A DNA stretch of 64,000 nucleotides from a virus (IMGVR_UViG_3300027782_000066:1-64000); one strand, 5' to 3'; positions 1-64,000 are shown, numbered from the stretch's first letter. Program-made: numbers and translations. The notes: generated by a model from the letters alone, not told the origin.

Positions 1-1346
1 CTATTTCTGGAAATACGAATGTAAATGGCGGCACAATTGATACTACAGCAGCAACAGGATATGTTTTTAATTATAATGCAACAACTATTAATGCCTTTGG
101 TGCTGCTACTAGTTTAAATATTGGTGCAACTACAGGAACTTGTACTATAAAAACTCCAACAGTAGTTGGTACTCAAACAACACAAAATCTTTATAACACA
201 GTAGCAACTACTGTAAATGCTTTTGGTGCAGCAACTGACATTACTATGGGTTCTGCTACTGTTAGTGGAACATTCAGAGTAAGAAATCTAGCATCTTATT
301 TTGATGGCACAGTTAATGTAAATGGTGGTGAACTTCTTTCTTCTACTAATAATTTTAATCTTTTAATTAATAATAGTGGAGTTAATATTGGTTCTGCTAT
401 TGGAACTGGGACTACAATAATTAATAATTCCTTTCAAGTAAAAGGTTCGGCAATTGATTTGACAAATCAAGGAGTTACAGTATCAGTTAAAGATAATTTA
501 AATCCAGCATTAAGTATCAAAGAAGGTGCTAATAGTTACTTGGATTTTCAGACTACTGATGGTCTTGAAAAAATTATTGTTTATAAGGCTGCAAGTTTTT
601 TAAATAATATAAGTGGTGCTACAGCATCATTTACTGGTGATATAACTGCTTCTGGAGTTACAGTCAACGGTAATCTAATTGTCAATGGAACAACTACCAC
701 AATTAATTCTACAATATTAAGTATTGATGATATTAATATTATTCTTGCCGATGGTGCTTCAACATCAGCAGCAGTAGATGGCGCTGGAATTACATTAGGA
801 ACTACTGGAATTGGATTCTCCTATTCAAATACTGGAACTCGTTGGTCATCAACTGAGAACTTAAATATTGCTAGTGCTAAAACATATCAGATTAATGGCA
901 CTACTGTTCTTTCTAGTACTCAAGTTTTAGGAAAAGGTTTTAGTACAACATCTGGTGATATTGTAACAATTGATGGATCTCAAACATTAACTAATAAAAC
1001 TTACGGTAATTCAAGTTCTACTACTGATGCAGATGCTACAGTAGATTCGGCAACCACTTCATATTATGCATATGTTCAAAGTTCTAGTGGTACTGCAAGA
1101 ACAATTAATATCAGCAATCTTACTGCTGGTAGAGTTATTCAACTTTACTTGAGAAATACTAATGCTGCTACAAAACTAATCAACATTACATCAAGTACAA
1201 CAACTACAGGATTTGCAGCAGTAAACTTATCTAAAGGGGATGCTGGTGGTGCTAGTGTAACTTCAGTGACATTGGCAGTAACCAATGGTACTGCAGTTGT
1301 TACCGTATTTAATGCAAATGGTGTGATTGGCGGCAGCATCTCATAA
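1..1346 (+). CDS. Tail fibre-like protein, C-terminal part (5' end outside window)
   Basis: The reading frame is open from the first bases of the window, so the true start lies upstream; the first in-window ATG (246) is internal. The protein is low-complexity and beta-rich. It contains short repeats of the type TTVNAFGAATDITMGSATG (before and around 180-270), typical of cyanophage tail fibres, and a later segment (about 660-1000) with NGTTTTINSTILSIDDINI and ALADGA-like strings seen in phage fibre shafts. The C-terminus is Ser/Thr/Val-rich with no chaperone domain visible. Role inferred: distal or shaft part of a host-recognition fibre. It is followed by a sigma70-type promoter and a glycosyltransferase. 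The family is recognised by repeat style, not by a defined domain, so which fibre it is remains open. Confidence 0.75.
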   Translation, partial: ISGNTNVNGGTIDTTAATGYVFNYNATTINAFGAATSLNIGATTGTCTIKTPTVVGTQTTQNLYNTVATTVNAFGAATDITMGSATVSGTFRVRNLASYFDGTVNVNGGELLSSTNNFNLLINNSGVNIGSAIGTGTTIINNSFQVKGSAIDLTNQGVTVSVKDNLNPALSIKEGANSYLDFQTTDGLEKIIVYKAASFLNNISGATASFTGDITASGVTVNGNLIVNGTTTTINSTILSIDDINIILADGASTSAAVDGAGITLGTTGIGFSYSNTGTRWSSTENLNIASAKTYQINGTTVLSSTQVLGKGFSTTSGDIVTIDGSQTLTNKTYGNSSSTTDADATVDSATTSYYAYVQSSSGTARTINISNLTAGRVIQLYLRNTNAATKLINITSSTTTTGFAAVNLSKGDAGGASVTSVTLAVTNGTAVVTVFNANGVIGGSIS

Positions 1347-1353
1347 TTCGTCC

Positions 1354-1382
1354 TTGACAACCCTTATAAATTATAGTATGAT
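1354..1382 (+). promoter_or_regulatory. Early sigma70-type promoter before the glycosyltransferase
   Basis: TTGACA at 1354-1359 and TATGAT at 1377-1382 are separated by 17 bases. This is a near-perfect host vegetative promoter and differs from the TATAAATA late motif of neighbouring structural genes. The gene start at 1406 lies 24 bases past the -10 box. Confidence 0.8.
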
Positions 1383-1405
1383 GTGTATGAACCCTTATTG
1401 GTCTT

Positions 1406-2587
1406 ATGAGTAAAAAGAAAATATTATGGATTGGAGATTGCGTAATCCCAAGTGGATTTGGTAGGGTCTCCGAATCTATTCTTACAAGAATTGATAAAGA
1501 ATTTGATATTAATGTTATGGGTATCAATTATTTTGGTCAAAAGCATGATTTCCCATTTAATATCTTTTCAGCATCAACAAAAGGTGGTCAGCAGGTAGAT
1601 CCATATGGATTTAAATATATTGAAGAACTTTATAATGCAATAAAACCAGATATTATTGTTGCTTTCAATGATGTCTGGATTATTAAATATTACTGGGAAG
1701 TTTTAAAAAAATATAAAGAAGAAGATGGATTTAAGTTTGTTACTTATTTCCCTGTAGATGGGGGAGGATGGTTTCCTGAAGTAGTAAAATTTTTAAATGA
1801 TATTGATCTGTCAATTACATATACTGATTTTGCTGCTAATGTAATCAAAGAAGCTGGTTATACTGGCAGAATTGAAACTCTGGAACACGGTATTGATAGT
1901 GATATTTTCTTCAGGAAAAATAAGCAAGAATGTAGAGATATTATTGGTCAAATGAAGAAGGATGATTTTATTGTCTTTAATGGCAATAGAAATCAACCTC
2001 GTAAGAGAATTGATCTTACTATTATGGCATTTGCTAAATTTGCTGTAGGCAAACCAAACACAAAACTTTATCTCCATATGGGTATCAAAGATTGTGGTTG
2101 GGACATTGTTCCACTTTTTTCTGCAGAAATGGCAAAAAATGGACTTGATTCAGAAGGAAGATTATATCTTTCTGGAAGTGACCTTACCCCAGAAAAAAAT
2201 AAAATTACTCCAGAAGTTTTAAATATTATTTACAATTCTTGCGATGTAGGAATTAATACTTCTGAAGGTGAAGGTTGGGGACTTGTTCCCTTTGAAATGG
2301 CAGCAACTGGCACTCCCCAAGTTCTTCCTAATTATGCAGCAAGTGCTGAACTTTTTGAGAATTGTGGAGAGTTGGCTGATATCTGTTTTATGGGTAAAGA
2401 TATTAATTATGGTATTGATAGAGCATATGTTTCTGTTGATAGTATTGCGGAAAAATTAAATAAATTATATTCTGATAAAAAGTATTATACAAAACAAGCA
2501 AAAGCGTGTTCTGCTATGACACAAAGACCAGAATATCAATGGGATAACATTGCTAAAAAAATGACCACTTATTTACAATCTATTTGA
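1406..2587 (+). CDS. Glycosyltransferase, GT4-like
   Basis: A 393-residue GT-B type glycosyltransferase. The N-terminal Rossmann half begins KKILWIGD and has a G-F-G-R acceptor-side loop near residue 18. The C-terminal half has NGNRNQPRKRIDL (about residue 192), typical of the nucleotide-sugar binding start in group 1 enzymes. EGEGWGLVPFEMAA (about residue 290) is the E-x7-E donor-binding motif of GT4. It would transfer a sugar from an activated donor to an unknown acceptor: phage DNA base, virion protein or host glycan. It sits inside the tail-fibre cluster but has its own early-type promoter, so it is likely expressed before the virion genes. The next gene follows after only a few bases. 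Fold assignment is firm; substrate is unknown. Confidence 0.85.
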   Translation: MSKKKILWIGDCVIPSGFGRVSESILTRIDKEFDINVMGINYFGQKHDFPFNIFSASTKGGQQVDPYGFKYIEELYNAIKPDIIVAFNDVWIIKYYWEVLKKYKEEDGFKFVTYFPVDGGGWFPEVVKFLNDIDLSITYTDFAANVIKEAGYTGRIETLEHGIDSDIFFRKNKQECRDIIGQMKKDDFIVFNGNRNQPRKRIDLTIMAFAKFAVGKPNTKLYLHMGIKDCGWDIVPLFSAEMAKNGLDSEGRLYLSGSDLTPEKNKITPEVLNIIYNSCDVGINTSEGEGWGLVPFEMAATGTPQVLPNYAASAELFENCGELADICFMGKDINYGIDRAYVSVDSIAEKLNKLYSDKKYYTKQAKACSAMTQRPEYQWDNIAKKMTTYLQSI

Positions 2588-2595
2588 GGAGAATT

Positions 2596-2787
2596 ATGAA
2601 CGCACAAGAACTTAAAGAAAATTTTACTAATCAATTTAATGCAGTGGTTGACGAAATCGGCAACCTTGAAAGTCAATTGGTAGCAAAAAAAGAAATGGCA
2701 CTTAAACTTAAAGGTGCTCTTGAAGCTCTGAATATTTTAGAACCGCCCGAAGTAGTGGCAGAACCAGAACAAGAAACTGAAGAATAA
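2596..2787 (+). CDS. Small coiled-coil protein
   Basis: A 63-residue protein starting at ATG 2596, with a Shine-Dalgarno GAGGAGA (2586-2592) that overlaps the stop of the glycosyltransferase gene. A TTG 12 bases upstream is in frame, but the SD supports 2596. Residues 5-50 form a predicted amphipathic helix or coiled coil (NFTNQFNAVVDEIGNLESQL and following). The C-terminal tail is acidic and proline-containing (PPEVVAEPEQETEE). It is probably co-transcribed with the glycosyltransferase and ends just before a terminator. Similar small helical proteins occur near tail genes in cyanophages, as I recall. Function unknown; an assembly or adaptor role is only a guess. Confidence 0.7.
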   Translation: MNAQELKENFTNQFNAVVDEIGNLESQLVAKKEMALKLKGALEALNILEPPEVVAEPEQETEE

Positions 2788-2794
2788 TAATCCG

Positions 2795-2828
2795 ACCTTC
2801 CTTATAAATAATAGGAAGGTTTTTTTTT
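2795..2828 (+). terminator. Intrinsic terminator with late promoter in its loop
   Basis: A 7-base perfect stem ACCTTCC (2795-2801) / GGAAGGT (2814-2820) is followed by eight to nine T residues (2820-2828). It ends the glycosyltransferase/coiled-coil unit. The loop contains TATAAATA. Confidence 0.85.
2803..2810 (+). promoter_or_regulatory. Late promoter motif TATAAATA
   Basis: Exact T4-type late motif, 22 bases before ATG 2833, located inside the loop of the terminator at 2795-2828. The transcript starting here would carry only the descending arm of the hairpin. Confidence 0.65.
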
Positions 2829-2832
2829 ATAA

Positions 2833-3165
2833 ATGTCTGCTATAACCATCAATATTGTCATTGAGAAAAATACAGATTTCTCTGCAAAGTTTACTATTAA
2901 AAATTTTGATGGTTCGTATCTGAATTTAACAGGGTATTCAGCAGAAGCAAAAATGAAAAAAAGTTATTATACCAGCAATTCTGTAGCATTAAATGTTGCA
3001 TTTGTTGATAGAGTTAAAGGTATAATTTCCTTATCAATGTCTGCAGCAACGACTGCGACATTAGATCCTAAACGTTATGTTTATGATATTGTGCTTACTT
3101 CACCATCTGCACTTAAGACAAGAGTAGTGGAAGGAATTGCTACTGTAACTCCAGGAGTAACATAG
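2833..3165 (+). CDS. Beta-sandwich virion protein, BppU N-terminal-like
   Basis: A 110-residue protein with the pattern of the small phage tail/baseplate domain: a polar strand with D-F-S-A-K-F (about residue 15), F-D-G-S-Y-L-N-L-T-G-Y (about 25-35), then G-I-I-S-L-S-M-S-A-A-T-T-A-T-L and R-Y-V-Y-D-I-V-L near residues 60-88. That order resembles the N-terminal domain of siphophage upper baseplate proteins and similar domains in myophage tails. It starts directly after the terminator/late promoter junction, and its stop overlaps the GTG of the next gene, so the pair is translationally coupled. Probable role: a small structural element of baseplate or fibre. Assignment is by pattern only. Confidence 0.6.
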   Translation: MSAITINIVIEKNTDFSAKFTIKNFDGSYLNLTGYSAEAKMKKSYYTSNSVALNVAFVDRVKGIISLSMSAATTATLDPKRYVYDIVLTSPSALKTRVVEGIATVTPGVT

Positions 3166-3866
3166 TGTCTGATTATCAAGTAACGTTAAACCAACCATCT
3201 TATTTGGTAACTGGAGAAAATCCAGATCTTTATAGGATTGGTATTAATTATCAATCTCCGCCAAAGTCAATTCAATATCAAAATTTAATCATTAATAATT
3301 TGTCTGGACAATTTGATTGTATCAAAAAAACTTTTGATATTAGAGTTGGTGGAATTCTTTATAATCCACTCAATGATCAGCAACTTATTATATCTATAAA
3401 TAATATTATATTGCAACCTGGCGTAGGATATTCTGTATCAGGGAGTCAGATTACATTTGCTACTGCTCCTTGTAATGTTTCATTTTTTGGTATTGCTTTA
3501 GCAAATACTGCTGATTTGACTAGAACTATTAATTATGTTGTTGATTATGGTTCAAGTACAATTACTCTTGGCGACAAGGGTTGTCTTGCAATTGATGTGA
3601 CGGGTGTGATAGAATCTTGGGTATTGGTTGCCGATAAAATTGGCAGCTTAGTTCTGGATATTAAAAAATCATCATATACTGATTATCCTAACGTTACTAC
3701 AATATGCGGGGGTGTTAGACCCTCATTAGTGAATCAAAACAAAAACACCAGCGACAATTTAAGTGCTTGGAATAAAGTTCTTAACGCTGGAGACATCTTA
3801 AATTATAATGTTATTTCAGCGACTGGGATTAATAAATTCTCAATTGCACTGAAAATAAAATTATAA
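3165..3866 (+). CDS. Putative tail/virion structural protein
   Basis: A 233-residue protein that uses a GTG start (3165-3167) overlapping the TAG of the preceding gene. GGAG at 3153-3156 is correctly spaced and supports this start. The protein is beta-rich, with no signal peptide or membrane segment. It has short strands such as RVGGILYNPLNDQQL, NNIILQPGVGYSVSGSQI and FFGIALANTA (about residues 60-125), a layout like phage fibre or baseplate beta domains where a feature value is followed by an offset. The C-terminal half contains a Cys-Gly-Gly stretch (TICGGVRP). No catalytic motif is visible. Position between two structural genes and behind a late promoter suggests a virion component; the specific role is unknown. 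Confidence 0.6.
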   Translation: MSDYQVTLNQPSYLVTGENPDLYRIGINYQSPPKSIQYQNLIINNLSGQFDCIKKTFDIRVGGILYNPLNDQQLIISINNIILQPGVGYSVSGSQITFATAPCNVSFFGIALANTADLTRTINYVVDYGSSTITLGDKGCLAIDVTGVIESWVLVADKIGSLVLDIKKSSYTDYPNVTTICGGVRPSLVNQNKNTSDNLSAWNKVLNAGDILNYNVISATGINKFSIALKIKL

Positions 3867-3869
3867 ATA
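3862..3869 (+). promoter_or_regulatory. Late promoter motif TATAAATA
   Basis: Exact late motif overlapping the stop codon of the preceding gene (TAA at 3864-3866), 46 bases before ATG 3916. Confidence 0.65.
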
Positions 3870-3915
3870 GATTTGAATTAATTACAAAATCAATTTCCTT
3901 AGGAGGAACTTTTAA

Positions 3916-5097
3916 ATGGCTCTTTTAGTCCCAAATATTGGTGAGGTAGATTCGCTTCGCACTCTTCTGAATGCGACTCATCAGATTCCAAGAAACTTGG
4001 TTCTGAAACTCTTCACTTCCAATACGACTCCTGCTGAAGGTGACGTTCCTTCTGCTACTGCGTATTTTGAACCATATAACTCTACCAATACTAATGGTTA
4101 TGGTTCTGCTCCATCAACTGGTTATCCAGCACTGGTAAATAACCGTTCCGATCAAGATTATGTTGCTAACTATGGCATTCTTTTGAATGGTAATCGTTGG
4201 GCAGTTACAACTGCTTCAGATCCTGTCGCTTCTTCTACTGGTTCAAGTGGTACTTCTGCTGCATTTCAGATTACAGTAACTGGTCTTACTGGTACAGTTA
4301 GCGTAGGTAATATTGTTTCGGGTACAGGTATTGCTTCTGGTGCTAAGGTTAGTAATGTAAGTGGTTCAGTGATTACTCTGAATACAGCTAACACGGGTAC
4401 TGTTTCTGGTCCTATTACCTTTGCTGGCGGTGTAACAACTGCTACTTATCCAGAGCAAGTTTTTACTTTTACTGCTGCTGCTGGTAACGTTTATGGTTAC
4501 TACCTTTCTAGAGCACAAAATCTTCCTGTTGCGATTCAAGGAGTAACAGATGCTGCTACTTCTACTGCTAATGGAACTGTTGCTAAAGGTGATAACTCAA
4601 ATCCTTGTATTGGTGTTGTTGGCAACAACTTCATCACTCTTCCTAACGTTGCTCAAGTAATGGACGATGTTACAGTAGGTCAAAGAGTAACAGGTAACAC
4701 TGCTGTTGCTTCTGGTACTACAATTACTGGTATTGATATTGCTCTGAGAAGAGTTTATCTGTCTTCTAACCTGACTGATAACATTCAGGTTGCTACTGAC
4801 TCAAGTGTTGATCTTAACTGGTCTGCAGTTTCTACTGGTGCTGTTGCACACAATCTTCAAGTTGGTGATGTAATTTATATCGCTGCTGGTTCTGGTGGTT
4901 CTACAGTAACTCCTGGTCACTATACAGTATTTACTAAGACATCAACAGGTTTCACAACAACTCCTGCTCTTGCAGGTGCTGGTAATGCAACTTTACTACC
5001 TAGTATTCTCTTCGCTGAAAGATTCACAAATGGTCCATACCCAATTCAAAACAATGGTGACCAAATCAAGATCACTCTAAATGTCAGCCTTGACTGA
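3916..5097 (+). CDS. Virion structural protein with TGTGI-type beta module
   Basis: A 393-residue protein preceded by a strong Shine-Dalgarno AGGAGGA (3901-3907). The N-terminus MALLVPNIGEVDSLRTLLNA is a start I recall from cyanophage virion proteins. Residues about 105-180 hold a module with the core V-G-N-I-V-S-G-T-G-I-A-S-G-A-K-V, the same type that recurs several times in the 3400-residue protein at 16892. A second related stretch lies near residue 250 (VGQRVTGNTAVASGTTITGI). The C-terminus (FAERFTNGPYPIQNNGDQIKITLNVSLD) looks like a closing beta domain. Codons are more C-ending than in neighbours, consistent with high late expression. It has its own late promoter and terminator, forming a single-gene late unit. 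Likely an abundant virion protein; exact location unknown. Confidence 0.75.
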   Translation: MALLVPNIGEVDSLRTLLNATHQIPRNLVLKLFTSNTTPAEGDVPSATAYFEPYNSTNTNGYGSAPSTGYPALVNNRSDQDYVANYGILLNGNRWAVTTASDPVASSTGSSGTSAAFQITVTGLTGTVSVGNIVSGTGIASGAKVSNVSGSVITLNTANTGTVSGPITFAGGVTTATYPEQVFTFTAAAGNVYGYYLSRAQNLPVAIQGVTDAATSTANGTVAKGDNSNPCIGVVGNNFITLPNVAQVMDDVTVGQRVTGNTAVASGTTITGIDIALRRVYLSSNLTDNIQVATDSSVDLNWSAVSTGAVAHNLQVGDVIYIAAGSGGSTVTPGHYTVFTKTSTGFTTTPALAGAGNATLLPSILFAERFTNGPYPIQNNGDQIKITLNVSLD

Positions 5098-5131
5098 TTT
5101 TTGATCTTATTACTTATATTATTCAGTTTGA

Positions 5132-5157
5132 GGGGATTACTACGGTAGTCCCCTTTT
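5132..5157 (+). terminator. Intrinsic terminator with UACG tetraloop
   Basis: A nine-base-pair stem GGGGATTAC (5132-5140) / GTAGTCCCC (5145-5153) with one wobble is closed by the stable C(UACG)G tetraloop and followed by TTTT. It ends the gene at 3916-5097. Confidence 0.85.
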
Positions 5158-5159
5158 AA

Positions 5160-5167
5160 TTTAAATA
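5160..5167 (+). promoter_or_regulatory. Late promoter variant TTTAAATA
   Basis: One mismatch from TATAAATA, 10 bases before ATG 5178 and directly after the terminator T-tract. The short distance to the ATG makes it less certain than the exact copies. Confidence 0.4.
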
Positions 5168-5177
5168 GAGAGTATTA

Positions 5178-8100
5178 ATGGCAGTATTTTCCTACGATTC
5201 CAGAATTAATTCTGAAGTAGGCGAAGTTGTATTTTCGCCCGTAGGGAATTCTGTATTCAATTTAAGTTTTAGTTACAAAAGTAACCCACCACAAATTGTA
5301 CAAACTGTAGATTACTACACAATTAATGAATCTGCAAATGTAGTAATTGATCTTGGTTCATTAGAATTCACATATGAATATGCAAACTATGGATTTATTG
5401 ATATTTCATATACAGATAAAGTATTCAAAACAATAGGAAGTTCACAATCTTCTGCATCTTATAATAATAATGTTAAAGTAAATATTAATCTGTATAATTA
5501 TGAATCAAAAAATAATGTAATTTTTACTTGGGTAGGTAATGGCACCTTATTTGAAATAGGTGGTGATATTACTTTAATTGTTGCTCCTGGAATTACGGGA
5601 CCACCAAGACACACAAATGCTTATATTGGAAATGCAAATATTGACTTTAGTGGCGAAGCAGATACAGCAAAATATTACTATGGTGGTACATTACCACTAA
5701 TCACTGGTCCAGTTACATATAATTATAATTCTACTACTGTAAATGCACCTTATTCCACTGACTATGGACGTATTTACGCTACAACTACAAATGCGTTTGA
5801 TTACGGTGCGGTATCAGAAACAGCAGTAAATAGAATTGATTATGCTGATGATTTAGTACAATCATATAAGTATCCATTTGGTACTGTATTACTCTCTTCA
5901 TATACAGAATCTCATTTCGTACCATCCTATAATGGATCTGGTACTATTTCTATTTTTAAAAGTGGTATAGAATATAATTCATCTTCTCCAATTACTATAG
6001 GAGAGGGGACATTATTTGCCTTTGATAGTATTGGTACATATTCTCTGGTCATACCAGCTCCATCTGGGTTTGGACTATTTGGAATTTTTGGCAAATCAGA
6101 AAATTCTCATAATTACACTTATAAAGCATTTACACAAACTTCAGTACCAGATTATAAAAATTATGGTGATTTAAATTCATATTCAATATCTTCTGATTAT
6201 GGTTTCGTTGGAGATAAAGCATTAACTCCTGATCAAGATTATGGATTACTTGAATATCCACTTAGATTTGGTTCATATAAATTTAATTCTTCTACAGAAA
6301 CAACTACACCAAAAAATTATGTAGGTTCTGGATTATTCTCAACTATTTCTGGTTCTACTCAGTCAAAAACAAATACTATTGAAATTAAACCAGAAACCTC
6401 TCTGTTTGCAATCTATGGTGCCGCATACACCATTCAGCCAAGAACTAATCAAATATACACATATACTGTTTCAGACGTTCTGTACGCCCTAGGAAGTGCC
6501 AATGAGGCATTTGTATACAAGTATTATAAAACAAAACCATTTAGTATTAATTCTATTGATCTGGGGGTAATTAGTGAGTATGCATCCACTATTGATTACG
6601 GTCTAGTAATTAATGTATTTACGAGTGCATATGATTATGAATACCTTGTAGATAAGAGTGTTGGTGATGGTAAAAATCTCACAAATATTATTGGAAGTTC
6701 TGAACCTGTTATCAGAACCTTTGGGTATACTGGAATTGGTAAAATTAATACGTTTAAATCTGCATCTGTCACATTTACAGAACCAACTCCACAAACAATT
6801 CCTACTGAAGGATTTGGATTATTTACTGTCACTGGATCTTGTGGTGTCAGATTTAATACCACATATCCTTATACGGGATCTGGTTTTGCATATTCCAATT
6901 CTGAATCAATTAATTCTTTCTCAAGAAGATATATTTTTGTTACATCATCGGAAGATCTTTACACGACATTAAATCTCGGTAGTGTTAATGAATTTGGATC
7001 TACAATTGATTATGAAACAATTGATACAAGAGCAACTTCTGGAGTTAATTATGGATTAATTGTAGCAGAATCTGATCTTCCATATAAAGGTTTCAGAGTT
7101 ATTTCTGGATCTGCAGATTCTTATTATAATCATTTATACATTAATTCTGGTTCTGGAACTACAAGATTGTTTGGTGGATCTGCACAAACAGAATCTATTG
7201 TTGTAAAACAACCAGAAAGTACTGATCTCTTCACAATCAGTGGTTCCTGTTCGTCGAATACTACTCTGGTACTTACCAGTGCTGGTATTAATTATGTGTA
7301 TGGTGGATCTACGAACAAATATACACACAGATATTCTGGTTCTTCAATCAATACATTCTTCTCTGTTGATCTTGGAGATATTATAACTTCTGGTTCCTCA
7401 ACTAATTATGGATCTATTGGTGATGATAGTGATCAAGAAATTAATTATGATTATATTATTAATACCGATTATGTTTATCCATACGGTAAATTTATTTACT
7501 CTGGTGCCTGTAGTGAAGTTCGCGTCCTACCATCATATAATGGATCTGGTTCGAATAAAATTTCTGGAGCAGCAACAGTTACATTTACAGAACCAACTCT
7601 ACAAATTTATGTTGAAAGAGATTATGGGTTATATGCAATTAATGGTTCTGCAACAACTGCATATAAAACTTCTTACGCATATAATGGTTCTGGATCAATC
7701 TATAAAGATAGTGGATGTAAATTCTCTGTCATTTATAATTATACTCTTGCATCAACAATTGCATTCTCAACAGAGAATTATGGAGATATTGTTTCTTATG
7801 GATCTATATCAGATTATGGTTCAATTTCAGAATTCAATATTGCAGCAATTAATTATGGATATGTAATTCATACTGAACAAATTAGACCTTACGGTTCTAC
7901 AAGTATTTCTGGTTCTGGAGTTACAACAAAACAAAATATTTACAAGCAAGTTGGTTCTGGATCACTCTTTACATTTAAAGGATCTGCAGATTTTGCTTTA
8001 CCGCTTCTTACAACAGATACATCAACATCTCTCTTCGGGATTCAAGGTAATGCATCTGTACTGTTCAGAGGTTCTTATACTACTTCAGGAAACATTTATG

Positions 8101-11100
8101 TAGGAAATTATGAAATATCACAAACACCTACAAGTACTGAAACGTATAGTTATAATTCTTCTTCTGTATCAGTATTCTCAACATCTGATGCTGGGACAAT
8201 TATTACTAGTGGCGATACAGCAAATTATGGTTCTGTAATTATTGGTAGTGATGTTGGATTTGATTATGGTGTAATTATTAACACGAGAACCATTTATCCT
8301 TATGGTTTACTGAATGTAACAGGATCTTCCACAACTAAAAAATCACAAGTTGTTGTTGGATCTGGAATACTATCAACTATCGGAACTGCAACAGTTTCAT
8401 TTGTTGAACCAACACCACAAATTTATGTTTCTGTTGAATATGAATTTAATTCTATTTACGGCAAACCAGCAATTATTGCAACTGGTTCTGCGTCAACAAT
8501 CTTCTATAGAAGACCATCATATATTGGATCTGGATCTCTATTTACAATCAGCGGTTCCAATTCTTCTGTAAGTTTTAATTATGATTTTAATTCAGTTAAT
8601 TACTTTACCACATCTGATTATGGTGATGTAATTACTTCTGGTTCAACCACTAATTATGGATTTATTACTGCTGGTAGTGGTAGTAAAATTGATAGTGGTT
8701 ATATTATTAATACAACTACAGAATTCCCATACAGAGGTTGTGTATCTGTAAGCAGTTCTGCTTCTGTTCAATTCTGTAGAATACCTTCGTATATTGGTTC
8801 TGGTAATCTGTTTGCATTCAGTACGAAAGAGCAAAATAGAATTGATAGTGTTAGAACAGATACATCAACATCTCTGTTTAGTGTTTATGGTTCAGCATTA
8901 ACAAAACAAAGTCCTTCTTTTGTTGGTACTGGATCACTATTTGAAGTTGGGGTAGTTACTAACTCTACAGTATACAGTTATAATTCTTCTTCAATAACAA
9001 TATTCTCTACTGATAATTATGGTTTAGTCAGCAACATTGCTGATATAACTTCAAATTATGGAACAATTTTTGTTGGTAGTGACGTTGGAATTGATTACGG
9101 TTCTGTTATTGACACAAAAAATAATTATCCATATGGCACTCTTTCAGTCAATGGCTCTTACAACATTGCAAAGAGATCATTTAGTCATCAAACCACAGGA
9201 TCTATCAATATTTCTGGTGCTGCAACAACTGCTCAAGCACAACCAGTACCACAAATTTACATCTACAGAGATACCAATCTTTATACTGTAAGTGGCGTCT
9301 CTGCTACAGCATTTGTAAGAATTACTAAAGGTTCTGGAACACTCTTCGCAATTAGTAATTCTTCTGCAGCGATTGCATACAATTATAATACATCTTCAAT
9401 TAAAACATTTGATAGTTCTGATTACGGTGCAATTACTGTTTCTGGAACTACAGTTAATTATGGGAATATTGGAAATCTTGGCGATGGATTCTTTAACTAT
9501 GGTTCAATTGAAGACACAACCACTTATTATCCATTCGGTCTTCTCAAATTCTTTGGTTCTGCTGGAATTGCAAATCTTGCTGGCATTACATATTCTGGTT
9601 CTGGTTCAATCTCCACAATTCGTGGCGGCGCATCATCTGTAGCATTTGTCACAAAACAACCAGAAACTACTGATCTCTTCACAATTAGTGGTTCTATTAC
9701 TGAAAAATATACAAGCAAATACTTTGGTTCTGGATCTATTCTTACAGTTGGTGGTGAAGCAAACTCTGCTTCCTACAGTTATAATATATCGTCGGTAGGA
9801 ATATACACCATTAATGATCTTGGAACCATTACAACTTCTGGTTCTACAGTCAATTATGGTTCTATTACAATTGGCGCTGATATAGTTCTTAACTATGGTT
9901 CAGTTAAAGATATTCAAAACGTATATCCTTACGGATCATTTGTAATTACATCTGTTGCATCAAGTTCAAAAATTGCTGTATACATTGGTTCTGGTGCAAA
10001 AACTTTTATCAAGGGATCTGCAAGTTCTTCAGTATATACTGCCAAGCAACCAGAAACAACAGATCTTTATGCAATCACTGGAACTGCAACAGTTTTTGTA
10101 AGAAATGCATTTACAACAACTGGTTCACTCTTTACAGCGTCTGGTTCTGTAACCTCTGCAGCATACAATTACAATACTTCTTCATTAACAACCCTCTCTA
10201 CAAATGATTTTGGAACCATTACAACTTCTGGTTCTACAGTCAATTATGGTTCTATTGTTGTCGGAAGTGACATTGGAATTGATTATGGTTATGTAATTGA
10301 TAGAACTGACAATTACCCATTCGGTAATCTCAATCTTAACGGTACTCACAAAACTCTCAGAACATTTGGATTTGCTGGTTCTGGTTCTGCAAATATCAGT
10401 GGTGCTGCTGGAGTTATCTCCACACAACCATTTGTAAATATTTACGTTTACCCTGAATATTCTAAAGATATTGATTTAATTATTGAAGATGATTATATCG
10501 TAGAATATGATTATGAAATACTATATGGAAGTAGAAATACTAATCTTTACACTATAAGTGGTACTGCTACAACACCTTCTGCAACAGCAATATACAAATC
10601 TTCTGGTTCATTATTCTCTTTTGGTGGATCAGCATCTTCAATTACTTATGCTTATACACTGAATTCACTTGAATACTTCTCAACACTTGATCTTGGAACG
10701 GTTAACACAACTGGAACAAGTAGTGATTATGGTTCAATAACTGTAGGTCATAATGCAATACTTGATTATGGTTCAGTTTTTGTTACTCAAACCGATTTTC
10801 CATATAAAGGAAAAGTATTTGTTACTGGTGCTGCTACAACTCAAAAATATAATGTTTACACGCAGGTTGGATCTGGCACACTCAATGTTATCAGTGGATT
10901 TGCAAATTCAATCTACGAAGGTAAAAAGAAGCTTGAATCAACAGACCTCTTTAGTATCAGTGGAACTCCATATGTTACTCTCACCAATAAGTTCTTTGGT
11001 TCTGGTTCTCTCTTAACTGCAGAAGGATCTGCAACTACTGGAACATATAATTATAATTCTTCTTCAATTACATCATATTCAACCACTGATTTTGGAAGCA

Positions 11101-14100
11101 TTACAACTTCTGGTTCTACAGTCAATTATGGTTCTATTGTTGTCGGAAGTGACATTGGAATTGATTATGGTTATGTAATTGAGAGAGAATTTAAATATCC
11201 TTATGGTCTTTTTAGAATTAGTGGTAATTATCAGACTTCTAATAGATCCTTTGGACACACAACTGTTGGATCTATTAGTATTTTTGGATCTGGAACAACT
11301 TCACTGGTTGAACCAACACCACAAATTTACACTTACCCAGAATATCCTACAGATGTTGATTTAATTATTGAAGATGATTATATTGTAGAATATGATTATG
11401 AAATATTATATGGATCTACAACTAGAGATACCAATCTTTATGTTGTATCTGGTTCTGCTGCATCACCGAGAACATTCATCTCTCGTGGAATTGGATCGCT
11501 GTTTACATTAAACAGTTCTGCACCTTCTGTAACATACAATTATAGATCTGTTGATATTGAATATACTTCATCAATTAATTACGGAACTGTAGCAACTACT
11601 GTAAATTCTATTGATAATGGATTGATTACAAATTCTGTAGATCTTTATACAGATTATATTTCAATTACGATTGATGAAAAAGCAATCAGATTTGGTTCTA
11701 TCAATACCTCTGGTTCTTCAACCTTACTCAAAACATTTACTCCAGTTGCTTCTGGTTCTCTGTTTGCCTCCAAAGGAGCAGCATTTTCTACATTCGTTCC
11801 AGTTGCTACAGATACAGTACTGTTCACAATTTCTGGTTCTGCAACAAATCTACTTCGTACATTTGGACATACATCATCTGGTTCACTCTTTACGATTGGT
11901 GATCACACAGAAAGAGTTACTTACAATTACCATATTGATTCTGTCAACACATACTCAGCTCTTGATTATCAAACTATTACATCCACTGGAACTTCTGAAG
12001 ATTATGGTTTCATTGCTTCCAGTGCAAATGAAGTTCAACCAGTTGATTGTGGTTATATTAATGTATCAGAATCTGTACGAGCTTATCAAGGATCTATCAG
12101 GATTACTGGTACTACCAAGATCACCTATATTCCTCTTCTCATCTACACCAGTACTGGTGGATTTAAGATTAGTGGTGCTGTCACTACAATTGGTATTCTT
12201 ACTGCAAAAGGAAGACCAGAAAGCACAGATCTTTATAATGTTAGTGGTAGCGCAAACTCCAGTGTCACCAGACCTACATTTACAGAAACAGCTAAGTTCA
12301 GTACATTCTCTGGTGCTGCCGAATCAACTACAAGGATATATAACCAATTTTCAATCAATGAATTTAGTAAGATTGATTATGAATTAATTACTGGATCTGG
12401 TTCAGCAATTGATTATGGATTGATATTTAATAGTTCTAATTCAATTTTCAATTATGGAGATATTTTTAATAGAGAAACTGTTCTTCCATATGGAAATATA
12501 ACAATTGGGGCGGGTGCGGTTGATTATAAATTTGTACCTAACTTTGCATATACTGGAACAGGATCTCTGTTTGCATATACGGGATCTGCAGATGCAAGAT
12601 CTTTCTCTCAAGGTAAGGATGTTGAAACTAGACTCTTTAATGTTTCTGGATCAGCTTTAACAACAGCACCAAAAATTTATACTTCAACTGGATCTCTATT
12701 TAATATTGGATCTAAGATTGAAAGTGCTGCTTATTCATATAATTCTTCATCTATTAATGTATTCTTGTCTAATGACTATGAATATATTACATCTATTGCA
12801 GACACAACAGTTAACTATGGATTAATTTCCGAATCTTCTGTTGGTGATACTGATCTTGGATATATTGTAAATCAGAATACTTTATATCCATATGGAAGAT
12901 TTACTTTTGCTGGTCAATCTTCTATTGAATTCTATAGAAGACCTTCTTACGTTGGATCTGGATCTCTGTTTGCATATACGGGATCTGCAGAAACAAGATC
13001 CTTCTCACAAGGAAAAGATGCTGACACACAACTATTCAATGTTTCTGGATCTGCTAATACACCATTCAGCAGACCTTACATCGCATCAGGTTCGCTGTTT
13101 AATATTGGTTCTAAAGATGAAAGAAGAACTTATGTTTATGATGCATCTTCAATCGTTACATTCTCTGATTCTGATTATGAATACATTAATTCTACAGCAT
13201 CTGTATACAAAAATTATGGATTAGTTTCACAAATTGCTGATGGTGATACTGATCTTGGATATGTTACAAACACTGATATTGCATATCCATTCGGAACATT
13301 AATTCTGTCTGGTTCTTCACTAACGAGTAATCCAAGAATTCATAAGGGTTCTGGATCCCTGTTTGCATTCAGTGGTGTTGCACAATCTTCTGTCAAATCA
13401 ACAACGACAGAAACTTCACTGTTTACAATTTCTGGCACTTCCAGCAATATCAGAAGATTTGGATACGCTGCAGCAGGATCTCTATTTAATATCGGATCTA
13501 AGATTGAAAGAGCGGCATATGCTTATAATCAATCTTCTATTACTGAATACTCAACTAATGATTATGGTTATGTTTCATCTATTGCAGATACAACAACTGA
13601 TTGTGGATTAATTTCCGAATCTTCTGTTGGTGATATTAACTTTGGAGAAATTAGAGTTAATCAAAACCAATATCCATTTGGTTCGTTTGCATTCTACGGT
13701 GCTGCAACTCAGAAATTTACCAGATCTGGTTATATTACAACAGGTTCGCTGTTTGCAATTAGTGGCAGTGCTCAAGCAACAAGCAAATCCTTCCAAACAG
13801 AAACTTCACTGTTTACAATTTCTGGTACTTCCAGAAATATCAAAGCATTTGGTTACTCAGGAACAGGATCTCTGTTTGATATCGGAAGCACAATTGAAAG
13901 TAGAACATATGTCTATAATGAATCATCAATTCTTAATTATAACACACTTAATTATGAAGACATTGGAGAAGGTGCAACTACATTCAATAATTATGGAACT
14001 ATAACTGAAGGATCATCTGAATACTATAATTACGGTTCTGTATCTGACACCGATATTGTATATCCATATGGTGGATTTAATATCTCTGGTGGAACTGAAG

Positions 14101-16613
14101 ACAAATTTGAACCTATTCTTGCTTGGACAGGATCTGGAAATATTAATGTTTCTGGTTCTGTATACATTGTATTCAATCTTTCTACTAAGTCAGAACCAAC
14201 ATCTGATGATACTATCAAGATCTCTGGATCTTCTAAGTCTCTCTTCTCTCTCAGACATATTGGTTCTGGAAGTGTCTTCAACATTGGTAAGAAGATTGAG
14301 AAAGCAGCATATTCTTATAATACATCTTCAATTGTTTCATATGGAACAGCAGATTATCAATTTATTTCCAGTGCTGCAGACTTAACACCAGATTATGGTT
14401 CTGTATCAGAATCTAGTGCTGGTTTAACAGATCTGGGATCTATTGTCAATCTCGATTATGTATATCCATTCGGAACTCTTAAAGTTTCAAATTCTGTTAT
14501 TCAGAAAGCAACTTCTGTATATCGTGGATCTGGTTCGCTGTTTGCTATTGGTGGAGCGAGCAATGCATACAGCAGAATTGCTAGTTCGGAAACTCAACTA
14601 TTTGTTGTTTCTGGAAATGCTGAAACACCAAGATCCAAAGTATTTACTGGTTCTGGTTCACTCTTTACATTCAGAAGTCTTACAGAATCCAGTGCTGTCA
14701 ATCCACCAGCAACTGGTCTGTTCAGAATTTCTGGCATTGCCAAAGAAAGAGCTACAGATTCTTGGCTTGGTGCTGGTTCAATTACCTTACAGACAGGAAT
14801 TTATCCAGAATACTTATACTATCGTCCAACTCCTCGCTATGTCACAGTTTTTGGAACATCTCATATTTCAGGATCTTCCACTACAGCGTATATCTCAACT
14901 TATACCAATGTAGGTTCTGGTGTAATTTACAATTCTGGTTCTGCATTAACGCCAAGAACCAGACCATTTATTGGTGCTGGCACAGAATTTATTTCTGGAA
15001 AACTGAAAGAATCTTTCAGCAAAGGAAACTACGCTGGATCTGGTTCTCTGTTTACATTCAACGGTCTTACAGAATCTTCAACCAAAGTTCTTGCATCAGA
15101 AACCAGACTTTACAAAACTTCTGGATCTGCTGCAACTACTCGTTCCGAAGTATATCGTGGAACAGGATCTCTGTTTACGACCAAAGGAATTGCAGAATCT
15201 TTTGTTCGTACAGTTCCATCAGAAACTCAACTCTTCAAAGTTTCTGGAATTGCAAAGATTCTTCTTGCAAACAAATTTGTTGGTTCTGGATCACTCTTTA
15301 CATTCAAGGGTGCTACAGAGTCTACAACTATTATCACATCAACAGAAACTCAACTCTTCAAAGTTTCTGGAATTGCAACAACACGTTACAACGCAGTTTA
15401 TACATCTTCTGTTGGTGGAACAGAATTTATTTCTGGTGCAGCAACTCAGACCAGATATGTTCCGAAATATACTGGTTTTGGTTCACTCTTTACATTCAAT
15501 GGTCTCACAGAATCTTCCACAAGAACACTTTCATCAGAGACCAGACTGTTCAGAATTTCTGGTTCTGCGTTAACACCAAGAATCAGACAATTTATTGGTT
15601 CTGGAACAGAGTTTATTGCCTCAAACACTGCTACCAGCAAGACCACTATTTACAGTGGTTCTGGTTCACTCTTTACACTCAAGAGTGCTACACAATCCAA
15701 AACAGATGTTTCAACATCAACAGTTCTATTCAAAGTTAGTGGAACTGTTGGAGAATCGTTCATCAGAACCACTTATTTTGGTTCTGGAAAAGTTTCTCTG
15801 CTTCGTGGTGCTGCAGAATCTTCATCAGTCAGAGTACCACCAGAAACACAACTGTTCAGAATTATTGGTGTCTCTACACAATCTACATCAAAAGGAAATT
15901 ATACAGTTTCTGGATCAGAATTTGTTTCTGGACTTGGAACAGAATCTACAAGAAAAATTTACACAGGTTCTGGTTCACTCTTTACATTCAAGAGTGCTAC
16001 AGAATCCAGTTCTTTTGTTCCAGTATCGAAAATTACCGATATCAAGATTTATGGTTTTGCGACTACAACTCATACAGAATCTTATCAAGCAACTGGATCA
16101 ACATTTGTTTACAATTCTGCAAAAGTATCTCGTACATATCCAACTTACAATGCTTCTGGCACAGAATTTATTTCTGGTGCAGCAAATCAAAGAGCAATTT
16201 CTTCCTATCAAGGAAAAGGAAATATTACGGAATTTGGTGGTTCTGCTCAATCTACATTCACTACAATTCCACCAGAAACTCTTCTTTACAGAATTTCTGG
16301 AACAGCAACAACCAGTTTCAAAACTGTATACACAGCAACATCATCTGGTCAATTTACTTACAAAGGAAATGCAGATCTACTTCGCAGACAAGCATTCACT
16401 GGATCTGGATCTCTATTTGCAATCAACTCTGCAACAATTGCACAAAGAGTTACACTTATTGTCGAGACAAATCTCTTCAAAATTAGTGGAGGTGAACGTA
16501 ATAGTTACACAAGAATTTCCATATTTGAAGGCGGTCAAATTAATACTTCTGGTAAGTCTACAGATGAAAAGGTATTATTCACACCATCAAGAATTTTTGG
16601 TACGATAATCTAA
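5178..16613 (+). CDS. Giant repeat-built virion/adhesin-like protein (3811 residues)
   Basis: An uninterrupted frame of 11.4 kb, the largest gene in the window. After a unique N-terminal part (about residues 1-180) the protein is built from about 20 divergent units. Each unit carries an N-Y-N-S-S-S-I-like strand, D-Y-G-x-I/T-S-G and N-Y-G-S-I tracts, a Y-P-Y/F-G turn, and G-S-G-S-L-F / I-S-G-S-A strands. One adjacent pair is spaced 133 residues apart. From about residue 3150 it changes to shorter units around E-T-Q-L-F-K-V-S-G and G-S-G-S-L-F-T-F. It is rich in Ser, Gly, Tyr and Thr, with almost no Cys and no signal peptide or membrane segment. Very long proteins of this DYG/YPFG style occur in other T4-like cyanophages, as I recall, without known function. 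Position among baseplate/fibre genes suggests a fibrous virion part or host-contact protein. Intact coding despite repetition argues for selection on length. Confidence 0.8.
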   Translation: MAVFSYDSRINSEVGEVVFSPVGNSVFNLSFSYKSNPPQIVQTVDYYTINESANVVIDLGSLEFTYEYANYGFIDISYTDKVFKTIGSSQSSASYNNNVKVNINLYNYESKNNVIFTWVGNGTLFEIGGDITLIVAPGITGPPRHTNAYIGNANIDFSGEADTAKYYYGGTLPLITGPVTYNYNSTTVNAPYSTDYGRIYATTTNAFDYGAVSETAVNRIDYADDLVQSYKYPFGTVLLSSYTESHFVPSYNGSGTISIFKSGIEYNSSSPITIGEGTLFAFDSIGTYSLVIPAPSGFGLFGIFGKSENSHNYTYKAFTQTSVPDYKNYGDLNSYSISSDYGFVGDKALTPDQDYGLLEYPLRFGSYKFNSSTETTTPKNYVGSGLFSTISGSTQSKTNTIEIKPETSLFAIYGAAYTIQPRTNQIYTYTVSDVLYALGSANEAFVYKYYKTKPFSINSIDLGVISEYASTIDYGLVINVFTSAYDYEYLVDKSVGDGKNLTNIIGSSEPVIRTFGYTGIGKINTFKSASVTFTEPTPQTIPTEGFGLFTVTGSCGVRFNTTYPYTGSGFAYSNSESINSFSRRYIFVTSSEDLYTTLNLGSVNEFGSTIDYETIDTRATSGVNYGLIVAESDLPYKGFRVISGSADSYYNHLYINSGSGTTRLFGGSAQTESIVVKQPESTDLFTISGSCSSNTTLVLTSAGINYVYGGSTNKYTHRYSGSSINTFFSVDLGDIITSGSSTNYGSIGDDSDQEINYDYIINTDYVYPYGKFIYSGACSEVRVLPSYNGSGSNKISGAATVTFTEPTLQIYVERDYGLYAINGSATTAYKTSYAYNGSGSIYKDSGCKFSVIYNYTLASTIAFSTENYGDIVSYGSISDYGSISEFNIAAINYGYVIHTEQIRPYGSTSISGSGVTTKQNIYKQVGSGSLFTFKGSADFALPLLTTDTSTSLFGIQGNASVLFRGSYTTSGNIYVGNYEISQTPTSTETYSYNSSSVSVFSTSDAGTIITSGDTANYGSVIIGSDVGFDYGVIINTRTIYPYGLLNVTGSSTTKKSQVVVGSGILSTIGTATVSFVEPTPQIYVSVEYEFNSIYGKPAIIATGSASTIFYRRPSYIGSGSLFTISGSNSSVSFNYDFNSVNYFTTSDYGDVITSGSTTNYGFITAGSGSKIDSGYIINTTTEFPYRGCVSVSSSASVQFCRIPSYIGSGNLFAFSTKEQNRIDSVRTDTSTSLFSVYGSALTKQSPSFVGTGSLFEVGVVTNSTVYSYNSSSITIFSTDNYGLVSNIADITSNYGTIFVGSDVGIDYGSVIDTKNNYPYGTLSVNGSYNIAKRSFSHQTTGSINISGAATTAQAQPVPQIYIYRDTNLYTVSGVSATAFVRITKGSGTLFAISNSSAAIAYNYNTSSIKTFDSSDYGAITVSGTTVNYGNIGNLGDGFFNYGSIEDTTTYYPFGLLKFFGSAGIANLAGITYSGSGSISTIRGGASSVAFVTKQPETTDLFTISGSITEKYTSKYFGSGSILTVGGEANSASYSYNISSVGIYTINDLGTITTSGSTVNYGSITIGADIVLNYGSVKDIQNVYPYGSFVITSVASSSKIAVYIGSGAKTFIKGSASSSVYTAKQPETTDLYAITGTATVFVRNAFTTTGSLFTASGSVTSAAYNYNTSSLTTLSTNDFGTITTSGSTVNYGSIVVGSDIGIDYGYVIDRTDNYPFGNLNLNGTHKTLRTFGFAGSGSANISGAAGVISTQPFVNIYVYPEYSKDIDLIIEDDYIVEYDYEILYGSRNTNLYTISGTATTPSATAIYKSSGSLFSFGGSASSITYAYTLNSLEYFSTLDLGTVNTTGTSSDYGSITVGHNAILDYGSVFVTQTDFPYKGKVFVTGAATTQKYNVYTQVGSGTLNVISGFANSIYEGKKKLESTDLFSISGTPYVTLTNKFFGSGSLLTAEGSATTGTYNYNSSSITSYSTTDFGSITTSGSTVNYGSIVVGSDIGIDYGYVIEREFKYPYGLFRISGNYQTSNRSFGHTTVGSISIFGSGTTSLVEPTPQIYTYPEYPTDVDLIIEDDYIVEYDYEILYGSTTRDTNLYVVSGSAASPRTFISRGIGSLFTLNSSAPSVTYNYRSVDIEYTSSINYGTVATTVNSIDNGLITNSVDLYTDYISITIDEKAIRFGSINTSGSSTLLKTFTPVASGSLFASKGAAFSTFVPVATDTVLFTISGSATNLLRTFGHTSSGSLFTIGDHTERVTYNYHIDSVNTYSALDYQTITSTGTSEDYGFIASSANEVQPVDCGYINVSESVRAYQGSIRITGTTKITYIPLLIYTSTGGFKISGAVTTIGILTAKGRPESTDLYNVSGSANSSVTRPTFTETAKFSTFSGAAESTTRIYNQFSINEFSKIDYELITGSGSAIDYGLIFNSSNSIFNYGDIFNRETVLPYGNITIGAGAVDYKFVPNFAYTGTGSLFAYTGSADARSFSQGKDVETRLFNVSGSALTTAPKIYTSTGSLFNIGSKIESAAYSYNSSSINVFLSNDYEYITSIADTTVNYGLISESSVGDTDLGYIVNQNTLYPYGRFTFAGQSSIEFYRRPSYVGSGSLFAYTGSAETRSFSQGKDADTQLFNVSGSANTPFSRPYIASGSLFNIGSKDERRTYVYDASSIVTFSDSDYEYINSTASVYKNYGLVSQIADGDTDLGYVTNTDIAYPFGTLILSGSSLTSNPRIHKGSGSLFAFSGVAQSSVKSTTTETSLFTISGTSSNIRRFGYAAAGSLFNIGSKIERAAYAYNQSSITEYSTNDYGYVSSIADTTTDCGLISESSVGDINFGEIRVNQNQYPFGSFAFYGAATQKFTRSGYITTGSLFAISGSAQATSKSFQTETSLFTISGTSRNIKAFGYSGTGSLFDIGSTIESRTYVYNESSILNYNTLNYEDIGEGATTFNNYGTITEGSSEYYNYGSVSDTDIVYPYGGFNISGGTEDKFEPILAWTGSGNINVSGSVYIVFNLSTKSEPTSDDTIKISGSSKSLFSLRHIGSGSVFNIGKKIEKAAYSYNTSSIVSYGTADYQFISSAADLTPDYGSVSESSAGLTDLGSIVNLDYVYPFGTLKVSNSVIQKATSVYRGSGSLFAIGGASNAYSRIASSETQLFVVSGNAETPRSKVFTGSGSLFTFRSLTESSAVNPPATGLFRISGIAKERATDSWLGAGSITLQTGIYPEYLYYRPTPRYVTVFGTSHISGSSTTAYISTYTNVGSGVIYNSGSALTPRTRPFIGAGTEFISGKLKESFSKGNYAGSGSLFTFNGLTESSTKVLASETRLYKTSGSAATTRSEVYRGTGSLFTTKGIAESFVRTVPSETQLFKVSGIAKILLANKFVGSGSLFTFKGATESTTIITSTETQLFKVSGIATTRYNAVYTSSVGGTEFISGAATQTRYVPKYTGFGSLFTFNGLTESSTRTLSSETRLFRISGSALTPRIRQFIGSGTEFIASNTATSKTTIYSGSGSLFTLKSATQSKTDVSTSTVLFKVSGTVGESFIRTTYFGSGKVSLLRGAAESSSVRVPPETQLFRIIGVSTQSTSKGNYTVSGSEFVSGLGTESTRKIYTGSGSLFTFKSATESSSFVPVSKITDIKIYGFATTTHTESYQATGSTFVYNSAKVSRTYPTYNASGTEFISGAANQRAISSYQGKGNITEFGGSAQSTFTTIPPETLLYRISGTATTSFKTVYTATSSGQFTYKGNADLLRRQAFTGSGSLFAINSATIAQRVTLIVETNLFKISGGERNSYTRISIFEGGQINTSGKSTDEKVLFTPSRIFGTII
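5740..14640 (+). repeat. Long protein-coding repeats, DYG / YPYG type
   Basis: About 21 degenerate units, recognised by the Y-P-Y/F-G (or related) turn preceded by paired D-Y-G / N-Y-G strands. One adjacent pair of copies begins GGATCTCTG at 12561 and at 12960, giving a 399-base (133-residue) period there. Nucleotide identity between most copies is low, so most units are old. Confidence 0.8.
10218..11414 (+). repeat. Higher-order duplication of about 885 bases inside the giant gene
   Basis: An 83-base segment is identical at 10218-10300 and 11100-11182 (offset 882). A 63-base acidic insert at 10467-10529 recurs almost unchanged at 11352-11414 (offset 885). The insert encodes D-I/V-D-L-I-I-E-D-D-Y-I-V-E-Y-D-Y-E. 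The matching offsets indicate one duplication spanning at least two ordinary units, more recent than the rest of the array. Confidence 0.8.
14640..16490 (+). repeat. C-terminal short repeats, ETQLFKVSG / GSGSLFTF type
   Basis: From roughly residue 3150 onward the DYG strands drop out. Alternating short motifs G-S-G-S-L-F-T-F/L, A-T-E-S-S and E-T-x-L-F-K/R-I/V-S-G continue at about 40-50 residue spacing, with inserted G-T-E-F-I-S-G blocks. This is a second, denser repeat register in the same protein. Confidence 0.75.
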
Positions 16614-16620
16614 AAAATTT

Positions 16621-16628
16621 TATAAATA
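16621..16628 (+). promoter_or_regulatory. Late promoter motif TATAAATA
   Basis: Exact late motif, 24 bases before ATG 16653. Confidence 0.7.
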
Positions 16629-16652
16629 AAGTAGCATCTATTAATCTCTTAA

Positions 16653-16841
16653 ATGACGACACAAGTACAGTTTCGTAGAGGAACTACATCTCAACACGCA
16701 GCATTTACTGGTGCTCAAGGTGAAATTACAGTAGATACTGATAAAAAAACCGCAATTATTCATGATGGTTCTACAGCTGGCGGAATTGAATTAGCCAGAG
16801 CCGATGGTGCAATTGCTATGGCAATTGTATTCGGTTTATAA
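16653..16841 (+). CDS. Stand-alone fibre-adaptor-like domain protein
   Basis: A 62-residue protein. The sequence TTQVQFRRGTTSQHAAFTGA followed by G-E-I-T-V-D-T-D-K-K-T and H-D-G-S-T-A-G-G matches the small beta domain normally found at the extreme N-terminus of phage tail fibres and tropism determinants, where it anchors the fibre to the virion. Here a stop follows 62 residues in, after A-M-A-I-V-F-G-L, so only the adaptor-like domain is made. The downstream 50 bases do not continue the frame into another fibre domain. It lies between the two giant genes and has its own late promoter. It could be a separate adaptor subunit or a remnant of a fibre gene. Confidence 0.7.
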   Translation: MTTQVQFRRGTTSQHAAFTGAQGEITVDTDKKTAIIHDGSTAGGIELARADGAIAMAIVFGL

Positions 16842-16891
16842 TTTAGATATATAGAATAACGTAAAAACGACCTCGCAGGAATTTTAAACAA

Positions 16892-19800
16892 ATGGCAAAG
16901 CAGTTATCGTACTACTACACTTTTACACCAGGAACTAGAACGGTTGTAATTAGTGGTAATGTTAATAGAAAAAGATTGTTATTGATTACCAATACAACAC
17001 GTAATGTAATTGTTTATAATATGACCCAACCATCGTTGGGTGCATCAGCAATTACTTATAATGCCGATAATGATGAAACTACAGTTGTATTAACATATGA
17101 CACTGGAGCTGCTGGGCATCAATCGGGAGATACTCTTCAAATTTTTGCTGAGCAAGATACAGTAAAATTTGAACCCGCTGAGTATCTGATTGATCCTGTT
17201 AGCAAACTGCGTGTATCGCAACCAAACACTCTGATTGATACGGACTTTGAATATGGTCTGCAATCTACTAAATGGGAAACACTTGAAAGATGTAATAACG
17301 TTCCATCATTCTATTCAGTTGCTGGCGATACAAGTATTTCTAATATCACTGCTATTACTACAAATGGTGGTAGAGAAGTTACTGTAACTACTGCAAGTGC
17401 TCATGGTTTAACGACAGGTATTCCTATTGATATTCGTGGTATTACCTCAATTACTGTTGAAGGTACTTGGTTGATCCGTAAAACAACTGACTATCAATTC
17501 ACTTTCGAAACTCCTTTTACTCAGTTAGGAACAACTTCAGTTCCAGTTTCAATCTTAACTCCTTACTCTACTATTATTGTTGGTAGATTTTACGTTAACT
17601 CTGTACTCAACTTAGATAATAGTGTAACAGTTGATGAAGGTCCTATGGTGACCGATGGTGTATCACCTGCCAGCACCATTTCTGTAACTACATCATATGA
17701 TCACGGATTTGTAACTGGTTCGCCATTCTACCTTACAAACTCTCTTGGTAATATTTCCGTAAACTTTGACCCAGCATCTTTCTCGGTCGGCGGTAATATT
17801 GAAGATAGAACTTCATTTGATTATGATACAGGTTTCTTCAACCCTTATGAGCCAATTCATGATGGTTGTACCCTTAAAAAAATTCCCGCAAACTTTATTG
17901 ATAGCAACACTGGTGCTACAATATCAACAACTGGATCTATTGCTACATTTACACTGACCACAACAGGTAACCCAGCACTGCTTGCGGGTCATACAATTAC
18001 TGGTACTGGTGTTGCACCTAACACCATTATTTTAAGTGGTTCTGGTAATACTTGGACAGTTAATATTTCACAAACTACAACTAATGGTCCTCTGACTGCA
18101 TCTTTCCCAACTGCTGGTTTTATCAGAATTGATAATCACGGATTGGAAAATGGAGATCCACTTTGCTACATTGGTACTACTCATACCACTAGTCCACAAA
18201 TTCTTGCGGTATCATCAGGATACTTCCAAATTGCTTCTGGTAATCTTCCATCCTATAATAATGATGGTACTGGCGGTGCAAACGCATCTGGTTGGTTATA
18301 TGCTGCAGTAATTGATGAAGATCATATCAGAGTTGCTACTAACCCCAAAGATGCTTATGATCGTACCAATTTAATTTCATTCTCAAGTTTTGGTGGTAAC
18401 TCCACTGCAACTCTGTTCTTCGGTCTGATGAACAAGAGAGGATATGAAATTCAATCAAGCATTTTTTCTATTCAAACGATTGCATCTTCTTCCGAAGTAA
18501 GAGTAGCATTCCCTGCTGGTACTACTTGCAAGTCTCTGAATATTTACCCAGAGATGCAAATTTCACTGAACAACACTGGCGTATCTTCACTTGATGGTGT
18601 CTATGTTGTCAAAGAGTATCCTGTAACTTCTAATTTTACTAACGATATTTTTAATGAAAATGATACTCACTTTATTATGGAGGGTCCAACAAACTCTTCT
18701 GGCAACTTTGCCACACAAGCATCTAGCGTAACATATTCATTCTCTGGTTCCGCTGCTTCTGTAAATACTATTTTAACTCTCAGTAGCTATGAAAGATCCA
18801 TTCAACCAACTTCAATTACTGCAGTTTCTGGTAGCACTGTAACTATCAATGGTGTTTCTGCTCTTGGTGATGGCACTAATCCTTATCGTGTAGGTTCTGT
18901 TGTAAGATTTACTGCATTAGGTTCATTGACTGGAGTAACTCCTAACTTAGATTATTTCATCTCTGCAGTAGGAGCACTTAGTTCAGGTTCTGTAACTCTT
19001 ACACTTTCTACTACGCATCCAACAATTGCAACAACTGCTGTAACTCTTGGTGGTACAACTAGTGCTGGAACCTTTACTGGTAGTATTACTGGTAATACTT
19101 TAACTGCTGGTTCTGTAACTGGATATGTTCAAGTAGGACAATTAGTTACTGGTACTGGTATTACTGCTGGTACAGTTATTACTGGATTTGGTAGTGGCAC
19201 TGGTGGCGCTGGTACTTATTTTGTAAATACTCAGCAAACAGTAACCAGTACTGCAATGACTGTTTCTGCTAACTTGAAAATTTATACTAATGGTATTCGT
19301 GCTCAAGTACATTCTGGTGCTAATTCTTGGCAGAACCACACAAGAATGTCCATTCATGATTGGTCTTCCTTGACTGGTAAAATGTTTACTCGTGAAGCAA
19401 TTTCCAATACAGGACATTCCATCTATATCAAAAATCACGGTCTTTCAAACGGTCAACCATTGATGTTTGTTGGTGGTGGTAATGGATTTGTAAACTCTGC
19501 TGGTAGTGGTACTGCAGTTGCTTCTAACTATGCTATTTTAAACGAATCTGTAAACCAAGGTTATGTTTATTTCGTTTTAGTAACAGATAGAGATAATTTC
19601 ACACTTTGGACCTCTGAACCAGATGGATTTACTGGTGCATATGGTGGTTGGGTAACTACACCAACTGTTGGTGGAACTATGGGTACATTGAGTGGTAACG
19701 TTGCTCAAGTAGTTTTAAGTCCAACTGGTTCACCTTCAGTTCTTCCAATCACTCAGTCTGGTGGTATCTATCAACTCCATCCTGGTTTTATGGTTGGTAA

Positions 19801-22800
19801 CTTTAGCTATAATACCAACTCCGTTTCTCAAGGTAGAGATCGTGTTATCTCTAATCAAGGAAAACTTCCTGCCTGGTTGACTGATAATGCTCCTGTTATT
19901 GTTAAATCAAACGTAGGTGCTACTGTTCCAACTAACGTTGGATTTACTCCAAATACTTATGCTTGGTATAATAAGTACTTTACAAGAGGTGTTCAAGAAG
20001 CAATTACTAACGTAACTTCGTTTAGTGGTGGTATTAGTGGAACTACTCTTACAGCAACTACAATGACCTATGGCGCTCTGCAAGTAGGTCAAGAAGTAAC
20101 TGGAACTGGTGTAACTGCTGGTACATTCATCACTTCATTTGTCACTGGTACTGGTCAAAATAACGGTGGTACTTATACCGTTAATATTTCACAAACTGTT
20201 GCTGGCGGCACAACTTTAGTTGCATATCAAAAATCAGAAATGGCAACTTCAGGTAAAGGTGAATTTGGTATTTCAATTGTGCAGAATGGTCAACCCATTG
20301 ACTTCGGTGGCAGTCCAACTCCTGGTACTTCAACAGCGACTGCTCCTGCTAAGTTCTTCTGCACAAGAATTGTAGAAAATCTATATTCCAACTCGTTCTT
20401 CCTACCATTCCACGGCGGCACTATTGGACAAAGAACAAATTATGTAACTGGCGCATTTGCTGGATCTACTGATACATCACCTGTTCTCCCAGTAGCAACA
20501 GGATATCCAAAACCAGCATTTGATTATGTAACTGACCGTTATAACATTAGGTGGCCAAGAATCAGTCTGTTTATGTCACAGACAGGTACTGCTGGACAAG
20601 GTACTACAACCTTTACTGGTAACGTTTGGGGTACTGGTAACGTAGCATATTCTTCAATGCCTGTTGCTGCTGGTGGTGCTACTAACGCAATTTCTTCAGG
20701 TTCTGCTGGTGTTCTCGGAACAACCAAGTATAATATGGTTCCAGTAACCAATGATATCTTCAAGATTACTCAAACTGGTACTTCATTCCTACCAACAGGT
20801 CAACCAACAATTCAATTTACAATTAACTCTTCACAATCAATTTCTTATGGTGCGTTCAACAACGCAACTGTAGGTACAAGAGGTACTTCATCTGCTGGTG
20901 GTCCTTTAGGTGTAACAGCGTTTAAGTTTGCTACAACTTCTTCTGCTAAAATTCCTAACTCCAATAGTAACAGAATTATTGTTCCTATTCAGAAAATGTC
21001 ATTCTTAGAGAATGATCTGGTACGTTATGATACAAGTGGTGGTACTGAAATTGCTAGTTCATTTACTGGTATTTCAGGTCTTCAAAATGGACAAGTTTAT
21101 TCCATTAAGAACGTTTCATTAAAAACTCCTATTGCAACTTCATTAAATACAGCAAGAACATTAAGCGCAACTGCAACTGTATTTGATCTTGATACCAGCG
21201 TTACTGAAGTATTTACTGGTTCTATTGCAGGTAATACTTTAACTGTAACTGCAGTAACTACAGGAGTACTTCAAGTTGGTATGGTTATTACTGGTACTGG
21301 TATTACTGCTGGTACTGTTGTAACTGCATATGGTACAGGTCTTGGTGGTGTTGGTACTTATACTGTCAATGGTCAATCACAAACAGTATCTTCCACAACA
21401 ATTCAAGGTATCACGTCAGTTAATATTCTAGCAGGTGATATTCTTCAAATTGGTACTGATGGTATTGAACAAGTTTTCGTACTTCCTCCTGCAACATTTA
21501 CTGCAACAATTTCTGGCACTACTTTAACAGTATCTGCTGTATCTGGAACTCTTGCAGCAAACCAATTAATTACAACTTCTGGACTTACCTCAAATCCATT
21601 ACAAACTGTTGTTGATAATACTACGATTGTAAGTCAGAGTAGTGGTACTCCTGGTGGTGTTGGTGTTTATGTAATCAACAATGCTCAAACAATTTCAACT
21701 GCAACTAATATGACTGCTTCTTCTGGAGGCAATCAAATTACTGTAACCAGAGGTTATGGTGGTACAATTCCCACAATTATTCCAGAAGGAACACCAATTT
21801 ATAAACTCTACGGTTCATTCCAATTGTACTCACAAGTACTTCTGCAACCAAGAGCACTTGGTTTTGGTATTACTCTTGGGCAGATTGATGCTACCAATAT
21901 GATCTTCCACTTTGGTGGTACTGTAGCTTCTTCTGGTACTCCAAGAGCACATAACCTGCGTACTGGAGATCCATTGCTTCTGTCATCTGGTGGTGGTGGT
22001 ATTGTTGATCCATTTACTGGTAATACTATTACTACTGGCATAACAGTTTTTGCTATTGTACTTACTGACTTTGCATTCAAGATTGCTCCTACAAGAGAAG
22101 CAGCATTCTCTGACTTCTCAATGACCATTACAAACGTTGCTACATCATTCACTACAATTGTAGATACAATTCCTCTGAAGTCATATGTAAATATCTCTGA
22201 TGTCACACATAAACTTCTGAACGTTTCTTCTACTGGTTCTATTGACGGTCCTTATAATGCATCTTCCGTAACCACAAGAAAAGTTAATCTGAGACCACAA
22301 ACAAATACATCTCTGACAATTAATGCTAGAGATTTAACATTCAACCCAGCAAAAACTCTTAACCAAAAAACAGGTCAGTTCTTGTATGGCGGTCACGGAT
22401 TTTCAACTGGTTCGAGAGTAATCTACTCTAGAAATAATAATCCATTTGAGATTGGTAGAGAGAGGCAAAAGAATTATCAGATTAATAACGTAACTAGAGT
22501 ACAGCAGGCAACTGCAACTGGTACTCCTGGACTTGCAACTCTGACATTCACTGCACCACACGGTCTGACGATTGGTCAAATTTATCAAGCACAATACATC
22601 AATATTGATGGTACTGGTGCTACAACTGAAACGTTTGATGCTGTAAGTGTTCCTGTATACGTTAGTTCAACAACTCAAGTTCAATACATCAGTCCTATTT
22701 CAAACAGTGTAGTAGGTTCTACAAGTGTAACTGGTACGATGTCTTTGAGAGGAACTAATCATCCTCAGCTTGGTTATAATGCACTTTATGATCTTGATCT

Positions 22801-25800
22801 GACTGCTGCTCCTTCAGGAAACGGCGCAACCGTAACTTATACCTTTGCAAATACATATGAAGAAGCTTTCGCAGTTGGTGATAGTGTAAACGTAACTGGT
22901 GTTCTGGTTGCTGGTAGCACTACTAATGGATACAATGGAACCTTCAAGGTTACTAATTGTACTACTACAACTGTTACTGTAACAAATACAACAACTGGTG
23001 GTTCACCTTCAATTACTGCTACTGGATGTTCTGTAAGAGGTACTTATTATGTAATCAGAGATAGCTTTGATCTGTTCCGTCTTGCAAGAACAAAAGCAAA
23101 TTCTTTTGCTGGTATTGCAATTGCTAACTACTCTACAACTGGTTCTAACCAGATTGTACCAGCACAATTCAATATTCACACAATTCAAAGAACTTCTGGT
23201 GTAACTACAGTTACAACTGGTCAGCAGAATGGTGGGGTACTTGGTCACAACTTAGTAATTGGTATGGTTTATAATGCATCATTCATTGATATCAACTGCG
23301 GTGGTGCTTATATTTCTGGTTCTACTGTAGTTCCTTATAACTCAATGAATGCAAGTAATATACAAATTACTGTAACTACAACTACTCAGTTTACATATTC
23401 CAATCCTGGTCCTGATATTCCATCAACAAACATTGGTACTACCAATACACCAATTCTTGGTACAATGACCATTTCTGGTGTAAATGAAACTGGACATAAA
23501 CTGATTTCATTCCAAGTAGCTGGTGAAACGATGGGTAATGGTACTGCTACCATTAACTCTAAGGATGCTCTCCTGACTGATCCAACTAGTACATCAAACA
23601 ATATTAGACCAGCGACTGAAAGAATTGTTCTCACTTCACACGGGTTCCAAACTGGTGATCGTGTTATCTATCGCGTATGGGCGAATGGTACTCCAATTCT
23701 TGGTCTGGCTAATGGTGGTGAATATTATATCAATAACACAGTCAACCAAATTTCATCAGGTCCTTTGGTTCGTGGTGGTACTGAAAGTGGTCAAACTGCT
23801 AACCAGTTCTCACTTCACAACTCTTGGGTGGGTGCTTATACAAACACTGACCTAGTTGATATTCTTGGTGGTGGTACTGGTAACGTACACCAATTCAAGA
23901 TTTCTAACCCAACATTGAAAGGAACAACATATAAAGGCGAGTGGTCTTCAGGAGATAACTATTTCTACGGCGATATTGTTCTTTTCCGTAGTCAGTATTT
24001 TATGTCTAATAATGGTGTAGTTACTACTGCTGGTACTTTTGCTAATAACAACCAACAGCCTGTAAGAAATGATGGTTTATTTAATAATAACTGGCAAGAA
24101 GTTCCAAACCTTCCCGCATACTCTTCAAGATTCCTTGCTCAGTATAAAGGTGGTGATATACTGAAACTTAGTAATACAGTTCCTTCAAGAACCGTACCAT
24201 TTGCATTCAGTGCTGTATCAACAACAACTGGTATCTTTAGTGTAAGTAGTCACAGATTAACAACTGGTGATGCTGTAATCTATCGTGTAAATGCTGCTGG
24301 TGGTAACAATAGTAATGCATCAACACTTTCTAACATTTATGGTCAAGTTAATGGTACTGGTGATTTCCCGATGAAACCACAGGCAGGAAATAATTCTGCC
24401 ACAAATAATGATAAACTAATTGCTGATTATGTTTACTATGTAAACGTACTTGATACTTCAAACTTTACTCTGCATACATCACTATCTGGTGCTATTGCTG
24501 GTCAATCTTACACTTCAACAGCACTTAATACAATCTCTGGTGCTGGTTTCACATTCTCTAGTGTTTCTGGTTCTAGAACTGCTGCTGGTCTTGTAAGTAT
24601 CACAACTGGTGCTCACGGTTTACAAATAGGTGCTACTTACCTTGCTTCTATCAACGTTGATACTGCTGGTTTTGAAAACTATGATGCTTATAATGTAACG
24701 ATCAACGTACCTAGCTCTACGGTAATTACATATCAAACAAACATTCTGAGTGCAAACTCAGGTACAATCACTGGTACATTCCGTCTGATTGATCAAACTG
24801 ATCTGGTTGTTCCTGGAGCACCGACTAATACTGTAGCATATAATGGTCTTGGTTCTTATCATAGACTTGAAAAACTTGAAGGGCAAGTTTACGAACCAAT
24901 TATTATTGCGGTTAATAGTGATACTGAAATGGTTATCACTGATCCATACCCATCCAGACAGTTCACCTTCAACCCTCAAGGTACATTTAATTCACCATCA
25001 GGTACTCAGTTACCAAATGTTAACTTAACGAATGGTGATTTTTATATTCCATCTCACGGAATTATGACTGGTACTAAAATGTACTATTCTCCTGGTTTAA
25101 ATATTGGTATCAGACTTGGTAATATAACTGCTGGTGGTACTTATTATGCAATTAAAATTAATGATGATGTAATTCGCCTTGCTACATCACTTTCTGATGC
25201 TCTCTTAATGGTTCCAGTTATCCCAACTAACACTGGCGCTGGTTTCTATCACTATATCGTAGTTGCAACTCCTGCTGGTTCTACAAATATTCGTTATAAT
25301 ACAAGTGGAGCTCTAATTGGAGATACTCAGGGTTCTGGTACTCAGTTTGCGGGTATCGCATCTTCAAACTATTATAGTAGTCAAACTTCTGCTAATATCA
25401 GTCCTGGTGTTCTTCAAGGTTTGAATTTCCTTTATCCTACCAGTGTTTATGCAAGAGCAAATTGCATCAATCTTCACAGACCATTTGATGGTGGTGTTGA
25501 ACTTCAAAATGCTAAGAACCCACAGACACAAGTTATCCGTCAGACACGTAAATACTTCCGTTATCAGTCTGGTAAAGGTCTGCAATATTCTAGTGGTATT
25601 AACTTCAGTCCATCAATTGATGTTTCATACATCACACACGATGGAACTACATATGCAACTCTTGTTAGCAGAAAAGCTCATAACTTCTCCGCTGGTAATA
25701 GAATTAAAGTTGAAGGTGTGGCAGTAACAAGTGGTGTTGCAACTCCTTATACAAATCCAGCAAACGGTCTATACTTTACCGTATTTGATACTCCTGATGA

Positions 25801-27094
25801 ATTCACACTTCGTTATGCTACTAATGGTGTGCCAGCTGATTTAGCACCATCAGGATATCCAGATCTCTTCCCATATGAGTGGACTGATGCTTCTGTTCGC
25901 GCTGGTATGTATGACGACCAAAATGGTATGTTCTTCGAATTTGATGGTCAAAATCTTTATTGTGTAAGAAGATCTTCTACCGCTCAACTTGCTGGATTTG
26001 TATCAACAACATTTAATAGCAATGTTATTACTGGTGTTGATACTAGATTTACTAAGCAATTAGTTGCTGGTGATTATATTGTGGTTCGTGGACAAAGTTA
26101 TAAAGTAACTTCTGTAACTTCAAATACTACCATTAATATTTCTCCTGCATATAGAGGTGCTGCTGGTACAAGATTGATTTTAACTAAAACTGATGAATTG
26201 AGAATTCCACAATCTTCTTGGAATATTGATAAGTGTGATGGAACTGGAATTAGTGGATTTAGATTGAACATCAATAGAATGCAAATGGCATATATGGATT
26301 ACTCCTGGTATGGTGCTGGTAGAGTTCGCTTTGGTTTCAAAGATACTCACGGTAAAGTATTCTATGTTCACGAATTTGTTCACAACAACAAAAAAACTGA
26401 AGCATACTTACGTTCTGGTAACCTCCCCGCACGTTATGAAATTCTGAATGGTAACAACCCAACATATTCACCATCACTCTACCATTGGGGTGCATCGGTA
26501 ATTATGGATGGTGGATTTGAGGATGACAAAGCGTATCTGTTTACTGCTGCTTCAGGTTCTGGTGGTTCTGATATTATTACAGTTCCTTCAGCACTATTTG
26601 GTACTCAGGTTCCAATCATCTCAATGCGTCTGGCACCTTCTGTAGATAGTTCTTTGGTTGGCGCTCTTGGTTCACGCGACCTGATCAACAGAATGACACT
26701 GAAGCCTAACTCTTGCGGTATCGTTATTACTAACACTAACAACAGAGCCTGCTCTGTTCGCCTGATTCTGAACGGTAACCTCTCACAGTCTGCATACTTC
26801 ACGAACTACGGTTCACCTTCACTGACCCAAGTAATTAAGCACACTGGTGCTATCAACGATACCATCTCTGGCGGTACAGTTGTATTTGAATTCCGTGCTG
26901 CTTCTGGTGCATCGGTAACTCAAGATCTGGGTCAACTGATTGAACTTGGTAACTCAATTATGGGTGGTGATTATGTATATCCTAACGGTCCTGATATTCT
27001 GTCTATGGCGGTCGTACCAACAGATCCTACTGCTGGTACTGCTGGCAATACATTCGTAACTGCACGTCTTACTTGGACTGAATCACAAGCGTGA
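16892..27094 (+). CDS. Giant beta-module virion protein (3400 residues), upstream of gp13
   Basis: A single 10.2-kb frame with AGGA at 16877-16880 upstream. The N-terminal domain (about residues 1-140) includes a [14 protein letters not shown] string I recall from large cyanophage structural proteins. The middle is a string of beta modules. About a dozen have the pattern H-G-L/F-x-x-G-d-x-V (for example near residues 170, 415 and 840), as in phage FCCH-like repeats. At least four have I-T-G-T-G-I/V-x-A-G-T-x-I followed by G-T-Y-x-V-N and Q-T-V. A conserved-looking C-terminal region (about 2900-3400) has [11 protein letters not shown] and V-Y-P-N-G-P-D. In T4 the genes before gp13 encode baseplate wedge, short-fibre and whisker proteins, so a baseplate or fibre role is inferred. 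Confidence 0.8.
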
Positions 27095-27116
27095 TTTTTT
27101 CTCAAAACTGAATCAA

Positions 27117-27142
27117 GGAGGGGGGAAACCCCCTCTTTTTTT
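27117..27142 (+). terminator. Intrinsic terminator after the 3400-residue protein gene
   Basis: GAGGGGG (27118-27124) pairs with CCCCCTC (27129-27135) around a GAAA loop and is followed by seven T (27136-27142). The last T is the first base of the next late promoter. Confidence 0.9.
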
Positions 27143-27149
27143 ATAAATA
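27142..27149 (+). promoter_or_regulatory. Late promoter motif TATAAATA for gp13-gp17
   Basis: Exact late motif fused to the terminator T-tract, 24 bases before the gp13 ATG. It probably drives gp13 through gp17. Confidence 0.75.
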
Positions 27150-27173
27150 CTTTTATAGGAATATTATAACCCA

Positions 27174-27983
27174 ATGGCACGTCCATCATCACGCCAACAA
27201 TTAATTGATTATTGTCTGAGAAGATTAGGTTTTCCAGTATTGGAAATTAATATAGACGATGATCAAATTGAAGATCTGGTGGACGATGCTGTGCAATTTT
27301 TTCAAGAACGTCACTTTGATGGTAACATTCGTACATTTTTAAAATATAAAATTACACCTGAAATTACAGCGGCTGCAAAAACAAATAAAACTATTACAGT
27401 ATCTGGTGCAACTCCAGCAATTCTTTATGAGCAGAATAACTATGTACCAATTCCTGATCATATCCTAAGTATTCAACAAGTATATGCTCAGGATAACAGT
27501 GTGTCTTCTGTATCAGGAAATATTTTTAGTATGAAATATCAGTTATTTTTAAATGATTTTTATAATTTTGGTTCGATGGAAATTTTAAACTATTATATGA
27601 TTAAAAGTTATATGGAAACTCTTGATTGGGTACTTTCAAACTTTAAACCAGTACGTTGGAATAAGAGAGAAAATAAATTATGGATTGATACTGATTGGGA
27701 TCAACTATCATCAGGAAATTATTTGATTATTGATTGTTATAGAATGCTTGATCCAAATGAAAGCACAGAAATTTGGAATGATGTATGGATGAAGAGATAT
27801 CTTACTGCACTGATTAAACGTCAATGGGGACAAAATCTTATCAAATTTAAAAACGTTGCATTACCTGGAGGCGTTACATTAAATGGCAGAGAAATTTATG
27901 AAGACGGTGACAATGAAATTCAGCAAATTATGGCAGAGTTCCAACTGGCAGCAGAACTTCCACCATTGGATATGATAGGATAA
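27174..27983 (+). CDS. 13: Neck protein gp13
   Basis: A 269-residue homologue of T4 gp13, which with gp14 forms the neck collar joining the DNA-filled head to the tail. The cyanophage gp13 signature is visible: SSRQQLIDYCLRRLGFPVLE at residues 5-24, then D-D-Q-I-E-D-L-V-D-D-A-V-Q-F-F-Q-E-R-H-F-D-G (about 28-50). A central aromatic region has D-T-D-W-D-Q and Y-L-I-I-D-C-Y-R, and W-M-K-R-Y-L-T-A-L-I-K-R-Q-W-G-Q-N-L-K-like helices lie near 205-220. It is somewhat shorter than T4 gp13 (309). The stop codon overlaps the gp14 ATG (TAATG), and gp14-gp15-gp16 follow in order, which confirms the assignment. Confidence 0.9.
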   Translation: MARPSSRQQLIDYCLRRLGFPVLEINIDDDQIEDLVDDAVQFFQERHFDGNIRTFLKYKITPEITAAAKTNKTITVSGATPAILYEQNNYVPIPDHILSIQQVYAQDNSVSSVSGNIFSMKYQLFLNDFYNFGSMEILNYYMIKSYMETLDWVLSNFKPVRWNKRENKLWIDTDWDQLSSGNYLIIDCYRMLDPNESTEIWNDVWMKRYLTALIKRQWGQNLIKFKNVALPGGVTLNGREIYEDGDNEIQQIMAEFQLAAELPPLDMIG

Positions 27984-29089
27984 TGGCAAGAAATCTTTAC
28001 TTCACTCAAGGTACTAAGGGTGAACAAAATTTAGTTCAAGATCTTATTGATGAGCACATCAAGATTTATGGTATTGAATGTTATTATATTCCCAGAAAAA
28101 TTTATGAAGATAAACTTTGGAAGGATATCTACTATTCAGAGTTTAAAGATAGTTATCTAATTGAAATGTATCTTGAAAACTTTGAAGGATTTGGTGGCAA
28201 AGGAGATATCCTTTCTAAGTTCGGATTAAAAGTTAGTGATGAAATTACTCTCACAGTATCACGTCGTCGTTGGAAAGATTTTGTAGATCTTTCTACTAAT
28301 AAAATTGTACAAGGAAGACCTAATGATGGTGACCTTATTTTCTTCCCATTAAATCAAAACGTATTTGAAATTAAATTTGTAGAAAATCAAAGTCCTTTCT
28401 ATCAATTAAATAAATTATACATCTATACTTTGACGTGTGAAATATTTGAGTATGGTGATAGTATCTTTGATACTGGAAATGCTGAAATTGATAATCTTGA
28501 TAAAGAAAGTGGAGACTATCCTATCATTCTCAATGTTGGTGGTACTGGAAACTTTACTCCAGGAGAAAAGATTTTCGGATCTAAATTTACAGCAACTGCT
28601 TCAGGAGTATTGGTAGATAATTATCTTGGAACTATTAGAATAACTTCGTCTGGTTCTGGATATGTAACTCCGCCAGTAGTTTCTGTCTACAGTGCTCAAG
28701 GCAACTTTATTGATAATGGTTCTTGCACAATTTCTGGCGGTAAAGTTAAGCAAATAACTGGTCCAACAGCAATTTATACATTCTCTGGTGTTCCTTCAAT
28801 TCTTCTTGGAGCATCACCACAAGATTCAACTGCAAGTGTTGCTACTTGGGATCCTGATAATAGAACTGTCACTGTTGTTTATACTAAAGGAGACTTTGCT
28901 GACGGAGAACTTATTAGAGGAGAGACCTCCAAATCTGCTTGGAGAATTACTAGCACTGATGATATTGATACTAGTGTTGGAACCGATTACTCAGAAAATA
29001 GACAGATTGAAGATGTTGGAAATCTTCTTATTGATTTTTCTGAAAGTAATCCATTTGGTAATTATGGAGATATGGAGGAATTATTCTAA
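27983..29089 (+). CDS. 14: Neck protein gp14, with beta insertion
   Basis: A 368-residue homologue of T4 gp14 (256 residues), partner of gp13 in the neck. The N-terminal part has F-T-Q-G-T-K-G-E-Q-N-L-V-Q-D-L-I-D-E-H-I-K-I-Y-G and P-R-K, as in other gp14. The C-terminus E-S-N-P-F-G-N-Y-G-D-M-E-E-L-F is also typical. The added length lies between about residues 180 and 320. That insertion contains a G-S-G-Y-V-T-P-P-V-V-S-V strand and a G-G-K-V-K-Q-I-T turn, a beta module used elsewhere in phage decoration and fibre proteins. It is translationally coupled to both neighbours through overlapping stop/start codons. The insertion could project from the collar; that is inference. Confidence 0.88.
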   Translation: MARNLYFTQGTKGEQNLVQDLIDEHIKIYGIECYYIPRKIYEDKLWKDIYYSEFKDSYLIEMYLENFEGFGGKGDILSKFGLKVSDEITLTVSRRRWKDFVDLSTNKIVQGRPNDGDLIFFPLNQNVFEIKFVENQSPFYQLNKLYIYTLTCEIFEYGDSIFDTGNAEIDNLDKESGDYPIILNVGGTGNFTPGEKIFGSKFTATASGVLVDNYLGTIRITSSGSGYVTPPVVSVYSAQGNFIDNGSCTISGGKVKQITGPTAIYTFSGVPSILLGASPQDSTASVATWDPDNRTVTVVYTKGDFADGELIRGETSKSAWRITSTDDIDTSVGTDYSENRQIEDVGNLLIDFSESNPFGNYGDMEELF

Positions 29090-29892
29090 TGTTAGGAAAT
29101 TATTTTTACCACAAAATTATTAGAAAAACAGTTTCCACATTCGGTACACTGTTTAATAATGTACAAATTAAAACATATGACGGTCAAGCAAAATTCATAA
29201 AGCAGGAAAAAGTTCCTTTGGCATATGGAGCTATGCAAAAATTTCTTGCTAGATTAAAGCAAGCTCCAGATATTGATAAAAATTTTACTATCAATGTACC
29301 AAGATTGTCATTTGAGATGACAGGAATTTCGTATGATGGCGGTAGAAAAGTTCCGCCTATTCAAAAGAATAGAATAGTTAATGAGGAGACTAAAGGATAT
29401 GATGTGCAGTATATGCCTGTTCCTTATAATGTAGAATTTGAGTTAGGTATCATTACGAAATCGCAAGATGATGCTTTACAAATTCTTGAACAAATTCTTC
29501 CATTTTTTCAACCACAACTGACTGTAACTATTGAAATAATTCCAGAAATGAATGAAACTCGTGACATTCCAATTATATTAAATAGTGTTGACTTTAATGA
29601 TGACTATGAAGGTGATTTAATGGAACGCAGAATTATTACCTATACATTAAGATTTACAGCAAAAACTTATCTGTACGGTCCTATTAGTTCTGGCGACATC
29701 ATTAAAAAATCTATTGCCAATATTAATATTGGTAATAAGGTTACTAATGCTAAGGTTCTTAAATATCAAGTAGAACCAGAAGCAATTACAGATTTGAATA
29801 ATGATAATGTTGTGAATGCTGCTGACACAGCATTACTTACAGCAGAAGATGATTTTGGATTTAACGAAGGTGTGACCTATTATGGACCATAA
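29089..29892 (+). CDS. 15: Tail sheath terminator gp15
   Basis: A 267-residue homologue of T4 gp15 (272), the hexameric ring that caps the tail and connects it to the neck. The N-terminus L-G-N-Y-F-Y-H-K-I-I-R-K-T-V-S-T-F-G-T-L-F-N-N, the central P-R-L-S-F-E-M-T-G-I-S-Y-D-G-G-R-K and P-Y-N-V-E-F-E-L-G-I are characteristic of the family. The C-terminal 35 residues carry D-L-N-N-D-N-V-V-N-A-A-D-T-A-L-L, a dockerin/EF-hand-like acidic loop that could bind calcium. It starts at the last base of gp14 and overlaps the possible upstream start of gp16. Confidence 0.9.
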   Translation: MLGNYFYHKIIRKTVSTFGTLFNNVQIKTYDGQAKFIKQEKVPLAYGAMQKFLARLKQAPDIDKNFTINVPRLSFEMTGISYDGGRKVPPIQKNRIVNEETKGYDVQYMPVPYNVEFELGIITKSQDDALQILEQILPFFQPQLTVTIEIIPEMNETRDIPIILNSVDFNDDYEGDLMERRIITYTLRFTAKTYLYGPISSGDIIKKSIANINIGNKVTNAKVLKYQVEPEAITDLNNDNVVNAADTALLTAEDDFGFNEGVTYYGP

Positions 29893-29905
29893 ATTTCAAG
29901 AGAAT

Positions 29906-30304
29906 ATGGAAAACATTTTTGACATTGAAGCAGTAGAAACGGAAACAGAAGTTGTTTCTGAAAATTCTGTCGTGGAAAATATAGATGATATTGATAGTGA
30001 TTATAAGTATGCTCGTACTGAGTTATATGAATTAATTAAAAAAGGACAAGTTGCTATTGATGAATTAATTGATGTTGCTCGTAGTAGCAATCATCCTAGA
30101 GCATATGAGGTTGCTTTTCAAGGAATTAAAAATGTTGCTGACATTACAGATAAGTTAGCAGACCTTCAAAAGAAAATGAAAGATATTAAAGCAGAAGATA
30201 AAAAATCTAATCCAACTATCGTTAATAATACTATGTTTGTTGGATCAACTGCTGACCTTGCGAAGATGTTAAAGAACGCTTCAAAAAACCTAAATAATCA
30301 ATAA
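29906..30304 (+). CDS. 16: Terminase small subunit gp16
   Basis: About 132 residues from ATG 29906, supported by AAGAGA just upstream. An in-frame ATG at 29882 would add eight residues (MDHKFQEN) and overlap gp15. The helical core is typical: Y-A-R-T-E-L-Y-E-L-I-K-K-G-Q-V-A-I-D-E-L, then H-P-R-A-Y-E-V-A-F-Q-G-I-K-N-V-A-D-I-T-D-K-L-A-D-L-Q-K (coiled coil), and the end F-V-G-S-T-A-D-L-A-K-M-L-K. gp16 recognises concatemeric DNA and activates gp17. It lies next to gp15 as expected, but in this phage three further genes separate it from gp17. Confidence 0.88.
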   Translation: MENIFDIEAVETETEVVSENSVVENIDDIDSDYKYARTELYELIKKGQVAIDELIDVARSSNHPRAYEVAFQGIKNVADITDKLADLQKKMKDIKAEDKKSNPTIVNNTMFVGSTADLAKMLKNASKNLNNQ

Positions 30305-30317
30305 ACGGAAAATTAGA

Positions 30318-30575
30318 ATGAGAACCAGATTACTTGGAACGCAAGTAGCATTATCAACAACTAGTGGTAATACTTTTACTAATGCTACTGTACTTAGATT
30401 AATTAATACTGCAACTAGTGGTGTAACTATTACTTTAAATGAAAATGATGACACAACTTTAGTGGGAGTTATAACTCTTTCTGCTGGTCAAGTAGAATTT
30501 TTAGAAAAAGATTCTGACCAAAGAGTTCGTGGTAACACTGCAGTTTATGGCAATAAGGTGGCGTATACTCACTAA
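30318..30575 (+). CDS. Small beta-rich protein between terminase genes
   Basis: An 85-residue protein beginning MRTRLLGTQVALSTTSGNTF, with regular hydrophobic/polar alternation (V-T-I-T-L-N-E-N-D-D-T-T-L-V-G-V-I-T-L) and an end V-Y-G-N-K-V-A-Y-T-H. No catalytic motif or membrane segment is visible. The layout resembles small phage proteins that return a per-site scalar-like beta sandwich, often head decorations. It ends at the base where the next gene begins (TAATG), so it is coupled to 30575. The location between gp16 and gp17 and behind the same late promoter suggests a virion component. Function unknown. Confidence 0.6.
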   Translation: MRTRLLGTQVALSTTSGNTFTNATVLRLINTATSGVTITLNENDDTTLVGVITLSAGQVEFLEKDSDQRVRGNTAVYGNKVAYTH

Positions 30576-31225
30576 TGGCACAATTTAATAAGGTATTACA
30601 AACTTTTCTTGGTCAACAAAAATCACTTTATGAAGTGATGATGCTTGCCAATAAAGATGGAGACCCAATTAACCAAGCAAATCCACTTCATGTTTCTCTG
30701 GGAGCAGAAAGTATTACAATTACTGGTTCTGCAGGAAGTTTTTATTCCTTCAACAATCACGCAACAAATACAAATCGTGGTTGGACTATGGATGATACAA
30801 TGAGACCTGTAATCAGTATTAGAGTGAATAGTTCTGGAACTACTACATCAGACTTGACAGAAATTACAGAATATGAAATTGGAAATAATAATGCAAGTCA
30901 AAGCACTATCATCTATGAGTGGTATGAGGGTGATATTAATATTGCTGGAGCAGCAATTCCTGCTTGGAATTCACTAGGAACAAAATTACAATATAGAATA
31001 TATCAAGATAAGTATAGTAGTAATGCAGGAAATACCTTCACACAAAATAGTTCTGTTATGAGACATAGTGGAGTTATTATTGGAAAAAATACTTCTGGTG
31101 ATGAAGGACCATCAACTATGCATGGTGGAGCATCTCCAAATATGCTTACACTTTGTATGAAAAGAGTTGATAACTCAACAAAATTAGATGTTTGGTTTGC
31201 TTTTACTTGTAAGGAATTATTATGA
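30575..31225 (+). CDS. Putative virion protein (unknown)
   Basis: A 216-residue protein. The N-terminus is helical (Q-F-N-K-V-L-Q-T-F-L-G-Q-Q-K-S-L-Y-E-V-M-M-L-A-N-K-D-G). It is followed by a beta-rich body with G-S-A-G-S-F-Y-S-F-N-N, Q-S-T-I-I-Y-E-W-Y-E-G-D-I and Q-Y-R-I-Y-Q-D, and a terminal W-F-A-F-T-C-K-E-L-L. I do not recognise a named family. The short N-terminal helix with a downstream beta sandwich resembles head fibre or decoration proteins. It overlaps its downstream neighbour by four bases (ATGA). It is probably late expressed with the packaging genes. Confidence 0.6.
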   Translation: MAQFNKVLQTFLGQQKSLYEVMMLANKDGDPINQANPLHVSLGAESITITGSAGSFYSFNNHATNTNRGWTMDDTMRPVISIRVNSSGTTTSDLTEITEYEIGNNNASQSTIIYEWYEGDINIAGAAIPAWNSLGTKLQYRIYQDKYSSNAGNTFTQNSSVMRHSGVIIGKNTSGDEGPSTMHGGASPNMLTLCMKRVDNSTKLDVWFAFTCKELL

Positions 31226-31968
31226 AAAAAATAGTTCCTACCGAAAAAGAAATTGCTCGGCAACATGGAGTTTCTGTTAAATATGTTATACGTCAGGCAG
31301 AGATTGGTTCTACCGTTGAGCGTGAGCATGTAACTACGCATGAAGAAGCTTACGGTATTGCCCTTCAGCATATTATGGAGTTCCCCGATTACTACAAACA
31401 TTTACTACCTATGGAAAAACAACTTAAATCAGAGTGGAAGAAGAAAGACCCGATTAAAGAAAATCATATTGCCATTGCTATGGGCCAAATGCTTGATGAT
31501 GAAGGTAGTATGATCATCAATCAACTTGATGAAATTGAGCGTTATGTACAAATGCTTCGTGGAGTTATCACTGGACCTGAGATGCAAGTACCTGGATGGG
31601 TTCAATCAAAGGTAACTCTAGCAACAGATTATATGAATACTGTTGCAAATTATATGTCAAGTAAGAACGAAGAAGTTCAATTGGATAAGTTATCATTCAA
31701 AGAATTCACGGAAATTTGCGAAGGTGCTGCCTGGACTAAAAGTTCAGGAAAAAATAAAAATGGTGGTCTCAATGAAAAAGGAAGAAAATCTTATGAAAAA
31801 GAAAATCCTGGTAGTGATTTAAAAGCACCATCAAAAGAAGTTGGTAATTCTCGTAGGTCTTCATTCTGTGCGAGGATGAAAGGTATGAAGAAGAAACTTA
31901 CATCAAAGAAAACTGCTTCAGATCCAGATAGTAGAATTAATAAAAGTTTAAGATCTTGGAATTGTTAA
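31222..31968 (+). CDS. Mosaic protein with DUF5661-like and DUF6321-like ends
   Basis: A 248-residue protein with three recognisable pieces. Residues 5-65 (E-I-A-R-Q-H-G-V-S-V-K-Y-V-I-R-Q, then H-I-M-E-F-P-D-Y-Y-K-H-L) match the pattern of DUF5661, found in many phages. Residues about 90-150 contain D-D-E-G-S-M-I-I-N-Q-L and W-V-Q-S-K-V-T-L-A-T-D-Y-M-N-T-V-A-N-Y-M, a helical motif that recurs in cyanophage proteins. Residues about 180-248 (G-G-L-N-E-K-G-R-K-S-Y, F-C-A-R-M-K-G-M-K-K-K-L-T, D-P-D-S-R-I-N-K-S-L-R-S-W-N-C) match DUF6321. It is basic at the end, so nucleic-acid contact is possible. It lies immediately upstream of gp17 with a three-base gap. Function unknown; domain names are from memory of their patterns. 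Confidence 0.7.
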   Translation: MKKIVPTEKEIARQHGVSVKYVIRQAEIGSTVEREHVTTHEEAYGIALQHIMEFPDYYKHLLPMEKQLKSEWKKKDPIKENHIAIAMGQMLDDEGSMIINQLDEIERYVQMLRGVITGPEMQVPGWVQSKVTLATDYMNTVANYMSSKNEEVQLDKLSFKEFTEICEGAAWTKSSGKNKNGGLNEKGRKSYEKENPGSDLKAPSKEVGNSRRSSFCARMKGMKKKLTSKKTASDPDSRINKSLRSWNC

Positions 31969-31971
31969 AGT

Positions 31972-33636
31972 ATGTCTAATCAAGTATATAAGGGTTCGCC
32001 AAATCTTAAAGCGGCGAACGTGCAAATGCAGTTCACTGCAACTGAAATTGAAGAATGGTTGAAGTGTAAAGATAACCCAGTATATTTTACTAAAAATTAT
32101 ATCAAAATTGTTTCTCTTGATCACGGTTTAGTACCATTTGAAATGTGGGACTTTCAGGAAGAAATGATTGACAGGTTTCATAACAATCGTTTTAATATTG
32201 CTAAACTCCCAAGACAAACTGGTAAAAGTACTACTGTAGTAGCTTATCTTTTACATTATGCTATTTTTAATGATAACGTTAATATTGGTATCCTAGCAAA
32301 TAAACTATCAACTTCCAGAGAACTATTAGGAAGATTGCAGTTGGCATACGAGAACCTTCCCAAGTGGATGCAGCAAGGTATTGTATCGTGGAACAAAGGT
32401 TCTTTAGAACTTGAGAATGGTTCTAAAATAATGGCAGCATCTACTTCAAGTTCTGCTGTTCGTGGTATGTCATTTAACATCATCTTCTTGGACGAATTTG
32501 CGTTTGTTCCTACCCATATAGCTGAACAGTTCTTTAGTTCTGTATACCCCACCATCTCATCGGGTAAATCTACAAAAGTTATTATCATTTCAACCCCTAA
32601 CGGGATGAATATGTTTTATAAACTTTGGCACGATGCTGAGCGTGGTAAGAATGAATACATTACTACAGAAGTTCATTGGAGTCAAGTTCCTGGAAGAGAT
32701 GCTAATTGGAAAGCACAAACAATTGCAAACACTTCACAACGTCAGTTTACTCAAGAATTTGAATGTGAATTCTTAGGATCAGTTGATACTTTAATTGCTG
32801 CGTCTAAACTTAGAACAATGGTCTATGAGGACCCTGTACAGTCCTCTGCTGGACTTGATGTTTATGAGGAACCTAAGGAGGATCACGATTATATAATGAC
32901 TGTGGACGTTGCTAGAGGCACTGGGAATGATTATTCTGCCTTTGTCGTATTTGATATTACTCAGTTCCCATACAGAATTGTTGCCAAGTATAGAAACAAT
33001 GAAATTAAAGCAATGATTTATCCAACAATCATTGATCAGGTTGCAAAATCTTATAATAGAGCATACCTTTTAATAGAGGTAAATGATATTGGTGATCAGG
33101 TAGCATCAATGATACATTATGATCTTGAATACGATAACGTTCTGATGTGTGCTATGAGAGGTAGAGCTGGTCAAATTGTTGGTACTGGGTTCTCTGGAAA
33201 GAAAACTCAGTTAGGTGTAAAGATGTCCAAGACAGTTAAAAAAATTGGATGTCTAAACTTAAAAACTTTTATTGAAGATGATAAATTGATGATACCAGAT
33301 TATGATACCATCAGTGAACTAACAACTTTTATTCAAAAAAATAATTCATTTGAAGCAGAAGAAGGTTGTCACGATGACCTTGCAATGTGTTTAGTAATCT
33401 TCTGTTGGTTGGCAGTTCAAGATTACTTCAAAGAAATGACGGATAATGATATTCGTAAAAGAATTTATGAAGAACAAAAAAATCAAATTGATCAAGATAT
33501 GTCACCATTTGGTTTTATTTGTGATGGTGTTAATGATGAAGAAAAGAGTTTTGTAGATGTAGATGGTGACCGTTGGTACTTAGATGAATATGGTGATACC
33601 TCAAGTGAATTCACATATATGGCATCATACCTCTGA
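31972..33636 (+). CDS. 17: Terminase large subunit gp17
   Basis: A 554-residue packaging motor ATPase and headful nuclease. Walker A is L-P-R-Q-T-G-K-S-T (residues 79-87), and Walker B with the catalytic carboxylate is I-I-F-L-D-E-F-A-F (170-178). A coupling motif S-T-P-N-G (about 208) follows. The C-terminal RNase H-like nuclease has acidic residues in T-V-D-V-A-R-G-T-G-N-D-Y (about 309-320) and E-V-N-D-I-G-D-Q (about 365), plus the late aspartates in H-D-D-L-A-M (about 465). It is a little shorter than T4 gp17 (610). Three genes sit between it and gp16. It starts three bases after 31968, and the next late promoter follows the stop. No intron or inserted homing gene is visible. Confidence 0.97.
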   Translation: MSNQVYKGSPNLKAANVQMQFTATEIEEWLKCKDNPVYFTKNYIKIVSLDHGLVPFEMWDFQEEMIDRFHNNRFNIAKLPRQTGKSTTVVAYLLHYAIFNDNVNIGILANKLSTSRELLGRLQLAYENLPKWMQQGIVSWNKGSLELENGSKIMAASTSSSAVRGMSFNIIFLDEFAFVPTHIAEQFFSSVYPTISSGKSTKVIIISTPNGMNMFYKLWHDAERGKNEYITTEVHWSQVPGRDANWKAQTIANTSQRQFTQEFECEFLGSVDTLIAASKLRTMVYEDPVQSSAGLDVYEEPKEDHDYIMTVDVARGTGNDYSAFVVFDITQFPYRIVAKYRNNEIKAMIYPTIIDQVAKSYNRAYLLIEVNDIGDQVASMIHYDLEYDNVLMCAMRGRAGQIVGTGFSGKKTQLGVKMSKTVKKIGCLNLKTFIEDDKLMIPDYDTISELTTFIQKNNSFEAEEGCHDDLAMCLVIFCWLAVQDYFKEMTDNDIRKRIYEEQKNQIDQDMSPFGFICDGVNDEEKSFVDVDGDRWYLDEYGDTSSEFTYMASYL

Positions 33637-33648
33637 AATGCAGTAATT

Positions 33649-33656
33649 TATAAATA
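33649..33656 (+). promoter_or_regulatory. Late promoter motif TATAAATA for gp18
   Basis: Exact late motif, 37 bases before the tail sheath ATG. Confidence 0.75.
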
Positions 33657-33693
33657 AGTTTAGAATAAAAAATTTGATCTTTAGGGGTAAAAG

Positions 33694-35646
33694 ATGGCAA
33701 CACAATTATCGCCAGGAATTGTTGTTCAGGAGCGCGATTTTACAAATTCACGTCTTCAGGAAACAATTACAAATATTGCAGCTCTTGCTGGTCCTTTTAC
33801 AAAAGGCGAAGTTGGTGTAGCAAAGCTTATCACTAGCGAAAAAGAATTAGTAGAAACTTTTGGTAAACCAACTTCTGATAATTTTGAGTATTGGTTTACT
33901 GCTTCTGAATTTCTTAACTATGGCGGAAATCTTCAACTAGCAAGAATTTCTTCTTCAAGCGCTAGTTATCTTACGAATGCAAACGCTACTGGTGCAGTAG
34001 CAAGTGGTGTTGCTTCTGTAAAAATTAATAACATTAAGGATTATGAAACAAACGTAGAAAATACTGCTCAAACATACAAATATGCTGCAAAAAATCCTGG
34101 TACTTGGGGCAATGCTCTTACAGTAGCATCAATTGATGCTGGTGCCGATCAAATTCTTACACTTGCTTCTGGAGTTTCATTTGCTCAGGGTGCTACTGTA
34201 ACTAACGGAACTGCAACTGGTAAAGCATATGTAGCAAATAGTGGCGACACAACTAAGGTTGCTGTTGTATTAAATACTGGTTCAGTTAAATTTGCTTCTG
34301 CAACAACTGTTTCTGGTTCTTTGGTTTCATCAGTAACTGATTGGTATGATGAGCAATATGCTATTGCTGGATCAGTCAAGTGGAATTCTATTGCTCCACG
34401 TCCTCGCACTTCTCCTTATGCAGCATCTAAAGGTGGCTCTAATGACGAAATTCACGTAATTGTAATTGATACTACAGGAGCTATTACAGGACAAACAAAT
34501 GCAATTGTTGAAAAACTTCTTTATCTTTCAAAAGCATCTGATGCTAAGACAACTGAAGGAGAAAACAATTTTTATAAGAGTGTAATTAAAGGACGTTCAC
34601 AGTACATATATCTGGGTTCACACGAAGCATCTTATGATTATTCACCAGCTGGAGCGGTATCAATTTCTGATACTGGATTATCAGCATCTACATTCAAGTT
34701 TACTGGTCCTAAGTCCTACGCTTTTGCTGCTGGTACTGATTACCAAAATTATAATGTAGGAAATGAAACTCAAACTTATGTTGATGTTTTCATGGATACA
34801 GAAACAATTTCAATTGATTATATTCTTACTGGACCATCAACTTCTAGCAAAGCAAATTCAATAATCAATATTGCTACAACTAGAAAAGATTGTATTGCAT
34901 TTGTTTCACCTAAAAGAAGTGATGTTATTGGAAGTGATGCTTCTACAACATCGGCACAGAAAACTAATGTAGTTGCATTTTTTGAATCAATTAGTGACAG
35001 TTCTTCTTATGCTGTATTTGATAACAATTATAAGTACATCTATGATAGATTTAACGATGTTTATCGTTATATTCCTTGTAATGCTGACCTCGCTGGTTTG
35101 TGTGTAAATACTGCCGCTGTTTCAGAAGCATGGTATTCACCTGCTGGTTTCAACAGAGGTAACCTTCGCAATGCTATTAAGATTGCATTTAATCCAACTA
35201 AGGATCAGAGAGACGAACTTTATGCTAAGCGTGTAAATCCTATCGTATCATTTCCTGGTCAAGGTGTAGTTCTTTTTGGTGATAAAACTGCTCTTCGCAG
35301 TCCTTCAGCATTTGACAGAATCAATGTTCGTCGTCTCTTCTTAATTCTTGAAAGAACTGTTAAGGATTTTTCAAAGAATGTTTTGTTTGAATTAAATGAT
35401 GAAACAACACGTAATAATTTTACTTCACAAGTAAATAATTATTTGCGTGATATTCAAGCAAGAAGAGGTCTTACTGATTTCCTCGTAGTTGCTGATGAAT
35501 CTAATAATACTGCTAGTGTGATTGATAGAAATGAATTTGTTGCAGACATCTATATCAAGCCAAGTCGTTCTATTAATTTCATTACTCTTACCTTTGTTGC
35601 AACTCGCACTGGGGTAAGTTTTGATGAAGTAATTGGCAAAGTTTGA
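33694..35646 (+). CDS. 18: Tail sheath protein gp18
   Basis: A 650-residue contractile sheath subunit (T4: 659). The N-terminus is the common sheath start: S-P-G-I-V-V-Q-E-R-D-F-T-N, then A-A-L-A-G-P-F-T-K-G-E-V-G and S-E-K-E-L-V-E-T-F-G-K-P (residues 7-60). A variable surface domain with Ser/Thr/Ala-rich strands spans about 100-330. The conserved C-terminal domain includes F-N-R-G-N-L-R-N-A, P-G-Q-G-V-V-L-F-G-D-K-T and N-V-R-R-L-F-L-I-L-E-R-T-V-K (about 485-565). It ends F-I-T-L-T-F-V-A-T-R-T-G-V-S-F-D-E. The sheath contracts to drive the tube through the host envelope. It is preceded by GGGGTAA-type SD and a late promoter, and followed by gp19. Confidence 0.96.
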   Translation: MATQLSPGIVVQERDFTNSRLQETITNIAALAGPFTKGEVGVAKLITSEKELVETFGKPTSDNFEYWFTASEFLNYGGNLQLARISSSSASYLTNANATGAVASGVASVKINNIKDYETNVENTAQTYKYAAKNPGTWGNALTVASIDAGADQILTLASGVSFAQGATVTNGTATGKAYVANSGDTTKVAVVLNTGSVKFASATTVSGSLVSSVTDWYDEQYAIAGSVKWNSIAPRPRTSPYAASKGGSNDEIHVIVIDTTGAITGQTNAIVEKLLYLSKASDAKTTEGENNFYKSVIKGRSQYIYLGSHEASYDYSPAGAVSISDTGLSASTFKFTGPKSYAFAAGTDYQNYNVGNETQTYVDVFMDTETISIDYILTGPSTSSKANSIINIATTRKDCIAFVSPKRSDVIGSDASTTSAQKTNVVAFFESISDSSSYAVFDNNYKYIYDRFNDVYRYIPCNADLAGLCVNTAAVSEAWYSPAGFNRGNLRNAIKIAFNPTKDQRDELYAKRVNPIVSFPGQGVVLFGDKTALRSPSAFDRINVRRLFLILERTVKDFSKNVLFELNDETTRNNFTSQVNNYLRDIQARRGLTDFLVVADESNNTASVIDRNEFVADIYIKPSRSINFITLTFVATRTGVSFDEVIGKV

Positions 35647-35652
35647 TTATAA

Positions 35653-35660
35653 TATAAATA
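35653..35660 (+). promoter_or_regulatory. Late promoter motif TATAAATA for gp19
   Basis: Exact late motif, 22 bases before the tail tube ATG. The SD AAGGAG lies between them. Confidence 0.75.
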
Positions 35661-35682
35661 CCACTAAGGAGATAATCAAACA

Positions 35683-36282
35683 ATGGCAAATTTAACTGAA
35701 TTTAAAGGAAAAATTGGATACGGCATTCGCCCTAATCTGTTTCAAGTTTCAATTCCCACAAAACCAACAGCAGTAACTTTAGCTTCAGCTTACGCTGATG
35801 ATTTTACATTTCTCTGTCGTTCAGCTGGTATTCCAGCAGCAAGCGTAGGTACTGTAGAAGTTCCTTTCAGAGGAAGAGTTATCAAACTTCCAGGAGACAG
35901 AACATTTGAATCTTGGACAATAACTGTATTTGGTGATCAAAATTTAAAACTTAGAAGTTATTTTGAAAAATGGTTGGATGTATTAAATGAGCACACAAGT
36001 GGTGCTGGTTATACTACATCACTAAGTTATTCTGCAACTCTTCAAGTTGATCAATTGTTTAGAGGTAGTGGTACATCAACTACTACAGATACTAAGAGTC
36101 CTCATTCAGTAATTAGATCTTACCAATTTCTTAATTCTTTTCCGACAAATATTTCTCAAATTGATTTGTCTTATGACAACAATAATAGCATTGCTGAATA
36201 TACTGTAGAATTCCAATACGATTATTGGACGACTAGTGCTACAGTTGCTGGAACTGCTACTATCGGTAATGGCACTATTTAA
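35683..36282 (+). CDS. 19: Tail tube protein gp19
   Basis: A 199-residue major tube subunit (T4: 163) directly behind the sheath gene, as in T4. It shows the tube fold order: the N-terminal strand Y-G-I-R-P-N-L-F-Q-V-S-I-P, F-L-C-R-S-A-G-I-P-A-A-S-V-G-T-V-E-V-P-F-R-G-R (about residues 45-67), then L-P-G-D-R-T-F-E-S-W-T-I-T-V, and a late strand Y-D-N-N-N-S-I-A-E-Y-T-V-E-F-Q-Y-D-Y-W. Loops between about 110 and 150 are longer than in T4. It polymerises as hexameric rings inside the sheath and conducts DNA during injection. The related fold appears again in the gene at 41524. Confidence 0.93.
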   Translation: MANLTEFKGKIGYGIRPNLFQVSIPTKPTAVTLASAYADDFTFLCRSAGIPAASVGTVEVPFRGRVIKLPGDRTFESWTITVFGDQNLKLRSYFEKWLDVLNEHTSGAGYTTSLSYSATLQVDQLFRGSGTSTTTDTKSPHSVIRSYQFLNSFPTNISQIDLSYDNNNSIAEYTVEFQYDYWTTSATVAGTATIGNGTI

Positions 36283-36287
36283 ACAAA

Positions 36288-36295
36288 CTAAATAA
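36288..36295 (+). promoter_or_regulatory. Late promoter variant ACTAAATA before gp20
   Basis: It differs from TATAAATA in the first two positions and sits 21 bases before the gp20 ATG, the same distance as the exact copies. The same TAAATA core occurs at 41501. A second TATAAAAT at 36311 overlaps the ATG and is too close to serve gp20. Confidence 0.4.
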
Positions 36296-36316
36296 TATAA
36301 GGTTTGAATTTATAAA

Positions 36317-37963
36317 ATGGCTGAATTGTTTGGATTTTCGTTAGATAAAAATGGCGAGAAGAAAAAAAAGCAGCAGGGAGAATTATCTCCTGTTGCTCCT
36401 AATAATGATGATGGGGCCGTAGCAATCTCTGCTGGAGGTTATTACGGTCAATATGTTGATATTGAAGGTATTTCAAAAAATGAATTTGAAATGATTCGTA
36501 AGTATCGTGAGGTATCTTTGCACCCAGAAGTAGATGGGGCTATTGATGAAGTAGTAAATGAAGCAATTATTTCTGATTTAAATGACTCCCCAGTAGAGGT
36601 TGAGTTATCTAATTTGGAAGTTAGTGAAAGTATTAAGAAAAGAATTCGTGATGAATTTAAAGAAATTAAACGTCTATTACAATTTGATAAAAAGGCATAT
36701 CAAATGTTCCGTCGTTGGTATATTGACGGGAGATTATATTATCATAAAATAATTGATGTAAATAAACCTGGAGAAGGAATTAAAGAAATTCGTTATATTG
36801 ATCCACTAAAGATCAAAAAAATGAGGGAGATCAAGAAACCAGATAAACCACCAATTAATCAATTAGCACAAATTGATTTTGGTGACATCAAAGAATATTA
36901 TCTTTTTAATCCTAAAGGTATTTTTTCAAGTACATCTACAGTACAAGCTCCCAGAGATTATATGGGAATTAAAATTTCTGTAGATGCTATCACATTTGTA
37001 CCTTCTGGTCTTATGGATCTAAATTTAAATATTCCTTTGTCATATCTTCATAAGGCATTGAAGGCAATTAACCAACTGCGAATGATTGAAGATTCGCTGG
37101 TTATCTATCGTATGTCTCGTGCTCCAGAACGCAGAATTTTTTATATTGATGTAGGTAACCTTCCTAAAGTAAAAGCAGAGCAGTACCTCAGAGAGGTTAT
37201 GTCACGCTATAGAAATAAATTAGTGTATGACGCACAGACTGGTGAGGTACGTGATGATAAGAAGTTTATGAGTGTGCTAGAGGACTTCTGGCTGCCTCGC
37301 AGAGAGGGTGGTAGGGGCACAGAAATTACTACTCTTCCTGGTGCTCAAAACTTAGGAGAACTGAGAGACGTTGAGTATTTTAAATCAAAATTATATAAAT
37401 CTCTTAATCTACCACCTTCTAGAGTTGGTGAAGATAGTTCTTTTAGTATTGGTAAATCTGATAACATTTTAAGAGATGAACTTAAATTTGTTAAATTTGT
37501 TGGAAGACTTCGTAAACAATTTGCAACTTTATTTAACGATATTTTAAAAACTCAATTAGTTCTTAAAAATGTAATTTCATTAGATGATTGGGAAATGATG
37601 GAGGAGCATATTCAATATGACTTCTTGTTCGATAATCATTTTTCTGAACTCAAAGATATTGAAATGATGAATGAACGTATGAATATTGTTAATCAAGTTC
37701 AACCATTTATAGGCGTTTATTTTTCCAACCAATATGTAAAGAATCAAATTCTTAAACAGACCGATCAAACTGTTAACGATATAAATATTCAAATTCAATC
37801 TGAAAAGAAATCTGGTGAGCTTATGGATATTCCTATGGCACCAGTTGAACCAGATCCGATGGCAGTAGAACCTCCGAAAAATGGACCTAAAGAAACTAAA
37901 ACAAAGGATTCTTTGAAACCACAATCGTCCAATAAAGGTACGTCAAAAGATAATATTAAATAA
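36317..37963 (+). CDS. 20: Portal vertex protein gp20
   Basis: A 548-residue dodecameric portal at the unique head vertex (T4: 524), used as the cyanomyovirus marker gene. Recognisable features: I-E-G-I-S-K-N-E-F-E-M-I-R-K-Y-R (about residues 48-65), H-P-E-V-D-G-A-I-D-E-V-V-N-E-A-I (about 70-88), M-F-R-R-W-Y-I-D-G-R-L-Y-Y-H (about 133-146), I-R-Y-I-D-P-L-K, R-A-P-E-R-R-I-F-Y-I-D-V-G-N-L-P and D-F-W-L-P-R-R-E-G-G-R-G-T-E-I. The C-terminal tail (about 495-548) is Pro/Lys-rich and probably disordered. The portal nucleates head assembly and is the docking site for the terminase. It is preceded by a weak late promoter variant. Confidence 0.96.
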   Translation: MAELFGFSLDKNGEKKKKQQGELSPVAPNNDDGAVAISAGGYYGQYVDIEGISKNEFEMIRKYREVSLHPEVDGAIDEVVNEAIISDLNDSPVEVELSNLEVSESIKKRIRDEFKEIKRLLQFDKKAYQMFRRWYIDGRLYYHKIIDVNKPGEGIKEIRYIDPLKIKKMREIKKPDKPPINQLAQIDFGDIKEYYLFNPKGIFSSTSTVQAPRDYMGIKISVDAITFVPSGLMDLNLNIPLSYLHKALKAINQLRMIEDSLVIYRMSRAPERRIFYIDVGNLPKVKAEQYLREVMSRYRNKLVYDAQTGEVRDDKKFMSVLEDFWLPRREGGRGTEITTLPGAQNLGELRDVEYFKSKLYKSLNLPPSRVGEDSSFSIGKSDNILRDELKFVKFVGRLRKQFATLFNDILKTQLVLKNVISLDDWEMMEEHIQYDFLFDNHFSELKDIEMMNERMNIVNQVQPFIGVYFSNQYVKNQILKQTDQTVNDINIQIQSEKKSGELMDIPMAPVEPDPMAVEPPKNGPKETKTKDSLKPQSSNKGTSKDNIK

Positions 37964-37966
37964 ATA
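37959..37966 (+). promoter_or_regulatory. Late promoter variant AATAAATA
   Basis: One mismatch from the late motif. It overlaps the gp20 stop and lies 19 bases before ATG 37986. Confidence 0.4.
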
Positions 37967-37985
37967 AAAGGAGAAGGTTAAAAAA

Positions 37986-38162
37986 ATGTCTATTACTAAA
38001 GAATTAATTAATCAAATTGTTAATGGTCAAAATATTACTGCTTCAGATGAAGTGATTAATATTTTATATAATAAAGCCATCTCACAATTAGATGATTATA
38101 AGCAACTAGTTGCTTCACGTTTAATGAATACACCAGAGGAAGAATCCACAGAAGAACAATGA
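37986..38162 (+). CDS. Small acidic prohead-core-like protein between gp20 and gp21
   Basis: A 58-residue gene. It has ATG at 37986, an SD AGGAGAAGG about 10 bases upstream, and a TGA that overlaps the gp21 ATG (ATGA). The product starts MSITKELINQIVNGQNITAS, is helical through L-Y-N-K-A-I-S-Q-L-D-D-Y-K-Q-L-V-A-S-R-L, and ends in an acidic tail E-E-E-S-T-E-E-Q. In T4 the slot between genes 20 and 21 holds the small prohead core genes 67 and 68. Size, acidity and position make this a probable positional counterpart, but sequence similarity to gp67 or gp68 cannot be shown by eye. Confidence 0.75.
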   Translation: MSITKELINQIVNGQNITASDEVINILYNKAISQLDDYKQLVASRLMNTPEEESTEEQ

Positions 38163-38803
38163 AACTTATTGTAGAGCACATTGAGGACATTGAGTTTCTC
38201 GTAGAAGAAAAAGATGGAAAAGAGTATACATACATTCAAGGAGTATTCCTGCAGGGGGATATCAAGAACCGTAATGGTCGTGTATATCCTATGCCTATTC
38301 TTCAGCGCGAGGTAACCAACTATAGTACTAACTATATTGACAAATCTCGTGCTCTTGGAGAATTGGGTCACCCTGATGGTCCTACCATTAATCTCGATAG
38401 AGTTTCTCATAAAATTGTAGAACTTTATCAAGATGGTTCTAACTTCATTGGTAAAGCAAAATTGCTTGAAACTCCGATGGGTAATATTGCTAAGAACCTC
38501 CTTCGTGAAGGTGTACAACTAGGAGTTTCTTCTAGGGGTGTTGGTAGTTTGGATTCTAAAGGTGGTTCTAATTATGTTCGTGATGATTTTATGCTCACCA
38601 CTGCTGCAGATATTGTAGCAGATCCTTCTGCTCCAGACGCATTTGTGAATGGAATTATGGAAGGAAAAGAGTGGGTATGGGATAATGGTCTTCTCAAAGA
38701 ATCAGAAATCCAAAAAGTTAAAGAACAGTTAAATAAAGTTTCTAAAGCACAACTTGAGGAGACAATCCTTGAGTCATTTGAAAAATTATTGTTTAACTTA
38801 TAA
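38159..38803 (+). CDS. 21: Prohead core protein protease gp21
   Basis: A 214-residue serine protease (T4: 212) that matures the prohead by cutting scaffold and capsid proteins. The herpesvirus-assemblin-type active site is visible. The histidine is in L-G-E-L-G-H-P-D-G-P-T-I-N-L (about residues 62-75), and the serine is in V-Q-L-G-V-S-S-R-G-V-G (about 119-129). Downstream are D-F-M-L-T-T-A-A-D-I-V-A-D-P-S-A-P-D-A-F-V (about 141-161). It is coupled by an ATGA overlap to the 58-residue gene upstream and followed by a late-type promoter for gp22. Substrate sites are expected at (I/L)-x-E sequences such as the one near the N-terminus of gp23. Confidence 0.95.
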   Translation: MKLIVEHIEDIEFLVEEKDGKEYTYIQGVFLQGDIKNRNGRVYPMPILQREVTNYSTNYIDKSRALGELGHPDGPTINLDRVSHKIVELYQDGSNFIGKAKLLETPMGNIAKNLLREGVQLGVSSRGVGSLDSKGGSNYVRDDFMLTTAADIVADPSAPDAFVNGIMEGKEWVWDNGLLKESEIQKVKEQLNKVSKAQLEETILESFEKLLFNL

Positions 38804-38807
38804 AATT

Positions 38808-38815
38808 AATAAATA
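38808..38815 (+). promoter_or_regulatory. Late promoter variant AATAAATA for gp22
   Basis: One mismatch from the late motif, 38 bases before the gp22 ATG. Confidence 0.5.
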
Positions 38816-38853
38816 AGTATTAGAAAATCAAAGTATCCGTAGGGGTAATTTTA

Positions 38854-40038
38854 ATGTCAAATTCGTTAAACGAGAAATTCAAAGATTTTGTATCAGAAAA
38901 TATTAATGCGGAAACTGTTACAGAAATGAAAAACGCTGTAACTGCTGGCTCTGTTCCCGCAGAAGCTTCACATCTTTCTAAAGCATCTGCTTCAGAAGTT
39001 GCTGTCGCTAATGTAGAACCAATGGCAGCAGGATCTTCTGCTGAGTACAATGGTAAGTTTGAAAACTCTGGCGCTAAAGCAGCCGCCGCTGTTAAGAAGT
39101 CTAAGACTCAAGTTAACGCTGGTGAGGGTGGTCAAGACCCAATGCCTAAACTAGGATCATCATTTCCAGGAGATCGTGGTGGTAAAGGAACCACTCGTGG
39201 TGGTGGTGAATCAATGCCGACTGTTACTAAAGAAGGCAAAGAAGTTGAGAAGGAAGTTGAGAAAGAAGAAGGTCATGAAGATGAAAAACAAGATAAAAAG
39301 TTCATCAAAAAAATGATGAAGAAAGAAGATCTTGATATTAGTGCTGATGTAAATGCTTTGATAAATGGTGAAGATCTTTCAGAAGAATTTAAAGAAAAAG
39401 CAACTACTATTTTTGAAGCTGCTCTTGTTTCCAAACTCAATGAAGAAATTGGAAAAATTGAAGAGCAGTATGTTGCTCAATTGAATGAACAAATTGAAGT
39501 GATTAAGGAAGAAATGGCTGGTAAAGTTGATTCATTCCTTAACTATATTGTAGAACAATGGATTCAAGATAATAAACTTGCGGTTGATCACGGTGTTCGC
39601 ACCGAAATCGCAGAATCGTTTATGTCTTCTCTCAAAGATGTCTTTGTAGAACACTACATTGATATACCAGAAGAGAAGTATGACATGGTTGAGGGTATGA
39701 CTGACAAACTAGATGAGATGGAACAGAAACTCAACGAACAAATTGAAAAAAATATAGATTTAAATTCTGCTCTTGGAGAATTCATCAAGGAGTCAATCGT
39801 TGCTGAAGTATCACAAGGTTTAGCAGATACTCAAAAGGAAAAACTTTCCTCACTTTCTGGGGGTGTAGAGTTTACCACTGAGGAAACCTATCGTGAAAAA
39901 ATTGAAACAATTAAGGAAAATTATTTCCCCAAAGTTCAAATTTCAGAATCTGCTGAAGCATCTGAGCCAGTGATTGAACGGGAAGTTCCTGCTCATATGG
40001 CTGCTTATGTTAATGCAATAGCTCGTTATTCAAAGTGA
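38854..40038 (+). CDS. 22: Prohead core scaffold gp22
   Basis: A 394-residue scaffold (T4: 269) that forms the inner core on which gp23 assembles and is then degraded by gp21. The first 100 residues are Ala/Ser/Gly/Lys-rich and disordered-looking (P-G-D-R-G-G-K-G-T-T-R-G-G-G). They are followed by a charged K-E-V-E-K-E-E-G-H-E-D-E stretch. The helical core from about residue 160 to 330 has heptad-like spacing (L-N-E-E-I-G-K-I-E-E-Q-Y-V-A-Q-L-N-E-Q-I). V-D-S-F-L-N-Y-I-V-E-Q-W-I-Q-D-N-K-L-A-V (about 226-245) is a pattern typical of T4-like scaffolds. It lies between gp21 and gp23 as expected. Confidence 0.9.
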   Translation: MSNSLNEKFKDFVSENINAETVTEMKNAVTAGSVPAEASHLSKASASEVAVANVEPMAAGSSAEYNGKFENSGAKAAAAVKKSKTQVNAGEGGQDPMPKLGSSFPGDRGGKGTTRGGGESMPTVTKEGKEVEKEVEKEEGHEDEKQDKKFIKKMMKKEDLDISADVNALINGEDLSEEFKEKATTIFEAALVSKLNEEIGKIEEQYVAQLNEQIEVIKEEMAGKVDSFLNYIVEQWIQDNKLAVDHGVRTEIAESFMSSLKDVFVEHYIDIPEEKYDMVEGMTDKLDEMEQKLNEQIEKNIDLNSALGEFIKESIVAEVSQGLADTQKEKLSSLSGGVEFTTEETYREKIETIKENYFPKVQISESAEASEPVIEREVPAHMAAYVNAIARYSK

Positions 40039-40047
40039 TCTTTAATT

Positions 40048-40055
40048 TATAAATA
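40048..40055 (+). promoter_or_regulatory. Late promoter motif TATAAATA for gp23
   Basis: Exact late motif, 37 bases before the major capsid ATG, with SD AAAGGAGA in between. Confidence 0.8.
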
Positions 40056-40092
40056 GTTCAAACCTAACAATTCCTAAAGGAGAAAAAAGCAA

Positions 40093-41448
40093 ATGTTCAA
40101 CACCGAGCATCTGCAGGAAAAGTGGGCACCTGTTCTGTCTCACGGCAATTTGCCTGAGATCAAGGATAATTACAAAAAGGCTGTCACTTCAATCCTGCTC
40201 GAAAATCAAGAGAAGTTCCTCCGTGAGGAGAGAATGCTGACCGAAGCTTCACCTACAAATCACGGTCCTATTAATACTGCTACCACTGGTGCAGGTAACA
40301 TCGCAGGTTTTGATCCCGTACTGATCTCATTGATCCGTCGTTCAATGCCTAACCTGATTGCTTATGATATCTGTGGCGTTCAGCCAATGAACGGTCCTAC
40401 AGGTCTTATCTTCGCAATGCGTTCACGTTACGATGGACAAACTGGTACTGAAACCTTCTTCAACGAAGTCAACAGTCAGTTCTCTGGTTCACCATACGTT
40501 ACCGCTTCTGGTTCAACTGGTTCTGCTCCTACTGGCACCAACCCTGCTGTCCTGAATGATTCAGGCACTTATGGTTCTGGTTCAGCAATGAGCAGCACTA
40601 CTGCAGAAGCTCTGGGTGATGCATTTACTAATGCATTTCCTGAGATGGCATTCAGCATCGAGAAGATTGCTGTTACTGCTAAGTCAAGAGCACTGAAAGC
40701 AGAATACACCATTGAACTTGCACAAGACCTCAAGGCTATTCACGGTCTTGATGCTGAAACTGAACTGGCAAACATTCTGTCTGCTGAAATTCTGACAGAA
40801 ATCAACCGTGAAGTTGTTCGTACCGTATTCCGTTCTGCTAAGCCTGGTGCTCAACAGAACGTTGCATCTCAAGGTACTTTCGACCTTGACATTGACTCCA
40901 ACGGTCGTTGGTCAGTTGAGAAGTTCAAGGGTCTTATTTTCCAGATCGAGCGTGAAATGAACGCTATCGCTAAGGAAACTCGTAGAGGCAAGGGCAACAT
41001 GCTCATCTGTTCTTCAGATGTTGCTTCAGCTCTGTCAATGGCAGGTGTTCTTGATTACACCCCTGCTCTTAACAACAACCTCAACGTTGATGACACTGGC
41101 AACACCTTTGTTGGTGTTCTGAATGGTCGCATTAAGGTTTATATTGATCCTTATTCTGCACTTCCTTCAGAAGGCAACACTGCTGCTCAGTTCTTCGTTG
41201 CTGGTTATAAGGGTACTTCCCCTTATGATGCTGGTCTGTTCTACTGCCCATACGTTCCTCTTCAGATGGTTCGTGCAATTGGTCAGGATACATTCCAACC
41301 CAAGATTGGCTTCAAGACCCGTTATGGAATGGTACTTAACCCATTCTCGAAAGGTTCTGCTGCTCTGTCTGATTCAGACCCAATTGCTGGTGGAAACCTC
41401 TCTACCAACGTTTACTATCGTCGCGTAAGAGTTACTAACCTAATGTGA
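40093..41448 (+). CDS. 23: Major capsid protein gp23
   Basis: A 451-residue HK97-fold capsid subunit (T4: 521). The N-terminal 50 residues are helical and charged. M-L-T-E at 48-51 followed by A-S-P-T-N-H-G fits the (I/L)-x-E cleavage rule of gp21, so mature protein probably starts at Ala52. Core motifs of marine T4-like gp23: D-P-V-L-I-S-L-I-R-R-S-M-P-N-L-I-A-Y-D-I-C-G-V-Q-P-M, N-G-P-T-G-L-I-F-A-M-R-S-R-Y, A-E-Y-T-I-E-L-A-Q-D-L-K-A-I-H-G-L-D-A-E, and the end G-T-S-P-Y-D-A-G-L-F-Y-C-P-Y-V-P-L. Codons are visibly more C-ending and Cgt/Ctg-rich than in neighbours, consistent with the highest expression in the virus. It is bounded by a late promoter and a strong terminator. Confidence 0.98.
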   Translation: MFNTEHLQEKWAPVLSHGNLPEIKDNYKKAVTSILLENQEKFLREERMLTEASPTNHGPINTATTGAGNIAGFDPVLISLIRRSMPNLIAYDICGVQPMNGPTGLIFAMRSRYDGQTGTETFFNEVNSQFSGSPYVTASGSTGSAPTGTNPAVLNDSGTYGSGSAMSSTTAEALGDAFTNAFPEMAFSIEKIAVTAKSRALKAEYTIELAQDLKAIHGLDAETELANILSAEILTEINREVVRTVFRSAKPGAQQNVASQGTFDLDIDSNGRWSVEKFKGLIFQIEREMNAIAKETRRGKGNMLICSSDVASALSMAGVLDYTPALNNNLNVDDTGNTFVGVLNGRIKVYIDPYSALPSEGNTAAQFFVAGYKGTSPYDAGLFYCPYVPLQMVRAIGQDTFQPKIGFKTRYGMVLNPFSKGSAALSDSDPIAGGNLSTNVYYRRVRVTNLM

Positions 41449-41471
41449 TTTAATTCACCACAGGTCCTTAA

Positions 41472-41499
41472 AGACCCCTCCTGAGAGGGGTCTTTTTTT
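41472..41499 (+). terminator. Strong intrinsic terminator after gp23
   Basis: A perfect nine-base-pair stem AGACCCCTC (41472-41480) / GAGGGGTCT (41485-41493) with loop CTGA is followed by seven T. It would insulate the highly expressed capsid transcript. Confidence 0.93.
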
Positions 41500-41500
41500 A

Positions 41501-41508
41501 TCTAAATA
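41501..41508 (+). promoter_or_regulatory. Late promoter variant TCTAAATA before gp3
   Basis: Two mismatches from TATAAATA, directly after the gp23 terminator T-tract and 15 bases before ATG 41524. Same TAAATA core as the variant before gp20. Confidence 0.4.
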
Positions 41509-41523
41509 ATTTTATTTAAAATA

Positions 41524-42042
41524 ATGTCTCAATCAACTTGGGTTAAAGAAAGAATTAATAATAGAAATTTTCTTGCGCCTAATGGGTTTAAATTATCATT
41601 AATTAATTTCCCTCAAGTTTCTTTCTATTGCCAATCAGCAAACATTCCTGGAATTTCTATTCCTGAAATCACTATCCCTACACCATTCAGAGATTACCCA
41701 GTTGCTGGTACTGAAACTGAGTATGAAGATCTAAGAGTAAATTTTCTAGTGGATGAAGATATGACTAACTACTGCACCATTCATAAATGGTTGCGTAGAA
41801 CTGGTCTTGCCGAAACTTTTGATGAATATAAAAATCCATTAGAAGGTCAAGGAGTTTTACAAATTTTAAATAGTAATTGGAGAGCAAATATTACTATTGA
41901 ATTTGATGATATATTCCCTGTTTCTATAACTGCTTTAGAGTTTGATGCTACGGATACAAACGTAGAATACCTCACCGCTGCAGCGGTCTTTAAATATAAG
42001 ATATATAGAATTAAGAACAAAGATGGAGATGTTATTTCATAA
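41524..42042 (+). CDS. 3: Tail completion / tube terminator protein gp3-like
   Basis: A 172-residue protein with a tube-type beta fold. It starts W-V-K-E-R-I-N-N-R-N-F-L-A-P-N-G-F-K-L-S-L, then V-S-F-Y-C-Q-S-A-N-I-P-G-I-S-I-P-E-I-T-I-P-T-P-F-R-D-Y-P-V-A-G-T-E-T-E-Y-E-D-L-R-V-N-F-L-V-D-E (about residues 38-83). The same SANIPG and 'T-E-Y-E-D-L' elements occur in tube proteins. T4 gp3, which caps the tail tube and sheath, has about 176 residues and a tube-like fold, and in cyanophages gp3 commonly follows gp23 and precedes uvsY, as here. A second tail tube protein would be the main alternative. The stop overlaps the uvsY ATG. Confidence 0.75.
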   Translation: MSQSTWVKERINNRNFLAPNGFKLSLINFPQVSFYCQSANIPGISIPEITIPTPFRDYPVAGTETEYEDLRVNFLVDEDMTNYCTIHKWLRRTGLAETFDEYKNPLEGQGVLQILNSNWRANITIEFDDIFPVSITALEFDATDTNVEYLTAAAVFKYKIYRIKNKDGDVIS

Positions 42043-42470
42043 TGAATTTTGAAGATATTATGCAAATGTGGGAACAGGATTCGAAAATTGATCCGATAGA
42101 ACTTGATACTGCTTCTATTAATATACCATCACTACACGCTAAGTATTTAAAAATTTTTTCAGATTATCGTTTTAGGAAAAAGCAGGTAACTCTGCAAATG
42201 AAACAACTAGTTCGCAGTAAGTTTGAATATTATACAGGTAAAGCATCTGCACAAGAATATAAAGATAAGCCATTTGATTTAAAAATTCTTAAATCGGATC
42301 TGAATCTTTATATTGAATCTGATGAAGAAGTTAAAAATTTACAATTACGAATAGACCAGTACGAGATCATTATTGATTACCTTGATGGGGTAATTAAAAT
42401 GCTCAACAATAGATCGTATCAGATTAAAAACGCCATCCAATGGAAAACTTATATTGAAGGAATCACTTAA
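42042..42470 (+). CDS. uvsY: Recombination mediator UvsY
   Basis: A 142-residue homologue of T4 UvsY (137), which loads UvsX recombinase on gp32-covered single-stranded DNA. The family start M-N-F-E-D-I-M-Q-M-W-E-Q-D-S-K-I-D is clear, followed by I-P-S-L-H-A-K-Y-L-K-I-F-S-D-Y-R (about residues 28-44). The basic K-K-Q-V-T-L-Q-M-K-Q-L-V-R-S-K-F-E-Y-Y-T-G-K segment (about 46-68) contains the DNA-binding KARL-region equivalent. The C-terminal helices (about 95-142) form the hexamerisation part. It overlaps gp3 upstream and uvsW downstream by one base each, making a coupled recombination unit. Confidence 0.93.
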   Translation: MNFEDIMQMWEQDSKIDPIELDTASINIPSLHAKYLKIFSDYRFRKKQVTLQMKQLVRSKFEYYTGKASAQEYKDKPFDLKILKSDLNLYIESDEEVKNLQLRIDQYEIIIDYLDGVIKMLNNRSYQIKNAIQWKTYIEGIT

Positions 42471-43936
42471 TGTCAGACATTATTATCCGAAAGCGCAACG
42501 AAGTATATCTTGAAATTGAATGTGAAGCGCATATTAAATATGAACTTTCGGAATATTTTACGTTTGAAGTTCCTGATGCAAAATTTATGCCACAATTTAA
42601 AAATAGACTGTGGGATGGAAAAATTCGTTTGTTCAGTCCAGCAGAAGGAAAACTTTACATAGGGTTATTATCACATCTTATGGAATGGGCAGGGGAGTGT
42701 GAATACTCCTGTCTGTTTGAAGAAAATCAATTTTACGGTAAACCTAATGAAACAGATCCATTAATCTCACCAGAAGGTGTCAAAGATTATATGGATTACC
42801 TTACCGATAAAATTAAACCTCGTGACTATCAATACGATGCTGTCTATAGAGCATTAAAAAATTATCGCAGAATTATTATATCACCAACTGGATCTGGTAA
42901 GTCATATATGATTTACTCACTAGTAAGATATTTTACTGCTGCTCATCTCAAAACATTAATTATTGTACCAACTATTTCTTTGGTGTCTCAACTCTTTAAT
43001 GATTTTAAAGATTATGGTTGGGATGCTGAGGGTAATTGTCATCAGGTATTTTCTGGTGAGGCAAAGTTATCTGATATGCCTGTAGTCATAACCACTTGGC
43101 AAAGTGTCTACAAACTTCCTAAAAAATATTTTGACAGTTATACTGCTGTTATTGGAGATGAATGCCACACCTTTAAAGCAAAATCTCTTACTGGCATTAT
43201 GACTAAACTTCACGAAGCAAAATATCGTATTGGATTTACTGGAACTTTAGATGGTACTAAAACACATCGCTTAGTTTTGGAAGGTCTGTTTGGGCTTTCA
43301 AACAAAGTAACCAATACTGCTGAGTTAATGAAGAGAGGTCAACTTGCAGATCTTAAAATTAATATTTTATTACTTCAACACGAATCTTATAAATTTGAAA
43401 GTTATCCTGATGAGATGGATTATATTGTAACACATCAGAAAAGAAATACATTTATTAAAAACTTAGTCAAAGATCTTTCGGGTAACTCTTTAGTTCTTTT
43501 CAACTACGTTGAAAAACACGGTGAACCTTTGTATGACATTATAAATAATGATATAGGATCTGAACGTAAAGTTTTCTTTGTTCACGGTGGAGTTGAAGCC
43601 GAAGAACGAGAACAGATTCGTCAATTAACAGAACAACAAAATAATTGTGTAATCATCGCCAGTTACGGAACATTTTCAACTGGCATTAATATTAAAAATT
43701 TACACAATATTGTTTTCGCTTCTCCGAGTAAATCAAGAATTAGAAACCTACAATCAATTGGTAGGGTATTAAGAAAGGGTGATAATAAATCTCAGGCAGT
43801 ATTATATGACATTGCTGATGATTTTTCTAAAGGAAATTATAGAAATTATACTTTAAACCATCTTAAAGAAAGGATTAAGATTTATAATGAGGAGAGTTTT
43901 AATTATGAAATTATCCCAGTAAATATAAAAAAATGA
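42470..43936 (+). CDS. uvsW: DNA/RNA helicase UvsW
   Basis: A 488-residue superfamily 2 helicase (T4: about 503) that unwinds R-loops and branched DNA and helps switch from origin to recombination-dependent replication. Walker A is I-S-P-T-G-S-G-K-S (about residues 138-146), and the DExH box is G-D-E-C-H (about 230). S-A-T/motif III is replaced by F-T-G-T-L-D-G (about 256). Motif V is S-Y-G-T-F-S-T-G-I-N-I-K (about 400) and motif VI is Q-S-I-G-R-V-L-R-K-G (about 428). The first 100 residues carry the family N-terminal domain with F-M-P-Q-F-K-N-R-L-W-D-G-K-I-R-L. It overlaps the next gene by four bases. Confidence 0.95.
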   Translation: MSDIIIRKRNEVYLEIECEAHIKYELSEYFTFEVPDAKFMPQFKNRLWDGKIRLFSPAEGKLYIGLLSHLMEWAGECEYSCLFEENQFYGKPNETDPLISPEGVKDYMDYLTDKIKPRDYQYDAVYRALKNYRRIIISPTGSGKSYMIYSLVRYFTAAHLKTLIIVPTISLVSQLFNDFKDYGWDAEGNCHQVFSGEAKLSDMPVVITTWQSVYKLPKKYFDSYTAVIGDECHTFKAKSLTGIMTKLHEAKYRIGFTGTLDGTKTHRLVLEGLFGLSNKVTNTAELMKRGQLADLKINILLLQHESYKFESYPDEMDYIVTHQKRNTFIKNLVKDLSGNSLVLFNYVEKHGEPLYDIINNDIGSERKVFFVHGGVEAEEREQIRQLTEQQNNCVIIASYGTFSTGINIKNLHNIVFASPSKSRIRNLQSIGRVLRKGDNKSQAVLYDIADDFSKGNYRNYTLNHLKERIKIYNEESFNYEIIPVNIKK

Positions 43937-44340
43937 ATGAAAATCAATTCTTTGCTTCAGTAAAATTAACGACAGGAGAAGAAGTTCTCGGACTTATTAA
44001 ACTAGAACAAGACGGCATACTTATTGAAAATCCTTTGATCTTAGAAGATATGCATATATTTGATGAAGTATCAGAATCTCTATCATCTAAAGGATTGAAA
44101 CTTTCAAAGTGGATTAAATCTTCTACTGAAAATTTATTTTTTATTAAAGATGATAAAATTATTACTATTAGTGAATTGCAAGAACCAGGATTAACTGGTT
44201 ATAAAAGAGCAGCAATAGATATTGAAAGAGATAATCAAAATTTAAATAATCATATTACAAATAAGAAAAAATATGGTGGACATCATAGTAAAGTAAAAGA
44301 TGCTCGTATTAAATTTGAAAAATTATTTAATGATTATTAA
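43933..44340 (+). CDS. Sm-like small protein, paralogue 1
   Basis: A 135-residue protein. The N-terminal 45 residues (F-A-S-V-K-L-T-T-G-E-E-V-L-G-L-I, then G-I-L-I-E-N-P-L-I-L) have the strand-turn-strand of an Sm/LSm-type fold. They align by eye with genes at 49893, 52632 and 52900. The C-terminal part is longer and basic (Y-K-R-A-A-I-D-I-E-R-D-N-Q-N, K-K-K-Y-G-G-H-H-S-K-V-K-D-A-R). It starts within the last codons of uvsW (ATGA overlap) and is the last gene before the early promoter of gp55. Sm-like proteins bind RNA or form rings; no function is shown for this phage family. Fold by pattern only. Confidence 0.6.
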   Translation: MNENQFFASVKLTTGEEVLGLIKLEQDGILIENPLILEDMHIFDEVSESLSSKGLKLSKWIKSSTENLFFIKDDKIITISELQEPGLTGYKRAAIDIERDNQNLNNHITNKKKYGGHHSKVKDARIKFEKLFNDY

Positions 44341-44398
44341 TTAAAGATACTATTGGGTTTCAACCCTGACAGAGTTATCATACTCGTATTTCAGAGTC

Positions 44399-44428
44399 TT
44401 GTCAAGCCCCCTTAAAATGTGGTATAAT
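44399..44428 (+). promoter_or_regulatory. Early sigma70-type promoter for gp55
   Basis: TTGTCA (44399-44404) and TATAAT (44423-44428) with an 18-base spacer. It lies in the only sizeable gap of this block (44341-44464), which otherwise holds a short GGGTTTCAACCC palindrome without T-tract and nothing else I can interpret. It would drive gp55 and the replication genes that follow. Confidence 0.85.
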
Positions 44429-44464
44429 ATGTACATACAAACACTAAACGAGTAATGAGCGTCA

Positions 44465-44941
44465 ATGAGAATCAAAAAAAAGCCAGAGCATTATGTAGAC
44501 AATAAGGAACTTTTATCTGCTCTATCCCTCTACAAAATTAGAGTTAATAGGGCATTGACAGAGGGGACCGCTCGTCCTATCATACCAAACTACATTGGAG
44601 AATGTTTTTTGAAAATTGCCACTCACCTATCATACCGTCCTAATTTTGTCAACTACCCGTTCAGGGAAGATATGATAAGTGATGGTATTGAAAATTGTGT
44701 TCAATATATTGATAGATTTGATACAGAACGTACAAATCCATTTGCTTATTTTACACAAATTATTTACTTTGCTTTCCTTCGAAGAATTCAGAAAGAAAAA
44801 AAACAACTGGAAATAAAATCAAAAATTCTTGAACGATGTGGATACGATGAAGTATTACATGCAGATGTTAATGAATTAAATTTTTCTTCCGCTGATTATA
44901 ACAGCATCAAACACAACATTGAACAAAGAACTAGAAGATGA
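44465..44941 (+). CDS. 55: Late sigma factor gp55
   Basis: A 158-residue homologue of T4 gp55 (185), a minimal sigma70-family factor that directs host RNA polymerase to TATAAATA late promoters together with the gp45 clamp. Family signs: P-E-H-Y-V-D-N-K-E-L-L (residues 7-17), Y-I-G-E-C-F-L-K-I-A-T-H-L-S-Y-R-P-N-F, and F-R-E-D-M-I-S-D-G-I-E-N-C-V-Q-Y-I-D-R-F-D-T-E-R-T-N-P-F-A-Y-F-T-Q-I-I-Y-F-A-F-L-R-R-I-Q-K-E-K (about 73-118). The latter corresponds to sigma region 2. It has its own early promoter and overlaps the gp47 start, linking late-gene control to replication and recombination expression. Confidence 0.95.
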   Translation: MRIKKKPEHYVDNKELLSALSLYKIRVNRALTEGTARPIIPNYIGECFLKIATHLSYRPNFVNYPFREDMISDGIENCVQYIDRFDTERTNPFAYFTQIIYFAFLRRIQKEKKQLEIKSKILERCGYDEVLHADVNELNFSSADYNSIKHNIEQRTRR

Positions 44942-45984
44942 AAGTTGCTCTGCTTACAGATACACATTATGGGTTTAAGAAAGGTAATCAAGATTTCCAT
45001 GATTACTTTTTAAAATTTTATAATGATGTATTTTTTCCTACTTTAAAAAAAGAAAAAATTAAGCACGTTATTCATATGGGTGACGTGTTTGATATTCGTA
45101 AAAATATTGATTTTTGGAGTTTGAATTGGGCAAAGAAAAATATCTTTAAACCATTAGAAGAGATGGGTATCACTTGTGATCTTCTTGTTGGTAATCACGA
45201 TAGTTTTTATAAGAACACTCTAGAAATTAACTCTCTGGAGTGTTTGCTTTTGGAGTTTGCTAATCTTAAGGTCTTCAGTAAACCTTCAGAAGTTACTGTA
45301 GACAAAACTAAACTGATGTATGTTCCTTGGATTTGTCAAGATAATGAGGAACAAACTCTTAATCTTATTCAAGATACTGAAGCAAAGGTAGTATTGGGTC
45401 ACTTAGAACTCAAAGGTTTCACTGCTAATCCAGGATGGACTTGTGAGCACGGCTATGATGCATCTATCTTTGATAAGTTTGAGTTAGTAATGTCTGGGCA
45501 TTTCCATACTCGCAGTAAGAAAAGTAATGTTCAGTATGTCGGAAATTCATATCAGATGTATTGGAATGACTATAATGATAAGCGTGGGTTTAATATCTTT
45601 GATACTGATACTCAAAAACTTAAGTTTTATGAAAATCCCTATCAGATGTTTCATAAAATATTTTATGATGATATTAAGAATGAGTATTATGATGTTGACT
45701 TTGAGCAATATAGAGATACTTGTATTAAGTTAATTGTAGAAAACAAAACTGATTATACGCAATTTGATCACGTTATTACTAATCTTCAAGATGTCGTAAT
45801 TGATCTTAAAGTAATTGAAGATTTTTCAGTCGAAGGTGAGACAGACGATGATATTGAACTGGAGCATGAAGATACATTGACTATTCTAGAAAAATATATT
45901 GACGAAATGAATACCAGTTTAAATAATGTAAAGATTAAAGAAATTATGAAATCACTTTACGTTGAGGCATTGGAGGTGGTATAA
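44938..45984 (+). CDS. 47: Recombination endonuclease subunit gp47
   Basis: A 348-residue Mre11/SbcD-type calcineurin-like phosphoesterase (T4: 339). Metal motifs in order: D-T-H-Y-G (residues 8-12), H-M-G-D-V-F-D (about 46-52), G-N-H-D-S (about 86-90), V-L-G-H-L-E-L and S-G-H-F-H-T-R (about 183-189). With gp46 it resects DNA ends for recombination-dependent replication and degrades host DNA. It overlaps gp55 by four bases upstream and by one base the DUF3110-like gene that separates it from gp46. That insertion is a departure from T4 but common in cyanophages, as I recall. Confidence 0.95.
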   Translation: MKVALLTDTHYGFKKGNQDFHDYFLKFYNDVFFPTLKKEKIKHVIHMGDVFDIRKNIDFWSLNWAKKNIFKPLEEMGITCDLLVGNHDSFYKNTLEINSLECLLLEFANLKVFSKPSEVTVDKTKLMYVPWICQDNEEQTLNLIQDTEAKVVLGHLELKGFTANPGWTCEHGYDASIFDKFELVMSGHFHTRSKKSNVQYVGNSYQMYWNDYNDKRGFNIFDTDTQKLKFYENPYQMFHKIFYDDIKNEYYDVDFEQYRDTCIKLIVENKTDYTQFDHVITNLQDVVIDLKVIEDFSVEGETDDDIELEHEDTLTILEKYIDEMNTSLNNVKIKEIMKSLYVEALEVV

Positions 45985-46250
45985 TGTATATTCTATGCCT
46001 TGACGGGAAAGAAGATGAAGGTGCTTATGCAATGGCAAATAGTAATGGCGAAAAAACTCTTTTGATTTTTGAAGAAGAGGATGATGCCGACCGATATATT
46101 GGAATGCTTGAAGCAGATGACTTTGCTGCTTTAGTTGCTGTAGAAGTTGACGTTGATTCTATGATTAATATGTGTAAACATACTGGATATGAATTTATGA
46201 TCATATCTCCCAATGAACTTGTAATTCCACCTTCTCATAATAATTTATGA
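45984..46250 (+). CDS. DUF3110-like protein between gp47 and gp46
   Basis: An 88-residue protein with the cyanobacterial DUF3110 pattern: Y-I-L-C-L-D-G-K-E-D-E-G-A-Y-A-M near the N-terminus, then L-L-I-F-E-E-E-D-D-A-D-R-Y-I-G-M-L-E-A-D-D-F (about residues 27-48), V-E-V-D-V-D-S-M-I-N-M-C (about 54-65), and a proline-ended tail F-M-I-I-S-P-N-E-L-V-I-P-P. It is acidic, short, and has no membrane segment. The family is found mainly in cyanobacteria and their phages, so it points to the host. It overlaps gp47 and gp46 by a few bases each, so all three are probably made together. Function unknown; a regulator of the nuclease pair is one idea. Confidence 0.8.
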   Translation: MYILCLDGKEDEGAYAMANSNGEKTLLIFEEEDDADRYIGMLEADDFAALVAVEVDVDSMINMCKHTGYEFMIISPNELVIPPSHNNL

Positions 46251-47980
46251 TTATCTTTAAAACTATTCGCTTTAAGAACTTTCTTTCAAGTGGTAATAAT
46301 TTCACAGAAATTTCCTTAAATTCTCATAGCAATAATATTATCATTGGAACTAATGGAGCAGGTAAGAGTACCATTTTAGATGCTCTTACTTTTGGTTTGT
46401 TTAATAAACCTTTTCGTAAGATTAACAAACCACAACTAGTTAATTCTATCAATGGTAAAGATTGTTTAGTGGAAATTGAATTTTGTATTGCTAAGAAAGA
46501 ATATAAGGTTATTCGTGGGATGAAACCCAATGTGTTTGAAGTTTATGTGAATGGAAAAATGCTTGACCAAGATGCTGCTACTGTAGATCAGCAGAAATTT
46601 TTAGAGCAAACTATTCTTAAACTGAACTATAAATCATTCACGCAAATTGTTGTACTTGGTTCTAGTACTTTTGTTCCTTTCATGCAACTGCCACTGGCAT
46701 CTCGCAGGGAAATCATTGAGGATCTTTTGGATATTCAAGTATTCAGTATTATGAATACTAATCTAAAAGAAAGAATGAAACAATTAATGGATGATATTCG
46801 CCTCACTGATAGTAATATTGATCTTGCTAAACATAAAATTGGAACACAGAAAAATCTGATTGTAGAATTAGAAAATAAAAGTGACAGTATCGTTCTAGAT
46901 AAGTCAAATAAGATTGATGAATTTTCTAAGCAAAGCAATTTGCTTCTTAAAGAAAATAAAGATCTGAATATTTACATAACTGAAAAGCAATCCCTGCTTG
47001 ATAATCAAGATAAAATTTCCAATAAGTTTGATAATTTAAAAGAAATAAAATATAAATTTAAAAATAAAGTTTCAAATCTAATTAAAGAAAACAAATTTTA
47101 TAATGAAAATGACAACTGCCCCACCTGTAAACAAATCTTAGATGAAAGTTTTAAGTTAGAAAAGATTGCTAAGAACTCCAGTACTCTGAAAGAGACAGAG
47201 AATGCTTGGACTGAGTTAGAAACCGAAATGCAAAAGGTCGGAGAGCAATTAGATAATTTTAAAATAATTAATTCGGATATTCAAACCAGATATTTACAGA
47301 TTGATAAAAACAATAGTATGATTAATCATCTACAAAGACAGATTACTCAACTAGAAAAGGAAATTGATGATGTTCAAGATCAAAAAAATACTTCTAATAA
47401 AGAGAAGGAAGTTCTTGAGAAATTGAATTCTCAATTAGTAGCATACGAAGAAATTCTTATTGATTATAAACAGAACAAAGATTATTATAGTCTCTGTTCA
47501 AACTTGCTGAAAGATACTGGTATTAAAACCAAGATCATCAAACGGTATTTGCCTGTAATGAATAAACTTATTAATCAGTTTCTTCAGCAAATGGATTTCT
47601 TTGTAAACTTTACTCTCAGTGAAAGTTTTGAAGAAACTATTAAGTCTCGTTATCGAGATGACTTTAGTTATCCATCATTCTCGGAAGGTGAAAAATCTCG
47701 TATTGATATCGCTCTGATGTTGACTTGGCGTTCTATAGCAAAACTTAAGAACAGCGTGGACACCAACCTGCTGATCCTAGACGAAATCTTTGACAGCTCA
47801 CTTGACAACACGGGCACTGATGAGTTATCATTTATATTGAGGAACTTCACCACCGACGTAAACCTCTTCATCATTTCCCATCGGGAGCATATGGTTGATA
47901 AGTTTGATAGGGTTCTTAAATTCAACAAAGTGAAAAATTTTAGTAAAATGGAGGAATTGACAAATGCAATGGAAGTATAA
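46247..47980 (+). CDS. 46: Recombination endonuclease ATPase subunit gp46
   Basis: A 577-residue SMC-like Rad50/SbcC homologue (T4: 560). Walker A is I-I-G-T-N-G-A-G-K-S-T (residues 32-42). Long coiled-coil arms (about 170-420) are interrupted by a zinc hook C-P-T-C-K-Q (about 291). The ABC signature is F-S-E-G-E-K-S-R-I-D-I-A-L (about 478-490), and Walker B with D-loop is L-L-I-L-D-E-I-F-D-S-S-L-D (about 507-519). A switch histidine lies in I-I-S-H-R-E-H. It works with gp47. It overlaps the DUF3110-like gene and, by 17 bases, the next small gene. Confidence 0.96.
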   Translation: MIIFKTIRFKNFLSSGNNFTEISLNSHSNNIIIGTNGAGKSTILDALTFGLFNKPFRKINKPQLVNSINGKDCLVEIEFCIAKKEYKVIRGMKPNVFEVYVNGKMLDQDAATVDQQKFLEQTILKLNYKSFTQIVVLGSSTFVPFMQLPLASRREIIEDLLDIQVFSIMNTNLKERMKQLMDDIRLTDSNIDLAKHKIGTQKNLIVELENKSDSIVLDKSNKIDEFSKQSNLLLKENKDLNIYITEKQSLLDNQDKISNKFDNLKEIKYKFKNKVSNLIKENKFYNENDNCPTCKQILDESFKLEKIAKNSSTLKETENAWTELETEMQKVGEQLDNFKIINSDIQTRYLQIDKNNSMINHLQRQITQLEKEIDDVQDQKNTSNKEKEVLEKLNSQLVAYEEILIDYKQNKDYYSLCSNLLKDTGIKTKIIKRYLPVMNKLINQFLQQMDFFVNFTLSESFEETIKSRYRDDFSYPSFSEGEKSRIDIALMLTWRSIAKLKNSVDTNLLILDEIFDSSLDNTGTDELSFILRNFTTDVNLFIISHREHMVDKFDRVLKFNKVKNFSKMEELTNAMEV

Positions 47981-48275
47981 TGAGGATAAAATTCTCAAGG
48001 ACATTGAAGATTATATTGCGAGTACCTATGGTAGTCATTACTGCGGTCACGGAGAAGAATATAAAGATATTCAAACAATTGATTTGATGGCAGCAAAAGA
48101 CTTGGCATCAGATTTCTGTCAAGCAAACATCATCAAATATGGTAGTCGTTATGGAGACAAGGATGGTCACAGCAAGCGGGACTTGCTAAAAGTAATCCAC
48201 TATGCTATGCTGTTACTTCACTTCGACCGTCACTACAGTCGTACAGAAAACGGTCTCTCTGAATTCAAATTTTAA
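47964..48275 (+). CDS. DUF3310-like small protein
   Basis: A 103-residue protein. The motif D-F-C-Q-A-N-I-I-K-Y-G-S-R-Y-G-D-K-D-G-H (about residues 50-69) followed by R-D-L-L-K-V-I-H-Y-A-M-L-L-L matches the DUF3310 pattern (A-x-K-Y-x-x-R-x-x-x-K-x-G, K-A-x-H-Y), related to phage nucleotide kinase-like proteins such as T7 gp1.7. Histidines are plentiful (H-Y-C-G-H-G-E-E, H-F-D-R-H-Y), so metal binding is possible. It overlaps gp46 by 17 bases and precedes gp45 by two bases. The role is unproven; nucleotide metabolism is the family-based guess. Confidence 0.65.
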   Translation: MQWKYNEDKILKDIEDYIASTYGSHYCGHGEEYKDIQTIDLMAAKDLASDFCQANIIKYGSRYGDKDGHSKRDLLKVIHYAMLLLHFDRHYSRTENGLSEFKF

Positions 48276-48277
48276 TT

Positions 48278-48937
48278 ATGAAATTATCTGAAAGCACATT
48301 CAACATTCTCAAGAACTTTTCTAATATCAATCAATCTATTTCTGTCAAGTCAGGCAATACTCTTCGCACCATTTCTGTTGCCGAGAATATTTTCTGTGTG
48401 GCACAGGTAGAAGAAGATTTTCCTCGTGACTTCTCACTCTATGATCTTAATGAGTTTCTGGGTGGTATTTCTTTACTGAAGAATGCTGAAATGGTATTTG
48501 ATGACCACGACTTTGTTCGCATCAAGACCAATCGTTCACAAATTAAATATTTCTTTTCTGACCCTAGTTTGATTAAGCAAGCACCAGAGAAAGATATTTC
48601 TATGCCCGATGAGGATGTAAAATTCTCATTGTCTGAAGCAGATCTTAACAGTGTTATTCGTGCTGCTTGTGTATATCAACTTTCAGATTTTTCTGTGGTT
48701 GGTGATGGTAAAGATATCAGTATTGTTGCTCGTGATAAGGACAATGATACTTCAAATACTTTCTCTATTTCTGTTGGTGCTACCAATGAAGATTTTGTAT
48801 TCAATCTTAAAGTAGAGAATATTAAACTTCTCAAAGGTGATTATCACGTCACCATTTCTAAGAAACTGATTAGTAAATTTGTTCATCAAACAATTCCTCT
48901 TGTGTATTATATCGCACTAGAACCTGACTCTAACTGA
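48278..48937 (+). CDS. 45: Sliding clamp gp45
   Basis: A 219-residue homologue of the trimeric T4 clamp (228), a processivity factor for gp43 and co-activator of late transcription with gp55. The start M-K-L-S-E-S-T-F-N-I-L-K-N-F-S-N-I-N-Q-S-I and F-L-G-G-I-S-L-L-K-N-A (about residues 60-70) are typical of cyanophage gp45. The two-domain pattern is followed by F-S-L-S-E-A-D-L-N-S-V-I-R-A-A (about 112-126) and the end L-I-S-K-F-V-H-Q-T-I-P-L-V-Y-Y-I-A-L-E-P-D-S. It is followed closely by the loader gene gp44. Confidence 0.95.
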   Translation: MKLSESTFNILKNFSNINQSISVKSGNTLRTISVAENIFCVAQVEEDFPRDFSLYDLNEFLGGISLLKNAEMVFDDHDFVRIKTNRSQIKYFFSDPSLIKQAPEKDISMPDEDVKFSLSEADLNSVIRAACVYQLSDFSVVGDGKDISIVARDKDNDTSNTFSISVGATNEDFVFNLKVENIKLLKGDYHVTISKKLISKFVHQTIPLVYYIALEPDSN

Positions 48938-48954
48938 CCTTTACCCCCTTTATA

Positions 48955-49896
48955 ATGAACCATAAATATCTCTGGGTGGAGAAATACCGCCCACAGACGA
49001 TTGAAGAATGCATCCTTCCCGAGAGTATTAAACGGGACCTTCAACAACAGGTTGCTGCTGGTGAGTTGAATAATCTTCTTCTCACGGGTCCTCCTGGTGT
49101 AGGTAAAACAACTGCCGCTAAGGCACTCTGTAACGAACTCAACCTATCTCATATTGTAATCAATGGATCTGATGAAGGACGATTTTTGGACACGGTACGG
49201 AACCAAGCAAAGCAGTTTGCTACGACCGTATCACTTCAAGGAACTAAGCACAAGGTCATCATTATTGATGAAGCAGATAACACAGGGAACGATGTACAAC
49301 TCCTACTTAGGAGTAGTATTGAGGTGTATCATAGCAACTGCAGATTCATCTTCACCTGCAACTACAAAAACAAAATCATTGAACCCATCCAATCAAGATG
49401 TTCAGTCATTGATTTTACATACAAACGAAAAGAACGAGCGTCCGTCGCTTCTCAATTCTTTAAGAGAGTACAGGAAATCTTGGTTGCAGAGGGTGTTGAG
49501 TATGATCCGAAGGTAGTTGCTGAACTGATTCAGAAACACTTCCCTGATTGGAGGCGTGTTCTAAATCAACTTCAGAAGTACGGTAATACTGGTTCTATTA
49601 ACACTGGTATTCTTACAGAAGTTTCTGATGTTAATCTTCAAGAACTTTTGAGTGCTTTAAAAAATAAAGAGTTTGGAACTGTTCGTAAGTGGGTAGTCGC
49701 AAATTTGGATAATGATTTCAATATGATTATTCATCGCATCTACGAAGCATTATATAATGTTCTTGTAGAAAATACTATTCCTGCTGCAGTTCTTATTATT
49801 GCTAAGTATCAGTACCAGGCGGCATTTGCTGCTGATCAGGAGATTAATCTTCTTGCCTGTCTTATAGAAATCATGATGGAGTGTCAATTTAAATGA
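48955..49896 (+). CDS. 44: Clamp loader large subunit gp44
   Basis: A 313-residue AAA+ ATPase (T4: 319) that forms the loader with gp62. It opens with W-V-E-K-Y-R-P-Q-T-I-E-E-C-I-L-P, the clamp-loader signature. Walker A is G-P-P-G-V-G-K-T-T (residues 45-53), Walker B is V-I-I-I-D-E-A-D (101-108), and the SRC motif is Q-S-R-C (146-149). The helical collar domain follows. A TATAAT overlaps the start codon but lacks a -35 box, so I treat the gene as part of the gp45 operon. Its TGA overlaps the ATG of the next small gene. Confidence 0.96.
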   Translation: MNHKYLWVEKYRPQTIEECILPESIKRDLQQQVAAGELNNLLLTGPPGVGKTTAAKALCNELNLSHIVINGSDEGRFLDTVRNQAKQFATTVSLQGTKHKVIIIDEADNTGNDVQLLLRSSIEVYHSNCRFIFTCNYKNKIIEPIQSRCSVIDFTYKRKERASVASQFFKRVQEILVAEGVEYDPKVVAELIQKHFPDWRRVLNQLQKYGNTGSINTGILTEVSDVNLQELLSALKNKEFGTVRKWVVANLDNDFNMIIHRIYEALYNVLVENTIPAAVLIIAKYQYQAAFAADQEINLLACLIEIMMECQFK

Positions 49897-50180
49897 ATGT
49901 AAAACTTATTCGTATGTCCTCTGGTGAGGATGTCATTGCTGATGTAGTAACTGAATTAGATGAATTTATTAGAATTCAAAATGCTATTGTAGGTGTACCT
50001 ACAGGGCAAGGAACATTAGCATTTGCTCCTTGGTCTCCTATGATTAGTAAAAAAGATAAAGAAATTGTTGTAGATCGTAGGTTCATAGTTTATATTGCTA
50101 GGGCAGATGAAAAAATTGTTGAGCAATACATGCAAATGTTTTCAGTAATTTCAACTTCAACCAAGAAACTTATTATTTGA
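49893..50180 (+). CDS. Sm-like small protein, paralogue 2
   Basis: A 95-residue protein: V-K-L-I-R-M-S-S-G-E-D-V-I-A-D-V (residues 3-18), then F-I-R-I-Q-N-A-I-V-G-V-P. This is the strand-turn-strand shared with the genes at 43933, 52632 and 52900. The middle F-A-P-W-S-P-M-I-S-K-K-D-K-E-I-V-V is close to the equivalent F-D-P-W-L-P-L of paralogue 3. The C-terminus is helical (I-V-E-Q-Y-M-Q-M-F). It starts inside the gp44 stop and so is translationally coupled to the clamp loader. An Sm-like fold is inferred; no phage function is established to my knowledge. Confidence 0.65.
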   Translation: MNVKLIRMSSGEDVIADVVTELDEFIRIQNAIVGVPTGQGTLAFAPWSPMISKKDKEIVVDRRFIVYIARADEKIVEQYMQMFSVISTSTKKLII

Positions 50181-50216
50181 TGAAATCTTTAAACCTTGAC
50201 CTTCCAATTATTAACT

Positions 50217-50432
50217 ATGACTAAAGAATCTTATTTCGTTATTGCTAAAAACGGTGTTGCTCAACTCCGTAGTTTGTCTGGTCCTGTTGCCACATTTGGT
50301 AAGGATGTTTCTTCTGCCGTAATTCAGGGAGATAACATTGTAGTTACTCAGTATAATGGTACTATACAGATCTTCCAATTCACTGCATCTGGTAAAGGTG
50401 TGATGGGTCCTATTCGTACAATTAAATCATGA
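50217..50432 (+). CDS. Small beta protein between clamp-loader genes
   Basis: A 71-residue protein starting at ATG 50217 (a TTG 21 bases earlier is in frame but has no better SD). The product has short antiparallel-looking strands: E-S-Y-F-V-I-A-K-N-G-V-A-Q-L-R-S, then A-V-I-Q-G-D-N-I-V-V-T-Q-Y-N-G-T-I-Q-I-F-Q-F. This resembles a single beta-propeller blade or SH3-like barrel. It overlaps the gp62 ATG by four bases, so it is coupled to the small loader subunit. Unknown function; no catalytic residues are evident. Confidence 0.65.
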   Translation: MTKESYFVIAKNGVAQLRSLSGPVATFGKDVSSAVIQGDNIVVTQYNGTIQIFQFTASGKGVMGPIRTIKS

Positions 50433-50809
50433 AAACTGAACTGAAGCATTGGTTGAATTCCATCAACCACGAAAAAGAAAATATTATGACGGAGGATAAT
50501 AAAAAAGAATATCCTCCTTTTATTATCAATCGTTGTCTCTCTGGTTTCATTGATACAGTTATGGCGGCAAATGAAATGAATATTAATCATCACCTTTCTT
50601 CCGAACTACAATATCACTTCTTACTAAATAATATCAGACCAAAAAGAAGATTTTCTCCGTGGTTGAAAAAAGAAAAATTAGATGATCTTGAAGTAGTCAA
50701 ATCTTATTATCACTATAGTGATGAGAAAGCAAAATCTGCTTTAAATATTCTTTCTAATGATCAACTTAATTCTATTAAACTGAAACAAATTAGAGGTGGA
50801 AAACAATGA
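50429..50809 (+). CDS. 62: Clamp loader small subunit gp62
   Basis: A 126-residue gp62, clearly shorter than T4 gp62 (187), as is usual in cyanophages. The recognisable part is F-I-I-N-R-C-L-S-G-F-I-D-T-V-M-A-A-N-E-M-N (about residues 31-51), followed by L-Q-Y-H-F-L-L-N-N-I-R-P-K-R-R-F-S-P-W-L-K (about 60-80). The K-A-L-x-I-L region closes the protein. gp62 completes the 4:1 gp44/gp62 loader that places gp45 on primer junctions. It is separated from gp44 by two small unknown genes instead of lying directly after it, and overlaps regA by four bases. Confidence 0.88.
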   Translation: MKTELKHWLNSINHEKENIMTEDNKKEYPPFIINRCLSGFIDTVMAANEMNINHHLSSELQYHFLLNNIRPKRRFSPWLKKEKLDDLEVVKSYYHYSDEKAKSALNILSNDQLNSIKLKQIRGGKQ

Positions 50810-51243
50810 CAACAGCAACTGATATTGAAGTATCTTGGACACCAGATCAAATGGTCGAAGTTACTTTGGCTGAACCTGATGATTTTCTTAAAGTACGTGA
50901 AACGCTGACCCGTATTGGAGTTGCCTCACGTAAAGAAAAGAAACTCTATCAGAGCTGTCATATTCTGCATAAACAAGGACGATACTATATTGTTCATTTT
51001 AAAGAACTGTTTGCACTTGATGGTAAACATTCTAATCTAACACTGAATGATGTTCAACGTCGTAATCGTATTACTCAACTATTAGTTGATTGGGAATTGA
51101 TTAGTGTAATTAAACCTGATCAGATTGAGGATGTATCACCGCTCAATCAAATCAAAGTCATTGCATATAAAGAGAAGAGTGAATGGATTTTGGAAGCAAA
51201 GTATAACATTGGTAAGAAAAGAGTAGTGCCAACCGAAGAATAA
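50806..51243 (+). CDS. regA: Translational repressor RegA
   Basis: A 145-residue homologue of T4 RegA (122). RegA binds near start codons of early mRNAs (gp45, gp44, gp62 and its own) and represses translation. Family features: V-T-L-A-E-P-D-D-F-L-K-V-R-E-T-L-T-R-I-G-V-A-S (about residues 18-40), L-Y-Q-S-C-H-I-L-H-K-Q-G-R-Y-Y-I-V-H-F-K-E-L-F-A-L-D-G (about 47-73), and R-R-N-R-I-T-Q-L-L-V-D-W-E-L-I (about 84-98). The C-terminal end K-V-I-A-Y-K-E-K-S-E-W-I-L-E-A-K-Y-N-I-G is also typical. It overlaps gp62 and ends the replication sub-operon. Confidence 0.95.
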   Translation: MTTATDIEVSWTPDQMVEVTLAEPDDFLKVRETLTRIGVASRKEKKLYQSCHILHKQGRYYIVHFKELFALDGKHSNLTLNDVQRRNRITQLLVDWELISVIKPDQIEDVSPLNQIKVIAYKEKSEWILEAKYNIGKKRVVPTEE

Positions 51244-51281
51244 TATACGGGGGCTTCTACCCTCTTGTTTTATAAAATGTG

Positions 51282-51310
51282 GTTAAATAGTAATGTCGCC
51301 TTCGGGGACA
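51282..51310 (+). promoter_or_regulatory. Leader of hsp20: late-like motif plus UUCG hairpin
   Basis: The gap 51244-51345 holds a weak GGG/CCC hairpin with TCTTGTTTT (51251-51271), possibly the RegA terminator. It also holds GTTAAATA (51282-51289), a two-mismatch late motif, and a hairpin TGTC-G-CC / GGGACA with the stable UUCG loop (51294-51310). The hairpin leaves the downstream AAGGAGGT SD (51333-51340) exposed and would stabilise the 5' end of the transcript. Confidence 0.4.
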
Positions 51311-51345
51311 ACTAAACTAACTACAGACGCTTAAGGAGGTCTACT

Positions 51346-51786
51346 ATGTTCACTACTACTAACGTGGTCAAATATAATGTCACAGACATTGATAAACTTT
51401 TAAATGATGCTAATAGATTTGGGATTGGAATGGATGAATGGATTCGTAGGTTTGCTACAGTACACGAATCAACGCCAAATTTTCCACCATACAATCTTAT
51501 TCAAGAAAGTTCTACCCAGTATATTTTAGAAATTGCTCTGGCTGGATACAGAAAAGAGGACATTGAAGTTTCCACTGAATGGAATAAACTCTTTGTTGAA
51601 TGTAAAAAATCAGAAGATGAATCTGAATATTTACATAATGGTATTGCTAAGAGAGCATTTACTCGCACTTGGACTTTATCTGATGATGTAGAAATTGGTA
51701 ATGTAAATTTTGCTGATGGTCTTCTGACTATTACACTTAATCGTATCATTCCAGAACATCAGAAGAAAAAAACATATACGTTATAA
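51346..51786 (+). CDS. hsp20: Hsp20 small heat-shock chaperone
   Basis: A 146-residue alpha-crystallin-type protein, a core gene of T4-like cyanophages. It has a full consensus SD AAGGAGGT at the right distance. The alpha-crystallin domain runs from about residue 45 to 140: F-P-P-Y-N-L-I-Q-E-S-S-T-Q-Y-I-L-E-I-A-L-A-G-Y-R-K-E-D-I-E-V, then K-L-F-V-E-C-K-K, R-A-F-T-R-T-W-T-L-S-D-D-V, and F-A-D-G-L-L-T-I-T-L-N-R. The terminal I-P-E-H-Q-K-K-K contains an I-x-E/I-P tail. It is probably an ATP-independent holdase during infection or capsid assembly. It is isolated as its own unit between RegA and a strong terminator. Confidence 0.95.
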   Translation: MFTTTNVVKYNVTDIDKLLNDANRFGIGMDEWIRRFATVHESTPNFPPYNLIQESSTQYILEIALAGYRKEDIEVSTEWNKLFVECKKSEDESEYLHNGIAKRAFTRTWTLSDDVEIGNVNFADGLLTITLNRIIPEHQKKKTYTL

Positions 51787-51818
51787 TAAATAGTATTGAG
51801 CTAACTATCGTTGCCACT

Positions 51819-51858
51819 GGAGCCTCCCTGCCAAATAACAGGGGTGGCTCCTTTTTTT
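51819..51858 (+). terminator. Strong intrinsic terminator after hsp20
   Basis: GGAGCC-T-CCCTG (51819-51830) pairs with CAGGG-GT-GGCTCC (51839-51851) and is followed by seven T. The last T begins the TATAAATA late motif. Confidence 0.92.
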
Positions 51859-51865
51859 ATAAATA
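51858..51865 (+). promoter_or_regulatory. Late promoter motif TATAAATA
   Basis: Exact late motif fused to the hsp20 terminator, 18 bases before ATG 51884. It is the only exact copy inside the replication block. Confidence 0.7.
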
Positions 51866-51883
51866 AAAATAAACTCCTGCCTG

Positions 51884-52594
51884 ATGAAAACCTATAGAGA
51901 TTTGAAATTAACTCTGCGTTATCATAATACTCTTAATTCTAAGTTCTGGGTTGGTGAGGCAATTAAGCCAGAAGTCAGAGAAGCATTATTGAAAATTGCT
52001 GACGAGTGGGCACGGTTTGCTAACATTCCACTTCACGCTATTCAAGATGTAATCTTGGTTGGCGGTAATGCTAACTATAATTACACCAAGTATTCTGATT
52101 TAGATCTTCATCTATTAGTAAGGAAAGAAGAGATTGCTAACTGTCCAGAATTAATTGATGATTATCTTCAGGATAAGAAGCAACTGTGGGCATTAACTCA
52201 TAACATTCAAATCTATGGGCACGATGTAGAATTATATGCTCAGGATTTATCTGCACCAACTCCATCAGGTCAAGGAGTATTCTCACTTCAAAGTAGTTTG
52301 TGGTTAATCCGTCCCGTATATCAAGAAGTTAATTTATCTGATCCAGCAATCACTGCTAAAGTGAAACAGTATATGGATAAGATTGATTTTCTTATTCAGA
52401 ACAAAGCAGATGACCGTGATGCTTTTGAAAAGTTGAAAGAAAAAATTCGTGAAATGAGAGCATCCTCAATTCAACGTGGTGGAGAATTTGCTGTAGAAAA
52501 TCTTGTATTCAAAGAACTTCGTAACAGAGGATACTTAGATAAACTCAGTCAGCATTTGAAAAGTCTTAAGGTAACGAGCTTGTCATTGAACTAA
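51884..52594 (+). CDS. Nucleotidyltransferase-fold protein (pol-beta type)
   Basis: A 236-residue protein with the pol-beta/MNT nucleotidyltransferase signature: V-G-G-N-A-N-Y-N-Y-T-K-Y-S-D-L-D-L-H (residues 59-76), giving G-G-x9-S-D-x-D. A third acidic residue lies in G-H-D-V-E-L-Y (E116). The residues 140-236 are helical and basic (K-V-K-Q-Y-M-D-K-I-D, K-L-K-E-K-I-R-E-M-R). It could transfer a nucleotide to RNA, an antibiotic-like acceptor or a protein. It is the only non-core late-motif gene in the replication block, placed between two terminator/promoter units. Catalytic residues look intact; substrate unknown. Confidence 0.75.
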   Translation: MKTYRDLKLTLRYHNTLNSKFWVGEAIKPEVREALLKIADEWARFANIPLHAIQDVILVGGNANYNYTKYSDLDLHLLVRKEEIANCPELIDDYLQDKKQLWALTHNIQIYGHDVELYAQDLSAPTPSGQGVFSLQSSLWLIRPVYQEVNLSDPAITAKVKQYMDKIDFLIQNKADDRDAFEKLKEKIREMRASSIQRGGEFAVENLVFKELRNRGYLDKLSQHLKSLKVTSLSLN

Positions 52595-52608
52595 CTCTGT
52601 GCTATAAT
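52580..52608 (+). promoter_or_regulatory. Early sigma70-type promoter for the gp43 operon
   Basis: TTGTCA (52580-52585) and TATAAT (52603-52608) with a 17-base spacer. It starts within the end of the preceding gene and would drive two Sm-like genes, gp43, uvsX, gp41 and mazG. Confidence 0.85.
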
Positions 52609-52631
52609 TGGGTATATTTCGTGAGAGGTTT

Positions 52632-52955
52632 ATGACCGTTCAACTCGTGCTGCTTAAGTCGGGGGAAGAACTTATTGCAGATGTAAGGGAAATTGTGGAT
52701 AAGGATACTGAAAAATCTATGAGTTTAGTATTCATTAATCCTCATATTTTAGTGACCTCTGGTGATACTTTAGTGTTTGATCCGTGGCTTCCTTTGTCTG
52801 ATTCACGACAGTTTTTTATCCCTTATGACTGGGTAGTAACTGTTTGTCAGCCAGTCAATCATATTGTAGAAGAATTTAACAACCAATTTGGAGAAAATAA
52901 TGACAGTCAAAGTGATTCTATTGAAAACCCATCAGTGTCTGATCTCGGAGATTGA
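52632..52955 (+). CDS. Sm-like small protein, paralogue 3
   Basis: A 107-residue protein. ATG 52632 with SD GAGAGG is preferred over a TTG 24 bases upstream that lies inside the promoter -10 region. The Sm-like part is V-Q-L-V-L-L-K-S-G-E-E-L-I-A-D-V-R (residues 3-19) and V-F-I-N-P-H-I-L-V. The middle F-D-P-W-L-P-L-S-D-S-R matches the F-A-P-W-S-P of paralogue 2. The last 20 residues are polar and acidic (N-D-S-Q-S-D-S-I-E-N-P) and overlap the next gene by 56 bases in another frame. It is the first gene after an early promoter, so probably made early. Confidence 0.7.
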   Translation: MTVQLVLLKSGEELIADVREIVDKDTEKSMSLVFINPHILVTSGDTLVFDPWLPLSDSRQFFIPYDWVVTVCQPVNHIVEEFNNQFGENNDSQSDSIENPSVSDLGD

Positions 52956-53229
52956 AGAACGAGAAGATGAAGATGCTGATTGCGTACTGATTAATCCTAA
53001 AGAAATTGTACGCAACTATCTTTATGAAGAAGAAGATGAAATCCCACCTAATTGTTTAGAATTTGGAACAGAATTTCTTGGTAAGAAGGGGGCACGGGTA
53101 TATTTGACTCTTGATAATTATATTGATTATACTTATCAAAAACAAATTCCCATCAGATCTACTGATATTATGACCATTGTAGATCCTCGTGAGGATGTGC
53201 TAAAATTTTATCATGAAGTTGTTGGTTGA
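52900..53229 (+). CDS. Sm-like small protein, paralogue 4
   Basis: A 109-residue protein. The start is ATG 52900 with SD GGAGAAA, nested in the 3' end of paralogue 3. The core V-K-V-I-L-L-K-T-H-Q-C-L-I-S-E-I (residues 3-18) and D-C-V-L-I-N-P-K-E-I-V keeps the shared strand pattern, but the S/T-G-E turn is changed to T-H-Q. An acidic loop Y-E-E-E-D-E-I-P-P-N-C-L-E follows, then the end I-V-D-P-R-E-D-V-L-K-F-Y. Its TGA overlaps the gp43 ATG, so it is translationally coupled to the DNA polymerase. This is the most divergent of the four and could have lost the original binding surface. Confidence 0.7.
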   Translation: MTVKVILLKTHQCLISEIEEREDEDADCVLINPKEIVRNYLYEEEDEIPPNCLEFGTEFLGKKGARVYLTLDNYIDYTYQKQIPIRSTDIMTIVDPREDVLKFYHEVVG

Positions 53230-55721
53230 TGAATTTTTACACAAATGTTGTTATTGTTTCCGACACGGTTCTTTATCGTGGTTTCTCGGGAGGTGAACGT
53301 GTTGAGTTGAGGGAGAAATTCTCTCCAACTCTTTTTGTTTCAAGTAAGAATGAAACCAAATATAAAACTCTTGAAGGTGAATGTGTAGAACCTATTAAGT
53401 TTGGTGGTATCAATGAAGCAAAAGAATTTGTCAAGAACTATGAGGCAGTAGAAAATTTTACCATCTATGGTAATACCAAGTATCTGTATCAATACATCCT
53501 GTCGGAGTATCCTAAGGAAGTTGATTATGATTTTACTAAACTGAATATTATTTCTTTGGATATTGAAACTACTTCGGAGAATGGTTTCCCAAATGTTGAA
53601 GAAGCAATTGAGGAAATTCTTTGCATCACAGTCAAAGATTTTACCTCCAAGAAAATTACAACTTGGGGTTGTGGTGAGTTTGAAAACTCTCGTGCTGATG
53701 TGAATTATATCTATTGTGAGAACGAGAAAGATCTTCTCTTAAAATTCCAGCACTTCTGGGTTAATGCAACACCAGACATTGTTACTGGATGGAATGTTAA
53801 GCACTTTGATATTCCATTCATCTGCCGTCGTATGAATCGTGTACTTAACACTAAGCATATGAAATCTCTATCTCCTTGGAACCTCGTGTATGAGCGTGAT
53901 GTTTATATTAAGGGACAGAAAAAGATTTACTATGACATTCTCGGAGTAGCTACATTAGACTATTACGATCTCTATCAGAAATTTACATACACCAATCAGG
54001 AGAGTTATCGCCTGGATCATATTGCATCTGTGGAACTTAATGCAAACAAACTAGACCACAGTGAGTTTGAAAACTTTCAAGATTTCTATCGTAACAACTG
54101 GCAGAAGTTTATTGAGTACAACATCCACGACGTAGAACTTGTGGACATGTTGGAAGATAAAATGAAATTGATTGAACTTGCTGTGACGATGGCATATGAC
54201 GCAAAGGTAAACTTTGAGGATGTGTTCTATCAGGTTCGTATGTGGGACAGTATTATTTACGATGCTCTTTCACAGGAGAATATTGTCATTCCTCCAAAGA
54301 GTAATAGTACTAAGGACCAACAATATGCTGGTGCTTATGTGAAAGAACCTGTTCCTGGTATGTACGATTGGGTGGTGAACTTTGACTTAAACTCTCTGTA
54401 TCCACACCTGATTATGCAGTACAACATCAGTCCTGAGACGCTCCTGGATGAGCGTGTGAGTGGCATTAATGTGGACCGTCTCCTTAATCAAGAGATTGAT
54501 ACGAGCACCCTGCAGGGGGTTACGCTGTGCCCTAACGGCACTCTGTACAACACCACCAAGCAGGGGTTCCTCCCTAAACTGATGCAGAAGATCTATGATG
54601 AACGTACCATCTATAAAAAGAAAATGCTTGCTGCTAAGCAGGAGTATGAGAACACTAAAAATCCTGAATTGCTGAAGGATATTTCTAAGTACAATAACAT
54701 TCAGATGGCACGTAAGATTCAACTTAACTCTGCCTATGGTGCTATTGGCAATGAGTATTTTCGCTATTTCCGAATAGAGAATGCTGAAGCAATTACTCTG
54801 TCTGGTCAACTTTCAATTCGCTGGATTGAAAAGAAAATGAATGAATACCTTAACCGTATCTTAAAAACAGGAGACAAAGATTATGTCATTGCTATTGATA
54901 CTGATTCCATTTATCTCAATCTGGGTGATCTGGTGCAATCTGTATTCAAGGGAAGAAAAACGCCTGATGAGAAAATTGTTGGGTTCCTTGACAAGATCTG
55001 TCAAGTGGAACTTGAACCTTTTATTGAAGGTTGCTATGAAGAACTGGCGAAGTATGTAAATGCTTATGCTCAGAAGATGAATATGAAGCGTGAGAACATT
55101 GCCAATCGTGGTTTCTGGACCGTGAAGAAGCGTTATGTTCTTAACGTATGGGACAGTGAAGGTGTTCGTTATAAAGAACCTAAGATGAAAATCTGTGGTA
55201 TGGAAACTCAACGTTCTTCCACTCCATCATACTATCGAGATAAATTATATGAGGCATACAAAATCATTATCAATGGTACTAATGATGACCTTATTATATT
55301 CGTTGATAAGATCAAGACCGATAGTAAAAAGCAAAGTTATGTTGACGTAGCATCACCCAGAGGTTGTAATAATCTTGAAAAATATAGAAGTTATAGTAGC
55401 GTTTATAAACCCGCTACGCCAATTGCTGTCAGAGGTGCATTACTTTATAATCACTATGTACGAGAGCATAAGATTACTAATAGATTTCCTATCATCCAAG
55501 AGGGAGAAAAAATCAAATTCATCTATTTGAAAACTCCAAACCCAATTGGAGAGAACGTAATCTCATTCTTCCAGAGTATCCCGCCTGAATTTGGTCTGGA
55601 AAAGTACATTGACTATACACTGCAATTTGAAAAGTCCTTCTTAGAACCGCTCAAATCTGTGTTAGAATGCATTCACTGGCAATACGAACGTCGTGGTTCA
55701 CTTACAAATTTCTTTAGTTGA
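53229..55721 (+). CDS. 43: DNA polymerase gp43
   Basis: An 830-residue family B replicative polymerase (T4: 898), starting at ATG 53229 (a TTG just before is in frame). The 3'-5' exonuclease motifs are D-I-E-T-T-S (residues 111-116), N-V-K-H-F-D-I-P-F (ExoII, about 190) and Y-N-I-H-D-V (ExoIII, about 298). Polymerase motif A is F-D-L-N-S-L-Y-P-H-L-I (about 385-395), motif B is K-I-Q-L-N-S-A-Y-G-A-I-G-N (about 497), and motif C is D-T-D-S (about 557). It lacks introns and split genes. The C-terminal end S-L-T-N-F-F-S resembles a clamp-interacting tail. It belongs to the early operon from 52580 and precedes uvsX by six bases. Confidence 0.98.
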   Translation: MNFYTNVVIVSDTVLYRGFSGGERVELREKFSPTLFVSSKNETKYKTLEGECVEPIKFGGINEAKEFVKNYEAVENFTIYGNTKYLYQYILSEYPKEVDYDFTKLNIISLDIETTSENGFPNVEEAIEEILCITVKDFTSKKITTWGCGEFENSRADVNYIYCENEKDLLLKFQHFWVNATPDIVTGWNVKHFDIPFICRRMNRVLNTKHMKSLSPWNLVYERDVYIKGQKKIYYDILGVATLDYYDLYQKFTYTNQESYRLDHIASVELNANKLDHSEFENFQDFYRNNWQKFIEYNIHDVELVDMLEDKMKLIELAVTMAYDAKVNFEDVFYQVRMWDSIIYDALSQENIVIPPKSNSTKDQQYAGAYVKEPVPGMYDWVVNFDLNSLYPHLIMQYNISPETLLDERVSGINVDRLLNQEIDTSTLQGVTLCPNGTLYNTTKQGFLPKLMQKIYDERTIYKKKMLAAKQEYENTKNPELLKDISKYNNIQMARKIQLNSAYGAIGNEYFRYFRIENAEAITLSGQLSIRWIEKKMNEYLNRILKTGDKDYVIAIDTDSIYLNLGDLVQSVFKGRKTPDEKIVGFLDKICQVELEPFIEGCYEELAKYVNAYAQKMNMKRENIANRGFWTVKKRYVLNVWDSEGVRYKEPKMKICGMETQRSSTPSYYRDKLYEAYKIIINGTNDDLIIFVDKIKTDSKKQSYVDVASPRGCNNLEKYRSYSSVYKPATPIAVRGALLYNHYVREHKITNRFPIIQEGEKIKFIYLKTPNPIGENVISFFQSIPPEFGLEKYIDYTLQFEKSFLEPLKSVLECIHWQYERRGSLTNFFS

Positions 55722-55727
55722 GGTATT

Positions 55728-56738
55728 ATGAGTTTTTTAAACAATGTTATTAAAGAGTTAGACAATCCATACGCAAATGTTGTGGATGATTCAACTGTAT
55801 GTAAGACGTTTGTTGATACTGGGTCTTACATACTCAATGCTCTTATCAGTGGGAGCATATTTGGTGGTCTCCCATCAAATAAAATCACTGCACTTGCGGG
55901 AGAATCTGGTACAGGTAAAACTTTCTTTGCTCTCTCCATCGTCAAGCACTTTCTTGATAGCAACCCAGAAGCACAAGTAATCTATTTTGAATCTGAATCA
56001 GCTATCGAAAAGGATATGCTTGGTGTTCGTGGTATTGATATTAAACGTGTTGGTTTAGTTCCTGTTACTACGGTACAAGAGTTTCGCACTCAAAGTATTA
56101 AAGTAGTCGATGAATATATGAAACTTAAGAAAGAAGTTAGACCTCCGCTGCTTTTTGTGCTAGACTCCTTAGGTATGCTCTCTACTACTAAAGAGGTTCA
56201 GGATGCTACCGATGGTAAGGAAACTAAAGACATGACCCGTGCTCAGGTTATCAAATCCATCTTTCGTATTCTTTCACTCAAGTTGGGTCAAGCAGAAATT
56301 CCTTTGATTGTTACAAATCACACATACGATGTGGTTGGTGCTTATGTACCAACTAAAGAAATGGGTGGCGGCAGTGGTCTAAAGTATTCAGCATCGTCTA
56401 TTCTTTTTCTTTCCAAGAAGAAGGAGAAAGATGGCACTGAAGTTATTGGCAACATCATTAAAGTGAAGGCACATAAGTCACGCTTTACAAAAGAAAATTC
56501 CATTATTGAAACGAGGTTATACTATGATGCAAGAGGTCTCGACAAGTATTACGGGTTGGTCGAACTTGGAGCAAAGCACGGAGTATTTGAACCTGTGGGT
56601 AACCGTGTTAAGGTGGGGGATATCACTGTATATCCTTCGGTCATTTATAAAGATCCTGATAAGTATTTCACTCCAGAAATCCTCCAAGCACTTGACGAAT
56701 GTGCCCGAAAAGAATTCTCCTACGGATCTGAATCTTGA
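55728..56738 (+). CDS. uvsX: RecA-like recombinase UvsX
   Basis: A 336-residue strand-exchange ATPase (T4: 391). Walker A is [10 protein letters not shown] (residues 57-66), Walker B is [11 protein letters not shown] (about 139-149), and [12 protein letters not shown] (about 211-222) is the conserved L2 neighbourhood. It forms the presynaptic filament with UvsY, which is encoded in this window. Shorter than T4 mainly at the C-terminus. Its TGA overlaps the gp41 ATG, so recombinase and helicase are coupled. Confidence 0.96.
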
Positions 56739-58120
56739 TGGAAACGATTGAAAGTACAATTCTGAAGAACCTCGTTTCTAACGAGAGTTATATGCGTAAG
56801 GTAGTACCTTATATCAAGGGTGAATACTTTACGCAGTATTCTGATAAGATTATGTTTGATATTATTTCAGACTTTGTAGTTTCATATGGTCAATGTCCTA
56901 CTAAGGAAGTTCTACAGATTGAAGTAGAGAATCGTAAGGATTTGAATGAAGATTCTTATAAGGAGTTACAAATCAAGATTGATGATATCAGCAACACTGA
57001 AGTAGATTTTCAATGGATGTTGGATTCTACTGAGAAGTGGTGTAAGCAGAGAGCAGTATATCTTGCACTTCTTGAGAGTGTAAAGATTGCAGACGGCAAG
57101 GATAAGAACCGTACTGAAGATGCCATTCCAAGTATTCTTCAGGAAGCACTTGCTGTATCATTTGATGAACATATTGGTCACGATTATATTGAAGATTTTG
57201 AAAAACGATTTGAATACTATCACCGAAAGGAAAATAAAATTCCGTTTGATTTAGAACTCTTCAATAAGATTACCAAAGGTGGTCTGCCTAATAAGACATT
57301 GAATGTTGCCCTCGCTGGTACTGGTGTGGGTAAATCATTGTTTATGTGTCACTGTGCTGCTGCTGCGCTCACCGAAGGTAAGAATGTTTTATACATTACT
57401 TTGGAGATGGCAGAAGAAAAGATTGCTGAACGTATTGATGCTAATCTTCTCAATGTCAATATCAAAGACATTGAGGATATGCCAGAACAATTGTTCAGTA
57501 GTAAGATTACAAGACTAGCACAGAAAACTTCAGGGAAACTTATTGTTAAAGAGTATCCAACTGCATCTGCTCACTCTGGGCATTTCAAAGCACTTCTTAA
57601 TGATCTTTCAATGAAGAAAAATTTCAAACCAAATTTAATCTTTATTGATTATCTGAACATCTGTTCCTCGTCTAGATATAAAGGATCATTGGTTAATTCT
57701 TATACCTATGTTAAAGCAATTGCAGAGGAACTTAGAGGGTTGGCTGTGGAGTTCAATGTCCCCATTATGTCTGCTACTCAAACTACTCGTAGTGGTTATG
57801 GTAGTACTGATGTTGACCTTACCGACACTTCTGAATCCTTCGGTCTTCCTGCTACTGCTGACTTTATGTTTGCTCTTATAAGCACTGAAGAATTAGAAAA
57901 CCTTAATCAGATTATGGTTAAGCAACTGAAGAACCGTTACAACGATCCTACTATATTCAAAAGATTTGTGGTGGGTATTGACAGAGCGAAGATGAGGTTG
58001 TATGATGTAGAACAATCTGCTCAGAAGGACATTGGCGATTCTGGGCAGCAATATGACTTTGAGGAAGTTGCCAAAACTCAAAGTACTTCAAAGGCAAAAC
58101 TAACCGATTTTAAATTTTAA
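56738..58120 (+). CDS. 41: Replicative helicase gp41
   Basis: A 460-residue DnaB-family hexameric helicase (T4: 475). ATG 56738 overlaps the uvsX stop (TGATG). The N-terminal helical domain is about 1-160. Walker A is A-G-T-G-V-G-K-S (residues 193-200), and L-Y-I-T-L-E-M-A-E-E-K-I-A-E-R (about 216-230) is the H1a signature. Walker B is N-L-I-F-I-D-Y-L-N-I (about 298-307), and Q-T-T-R-S-G-Y-G-S (about 348-356) contains the sensor residues. The C-terminal tail is Gln/Ser/Lys-rich. It unwinds DNA at the fork with gp43 and primase (not in this window). Confidence 0.96.
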   Translation: METIESTILKNLVSNESYMRKVVPYIKGEYFTQYSDKIMFDIISDFVVSYGQCPTKEVLQIEVENRKDLNEDSYKELQIKIDDISNTEVDFQWMLDSTEKWCKQRAVYLALLESVKIADGKDKNRTEDAIPSILQEALAVSFDEHIGHDYIEDFEKRFEYYHRKENKIPFDLELFNKITKGGLPNKTLNVALAGTGVGKSLFMCHCAAAALTEGKNVLYITLEMAEEKIAERIDANLLNVNIKDIEDMPEQLFSSKITRLAQKTSGKLIVKEYPTASAHSGHFKALLNDLSMKKNFKPNLIFIDYLNICSSSRYKGSLVNSYTYVKAIAEELRGLAVEFNVPIMSATQTTRSGYGSTDVDLTDTSESFGLPATADFMFALISTEELENLNQIMVKQLKNRYNDPTIFKRFVVGIDRAKMRLYDVEQSAQKDIGDSGQQYDFEEVAKTQSTSKAKLTDFKF

Positions 58121-58123
58121 TCT

Positions 58124-58528
58124 ATGACTATTGATTTGGATAAGTATGTTCAATTTGTTGGTGCTGTTACCAGTCCAGCATCCCGTAATACCACAGAGTT
58201 TGTTGATCGCATTCTTGAATTGAAAGATCAAGGTGCTGACATTCAACGTCTGCTTACTGCTGCTTGTGGTATTACTGCTGAGGGCGGAGAGTTTACTGAG
58301 ATTGTAAAGAAGATTGCATTTCAAGGAAAACCTTATAATGAAGATAATGTCTATCATATGAAGCGGGAACTTGGAGATATTATGTGGTACATTGCTCAAG
58401 CGTGTATTGCTCTTGATATGTCATTTGAAGAGATTGCTCAGATGAACTTTGATAAGTTGAATGCACGATACCCAGAAGGAACGTTCAGTATTGAACGAAG
58501 TGAGAACCGAGTAACTAATGATATCTAA
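58124..58528 (+). CDS. mazG: MazG-like nucleotide pyrophosphohydrolase
   Basis: A 134-residue all-alpha MazG-type protein of the cyanophage kind. Metal-binding E-x-x-E is at E53-G-G-E56 and E-x-x-D at E82-L-G-D85, within A-C-G-I-T-A-E-G-G-E-F and K-R-E-L-G-D-I-M-W-Y. The family removes pyrophosphate from nucleoside triphosphates. Cyanophage MazG was earlier proposed to lower ppGpp, but biochemical work on a cyanophage enzyme pointed instead to dGTP/dCTP-type substrates, as I recall. It lies three bases after gp41, at the end of the early operon and before a terminator. Confidence 0.93.
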   Translation: MTIDLDKYVQFVGAVTSPASRNTTEFVDRILELKDQGADIQRLLTAACGITAEGGEFTEIVKKIAFQGKPYNEDNVYHMKRELGDIMWYIAQACIALDMSFEEIAQMNFDKLNARYPEGTFSIERSENRVTNDI

Positions 58529-58534
58529 TAAATA
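58527..58534 (+). promoter_or_regulatory. Late promoter variant AATAAATA
   Basis: One mismatch from the late motif, overlapping the mazG stop region and 22 bases before ATG 58557, with the terminator hairpin between them. Confidence 0.4.
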
Positions 58535-58556
58535 CCCCCTATAAGGGGGATTTTTT
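58535..58556 (+). terminator. Terminator whose stem holds the next gene's SD
   Basis: CCCCC (58535-58539) / GGGGG (58545-58549) with a TATAA loop is followed by A and TTTTTT. The next ATG (58557) comes directly after the T run, and GGGGGA is its only SD-like sequence, so the ribosome site would be paired when the hairpin forms. Confidence 0.75.
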
Positions 58557-59903
58557 ATGGCTAGATCTGGAAAGGAGGCGTGGGAAAAATATTTTAAAGG
58601 ACAAGAAGTACAAACTACTGTTAAGGCAAATAGCAAATCCAGTGCTAGTACTAATAACCTTAATGTAGGTAGTTCTAAAACTAAATTAGAACATGGAACA
58701 CCGATCACTGTTTTTGGTGGAGATGAATATAAAGCACAATTAGGTGTGCGATTAAAGGATGGTACATATGGTTTCTTACCTCTTACCAGTATTCAGAAAC
58801 CTACAGAGCAAAAAGTAAGATATAATATTGAGGCATATAAGTTAATTCAACTTGGTAAAAAAGAAAAACGAATGTACAATGGAGTTGAGTATGACTTCAG
58901 AGTATTTAAAACTTCGGAAGAATTAGCAAAATCAATTCTTCACGGACTAGAAAATGAACCATCGGTTCCTGAATATCTTGTTGAGCAAATGTTTGAATTT
59001 TTTTATGAGAACGTTGAAGGTGATGTCTCTAAGATAAATTGGAATGCTAATGTTTTAGGTGGTGATAAAACTGAAATTGGAAAATATATTGGTGAGTTAC
59101 TTCCTGGATTTTTAATTTTATCTAAGAAATTTTCTGCCTTTAGTCAGCAAGATTTTATTTACACTGGTTCTCTTCCAGAATATATTGTACCAGAAGATCC
59201 ATCATTCTCTGGTGTTGATAGTATGTTTGATTATAGAGAAGTTCAAAAAGATGGAGGTATTTCTGCCATCTCAAGTAAGTATGGTGTTGGTGCTAAAGCA
59301 TCATTCTGGTCTAATATTATGCCAGAAGTACTTAAGTATCCAGATAAATTTTCTAAAATGTCTAGAGATTCTACAATAAAAAGATTAATTTCTATTGCTA
59401 GTAACTATAATAATGTAGAAAGATCTGGTAGAAGTATTGTATTTCAATATGGAATGGAATATTTTCTGGGAGATTTAGTTCACAATCCAGAAGATATTTA
59501 CAAAAAGATAGCAGCAAATACTACAAAGGTAGATCCTGATGTTGCATCAGTTTCTCGTACAGCAAAAAATAAATTAAGTGTATTAAATAGTAGTGTATAT
59601 AAAGAAACTTCTGCACCAGTTTTACTTCGTAATTTAAAAGGTGGTAAGTCACTGACATCTATATTTTCTCGTGCAATTGCTGATGAATTGAATGCTGATA
59701 ATAAAACTATTGCAGCAATTAAAGAACTGGTATCTGGTAAAAATTTCTTTCAACTCAATTTAGATGAAAGTAAATTTAAGAGAGGACAAATTTATTTTAA
59801 TGTTAAAAAATCATCTGCTGTACAAATTACATTCACTGGAACAAAAGCAGCGACTAATGATATTGCAGCAAAACAAGGAACAGTAAATTACTTATTAAAT
59901 TAA
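58557..59903 (+). CDS. Unknown 448-residue protein, first of a coupled accessory set
   Basis: I do not recognise this family. It begins K-E-A-W-E-K-Y-F-K-G after a basic start, then has a Ser/Asn-rich linker (about residues 20-45). A small beta domain follows with Y-K-A-Q-L-G-V-R-L-K-D-G-T-Y-G-F-L-P-L (about 58-76). The central part has I-G-E-L-L-P-G-F (about 178) and then G-V-D-S-M-F-D-Y plus I-S-A-I-S-S-K-Y-G-V-G-A-K-A-S (about 220-252). That spacing of D and S-x-K is reminiscent of nuclease folds of the PD-(D/E)xK kind, but the last acidic position is not convincing. It ends with a small beta segment. Its stop overlaps the ATG of 59903. Its SD is buried in the upstream terminator. Confidence 0.7.
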   Translation: MARSGKEAWEKYFKGQEVQTTVKANSKSSASTNNLNVGSSKTKLEHGTPITVFGGDEYKAQLGVRLKDGTYGFLPLTSIQKPTEQKVRYNIEAYKLIQLGKKEKRMYNGVEYDFRVFKTSEELAKSILHGLENEPSVPEYLVEQMFEFFYENVEGDVSKINWNANVLGGDKTEIGKYIGELLPGFLILSKKFSAFSQQDFIYTGSLPEYIVPEDPSFSGVDSMFDYREVQKDGGISAISSKYGVGAKASFWSNIMPEVLKYPDKFSKMSRDSTIKRLISIASNYNNVERSGRSIVFQYGMEYFLGDLVHNPEDIYKKIAANTTKVDPDVASVSRTAKNKLSVLNSSVYKETSAPVLLRNLKGGKSLTSIFSRAIADELNADNKTIAAIKELVSGKNFFQLNLDESKFKRGQIYFNVKKSSAVQITFTGTKAATNDIAAKQGTVNYLLN

Positions 59904-61111
59904 TGGCAAACATAGTAAAACTAAAACATCTTGAACATTTAGAAGATGAAGTTCTGAATTATGGTTCGGAAGGATGTTTTGCTATTGTTAGATTTCTTAC
60001 CGAACTCAAAGATATGATTGGTAAGAAATCAACAGGAGGATTTCTACAGACAAAATGGGATGGAGCACCTTCAGTAGTTTGTGGTATGGACCCAATGACT
60101 GGTGGATTTTTTGTAGGAACTAAATCAGTATTCAATAAGAAAGATCCAAAGATTTGCTACACAGAGGGTGACATTGACGGTATGTATGAGGGTGAGTTAA
60201 ATAAAAAACTTAAAGATTGTTTAAACTATTTCTCTCAACTTGGTATCAGTGGTGTCATTCAAGGGGACCTTCTATACACTAGTGATAAAAAAACCCAAAG
60301 AATAAATGGTGAAGAACTAATTATATTCAGACCTAATACAATTACTTATGCTATCCCAACTGATCATCCGATTGGTCAAAAAGTCAATAGATCTAAAATT
60401 GGAGTGGTTTTTCATACTCATTATGCTGGCGGCCCTGATCTTGCAGATATGTCTGCAAGACCTCGCGTGGATATTTCAAAGTTTAGTTCTGTTGATGATG
60501 TTGCCGTTATCTCTAATGATACGCAGGTACAGAAAGTATCGTTTACGCAATCAGAAGAACAAACATTCGACAGATACATTCAACGAATAAACAGAATGTG
60601 TGAGATTTCTGCATCATTCCACGACTATATTGTAGAAAATTCTGGTACTACTGGTGATGCAAAATTTTTTGTTGGGTCTTATATCAAACCATTTTTCAAT
60701 AATGAAATTAAGGAAGCAAGAACTATTACTAATGTTGATGCTACTCTAAAATCGTTTGCTGAATTTTATAAAGCAAAGATGGATAAAGAAATCTCCTCAG
60801 TTAAAACTGCAGCAGCACAGACAAAGAAGCGTGAATTTTTCTACACTGGTGTTAAATACTTGGAAGATAATGTAAAAGAATTCAAAGCATTTGTGGCACT
60901 TTATAAAACTATTCAGGAAGCAAAGTTATTCATCATCTCAAAATTGGACTCACTTGAACAGTTCAGAACTTTTGTTGAGATTGACGGTGGGTATAAAGTT
61001 ACTACTCCCGAAGGTTATGTTCTCCACCAAGATGGAGATATGGTGAAATTAGTTAATCGTATTGAGTTCAGTAAAAACAATTTCACTATAGAAAAAAACT
61101 GGAAAAAATGA
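59903..61111 (+). CDS. Ligase-like KWDG protein (putative covalent nucleotidyltransferase)
   Basis: A 402-residue protein. Q-T-K-W-D-G-A-P-S (residues 49-57) fits motif I (K-x-D-G) of DNA/RNA ligases and capping enzymes, with K51 as the possible AMP-accepting lysine. Downstream order is compatible with that fold: F-F-V-G-T-K-S-V-F (about 69-77), G-V-I-Q-G-D-L-L-Y-T (about 117-126, motif III-like), I-I-F-R-P-N-T-I-T-Y, and K-I-G-V-V-F-H-T-H-Y (about 166-175, motif IV-like). The C-terminal half is helical and unlike a standard OB domain. The stop overlaps the ATG of the NMNAT-like gene. Ligase-type fold is inference from motif order. Confidence 0.65.
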   Translation: MANIVKLKHLEHLEDEVLNYGSEGCFAIVRFLTELKDMIGKKSTGGFLQTKWDGAPSVVCGMDPMTGGFFVGTKSVFNKKDPKICYTEGDIDGMYEGELNKKLKDCLNYFSQLGISGVIQGDLLYTSDKKTQRINGEELIIFRPNTITYAIPTDHPIGQKVNRSKIGVVFHTHYAGGPDLADMSARPRVDISKFSSVDDVAVISNDTQVQKVSFTQSEEQTFDRYIQRINRMCEISASFHDYIVENSGTTGDAKFFVGSYIKPFFNNEIKEARTITNVDATLKSFAEFYKAKMDKEISSVKTAAAQTKKREFFYTGVKYLEDNVKEFKAFVALYKTIQEAKLFIISKLDSLEQFRTFVEIDGGYKVTTPEGYVLHQDGDMVKLVNRIEFSKNNFTIEKNWKK

Positions 61112-61680
61112 GCCTCATAGAATATAAAAGTTGTTACTTCACATTCGGTAGATTTCAACCCTGCACCACAGGTCATGCAGATAACTTTGCGAACCTGAAA
61201 AAGATTGCTGGTAGTAATGATTATCGTATTTACATCAGTCAGTCAGTAGATGCTAAAGGTAATAATCCTTTACCTCCCGATGTTAAACTTAGCTATATGA
61301 ATAAGTCATTACCAGAACATCGTGGTAAAATATTCAGTAGTGCTAGTACCAATTCTCATGTGAGTATCCTACAGGAACTACAATCTCTTGGGTATGATAA
61401 TGCATATTTTGTAGTTGGATCTGATAGAGTTGCAAAATTTCAATATATAAAACAATATAATGGTAAGGACTTTGTATTCAATGAACTTGATATAATTTCC
61501 TCTGGTGATCGTGATGCTGATGGTGATGGTTTTGCTATATCTGGAACTAAAATGAGAAGAGCAGCATTTGCTGGTGACTTCAAAACCTTCAGAACTGGTA
61601 TTCCTACAGCACTAACTGATCCTGACTGCAAGAAACTTATGAAAGAAATTGCATCTAAATTGCCCACAAACTTTAAATAA
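61108..61680 (+). CDS. NMNAT/cytidylyltransferase-like nucleotidyltransferase
   Basis: A 190-residue protein with the HIGH-type fold. The start G-R-F-Q-P-C-T-T-G-H (residues 14-23) is the G-x-F-x-P-x-x-x-G-H phosphate-binding motif, and I-S-G-T-K-M-R-R (144-151) is the I-S-x-T-x-x-R motif. V-V-G-S-D-R-V (about 102-108) sits between them. The family includes NMN adenylyltransferase (NAD synthesis), pantetheine-phosphate and glycerol-phosphate transferases. The T-G-H and F-x-P context fits phage NMNAT-like proteins best. It overlaps the ligase-like gene by four bases and would be co-translated with it. Substrate not determinable from sequence. Confidence 0.8.
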   Translation: MSLIEYKSCYFTFGRFQPCTTGHADNFANLKKIAGSNDYRIYISQSVDAKGNNPLPPDVKLSYMNKSLPEHRGKIFSSASTNSHVSILQELQSLGYDNAYFVVGSDRVAKFQYIKQYNGKDFVFNELDIISSGDRDADGDGFAISGTKMRRAAFAGDFKTFRTGIPTALTDPDCKKLMKEIASKLPTNFK

Positions 61681-61688
61681 AATTCCCA

Positions 61689-62420
61689 ATGAAAAAATTA
61701 ACATTTGACGACGCTAAAAATAATAAAATATTTACTATCATTGAAAAGAATGGTGATAGTAAATATATTAATTTGATTGAAGATGCATATGAGAAAGCAA
61801 AAAAATATGAAAGTAAACTTCCAGAATGGGTTATTACTATGGAAGGAATGTCTGGCGTTCAGTACAGACACTTCATCAATAACTTATTTGAGAACATTGA
61901 AACCTCTGACTACCTTGAAATAGGATGCTGGAAGGGGTCTACAACCTGCTCTGCCACTTATAAAAATTCAGTTAAGGCATATTGTATTGATAACTGGAGA
62001 GAGTTTGGTGGACCCAAAAATGAATTCTTAAGTAACATTCAGAGATGTATGAATGAAAGTGACGGTAAATGTGATATTCAATTGGTTGAAAATGATTTCA
62101 GAAGATTGGAATATAATAACATCGGTAAGTATAATGTGTATATGTTTGATGGTCCACATTCATTAGATGATCAGAGAGATGCATTAATATTTGCTAAGGA
62201 TGCACTTGAGGATGAATTTATTTTTATTTGTGATGACTGGAATTGGGGTCATGTAAGAGAAGGTACTATACAAGGATTAGAACAATCTAATATGGAAGTA
62301 ATTTATTCAATTGATCTTAGAACTACTCCTGACAATACTACTTGCACTCACGAGAATGGATATGAAAGAAGTGACTGGCACAACGGCTATTATATTTCAG
62401 TAGTTAAAAAAATTAAATAA
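61689..62420 (+). CDS. Class I SAM-dependent methyltransferase-like protein
   Basis: A 243-residue protein. Motif I is S-D-Y-L-E-I-G-C-W-K-G-S-T-T (residues 75-88), with the acidic end of beta2 in A-Y-C-I-D-N-W (about 98-104). The MTase-like F-D-G-P-H-S-L-D-D-Q-R-D-A-L (about 156-169) follows, then F-I-F-I-C-D-D-W-N-W-G-H-V-R-E-G-T (about 178-194). This layout fits the methyltransferase 24-like group that acts on small or sugar substrates. TTTAAATA (61672-61679), a late-like variant, ends 9 bases before the ATG. The acceptor is unknown; with the upstream glycosyltransferase it could belong to glycan or fibre modification. Confidence 0.8.
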   Translation: MKKLTFDDAKNNKIFTIIEKNGDSKYINLIEDAYEKAKKYESKLPEWVITMEGMSGVQYRHFINNLFENIETSDYLEIGCWKGSTTCSATYKNSVKAYCIDNWREFGGPKNEFLSNIQRCMNESDGKCDIQLVENDFRRLEYNNIGKYNVYMFDGPHSLDDQRDALIFAKDALEDEFIFICDDWNWGHVREGTIQGLEQSNMEVIYSIDLRTTPDNTTCTHENGYERSDWHNGYYISVVKKIK

Positions 62421-62423
62421 ATA
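62416..62423 (+). promoter_or_regulatory. Late promoter variant AATAAATA
   Basis: One mismatch from the late motif, overlapping the stop of the methyltransferase gene and 23 bases before ATG 62447. Confidence 0.4.
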
Positions 62424-62446
62424 TAATATCTCTTAATTCAGTATTA

Positions 62447-63499
62447 ATGTATAATTTTTCTGAATACTCCACAAAAATTTATATGCGTGAGAAGTATTAC
62501 AACGGTGAAGTGTTCCCAGAAGGAATGAAAGTAAGAAATAATAGCGATAGAGTAGGTGTTATAATTCGTCGTGGACCTAATTATGTTATCTGCTTGGGAG
62601 AAGATCAGAAAACTTTTAGGAGTTGGATTTCTGATATTAGTGAGGTCCACGAACTAGGTACTGATGAAACGAGAGAATATCTACAATCAATAACTCCCAA
62701 TCAAAAAGTTGAGAGGTATGGCAAAACCAAGACCCCTAAGCATACTACTATGATAAATAATAAAAAAGGTACTTACAAGGAAATGTTTAACGATAGTTTT
62801 TCTAAATCTTTGATTGAAAGATCTGCCAATGGAATTGGCGGCACAGATTGTTTTGGGGAGGTTGAGAATAAGCAGGAAGTTACAACCGAGTATAATAATT
62901 CCTTGATGCAAAGTGCAGTAGAGCATATTACGTCAGGTAAATTGTTTGAGGCTAAGAATAAAAAAGGTAAAGAGCAAGGTGCTGATGGCAAAGCTTGCTG
63001 GGATGGTTATAAGTATGCTGGTACTGAGAACGGTAAAGATAAGTGTGTCAAGGTAGAAGGGTATGGTACTAAGAAAAAAACTGAAGCATTAGATCCTGTC
63101 GGCAAAGAAGATGGTGATGTTGATAATGACGGTGATACTGATAACTCTGATAAGTATCTGAAGAAGCGTAGGGCAGCAATCTCTAAATCAGTTAAGAAAG
63201 AAAATTTTTCTGATTGGAGATCTGAACTTAATGAAAAATGTAATTATACTGAAGAAGGTGTGGAATGCCCTGAGCACGGCAAGGATGCCTGCTCAACAGT
63301 TAAGGAAGCAGATTGTGGTTGTGGCACTCCTTCAAAGATGAAGAAGGAAGAAGCTTTAACTAAAGGTGAAACTGACAAGAAAGAAAAAATTGTTCGTTCA
63401 ATGAAAAAAAATCTTAAGGATTTTAAATCACGCTATGGAGAGCGTGGTAAATCAGTTATGTACGCTACTGCCACGAAAATGGCAAAGAATGATAAATAA
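62447..63499 (+). CDS. Mosaic metal-binding phage protein with tag domains
   Basis: A 350-residue protein made of separable blocks. The N-terminal part (about 1-75) is an SH3/KOW-like beta domain: V-F-P-E-G-M-K-V, D-R-V-G-V-I-I-R-R-G-P-N-Y-V. Then follow a polar linker, A-C-W-D-G-Y-K-Y-A-G-T-E-N-G-K-D-K-C-V-K (about 183-200), and D-G-D-V-D-N-D-G-D-T-D-N-S-D-K-Y-L (about 222-238), an EF-hand/dockerin-like calcium loop. Next comes a Cys/His cluster C-N-Y-T-E-E-G-V-E-C-P-E-H-G-K-D-A-C (about 265-282) with D-C-G-C-G-T-P. The end is F-K-S-R-Y-G-E-R-G-K-S-V-M-Y-A-T-A-T-K-M-A-K. Several blocks recur in unrelated cyanophage proteins, as I recall. Function unknown. Confidence 0.75.
   Translation: MYNFSEYSTKIYMREKYYNGEVFPEGMKVRNNSDRVGVIIRRGPNYVICLGEDQKTFRSWISDISEVHELGTDETREYLQSITPNQKVERYGKTKTPKHTTMINNKKGTYKEMFNDSFSKSLIERSANGIGGTDCFGEVENKQEVTTEYNNSLMQSAVEHITSGKLFEAKNKKGKEQGADGKACWDGYKYAGTENGKDKCVKVEGYGTKKKTEALDPVGKEDGDVDNDGDTDNSDKYLKKRRAAISKSVKKENFSDWRSELNEKCNYTEEGVECPEHGKDACSTVKEADCGCGTPSKMKKEEALTKGETDKKEKIVRSMKKNLKDFKSRYGERGKSVMYATATKMAKNDK
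63491..63498 (+). promoter_or_regulatory. Late promoter variant GATAAATA
   Basis: One mismatch from the late motif, overlapping the preceding stop and 27 bases before ATG 63526. Confidence 0.4.
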
Positions 63500-63525
63500 A
63501 AGCAAACCACATTAACGAGGTCACT

Positions 63526-63711
63526 ATGTCAATCGCAGCAATTTTCGCTTGGGCGACTGCCAACCAAGCACTTATCGCAACTGTTCTTTTCGCAGTTTCT
63601 GAAGCACTTGGAGCAAATCCAAAGATCAAGGCAAACGGTATTCTTTCGCTCATTCTTTTACAAGTCCAAGGACAACTAAAAGCAAAGGGTGCTAAAGACG
63701 TTACGCCCTGA
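63526..63711 (+). CDS. Tiny hydrophobic membrane protein
   Basis: A 61-residue protein. One strong hydrophobic segment spans residues 3-27 (A-A-I-F-A-W-A-T-A-N-Q-A-L-I-A-T-V-L-F-A-V), followed by S-E-A-L-G-A-N-P-K-I-K-A-N-G and a second amphipathic helix I-L-S-L-I-L-L-Q-V-Q-G-Q-L. The SEAL-x-x-N-P-x-I-K-A-N pattern recurs in small phage membrane proteins, as I recall. Two hydrophobic helices around a polar turn are compatible with a holin-like or inner-membrane accessory role. No lysozyme gene is in the window, so lysis context cannot be checked. SD GAGG is well placed, and a late-like motif precedes it. Confidence 0.7.
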   Translation: MSIAAIFAWATANQALIATVLFAVSEALGANPKIKANGILSLILLQVQGQLKAKGAKDVTP

Positions 63712-63742
63712 TATAGTATAGTATAATATAATAATACTGATG

Positions 63743-63767
63743 GGGGATTGCTATGTCCCCATTTTTT
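63743..63767 (+). terminator. Intrinsic terminator with fused late promoter
   Basis: GGGGA (63743-63747) / TCCCC (63756-63760) with an eight-base loop is followed by A and TTTTTT. The last T begins TATAAATA. The AT-rich run at 63712-63736 upstream contains TATAAT without a good -35. Confidence 0.75.
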
Positions 63768-63774
63768 ATAAATA
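63767..63774 (+). promoter_or_regulatory. Late promoter motif TATAAATA
   Basis: Exact late motif, 30 bases before ATG 63805, with SD GGAGA between. Confidence 0.75.
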
Positions 63775-63804
63775 TAAAAAGAACGACTAAATTGGAGAAC
63801 TAAA

Positions 63805-64000
63805 ATGCCTCTCTGGGGAAAAAGTACAGGCGACGAGTCAAGACCTAAGTGGTTGAGACCAGAAGATCAACCAGCAAATAATCTTAACACCTGTTTTGCA
63901 GATGCTCGTGGTTGGGTTATTAAACACGCCAATGGGTTTGAAGAAGTTATTGCTACTATTGGTGGTCTTGGTGGCGCTGGTTCTACTGACCTTTTAGGCA
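63805..64000 (+). CDS. Virion-like protein, N-terminal part (runs off the window)
   Basis: The first 65 codons are visible. The N-terminus MPLWGKSTGDESRPKWLRPE is a start I recall from cyanophage virion proteins, followed by N-T-C-F-A-D-A-R-G-W-V-I-K-H-A-N-G-F-E-E-V-I-A-T-I-G-G-L. The G-W-V and glycine-rich stretch are consistent with a beta-structured structural protein. The gene has an SD (GGAGA at 63794-63798) and its own exact late promoter fused to a terminator. The C-terminus lies outside the window, so length and role cannot be judged. Confidence 0.75.
   Translation, partial: MPLWGKSTGDESRPKWLRPEDQPANNLNTCFADARGWVIKHANGFEEVIATIGGLGGAGSTDLLG

What the first reader, a model, noticed from the sequence alone, without database searches (positions are those of the whole stretch)
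58557..61680. Coupled three-gene module: unknown, ligase-like KWDG protein, NMNAT-like enzyme
The genes overlap by stop/start codons (59903, 61108), so they are made together. The middle one has a KWDG motif and an order of motifs compatible with covalent nucleotidyl transfer. The last has intact G-x-F-x-P/TGH and ISxTxxR motifs for making a dinucleotide such as NAD. The first has a possible nuclease-like patch. Together they could form a nucleic-acid end repair, tagging or anti-defence system, for instance an NAD-using ligase supplied by its own NMNAT.
Basis: inference. Interest (0 to 1): 0.7.

Follow-up and report, generated by a model that had tools for sequence, protein, structure and literature searches.

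The report
Phage nuclease, ligase-like and NMNAT-like trio
Three overlapping phage genes encode a fast-changing DNA-cutting-type enzyme, an enzyme built like an RNA ligase, and a relative of the enzymes that make NAD; this trio is kept together in hundreds of T4-like phages of cyanobacteria and other water bacteria, yet nobody has tested what it does.

Summary
The genes overlap (TAATG at 59901-59905, ATGA at 61108-61111) and travel together. The middle protein is Pfam DUF6267. Its K51, D122, E370 and K382 are invariant in 64 aligned relatives, and its predicted fold (pLDDT 92) aligns best with RNA ligases. The last protein is a HIGH-superfamily nucleotidyltransferase of the NMNAT type. It accompanies DUF6267 in 106 of 109 loci with full-length DUF6267 and is fused to it in six. 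It has an SH3-like barrel and a restriction-endonuclease-type domain: an MspI-like D-x17-SxK site and a weak structural match to MspI and HinP1I. Its counterparts in other phages sit at the same place but belong to about a dozen families that BLAST cannot join, nearly all with D...SxK; one family matches Type II restriction and nicking enzymes. They diverge far faster than their neighbours. The trio therefore looks like a nuclease-ligase-nucleotidyltransferase module for cutting and repairing nucleic acid during infection. NAD use, substrates and biological role are untested. I tested whether the nuclease explains missing palindromes in these genomes and rejected it.

The parts
58557..59903 (+). 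Gene X, 448 aa: N-terminal SH3-like barrel (residues about 15-84) plus restriction-endonuclease-type domain (residues about 121-447)
   Evidence: AlphaFold2 model pLDDT 80.6; VIA-align: SH3-like folds at 2-87, MspI 1sa3 Z 5.9 over 198 residues, HinP1I 2fkc Z 4.9 over 179; no Pfam/PHROG match
59217..59279 (+). Putative catalytic core of X: D221 ... S239-x-K241 (D-x17-SxK)
   Evidence: Invariant in 15 family members; same spacing as MspI D-x17-NxK (MspI residues from memory)
59901..59905 (+). TAATG: X stop overlaps DUF6267 start
59903..61111 (+). DUF6267 protein, 402 aa, RNA-ligase-like covalent nucleotidyltransferase fold
   Evidence: PF19782 E 3e-124, phrog_455; AlphaFold2 pLDDT 92, pTM 0.86; VIA-align Naegleria RNA ligase Z 8.2, TbREL1 Z 8.2, T4 Rnl2 Z 7.4
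60053..60064 (+). Motif I, K51-W-D-G (predicted AMP-accepting lysine)
   Evidence: K51, D53, G54 in 63/63
60266..60268 (+). Motif III residue D122 (QGD)
   Evidence: 64/64
60548..60949 (+). All-helical insertion, residues 216-349, between motifs IIIa and IV
   Evidence: secondary structure of the model
61010..61060 (+). Motif IV E370-G-Y-V and motif V K382-L-V-N-R
   Evidence: E370 and K382 64/64; the alignment end 396 to 339 in Naegleria RNA ligase puts them within one residue of E312 and K326 (inference from the ranges)
61108..61111 (+). ATGA: DUF6267 stop overlaps NMNAT-like start
61108..61680 (+). NMNAT-like HIGH-superfamily nucleotidyltransferase, 190 aa
   Evidence: PF01467 23.3 bits, cut-off 21; phrog_3041 E 4e-61; profile hits NadR, NadD and NadM structures at E 0.001-0.006
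61147..61176 (+). GRFQPCTTGH, (H/T)xGH nucleotide-binding motif
   Evidence: G14, R15, G22, H23 invariant in 30 sequences
61537..61557 (+). ISGTKMR, second nucleotidyltransferase signature
   Evidence: S145 and R150 invariant
58124..58528 (+). MazG pyrophosphohydrolase, usual upstream neighbour but not part of the core (absent beside the module in Melnitz-3)
   Evidence: PF03819; Melnitz-3 gene order

Best explanation
The three genes form one phage module for cutting and repairing nucleic acid. Supported here: DUF6267 is a ligase-fold covalent nucleotidyltransferase with all catalytic motifs; the third gene is an NMNAT-type nucleotidyltransferase tied to it by adjacency and fusion; the first gene belongs to a set of very diverse, restriction-endonuclease-like proteins kept at the same coupled position. 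Inferred: K51 accepts AMP (from ATP, less likely NAD) and the enzyme activates and joins 5'-phosphate ends, more probably of RNA than DNA. Inferred: X cuts host or rival DNA, and its rapid change reflects a conflict over what it cuts or over who inhibits it. Inferred: the NMNAT-like enzyme makes a dinucleotide (NAD or similar), either restoring NAD drained by host defence or serving end chemistry. Confidence in the pieces: ligase fold 0.9, X is a PD-(D/E)xK-type nuclease 0.8, the three work together 0.8, cut-and-repair role 0.45.
For: Ligase fold; motif invariance. Coupling: NMNAT-like gene within the locus in 106/109 loci with full-length DUF6267, fused in 6, and only 1/7 of the short ones; phrog_455 spans both. 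X abuts DUF6267 upstream in 101/114 loci; where DUF6267-NMNAT is fused (S-PM2, L031, L032, L092) a D...SxK protein of a related family follows immediately downstream (hhalign joins the window X family to cluster c5 at 94% and c5 to the S-PM2 downstream family at 97%). Nuclease: MspI/HinP1I matches, motif enrichment, PADLOC Type II REase hits for another X family, E 7e-13 to 5e-8. Distant relatives add kinases (an AAA_33 kinase in L127; adenylate-kinase-like in L112 and L123) and Pol-beta nucleotidyltransferase domains fused to the NMNAT-like domain; Pol-beta enzymes working with RNA ligases, and Rnl2 ligases fused to HNH nucleases, are described in other phages (PMC7824862).
Against: Foldseek gave no match with E below 0.001 for either model, so the fold calls rest on VIA-align Z of about 8 (ligase) and 5-6 (nuclease) plus motifs. 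hhalign of DUF6267 with T4 Rnl2 is not significant. X is not sequence-related across most phages, Caulobacter phage Cr30 has X without DUF6267 beside it, and jumbo phages have the NMNAT-like gene without a detected DUF6267. Most loci lack kinase, phosphatase or Pol-beta partners.
Confidence: 0.5

Rival explanations
1. RNA repair only: DUF6267 seals tRNAs cut by host defence nucleases, the NMNAT-like enzyme replaces NAD consumed by defence, and X is itself an RNA-end or structure-specific processing nuclease rather than a weapon.
For: Best structural neighbours are RNA ligases, ahead of DNA ligases. Distant relatives carry kinase and Pol-beta domains, typical of RNA repair sets.
Against: X resembles DNA restriction enzymes and its extreme variability does not fit a housekeeping repair nuclease; no tRNA genes in the window.
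Confidence: 0.25
2. X is a homing-type selfish nuclease lodged at this locus; it cuts other phages that carry a different X allele and spreads by repair. DUF6267 and the NMNAT-like gene are bystanders.
For: Very divergent X alleles sit between conserved flanking genes, and swap between close relatives: S-RIM44 isolates carry unrelated X.
Against: X keeps company with DUF6267-NMNAT even when it lies on the other side of it, is almost always present, and overlaps DUF6267 by start/stop codons.
Confidence: 0.12
3. X is a self-sparing restriction enzyme: the phage protects itself by losing the recognition site, which would explain CCGG 0 of 39 expected in the window's record.
For: CCGG and other palindromes are completely missing in many of these phages, and a podovirus said to infect the same host as one of them does not show it.
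Against: Missing sites do not follow X: S-RIM44 isolates with unrelated X miss the same sites; X proteins 89% or 78% identical occur in genomes with different missing sites.
Confidence: 0.05
4. Metabolic cluster: MazG, the NMNAT-like enzyme and DUF6267 adjust nucleotide or NAD pools; DUF6267 transfers AMP to a small molecule or protein, and X is an unrelated gene in the operon.
For: MazG is the usual neighbour; that a ligase fold alone does not fix the substrate is general knowledge.
Against: MazG is not always there; X is coupled more tightly than MazG; kinase and Pol-beta neighbours point to nucleic acid ends.
Confidence: 0.15

Closest known systems
ATP-dependent RNA ligases (Naegleria Rnl, TbREL1, T4 Rnl2)
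   Same: Nucleotidyltransferase core, motif order I-III-IIIa-IV-V, EGYV motif IV
   Different: Has a helical insertion 216-349 between motifs IIIa and IV, an invariant N-terminal HLEHLED signature, and no domain after motif V; no significant profile similarity
Type II restriction endonucleases MspI / HinP1I and the PADLOC REase_II families PDLC03459, PDLC03395, PDLC03396
   Same: D-x-SxK type site, fold similarity over about 200 residues for the window protein; sequence match for another X family
   Different: No methyltransferase partner within the trio, SH3-like N-terminal barrel, extreme diversity, coupled to a ligase-like gene
NMN adenylyltransferases (NadM, NadR, NadD)
   Same: GRFxPxTxGH and ISxTKxR motifs; profile hits at E 0.001-0.006
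   Different: Phage-specific family (phrog_3041/395) fused or coupled to DUF6267; substrate untested
Phage RNA repair sets: RNA ligase, Pol-beta RlaP, kinase; Rnl2 fused to HNH nuclease (PMC7824862)
   Same: Ligase-fold enzyme with kinase and Pol-beta neighbours in some relatives; a nuclease paired with a ligase
   Different: Different nuclease fold, a new ligase-like family, and an NMNAT-like enzyme as the constant partner

Membership tests
Covalent nucleotidyltransferase (ligase/capping) superfamily | Invariant motif I lysine, KxDG | tested here: met
   K51, D53, G54 in 63/63
Covalent nucleotidyltransferase (ligase/capping) superfamily | Motifs III, IV and V in order with acidic, Glu and Lys residues | tested here: met
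   D122, E370, K382 in 64/64; register within one residue of Naegleria E312/K326
Covalent nucleotidyltransferase (ligase/capping) superfamily | Nucleotidyltransferase fold | tested here: met
   Model pLDDT 92; RNA ligases lead the list at Z 8.2 and DNA ligases follow; Foldseek alone did not reach significance
Covalent nucleotidyltransferase (ligase/capping) superfamily | Lysyl-AMP formation | not testable with these tools
   needs an assay
Rnl2 RNA ligases | C-terminal domain of about 100 residues after motif V | tested here: not met
   Only about 16 residues follow motif V in DUF6267; T4 RnlB, fetched here, is 334 aa with about 107 after its motif V
NAD-dependent DNA ligase (LigA) | N-terminal Ia domain and OB, zinc, HhH and BRCT domains | tested here: not met
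   About 45 residues before motif I, mostly one helix, and nothing after motif V
PD-(D/E)xK restriction-type nucleases | Asp ... (D/E/S/N/Q)xK catalytic pair on the core strands | tested here: met
   D221-x17-SxK invariant in the window family; pattern enriched across X families
PD-(D/E)xK restriction-type nucleases | Fold of the window protein | tested here: inconclusive
   MspI Z 5.9 and HinP1I Z 4.9, below the level at which a match is safe; a sister family matches REases by sequence
PD-(D/E)xK restriction-type nucleases | DNA cleavage | not testable with these tools
   needs an assay
NMNAT / HIGH nucleotidyltransferases | (H/T)xGH and ISxTxxR motifs, family profile | tested here: met
   PF01467 above cut-off; motifs conserved
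NMNAT / HIGH nucleotidyltransferases | Specificity for NMN or NaMN | not testable with these tools
   closest profile matches are NadR, NadD, NadM, which is suggestive only

The most novel reading that the evidence does not exclude
Most T4-like phages of cyanobacteria and other aquatic bacteria carry a nuclease-ligase weapon: a rapidly diversifying restriction-type nuclease attacks host or rival DNA while a dedicated ligase-fold enzyme, with its own NMNAT-like partner, repairs or marks the phage's own nucleic acid, a system with no described counterpart.
Probability: 0.22. Interest if true: 0.85.

Novelty: new variant of a known kind. Interest (0 to 1): 0.62.

Why it matters
DUF6267 is carried by at least 469 sequenced phages with no assigned function and no paper in the library that mentions it. 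Assigning it a ligase fold, and its neighbour a restriction-type nuclease that changes faster than the genes around it, gives abundant environmental phages a testable conflict or repair system and could supply new ligases and sequence-specific nucleases.

Tried and rejected
Self-protection by loss of the recognition site: missing palindromes were computed in 38 phage genomes or segments; they do not follow X identity, so rejected as a general explanation. Direct sequence proof of ligase homology: PDB profile search and hhalign against T4 Rnl2 gave nothing significant. Foldseek against PDB gave no E below 0.001 for either model. Family libraries: ten X representatives have no Pfam match, are absent from or 'unknown function' in PHROGs, and the window X has no PADLOC match. 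MazG as a core member: rejected because Melnitz-3 lacks it beside the module. A cellular origin of DUF6267 was looked for: 38 loci in 84,980 genomes, mostly marine metagenome bins, so probably phage contigs. Literature: no paper on DUF6267, none joining cyanophage, cytidyltransferase and RNA ligase.

Full report
What is there. The window's record is a 79-kb virus fragment. In the replication block of a T4-like phage (DNA polymerase, UvsX, gp41 helicase, MazG) lie three overlapping genes: X (58557-59903), DUF6267 (59903-61111) and an NMNAT-like gene (61108-61680). The overlaps are TAATG and ATGA. The same order occurs in Syn1, P-HM1, S-WAM2 and other cyanophages. There the NMNAT-like gene is annotated as 'cytitidyltransferase', and the other two as hypothetical.

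Middle gene. It is Pfam DUF6267 (E 3e-124). Relatives were collected from IMG/VR and aligned. K51, D53, G54, D122, H171, E370 and K382 are invariant in every sequence that covers them. The model is confident (pLDDT 92, pTM 0.86). The second-look aligner puts RNA ligases at the head of its list: Naegleria RNA ligase Z 8.2 over 178 residues, T. brucei REL1 Z 8.2 over 190, T4 Rnl2 Z 7.4, then DNA ligases. The last aligned residues (396 to 339 in the Naegleria enzyme) place E370 and K382 within one residue of E312 and K326, which PDB titles show as mutated residues of that enzyme; that these are motifs IV and V is from general knowledge. Foldseek alone did not find this, and hhalign with T4 Rnl2 is not significant, so the case rests on fold, motif order and invariance. 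A helical insertion (216-349) and an invariant N-terminal HLEHLED make it a family of its own. It is not an Rnl2 (no C-terminal domain) and not a LigA-type NAD ligase (no flanking domains).

Last gene. It matches PF01467 above cut-off. Its family profile finds NadR, NadD and NadM structures at E 0.001-0.006, and both signature motifs are conserved. Of 109 loci with full-length DUF6267 and room downstream, 106 have it; six loci in all fuse the two in one frame. Only one of seven loci scored as short DUF6267 has it, and that one (S-PM2) is a full-length protein split in the database record. PHROG family 455 also contains both domains.

First gene. No library recognises it. Its model (pLDDT 80.6) has an SH3-like barrel, and a second part that matches the restriction enzymes MspI (Z 5.9, 198 residues) and HinP1I (Z 4.9, 179 residues). 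D221-x17-S239-x-K241 is invariant in the family and has the spacing I recall for MspI (D99-x17-N117-x-K119). In other phages the gene in this place is nearly always present (101/114 loci) but falls into about a dozen families, nearly all with D-hydrophobic ... (S/E)xK. A strict form of the pattern occurs in 30% of X and 0.9% of control ORFs; the window X itself has a longer spacing and does not match that strict form. In a separate set of loci from bacterial assemblies a looser form occurs in 16/23 against 15/173. One family (S-8S56, S-CAM3, S-CAM9 and others) matches Type II restriction and nicking enzymes (E 7e-13 to 5e-8 for the best hit). Profile comparison joins the window family to a second, and that one to a third, which includes the protein that lies downstream instead of upstream in S-PM2-like phages. 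So the nuclease-like partner follows DUF6267-NMNAT even when it changes sides.

Variability. Between loci whose DUF6267 is 90-98% identical, X has a median identity of 42% while the NMNAT-like protein has 93% and MazG 77%; below 80% DUF6267 identity X is mostly unrelated. Two S-RIM44 isolates carry unrelated X genes. This is the mark of a gene in conflict or of an exchangeable module.

Context in distant relatives. Some loci have a P-loop kinase between DUF6267 and the NMNAT-like domain, and a Pol-beta nucleotidyltransferase fused to it (L112, L118, L123, L127). Iyer and colleagues describe Pol-beta enzymes (RlaP) that work with phage RNA ligases, and Rnl2 ligases fused to HNH nucleases that may attack rival DNA while the ligase repairs RNA (PMC7824862). 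The module here has the same logic with other parts.

A test that failed. The MspI likeness and the total absence of CCGG in the window's record (0 against 39 expected) suggested that X spares its own genome by site loss. Across 38 phage genomes or segments, CCGG and other palindromes are indeed often missing completely, and the podovirus P-SSP7 (host MED4, from memory) does not show it. But missing sites do not follow X: unrelated X with the same missing sites, and near-identical X with different ones. The loss remains unexplained and is listed separately.

Conclusion. Supported: a co-inherited trio of a restriction-type nuclease candidate, a ligase-fold nucleotidyltransferase and an NMNAT-type enzyme. 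Inferred: a cut-and-repair role in infection. Unknown: substrates, the AMP donor, and targets.

Noticed in passing
window 1-64000 plus the rest of its 79-kb record; 38 related genomes or segments: CCGG is completely absent (0 of 39 expected) and GGTACC too (0 of 21). CCGG is zero in most related phages but normal in ACG-2014j, S-CAM4, ACG-2014e/i and L079. Others lose GTAC, GCGC, CATG, CGCG, CTNAG, TTSAA or GGWCC almost or quite completely. P-HM1 lacks CCGG and GCGC while podovirus P-SSP7, said to infect the same host, does not.
   Followed up: partly
window 62447-63499: An N-terminal 'RGPNYV' domain matches the C-terminal part of fused cytidyltransferases (phrog_395); further on lie ACWDGYKYAGTENGKDKC and RYGERGKSVMYATATKMAKN stretches, the first of which has look-alikes in other phage proteins seen here.
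   Followed up: no
window 5178-16613 and 16892-27094: Two giant ORFs of 3811 and 3400 amino acids; not examined.
   Followed up: no
L112, L118, L123, L127: In distant relatives the NMNAT-like domain is fused to a Pol-beta nucleotidyltransferase (GSILTKRYRNDADLDINV) and, in L127, also to a P-loop kinase.
   Followed up: partly
S-PM2 record NC_006820, L002 7986-9765: DUF6267 is split between two annotated genes in this record but matches as one piece in the other S-PM2 record (LN828717), which suggests a sequencing or annotation frame error.
   Followed up: no
window 61689-62420: Methyltransf_24 family protein directly after the trio.
   Followed up: no
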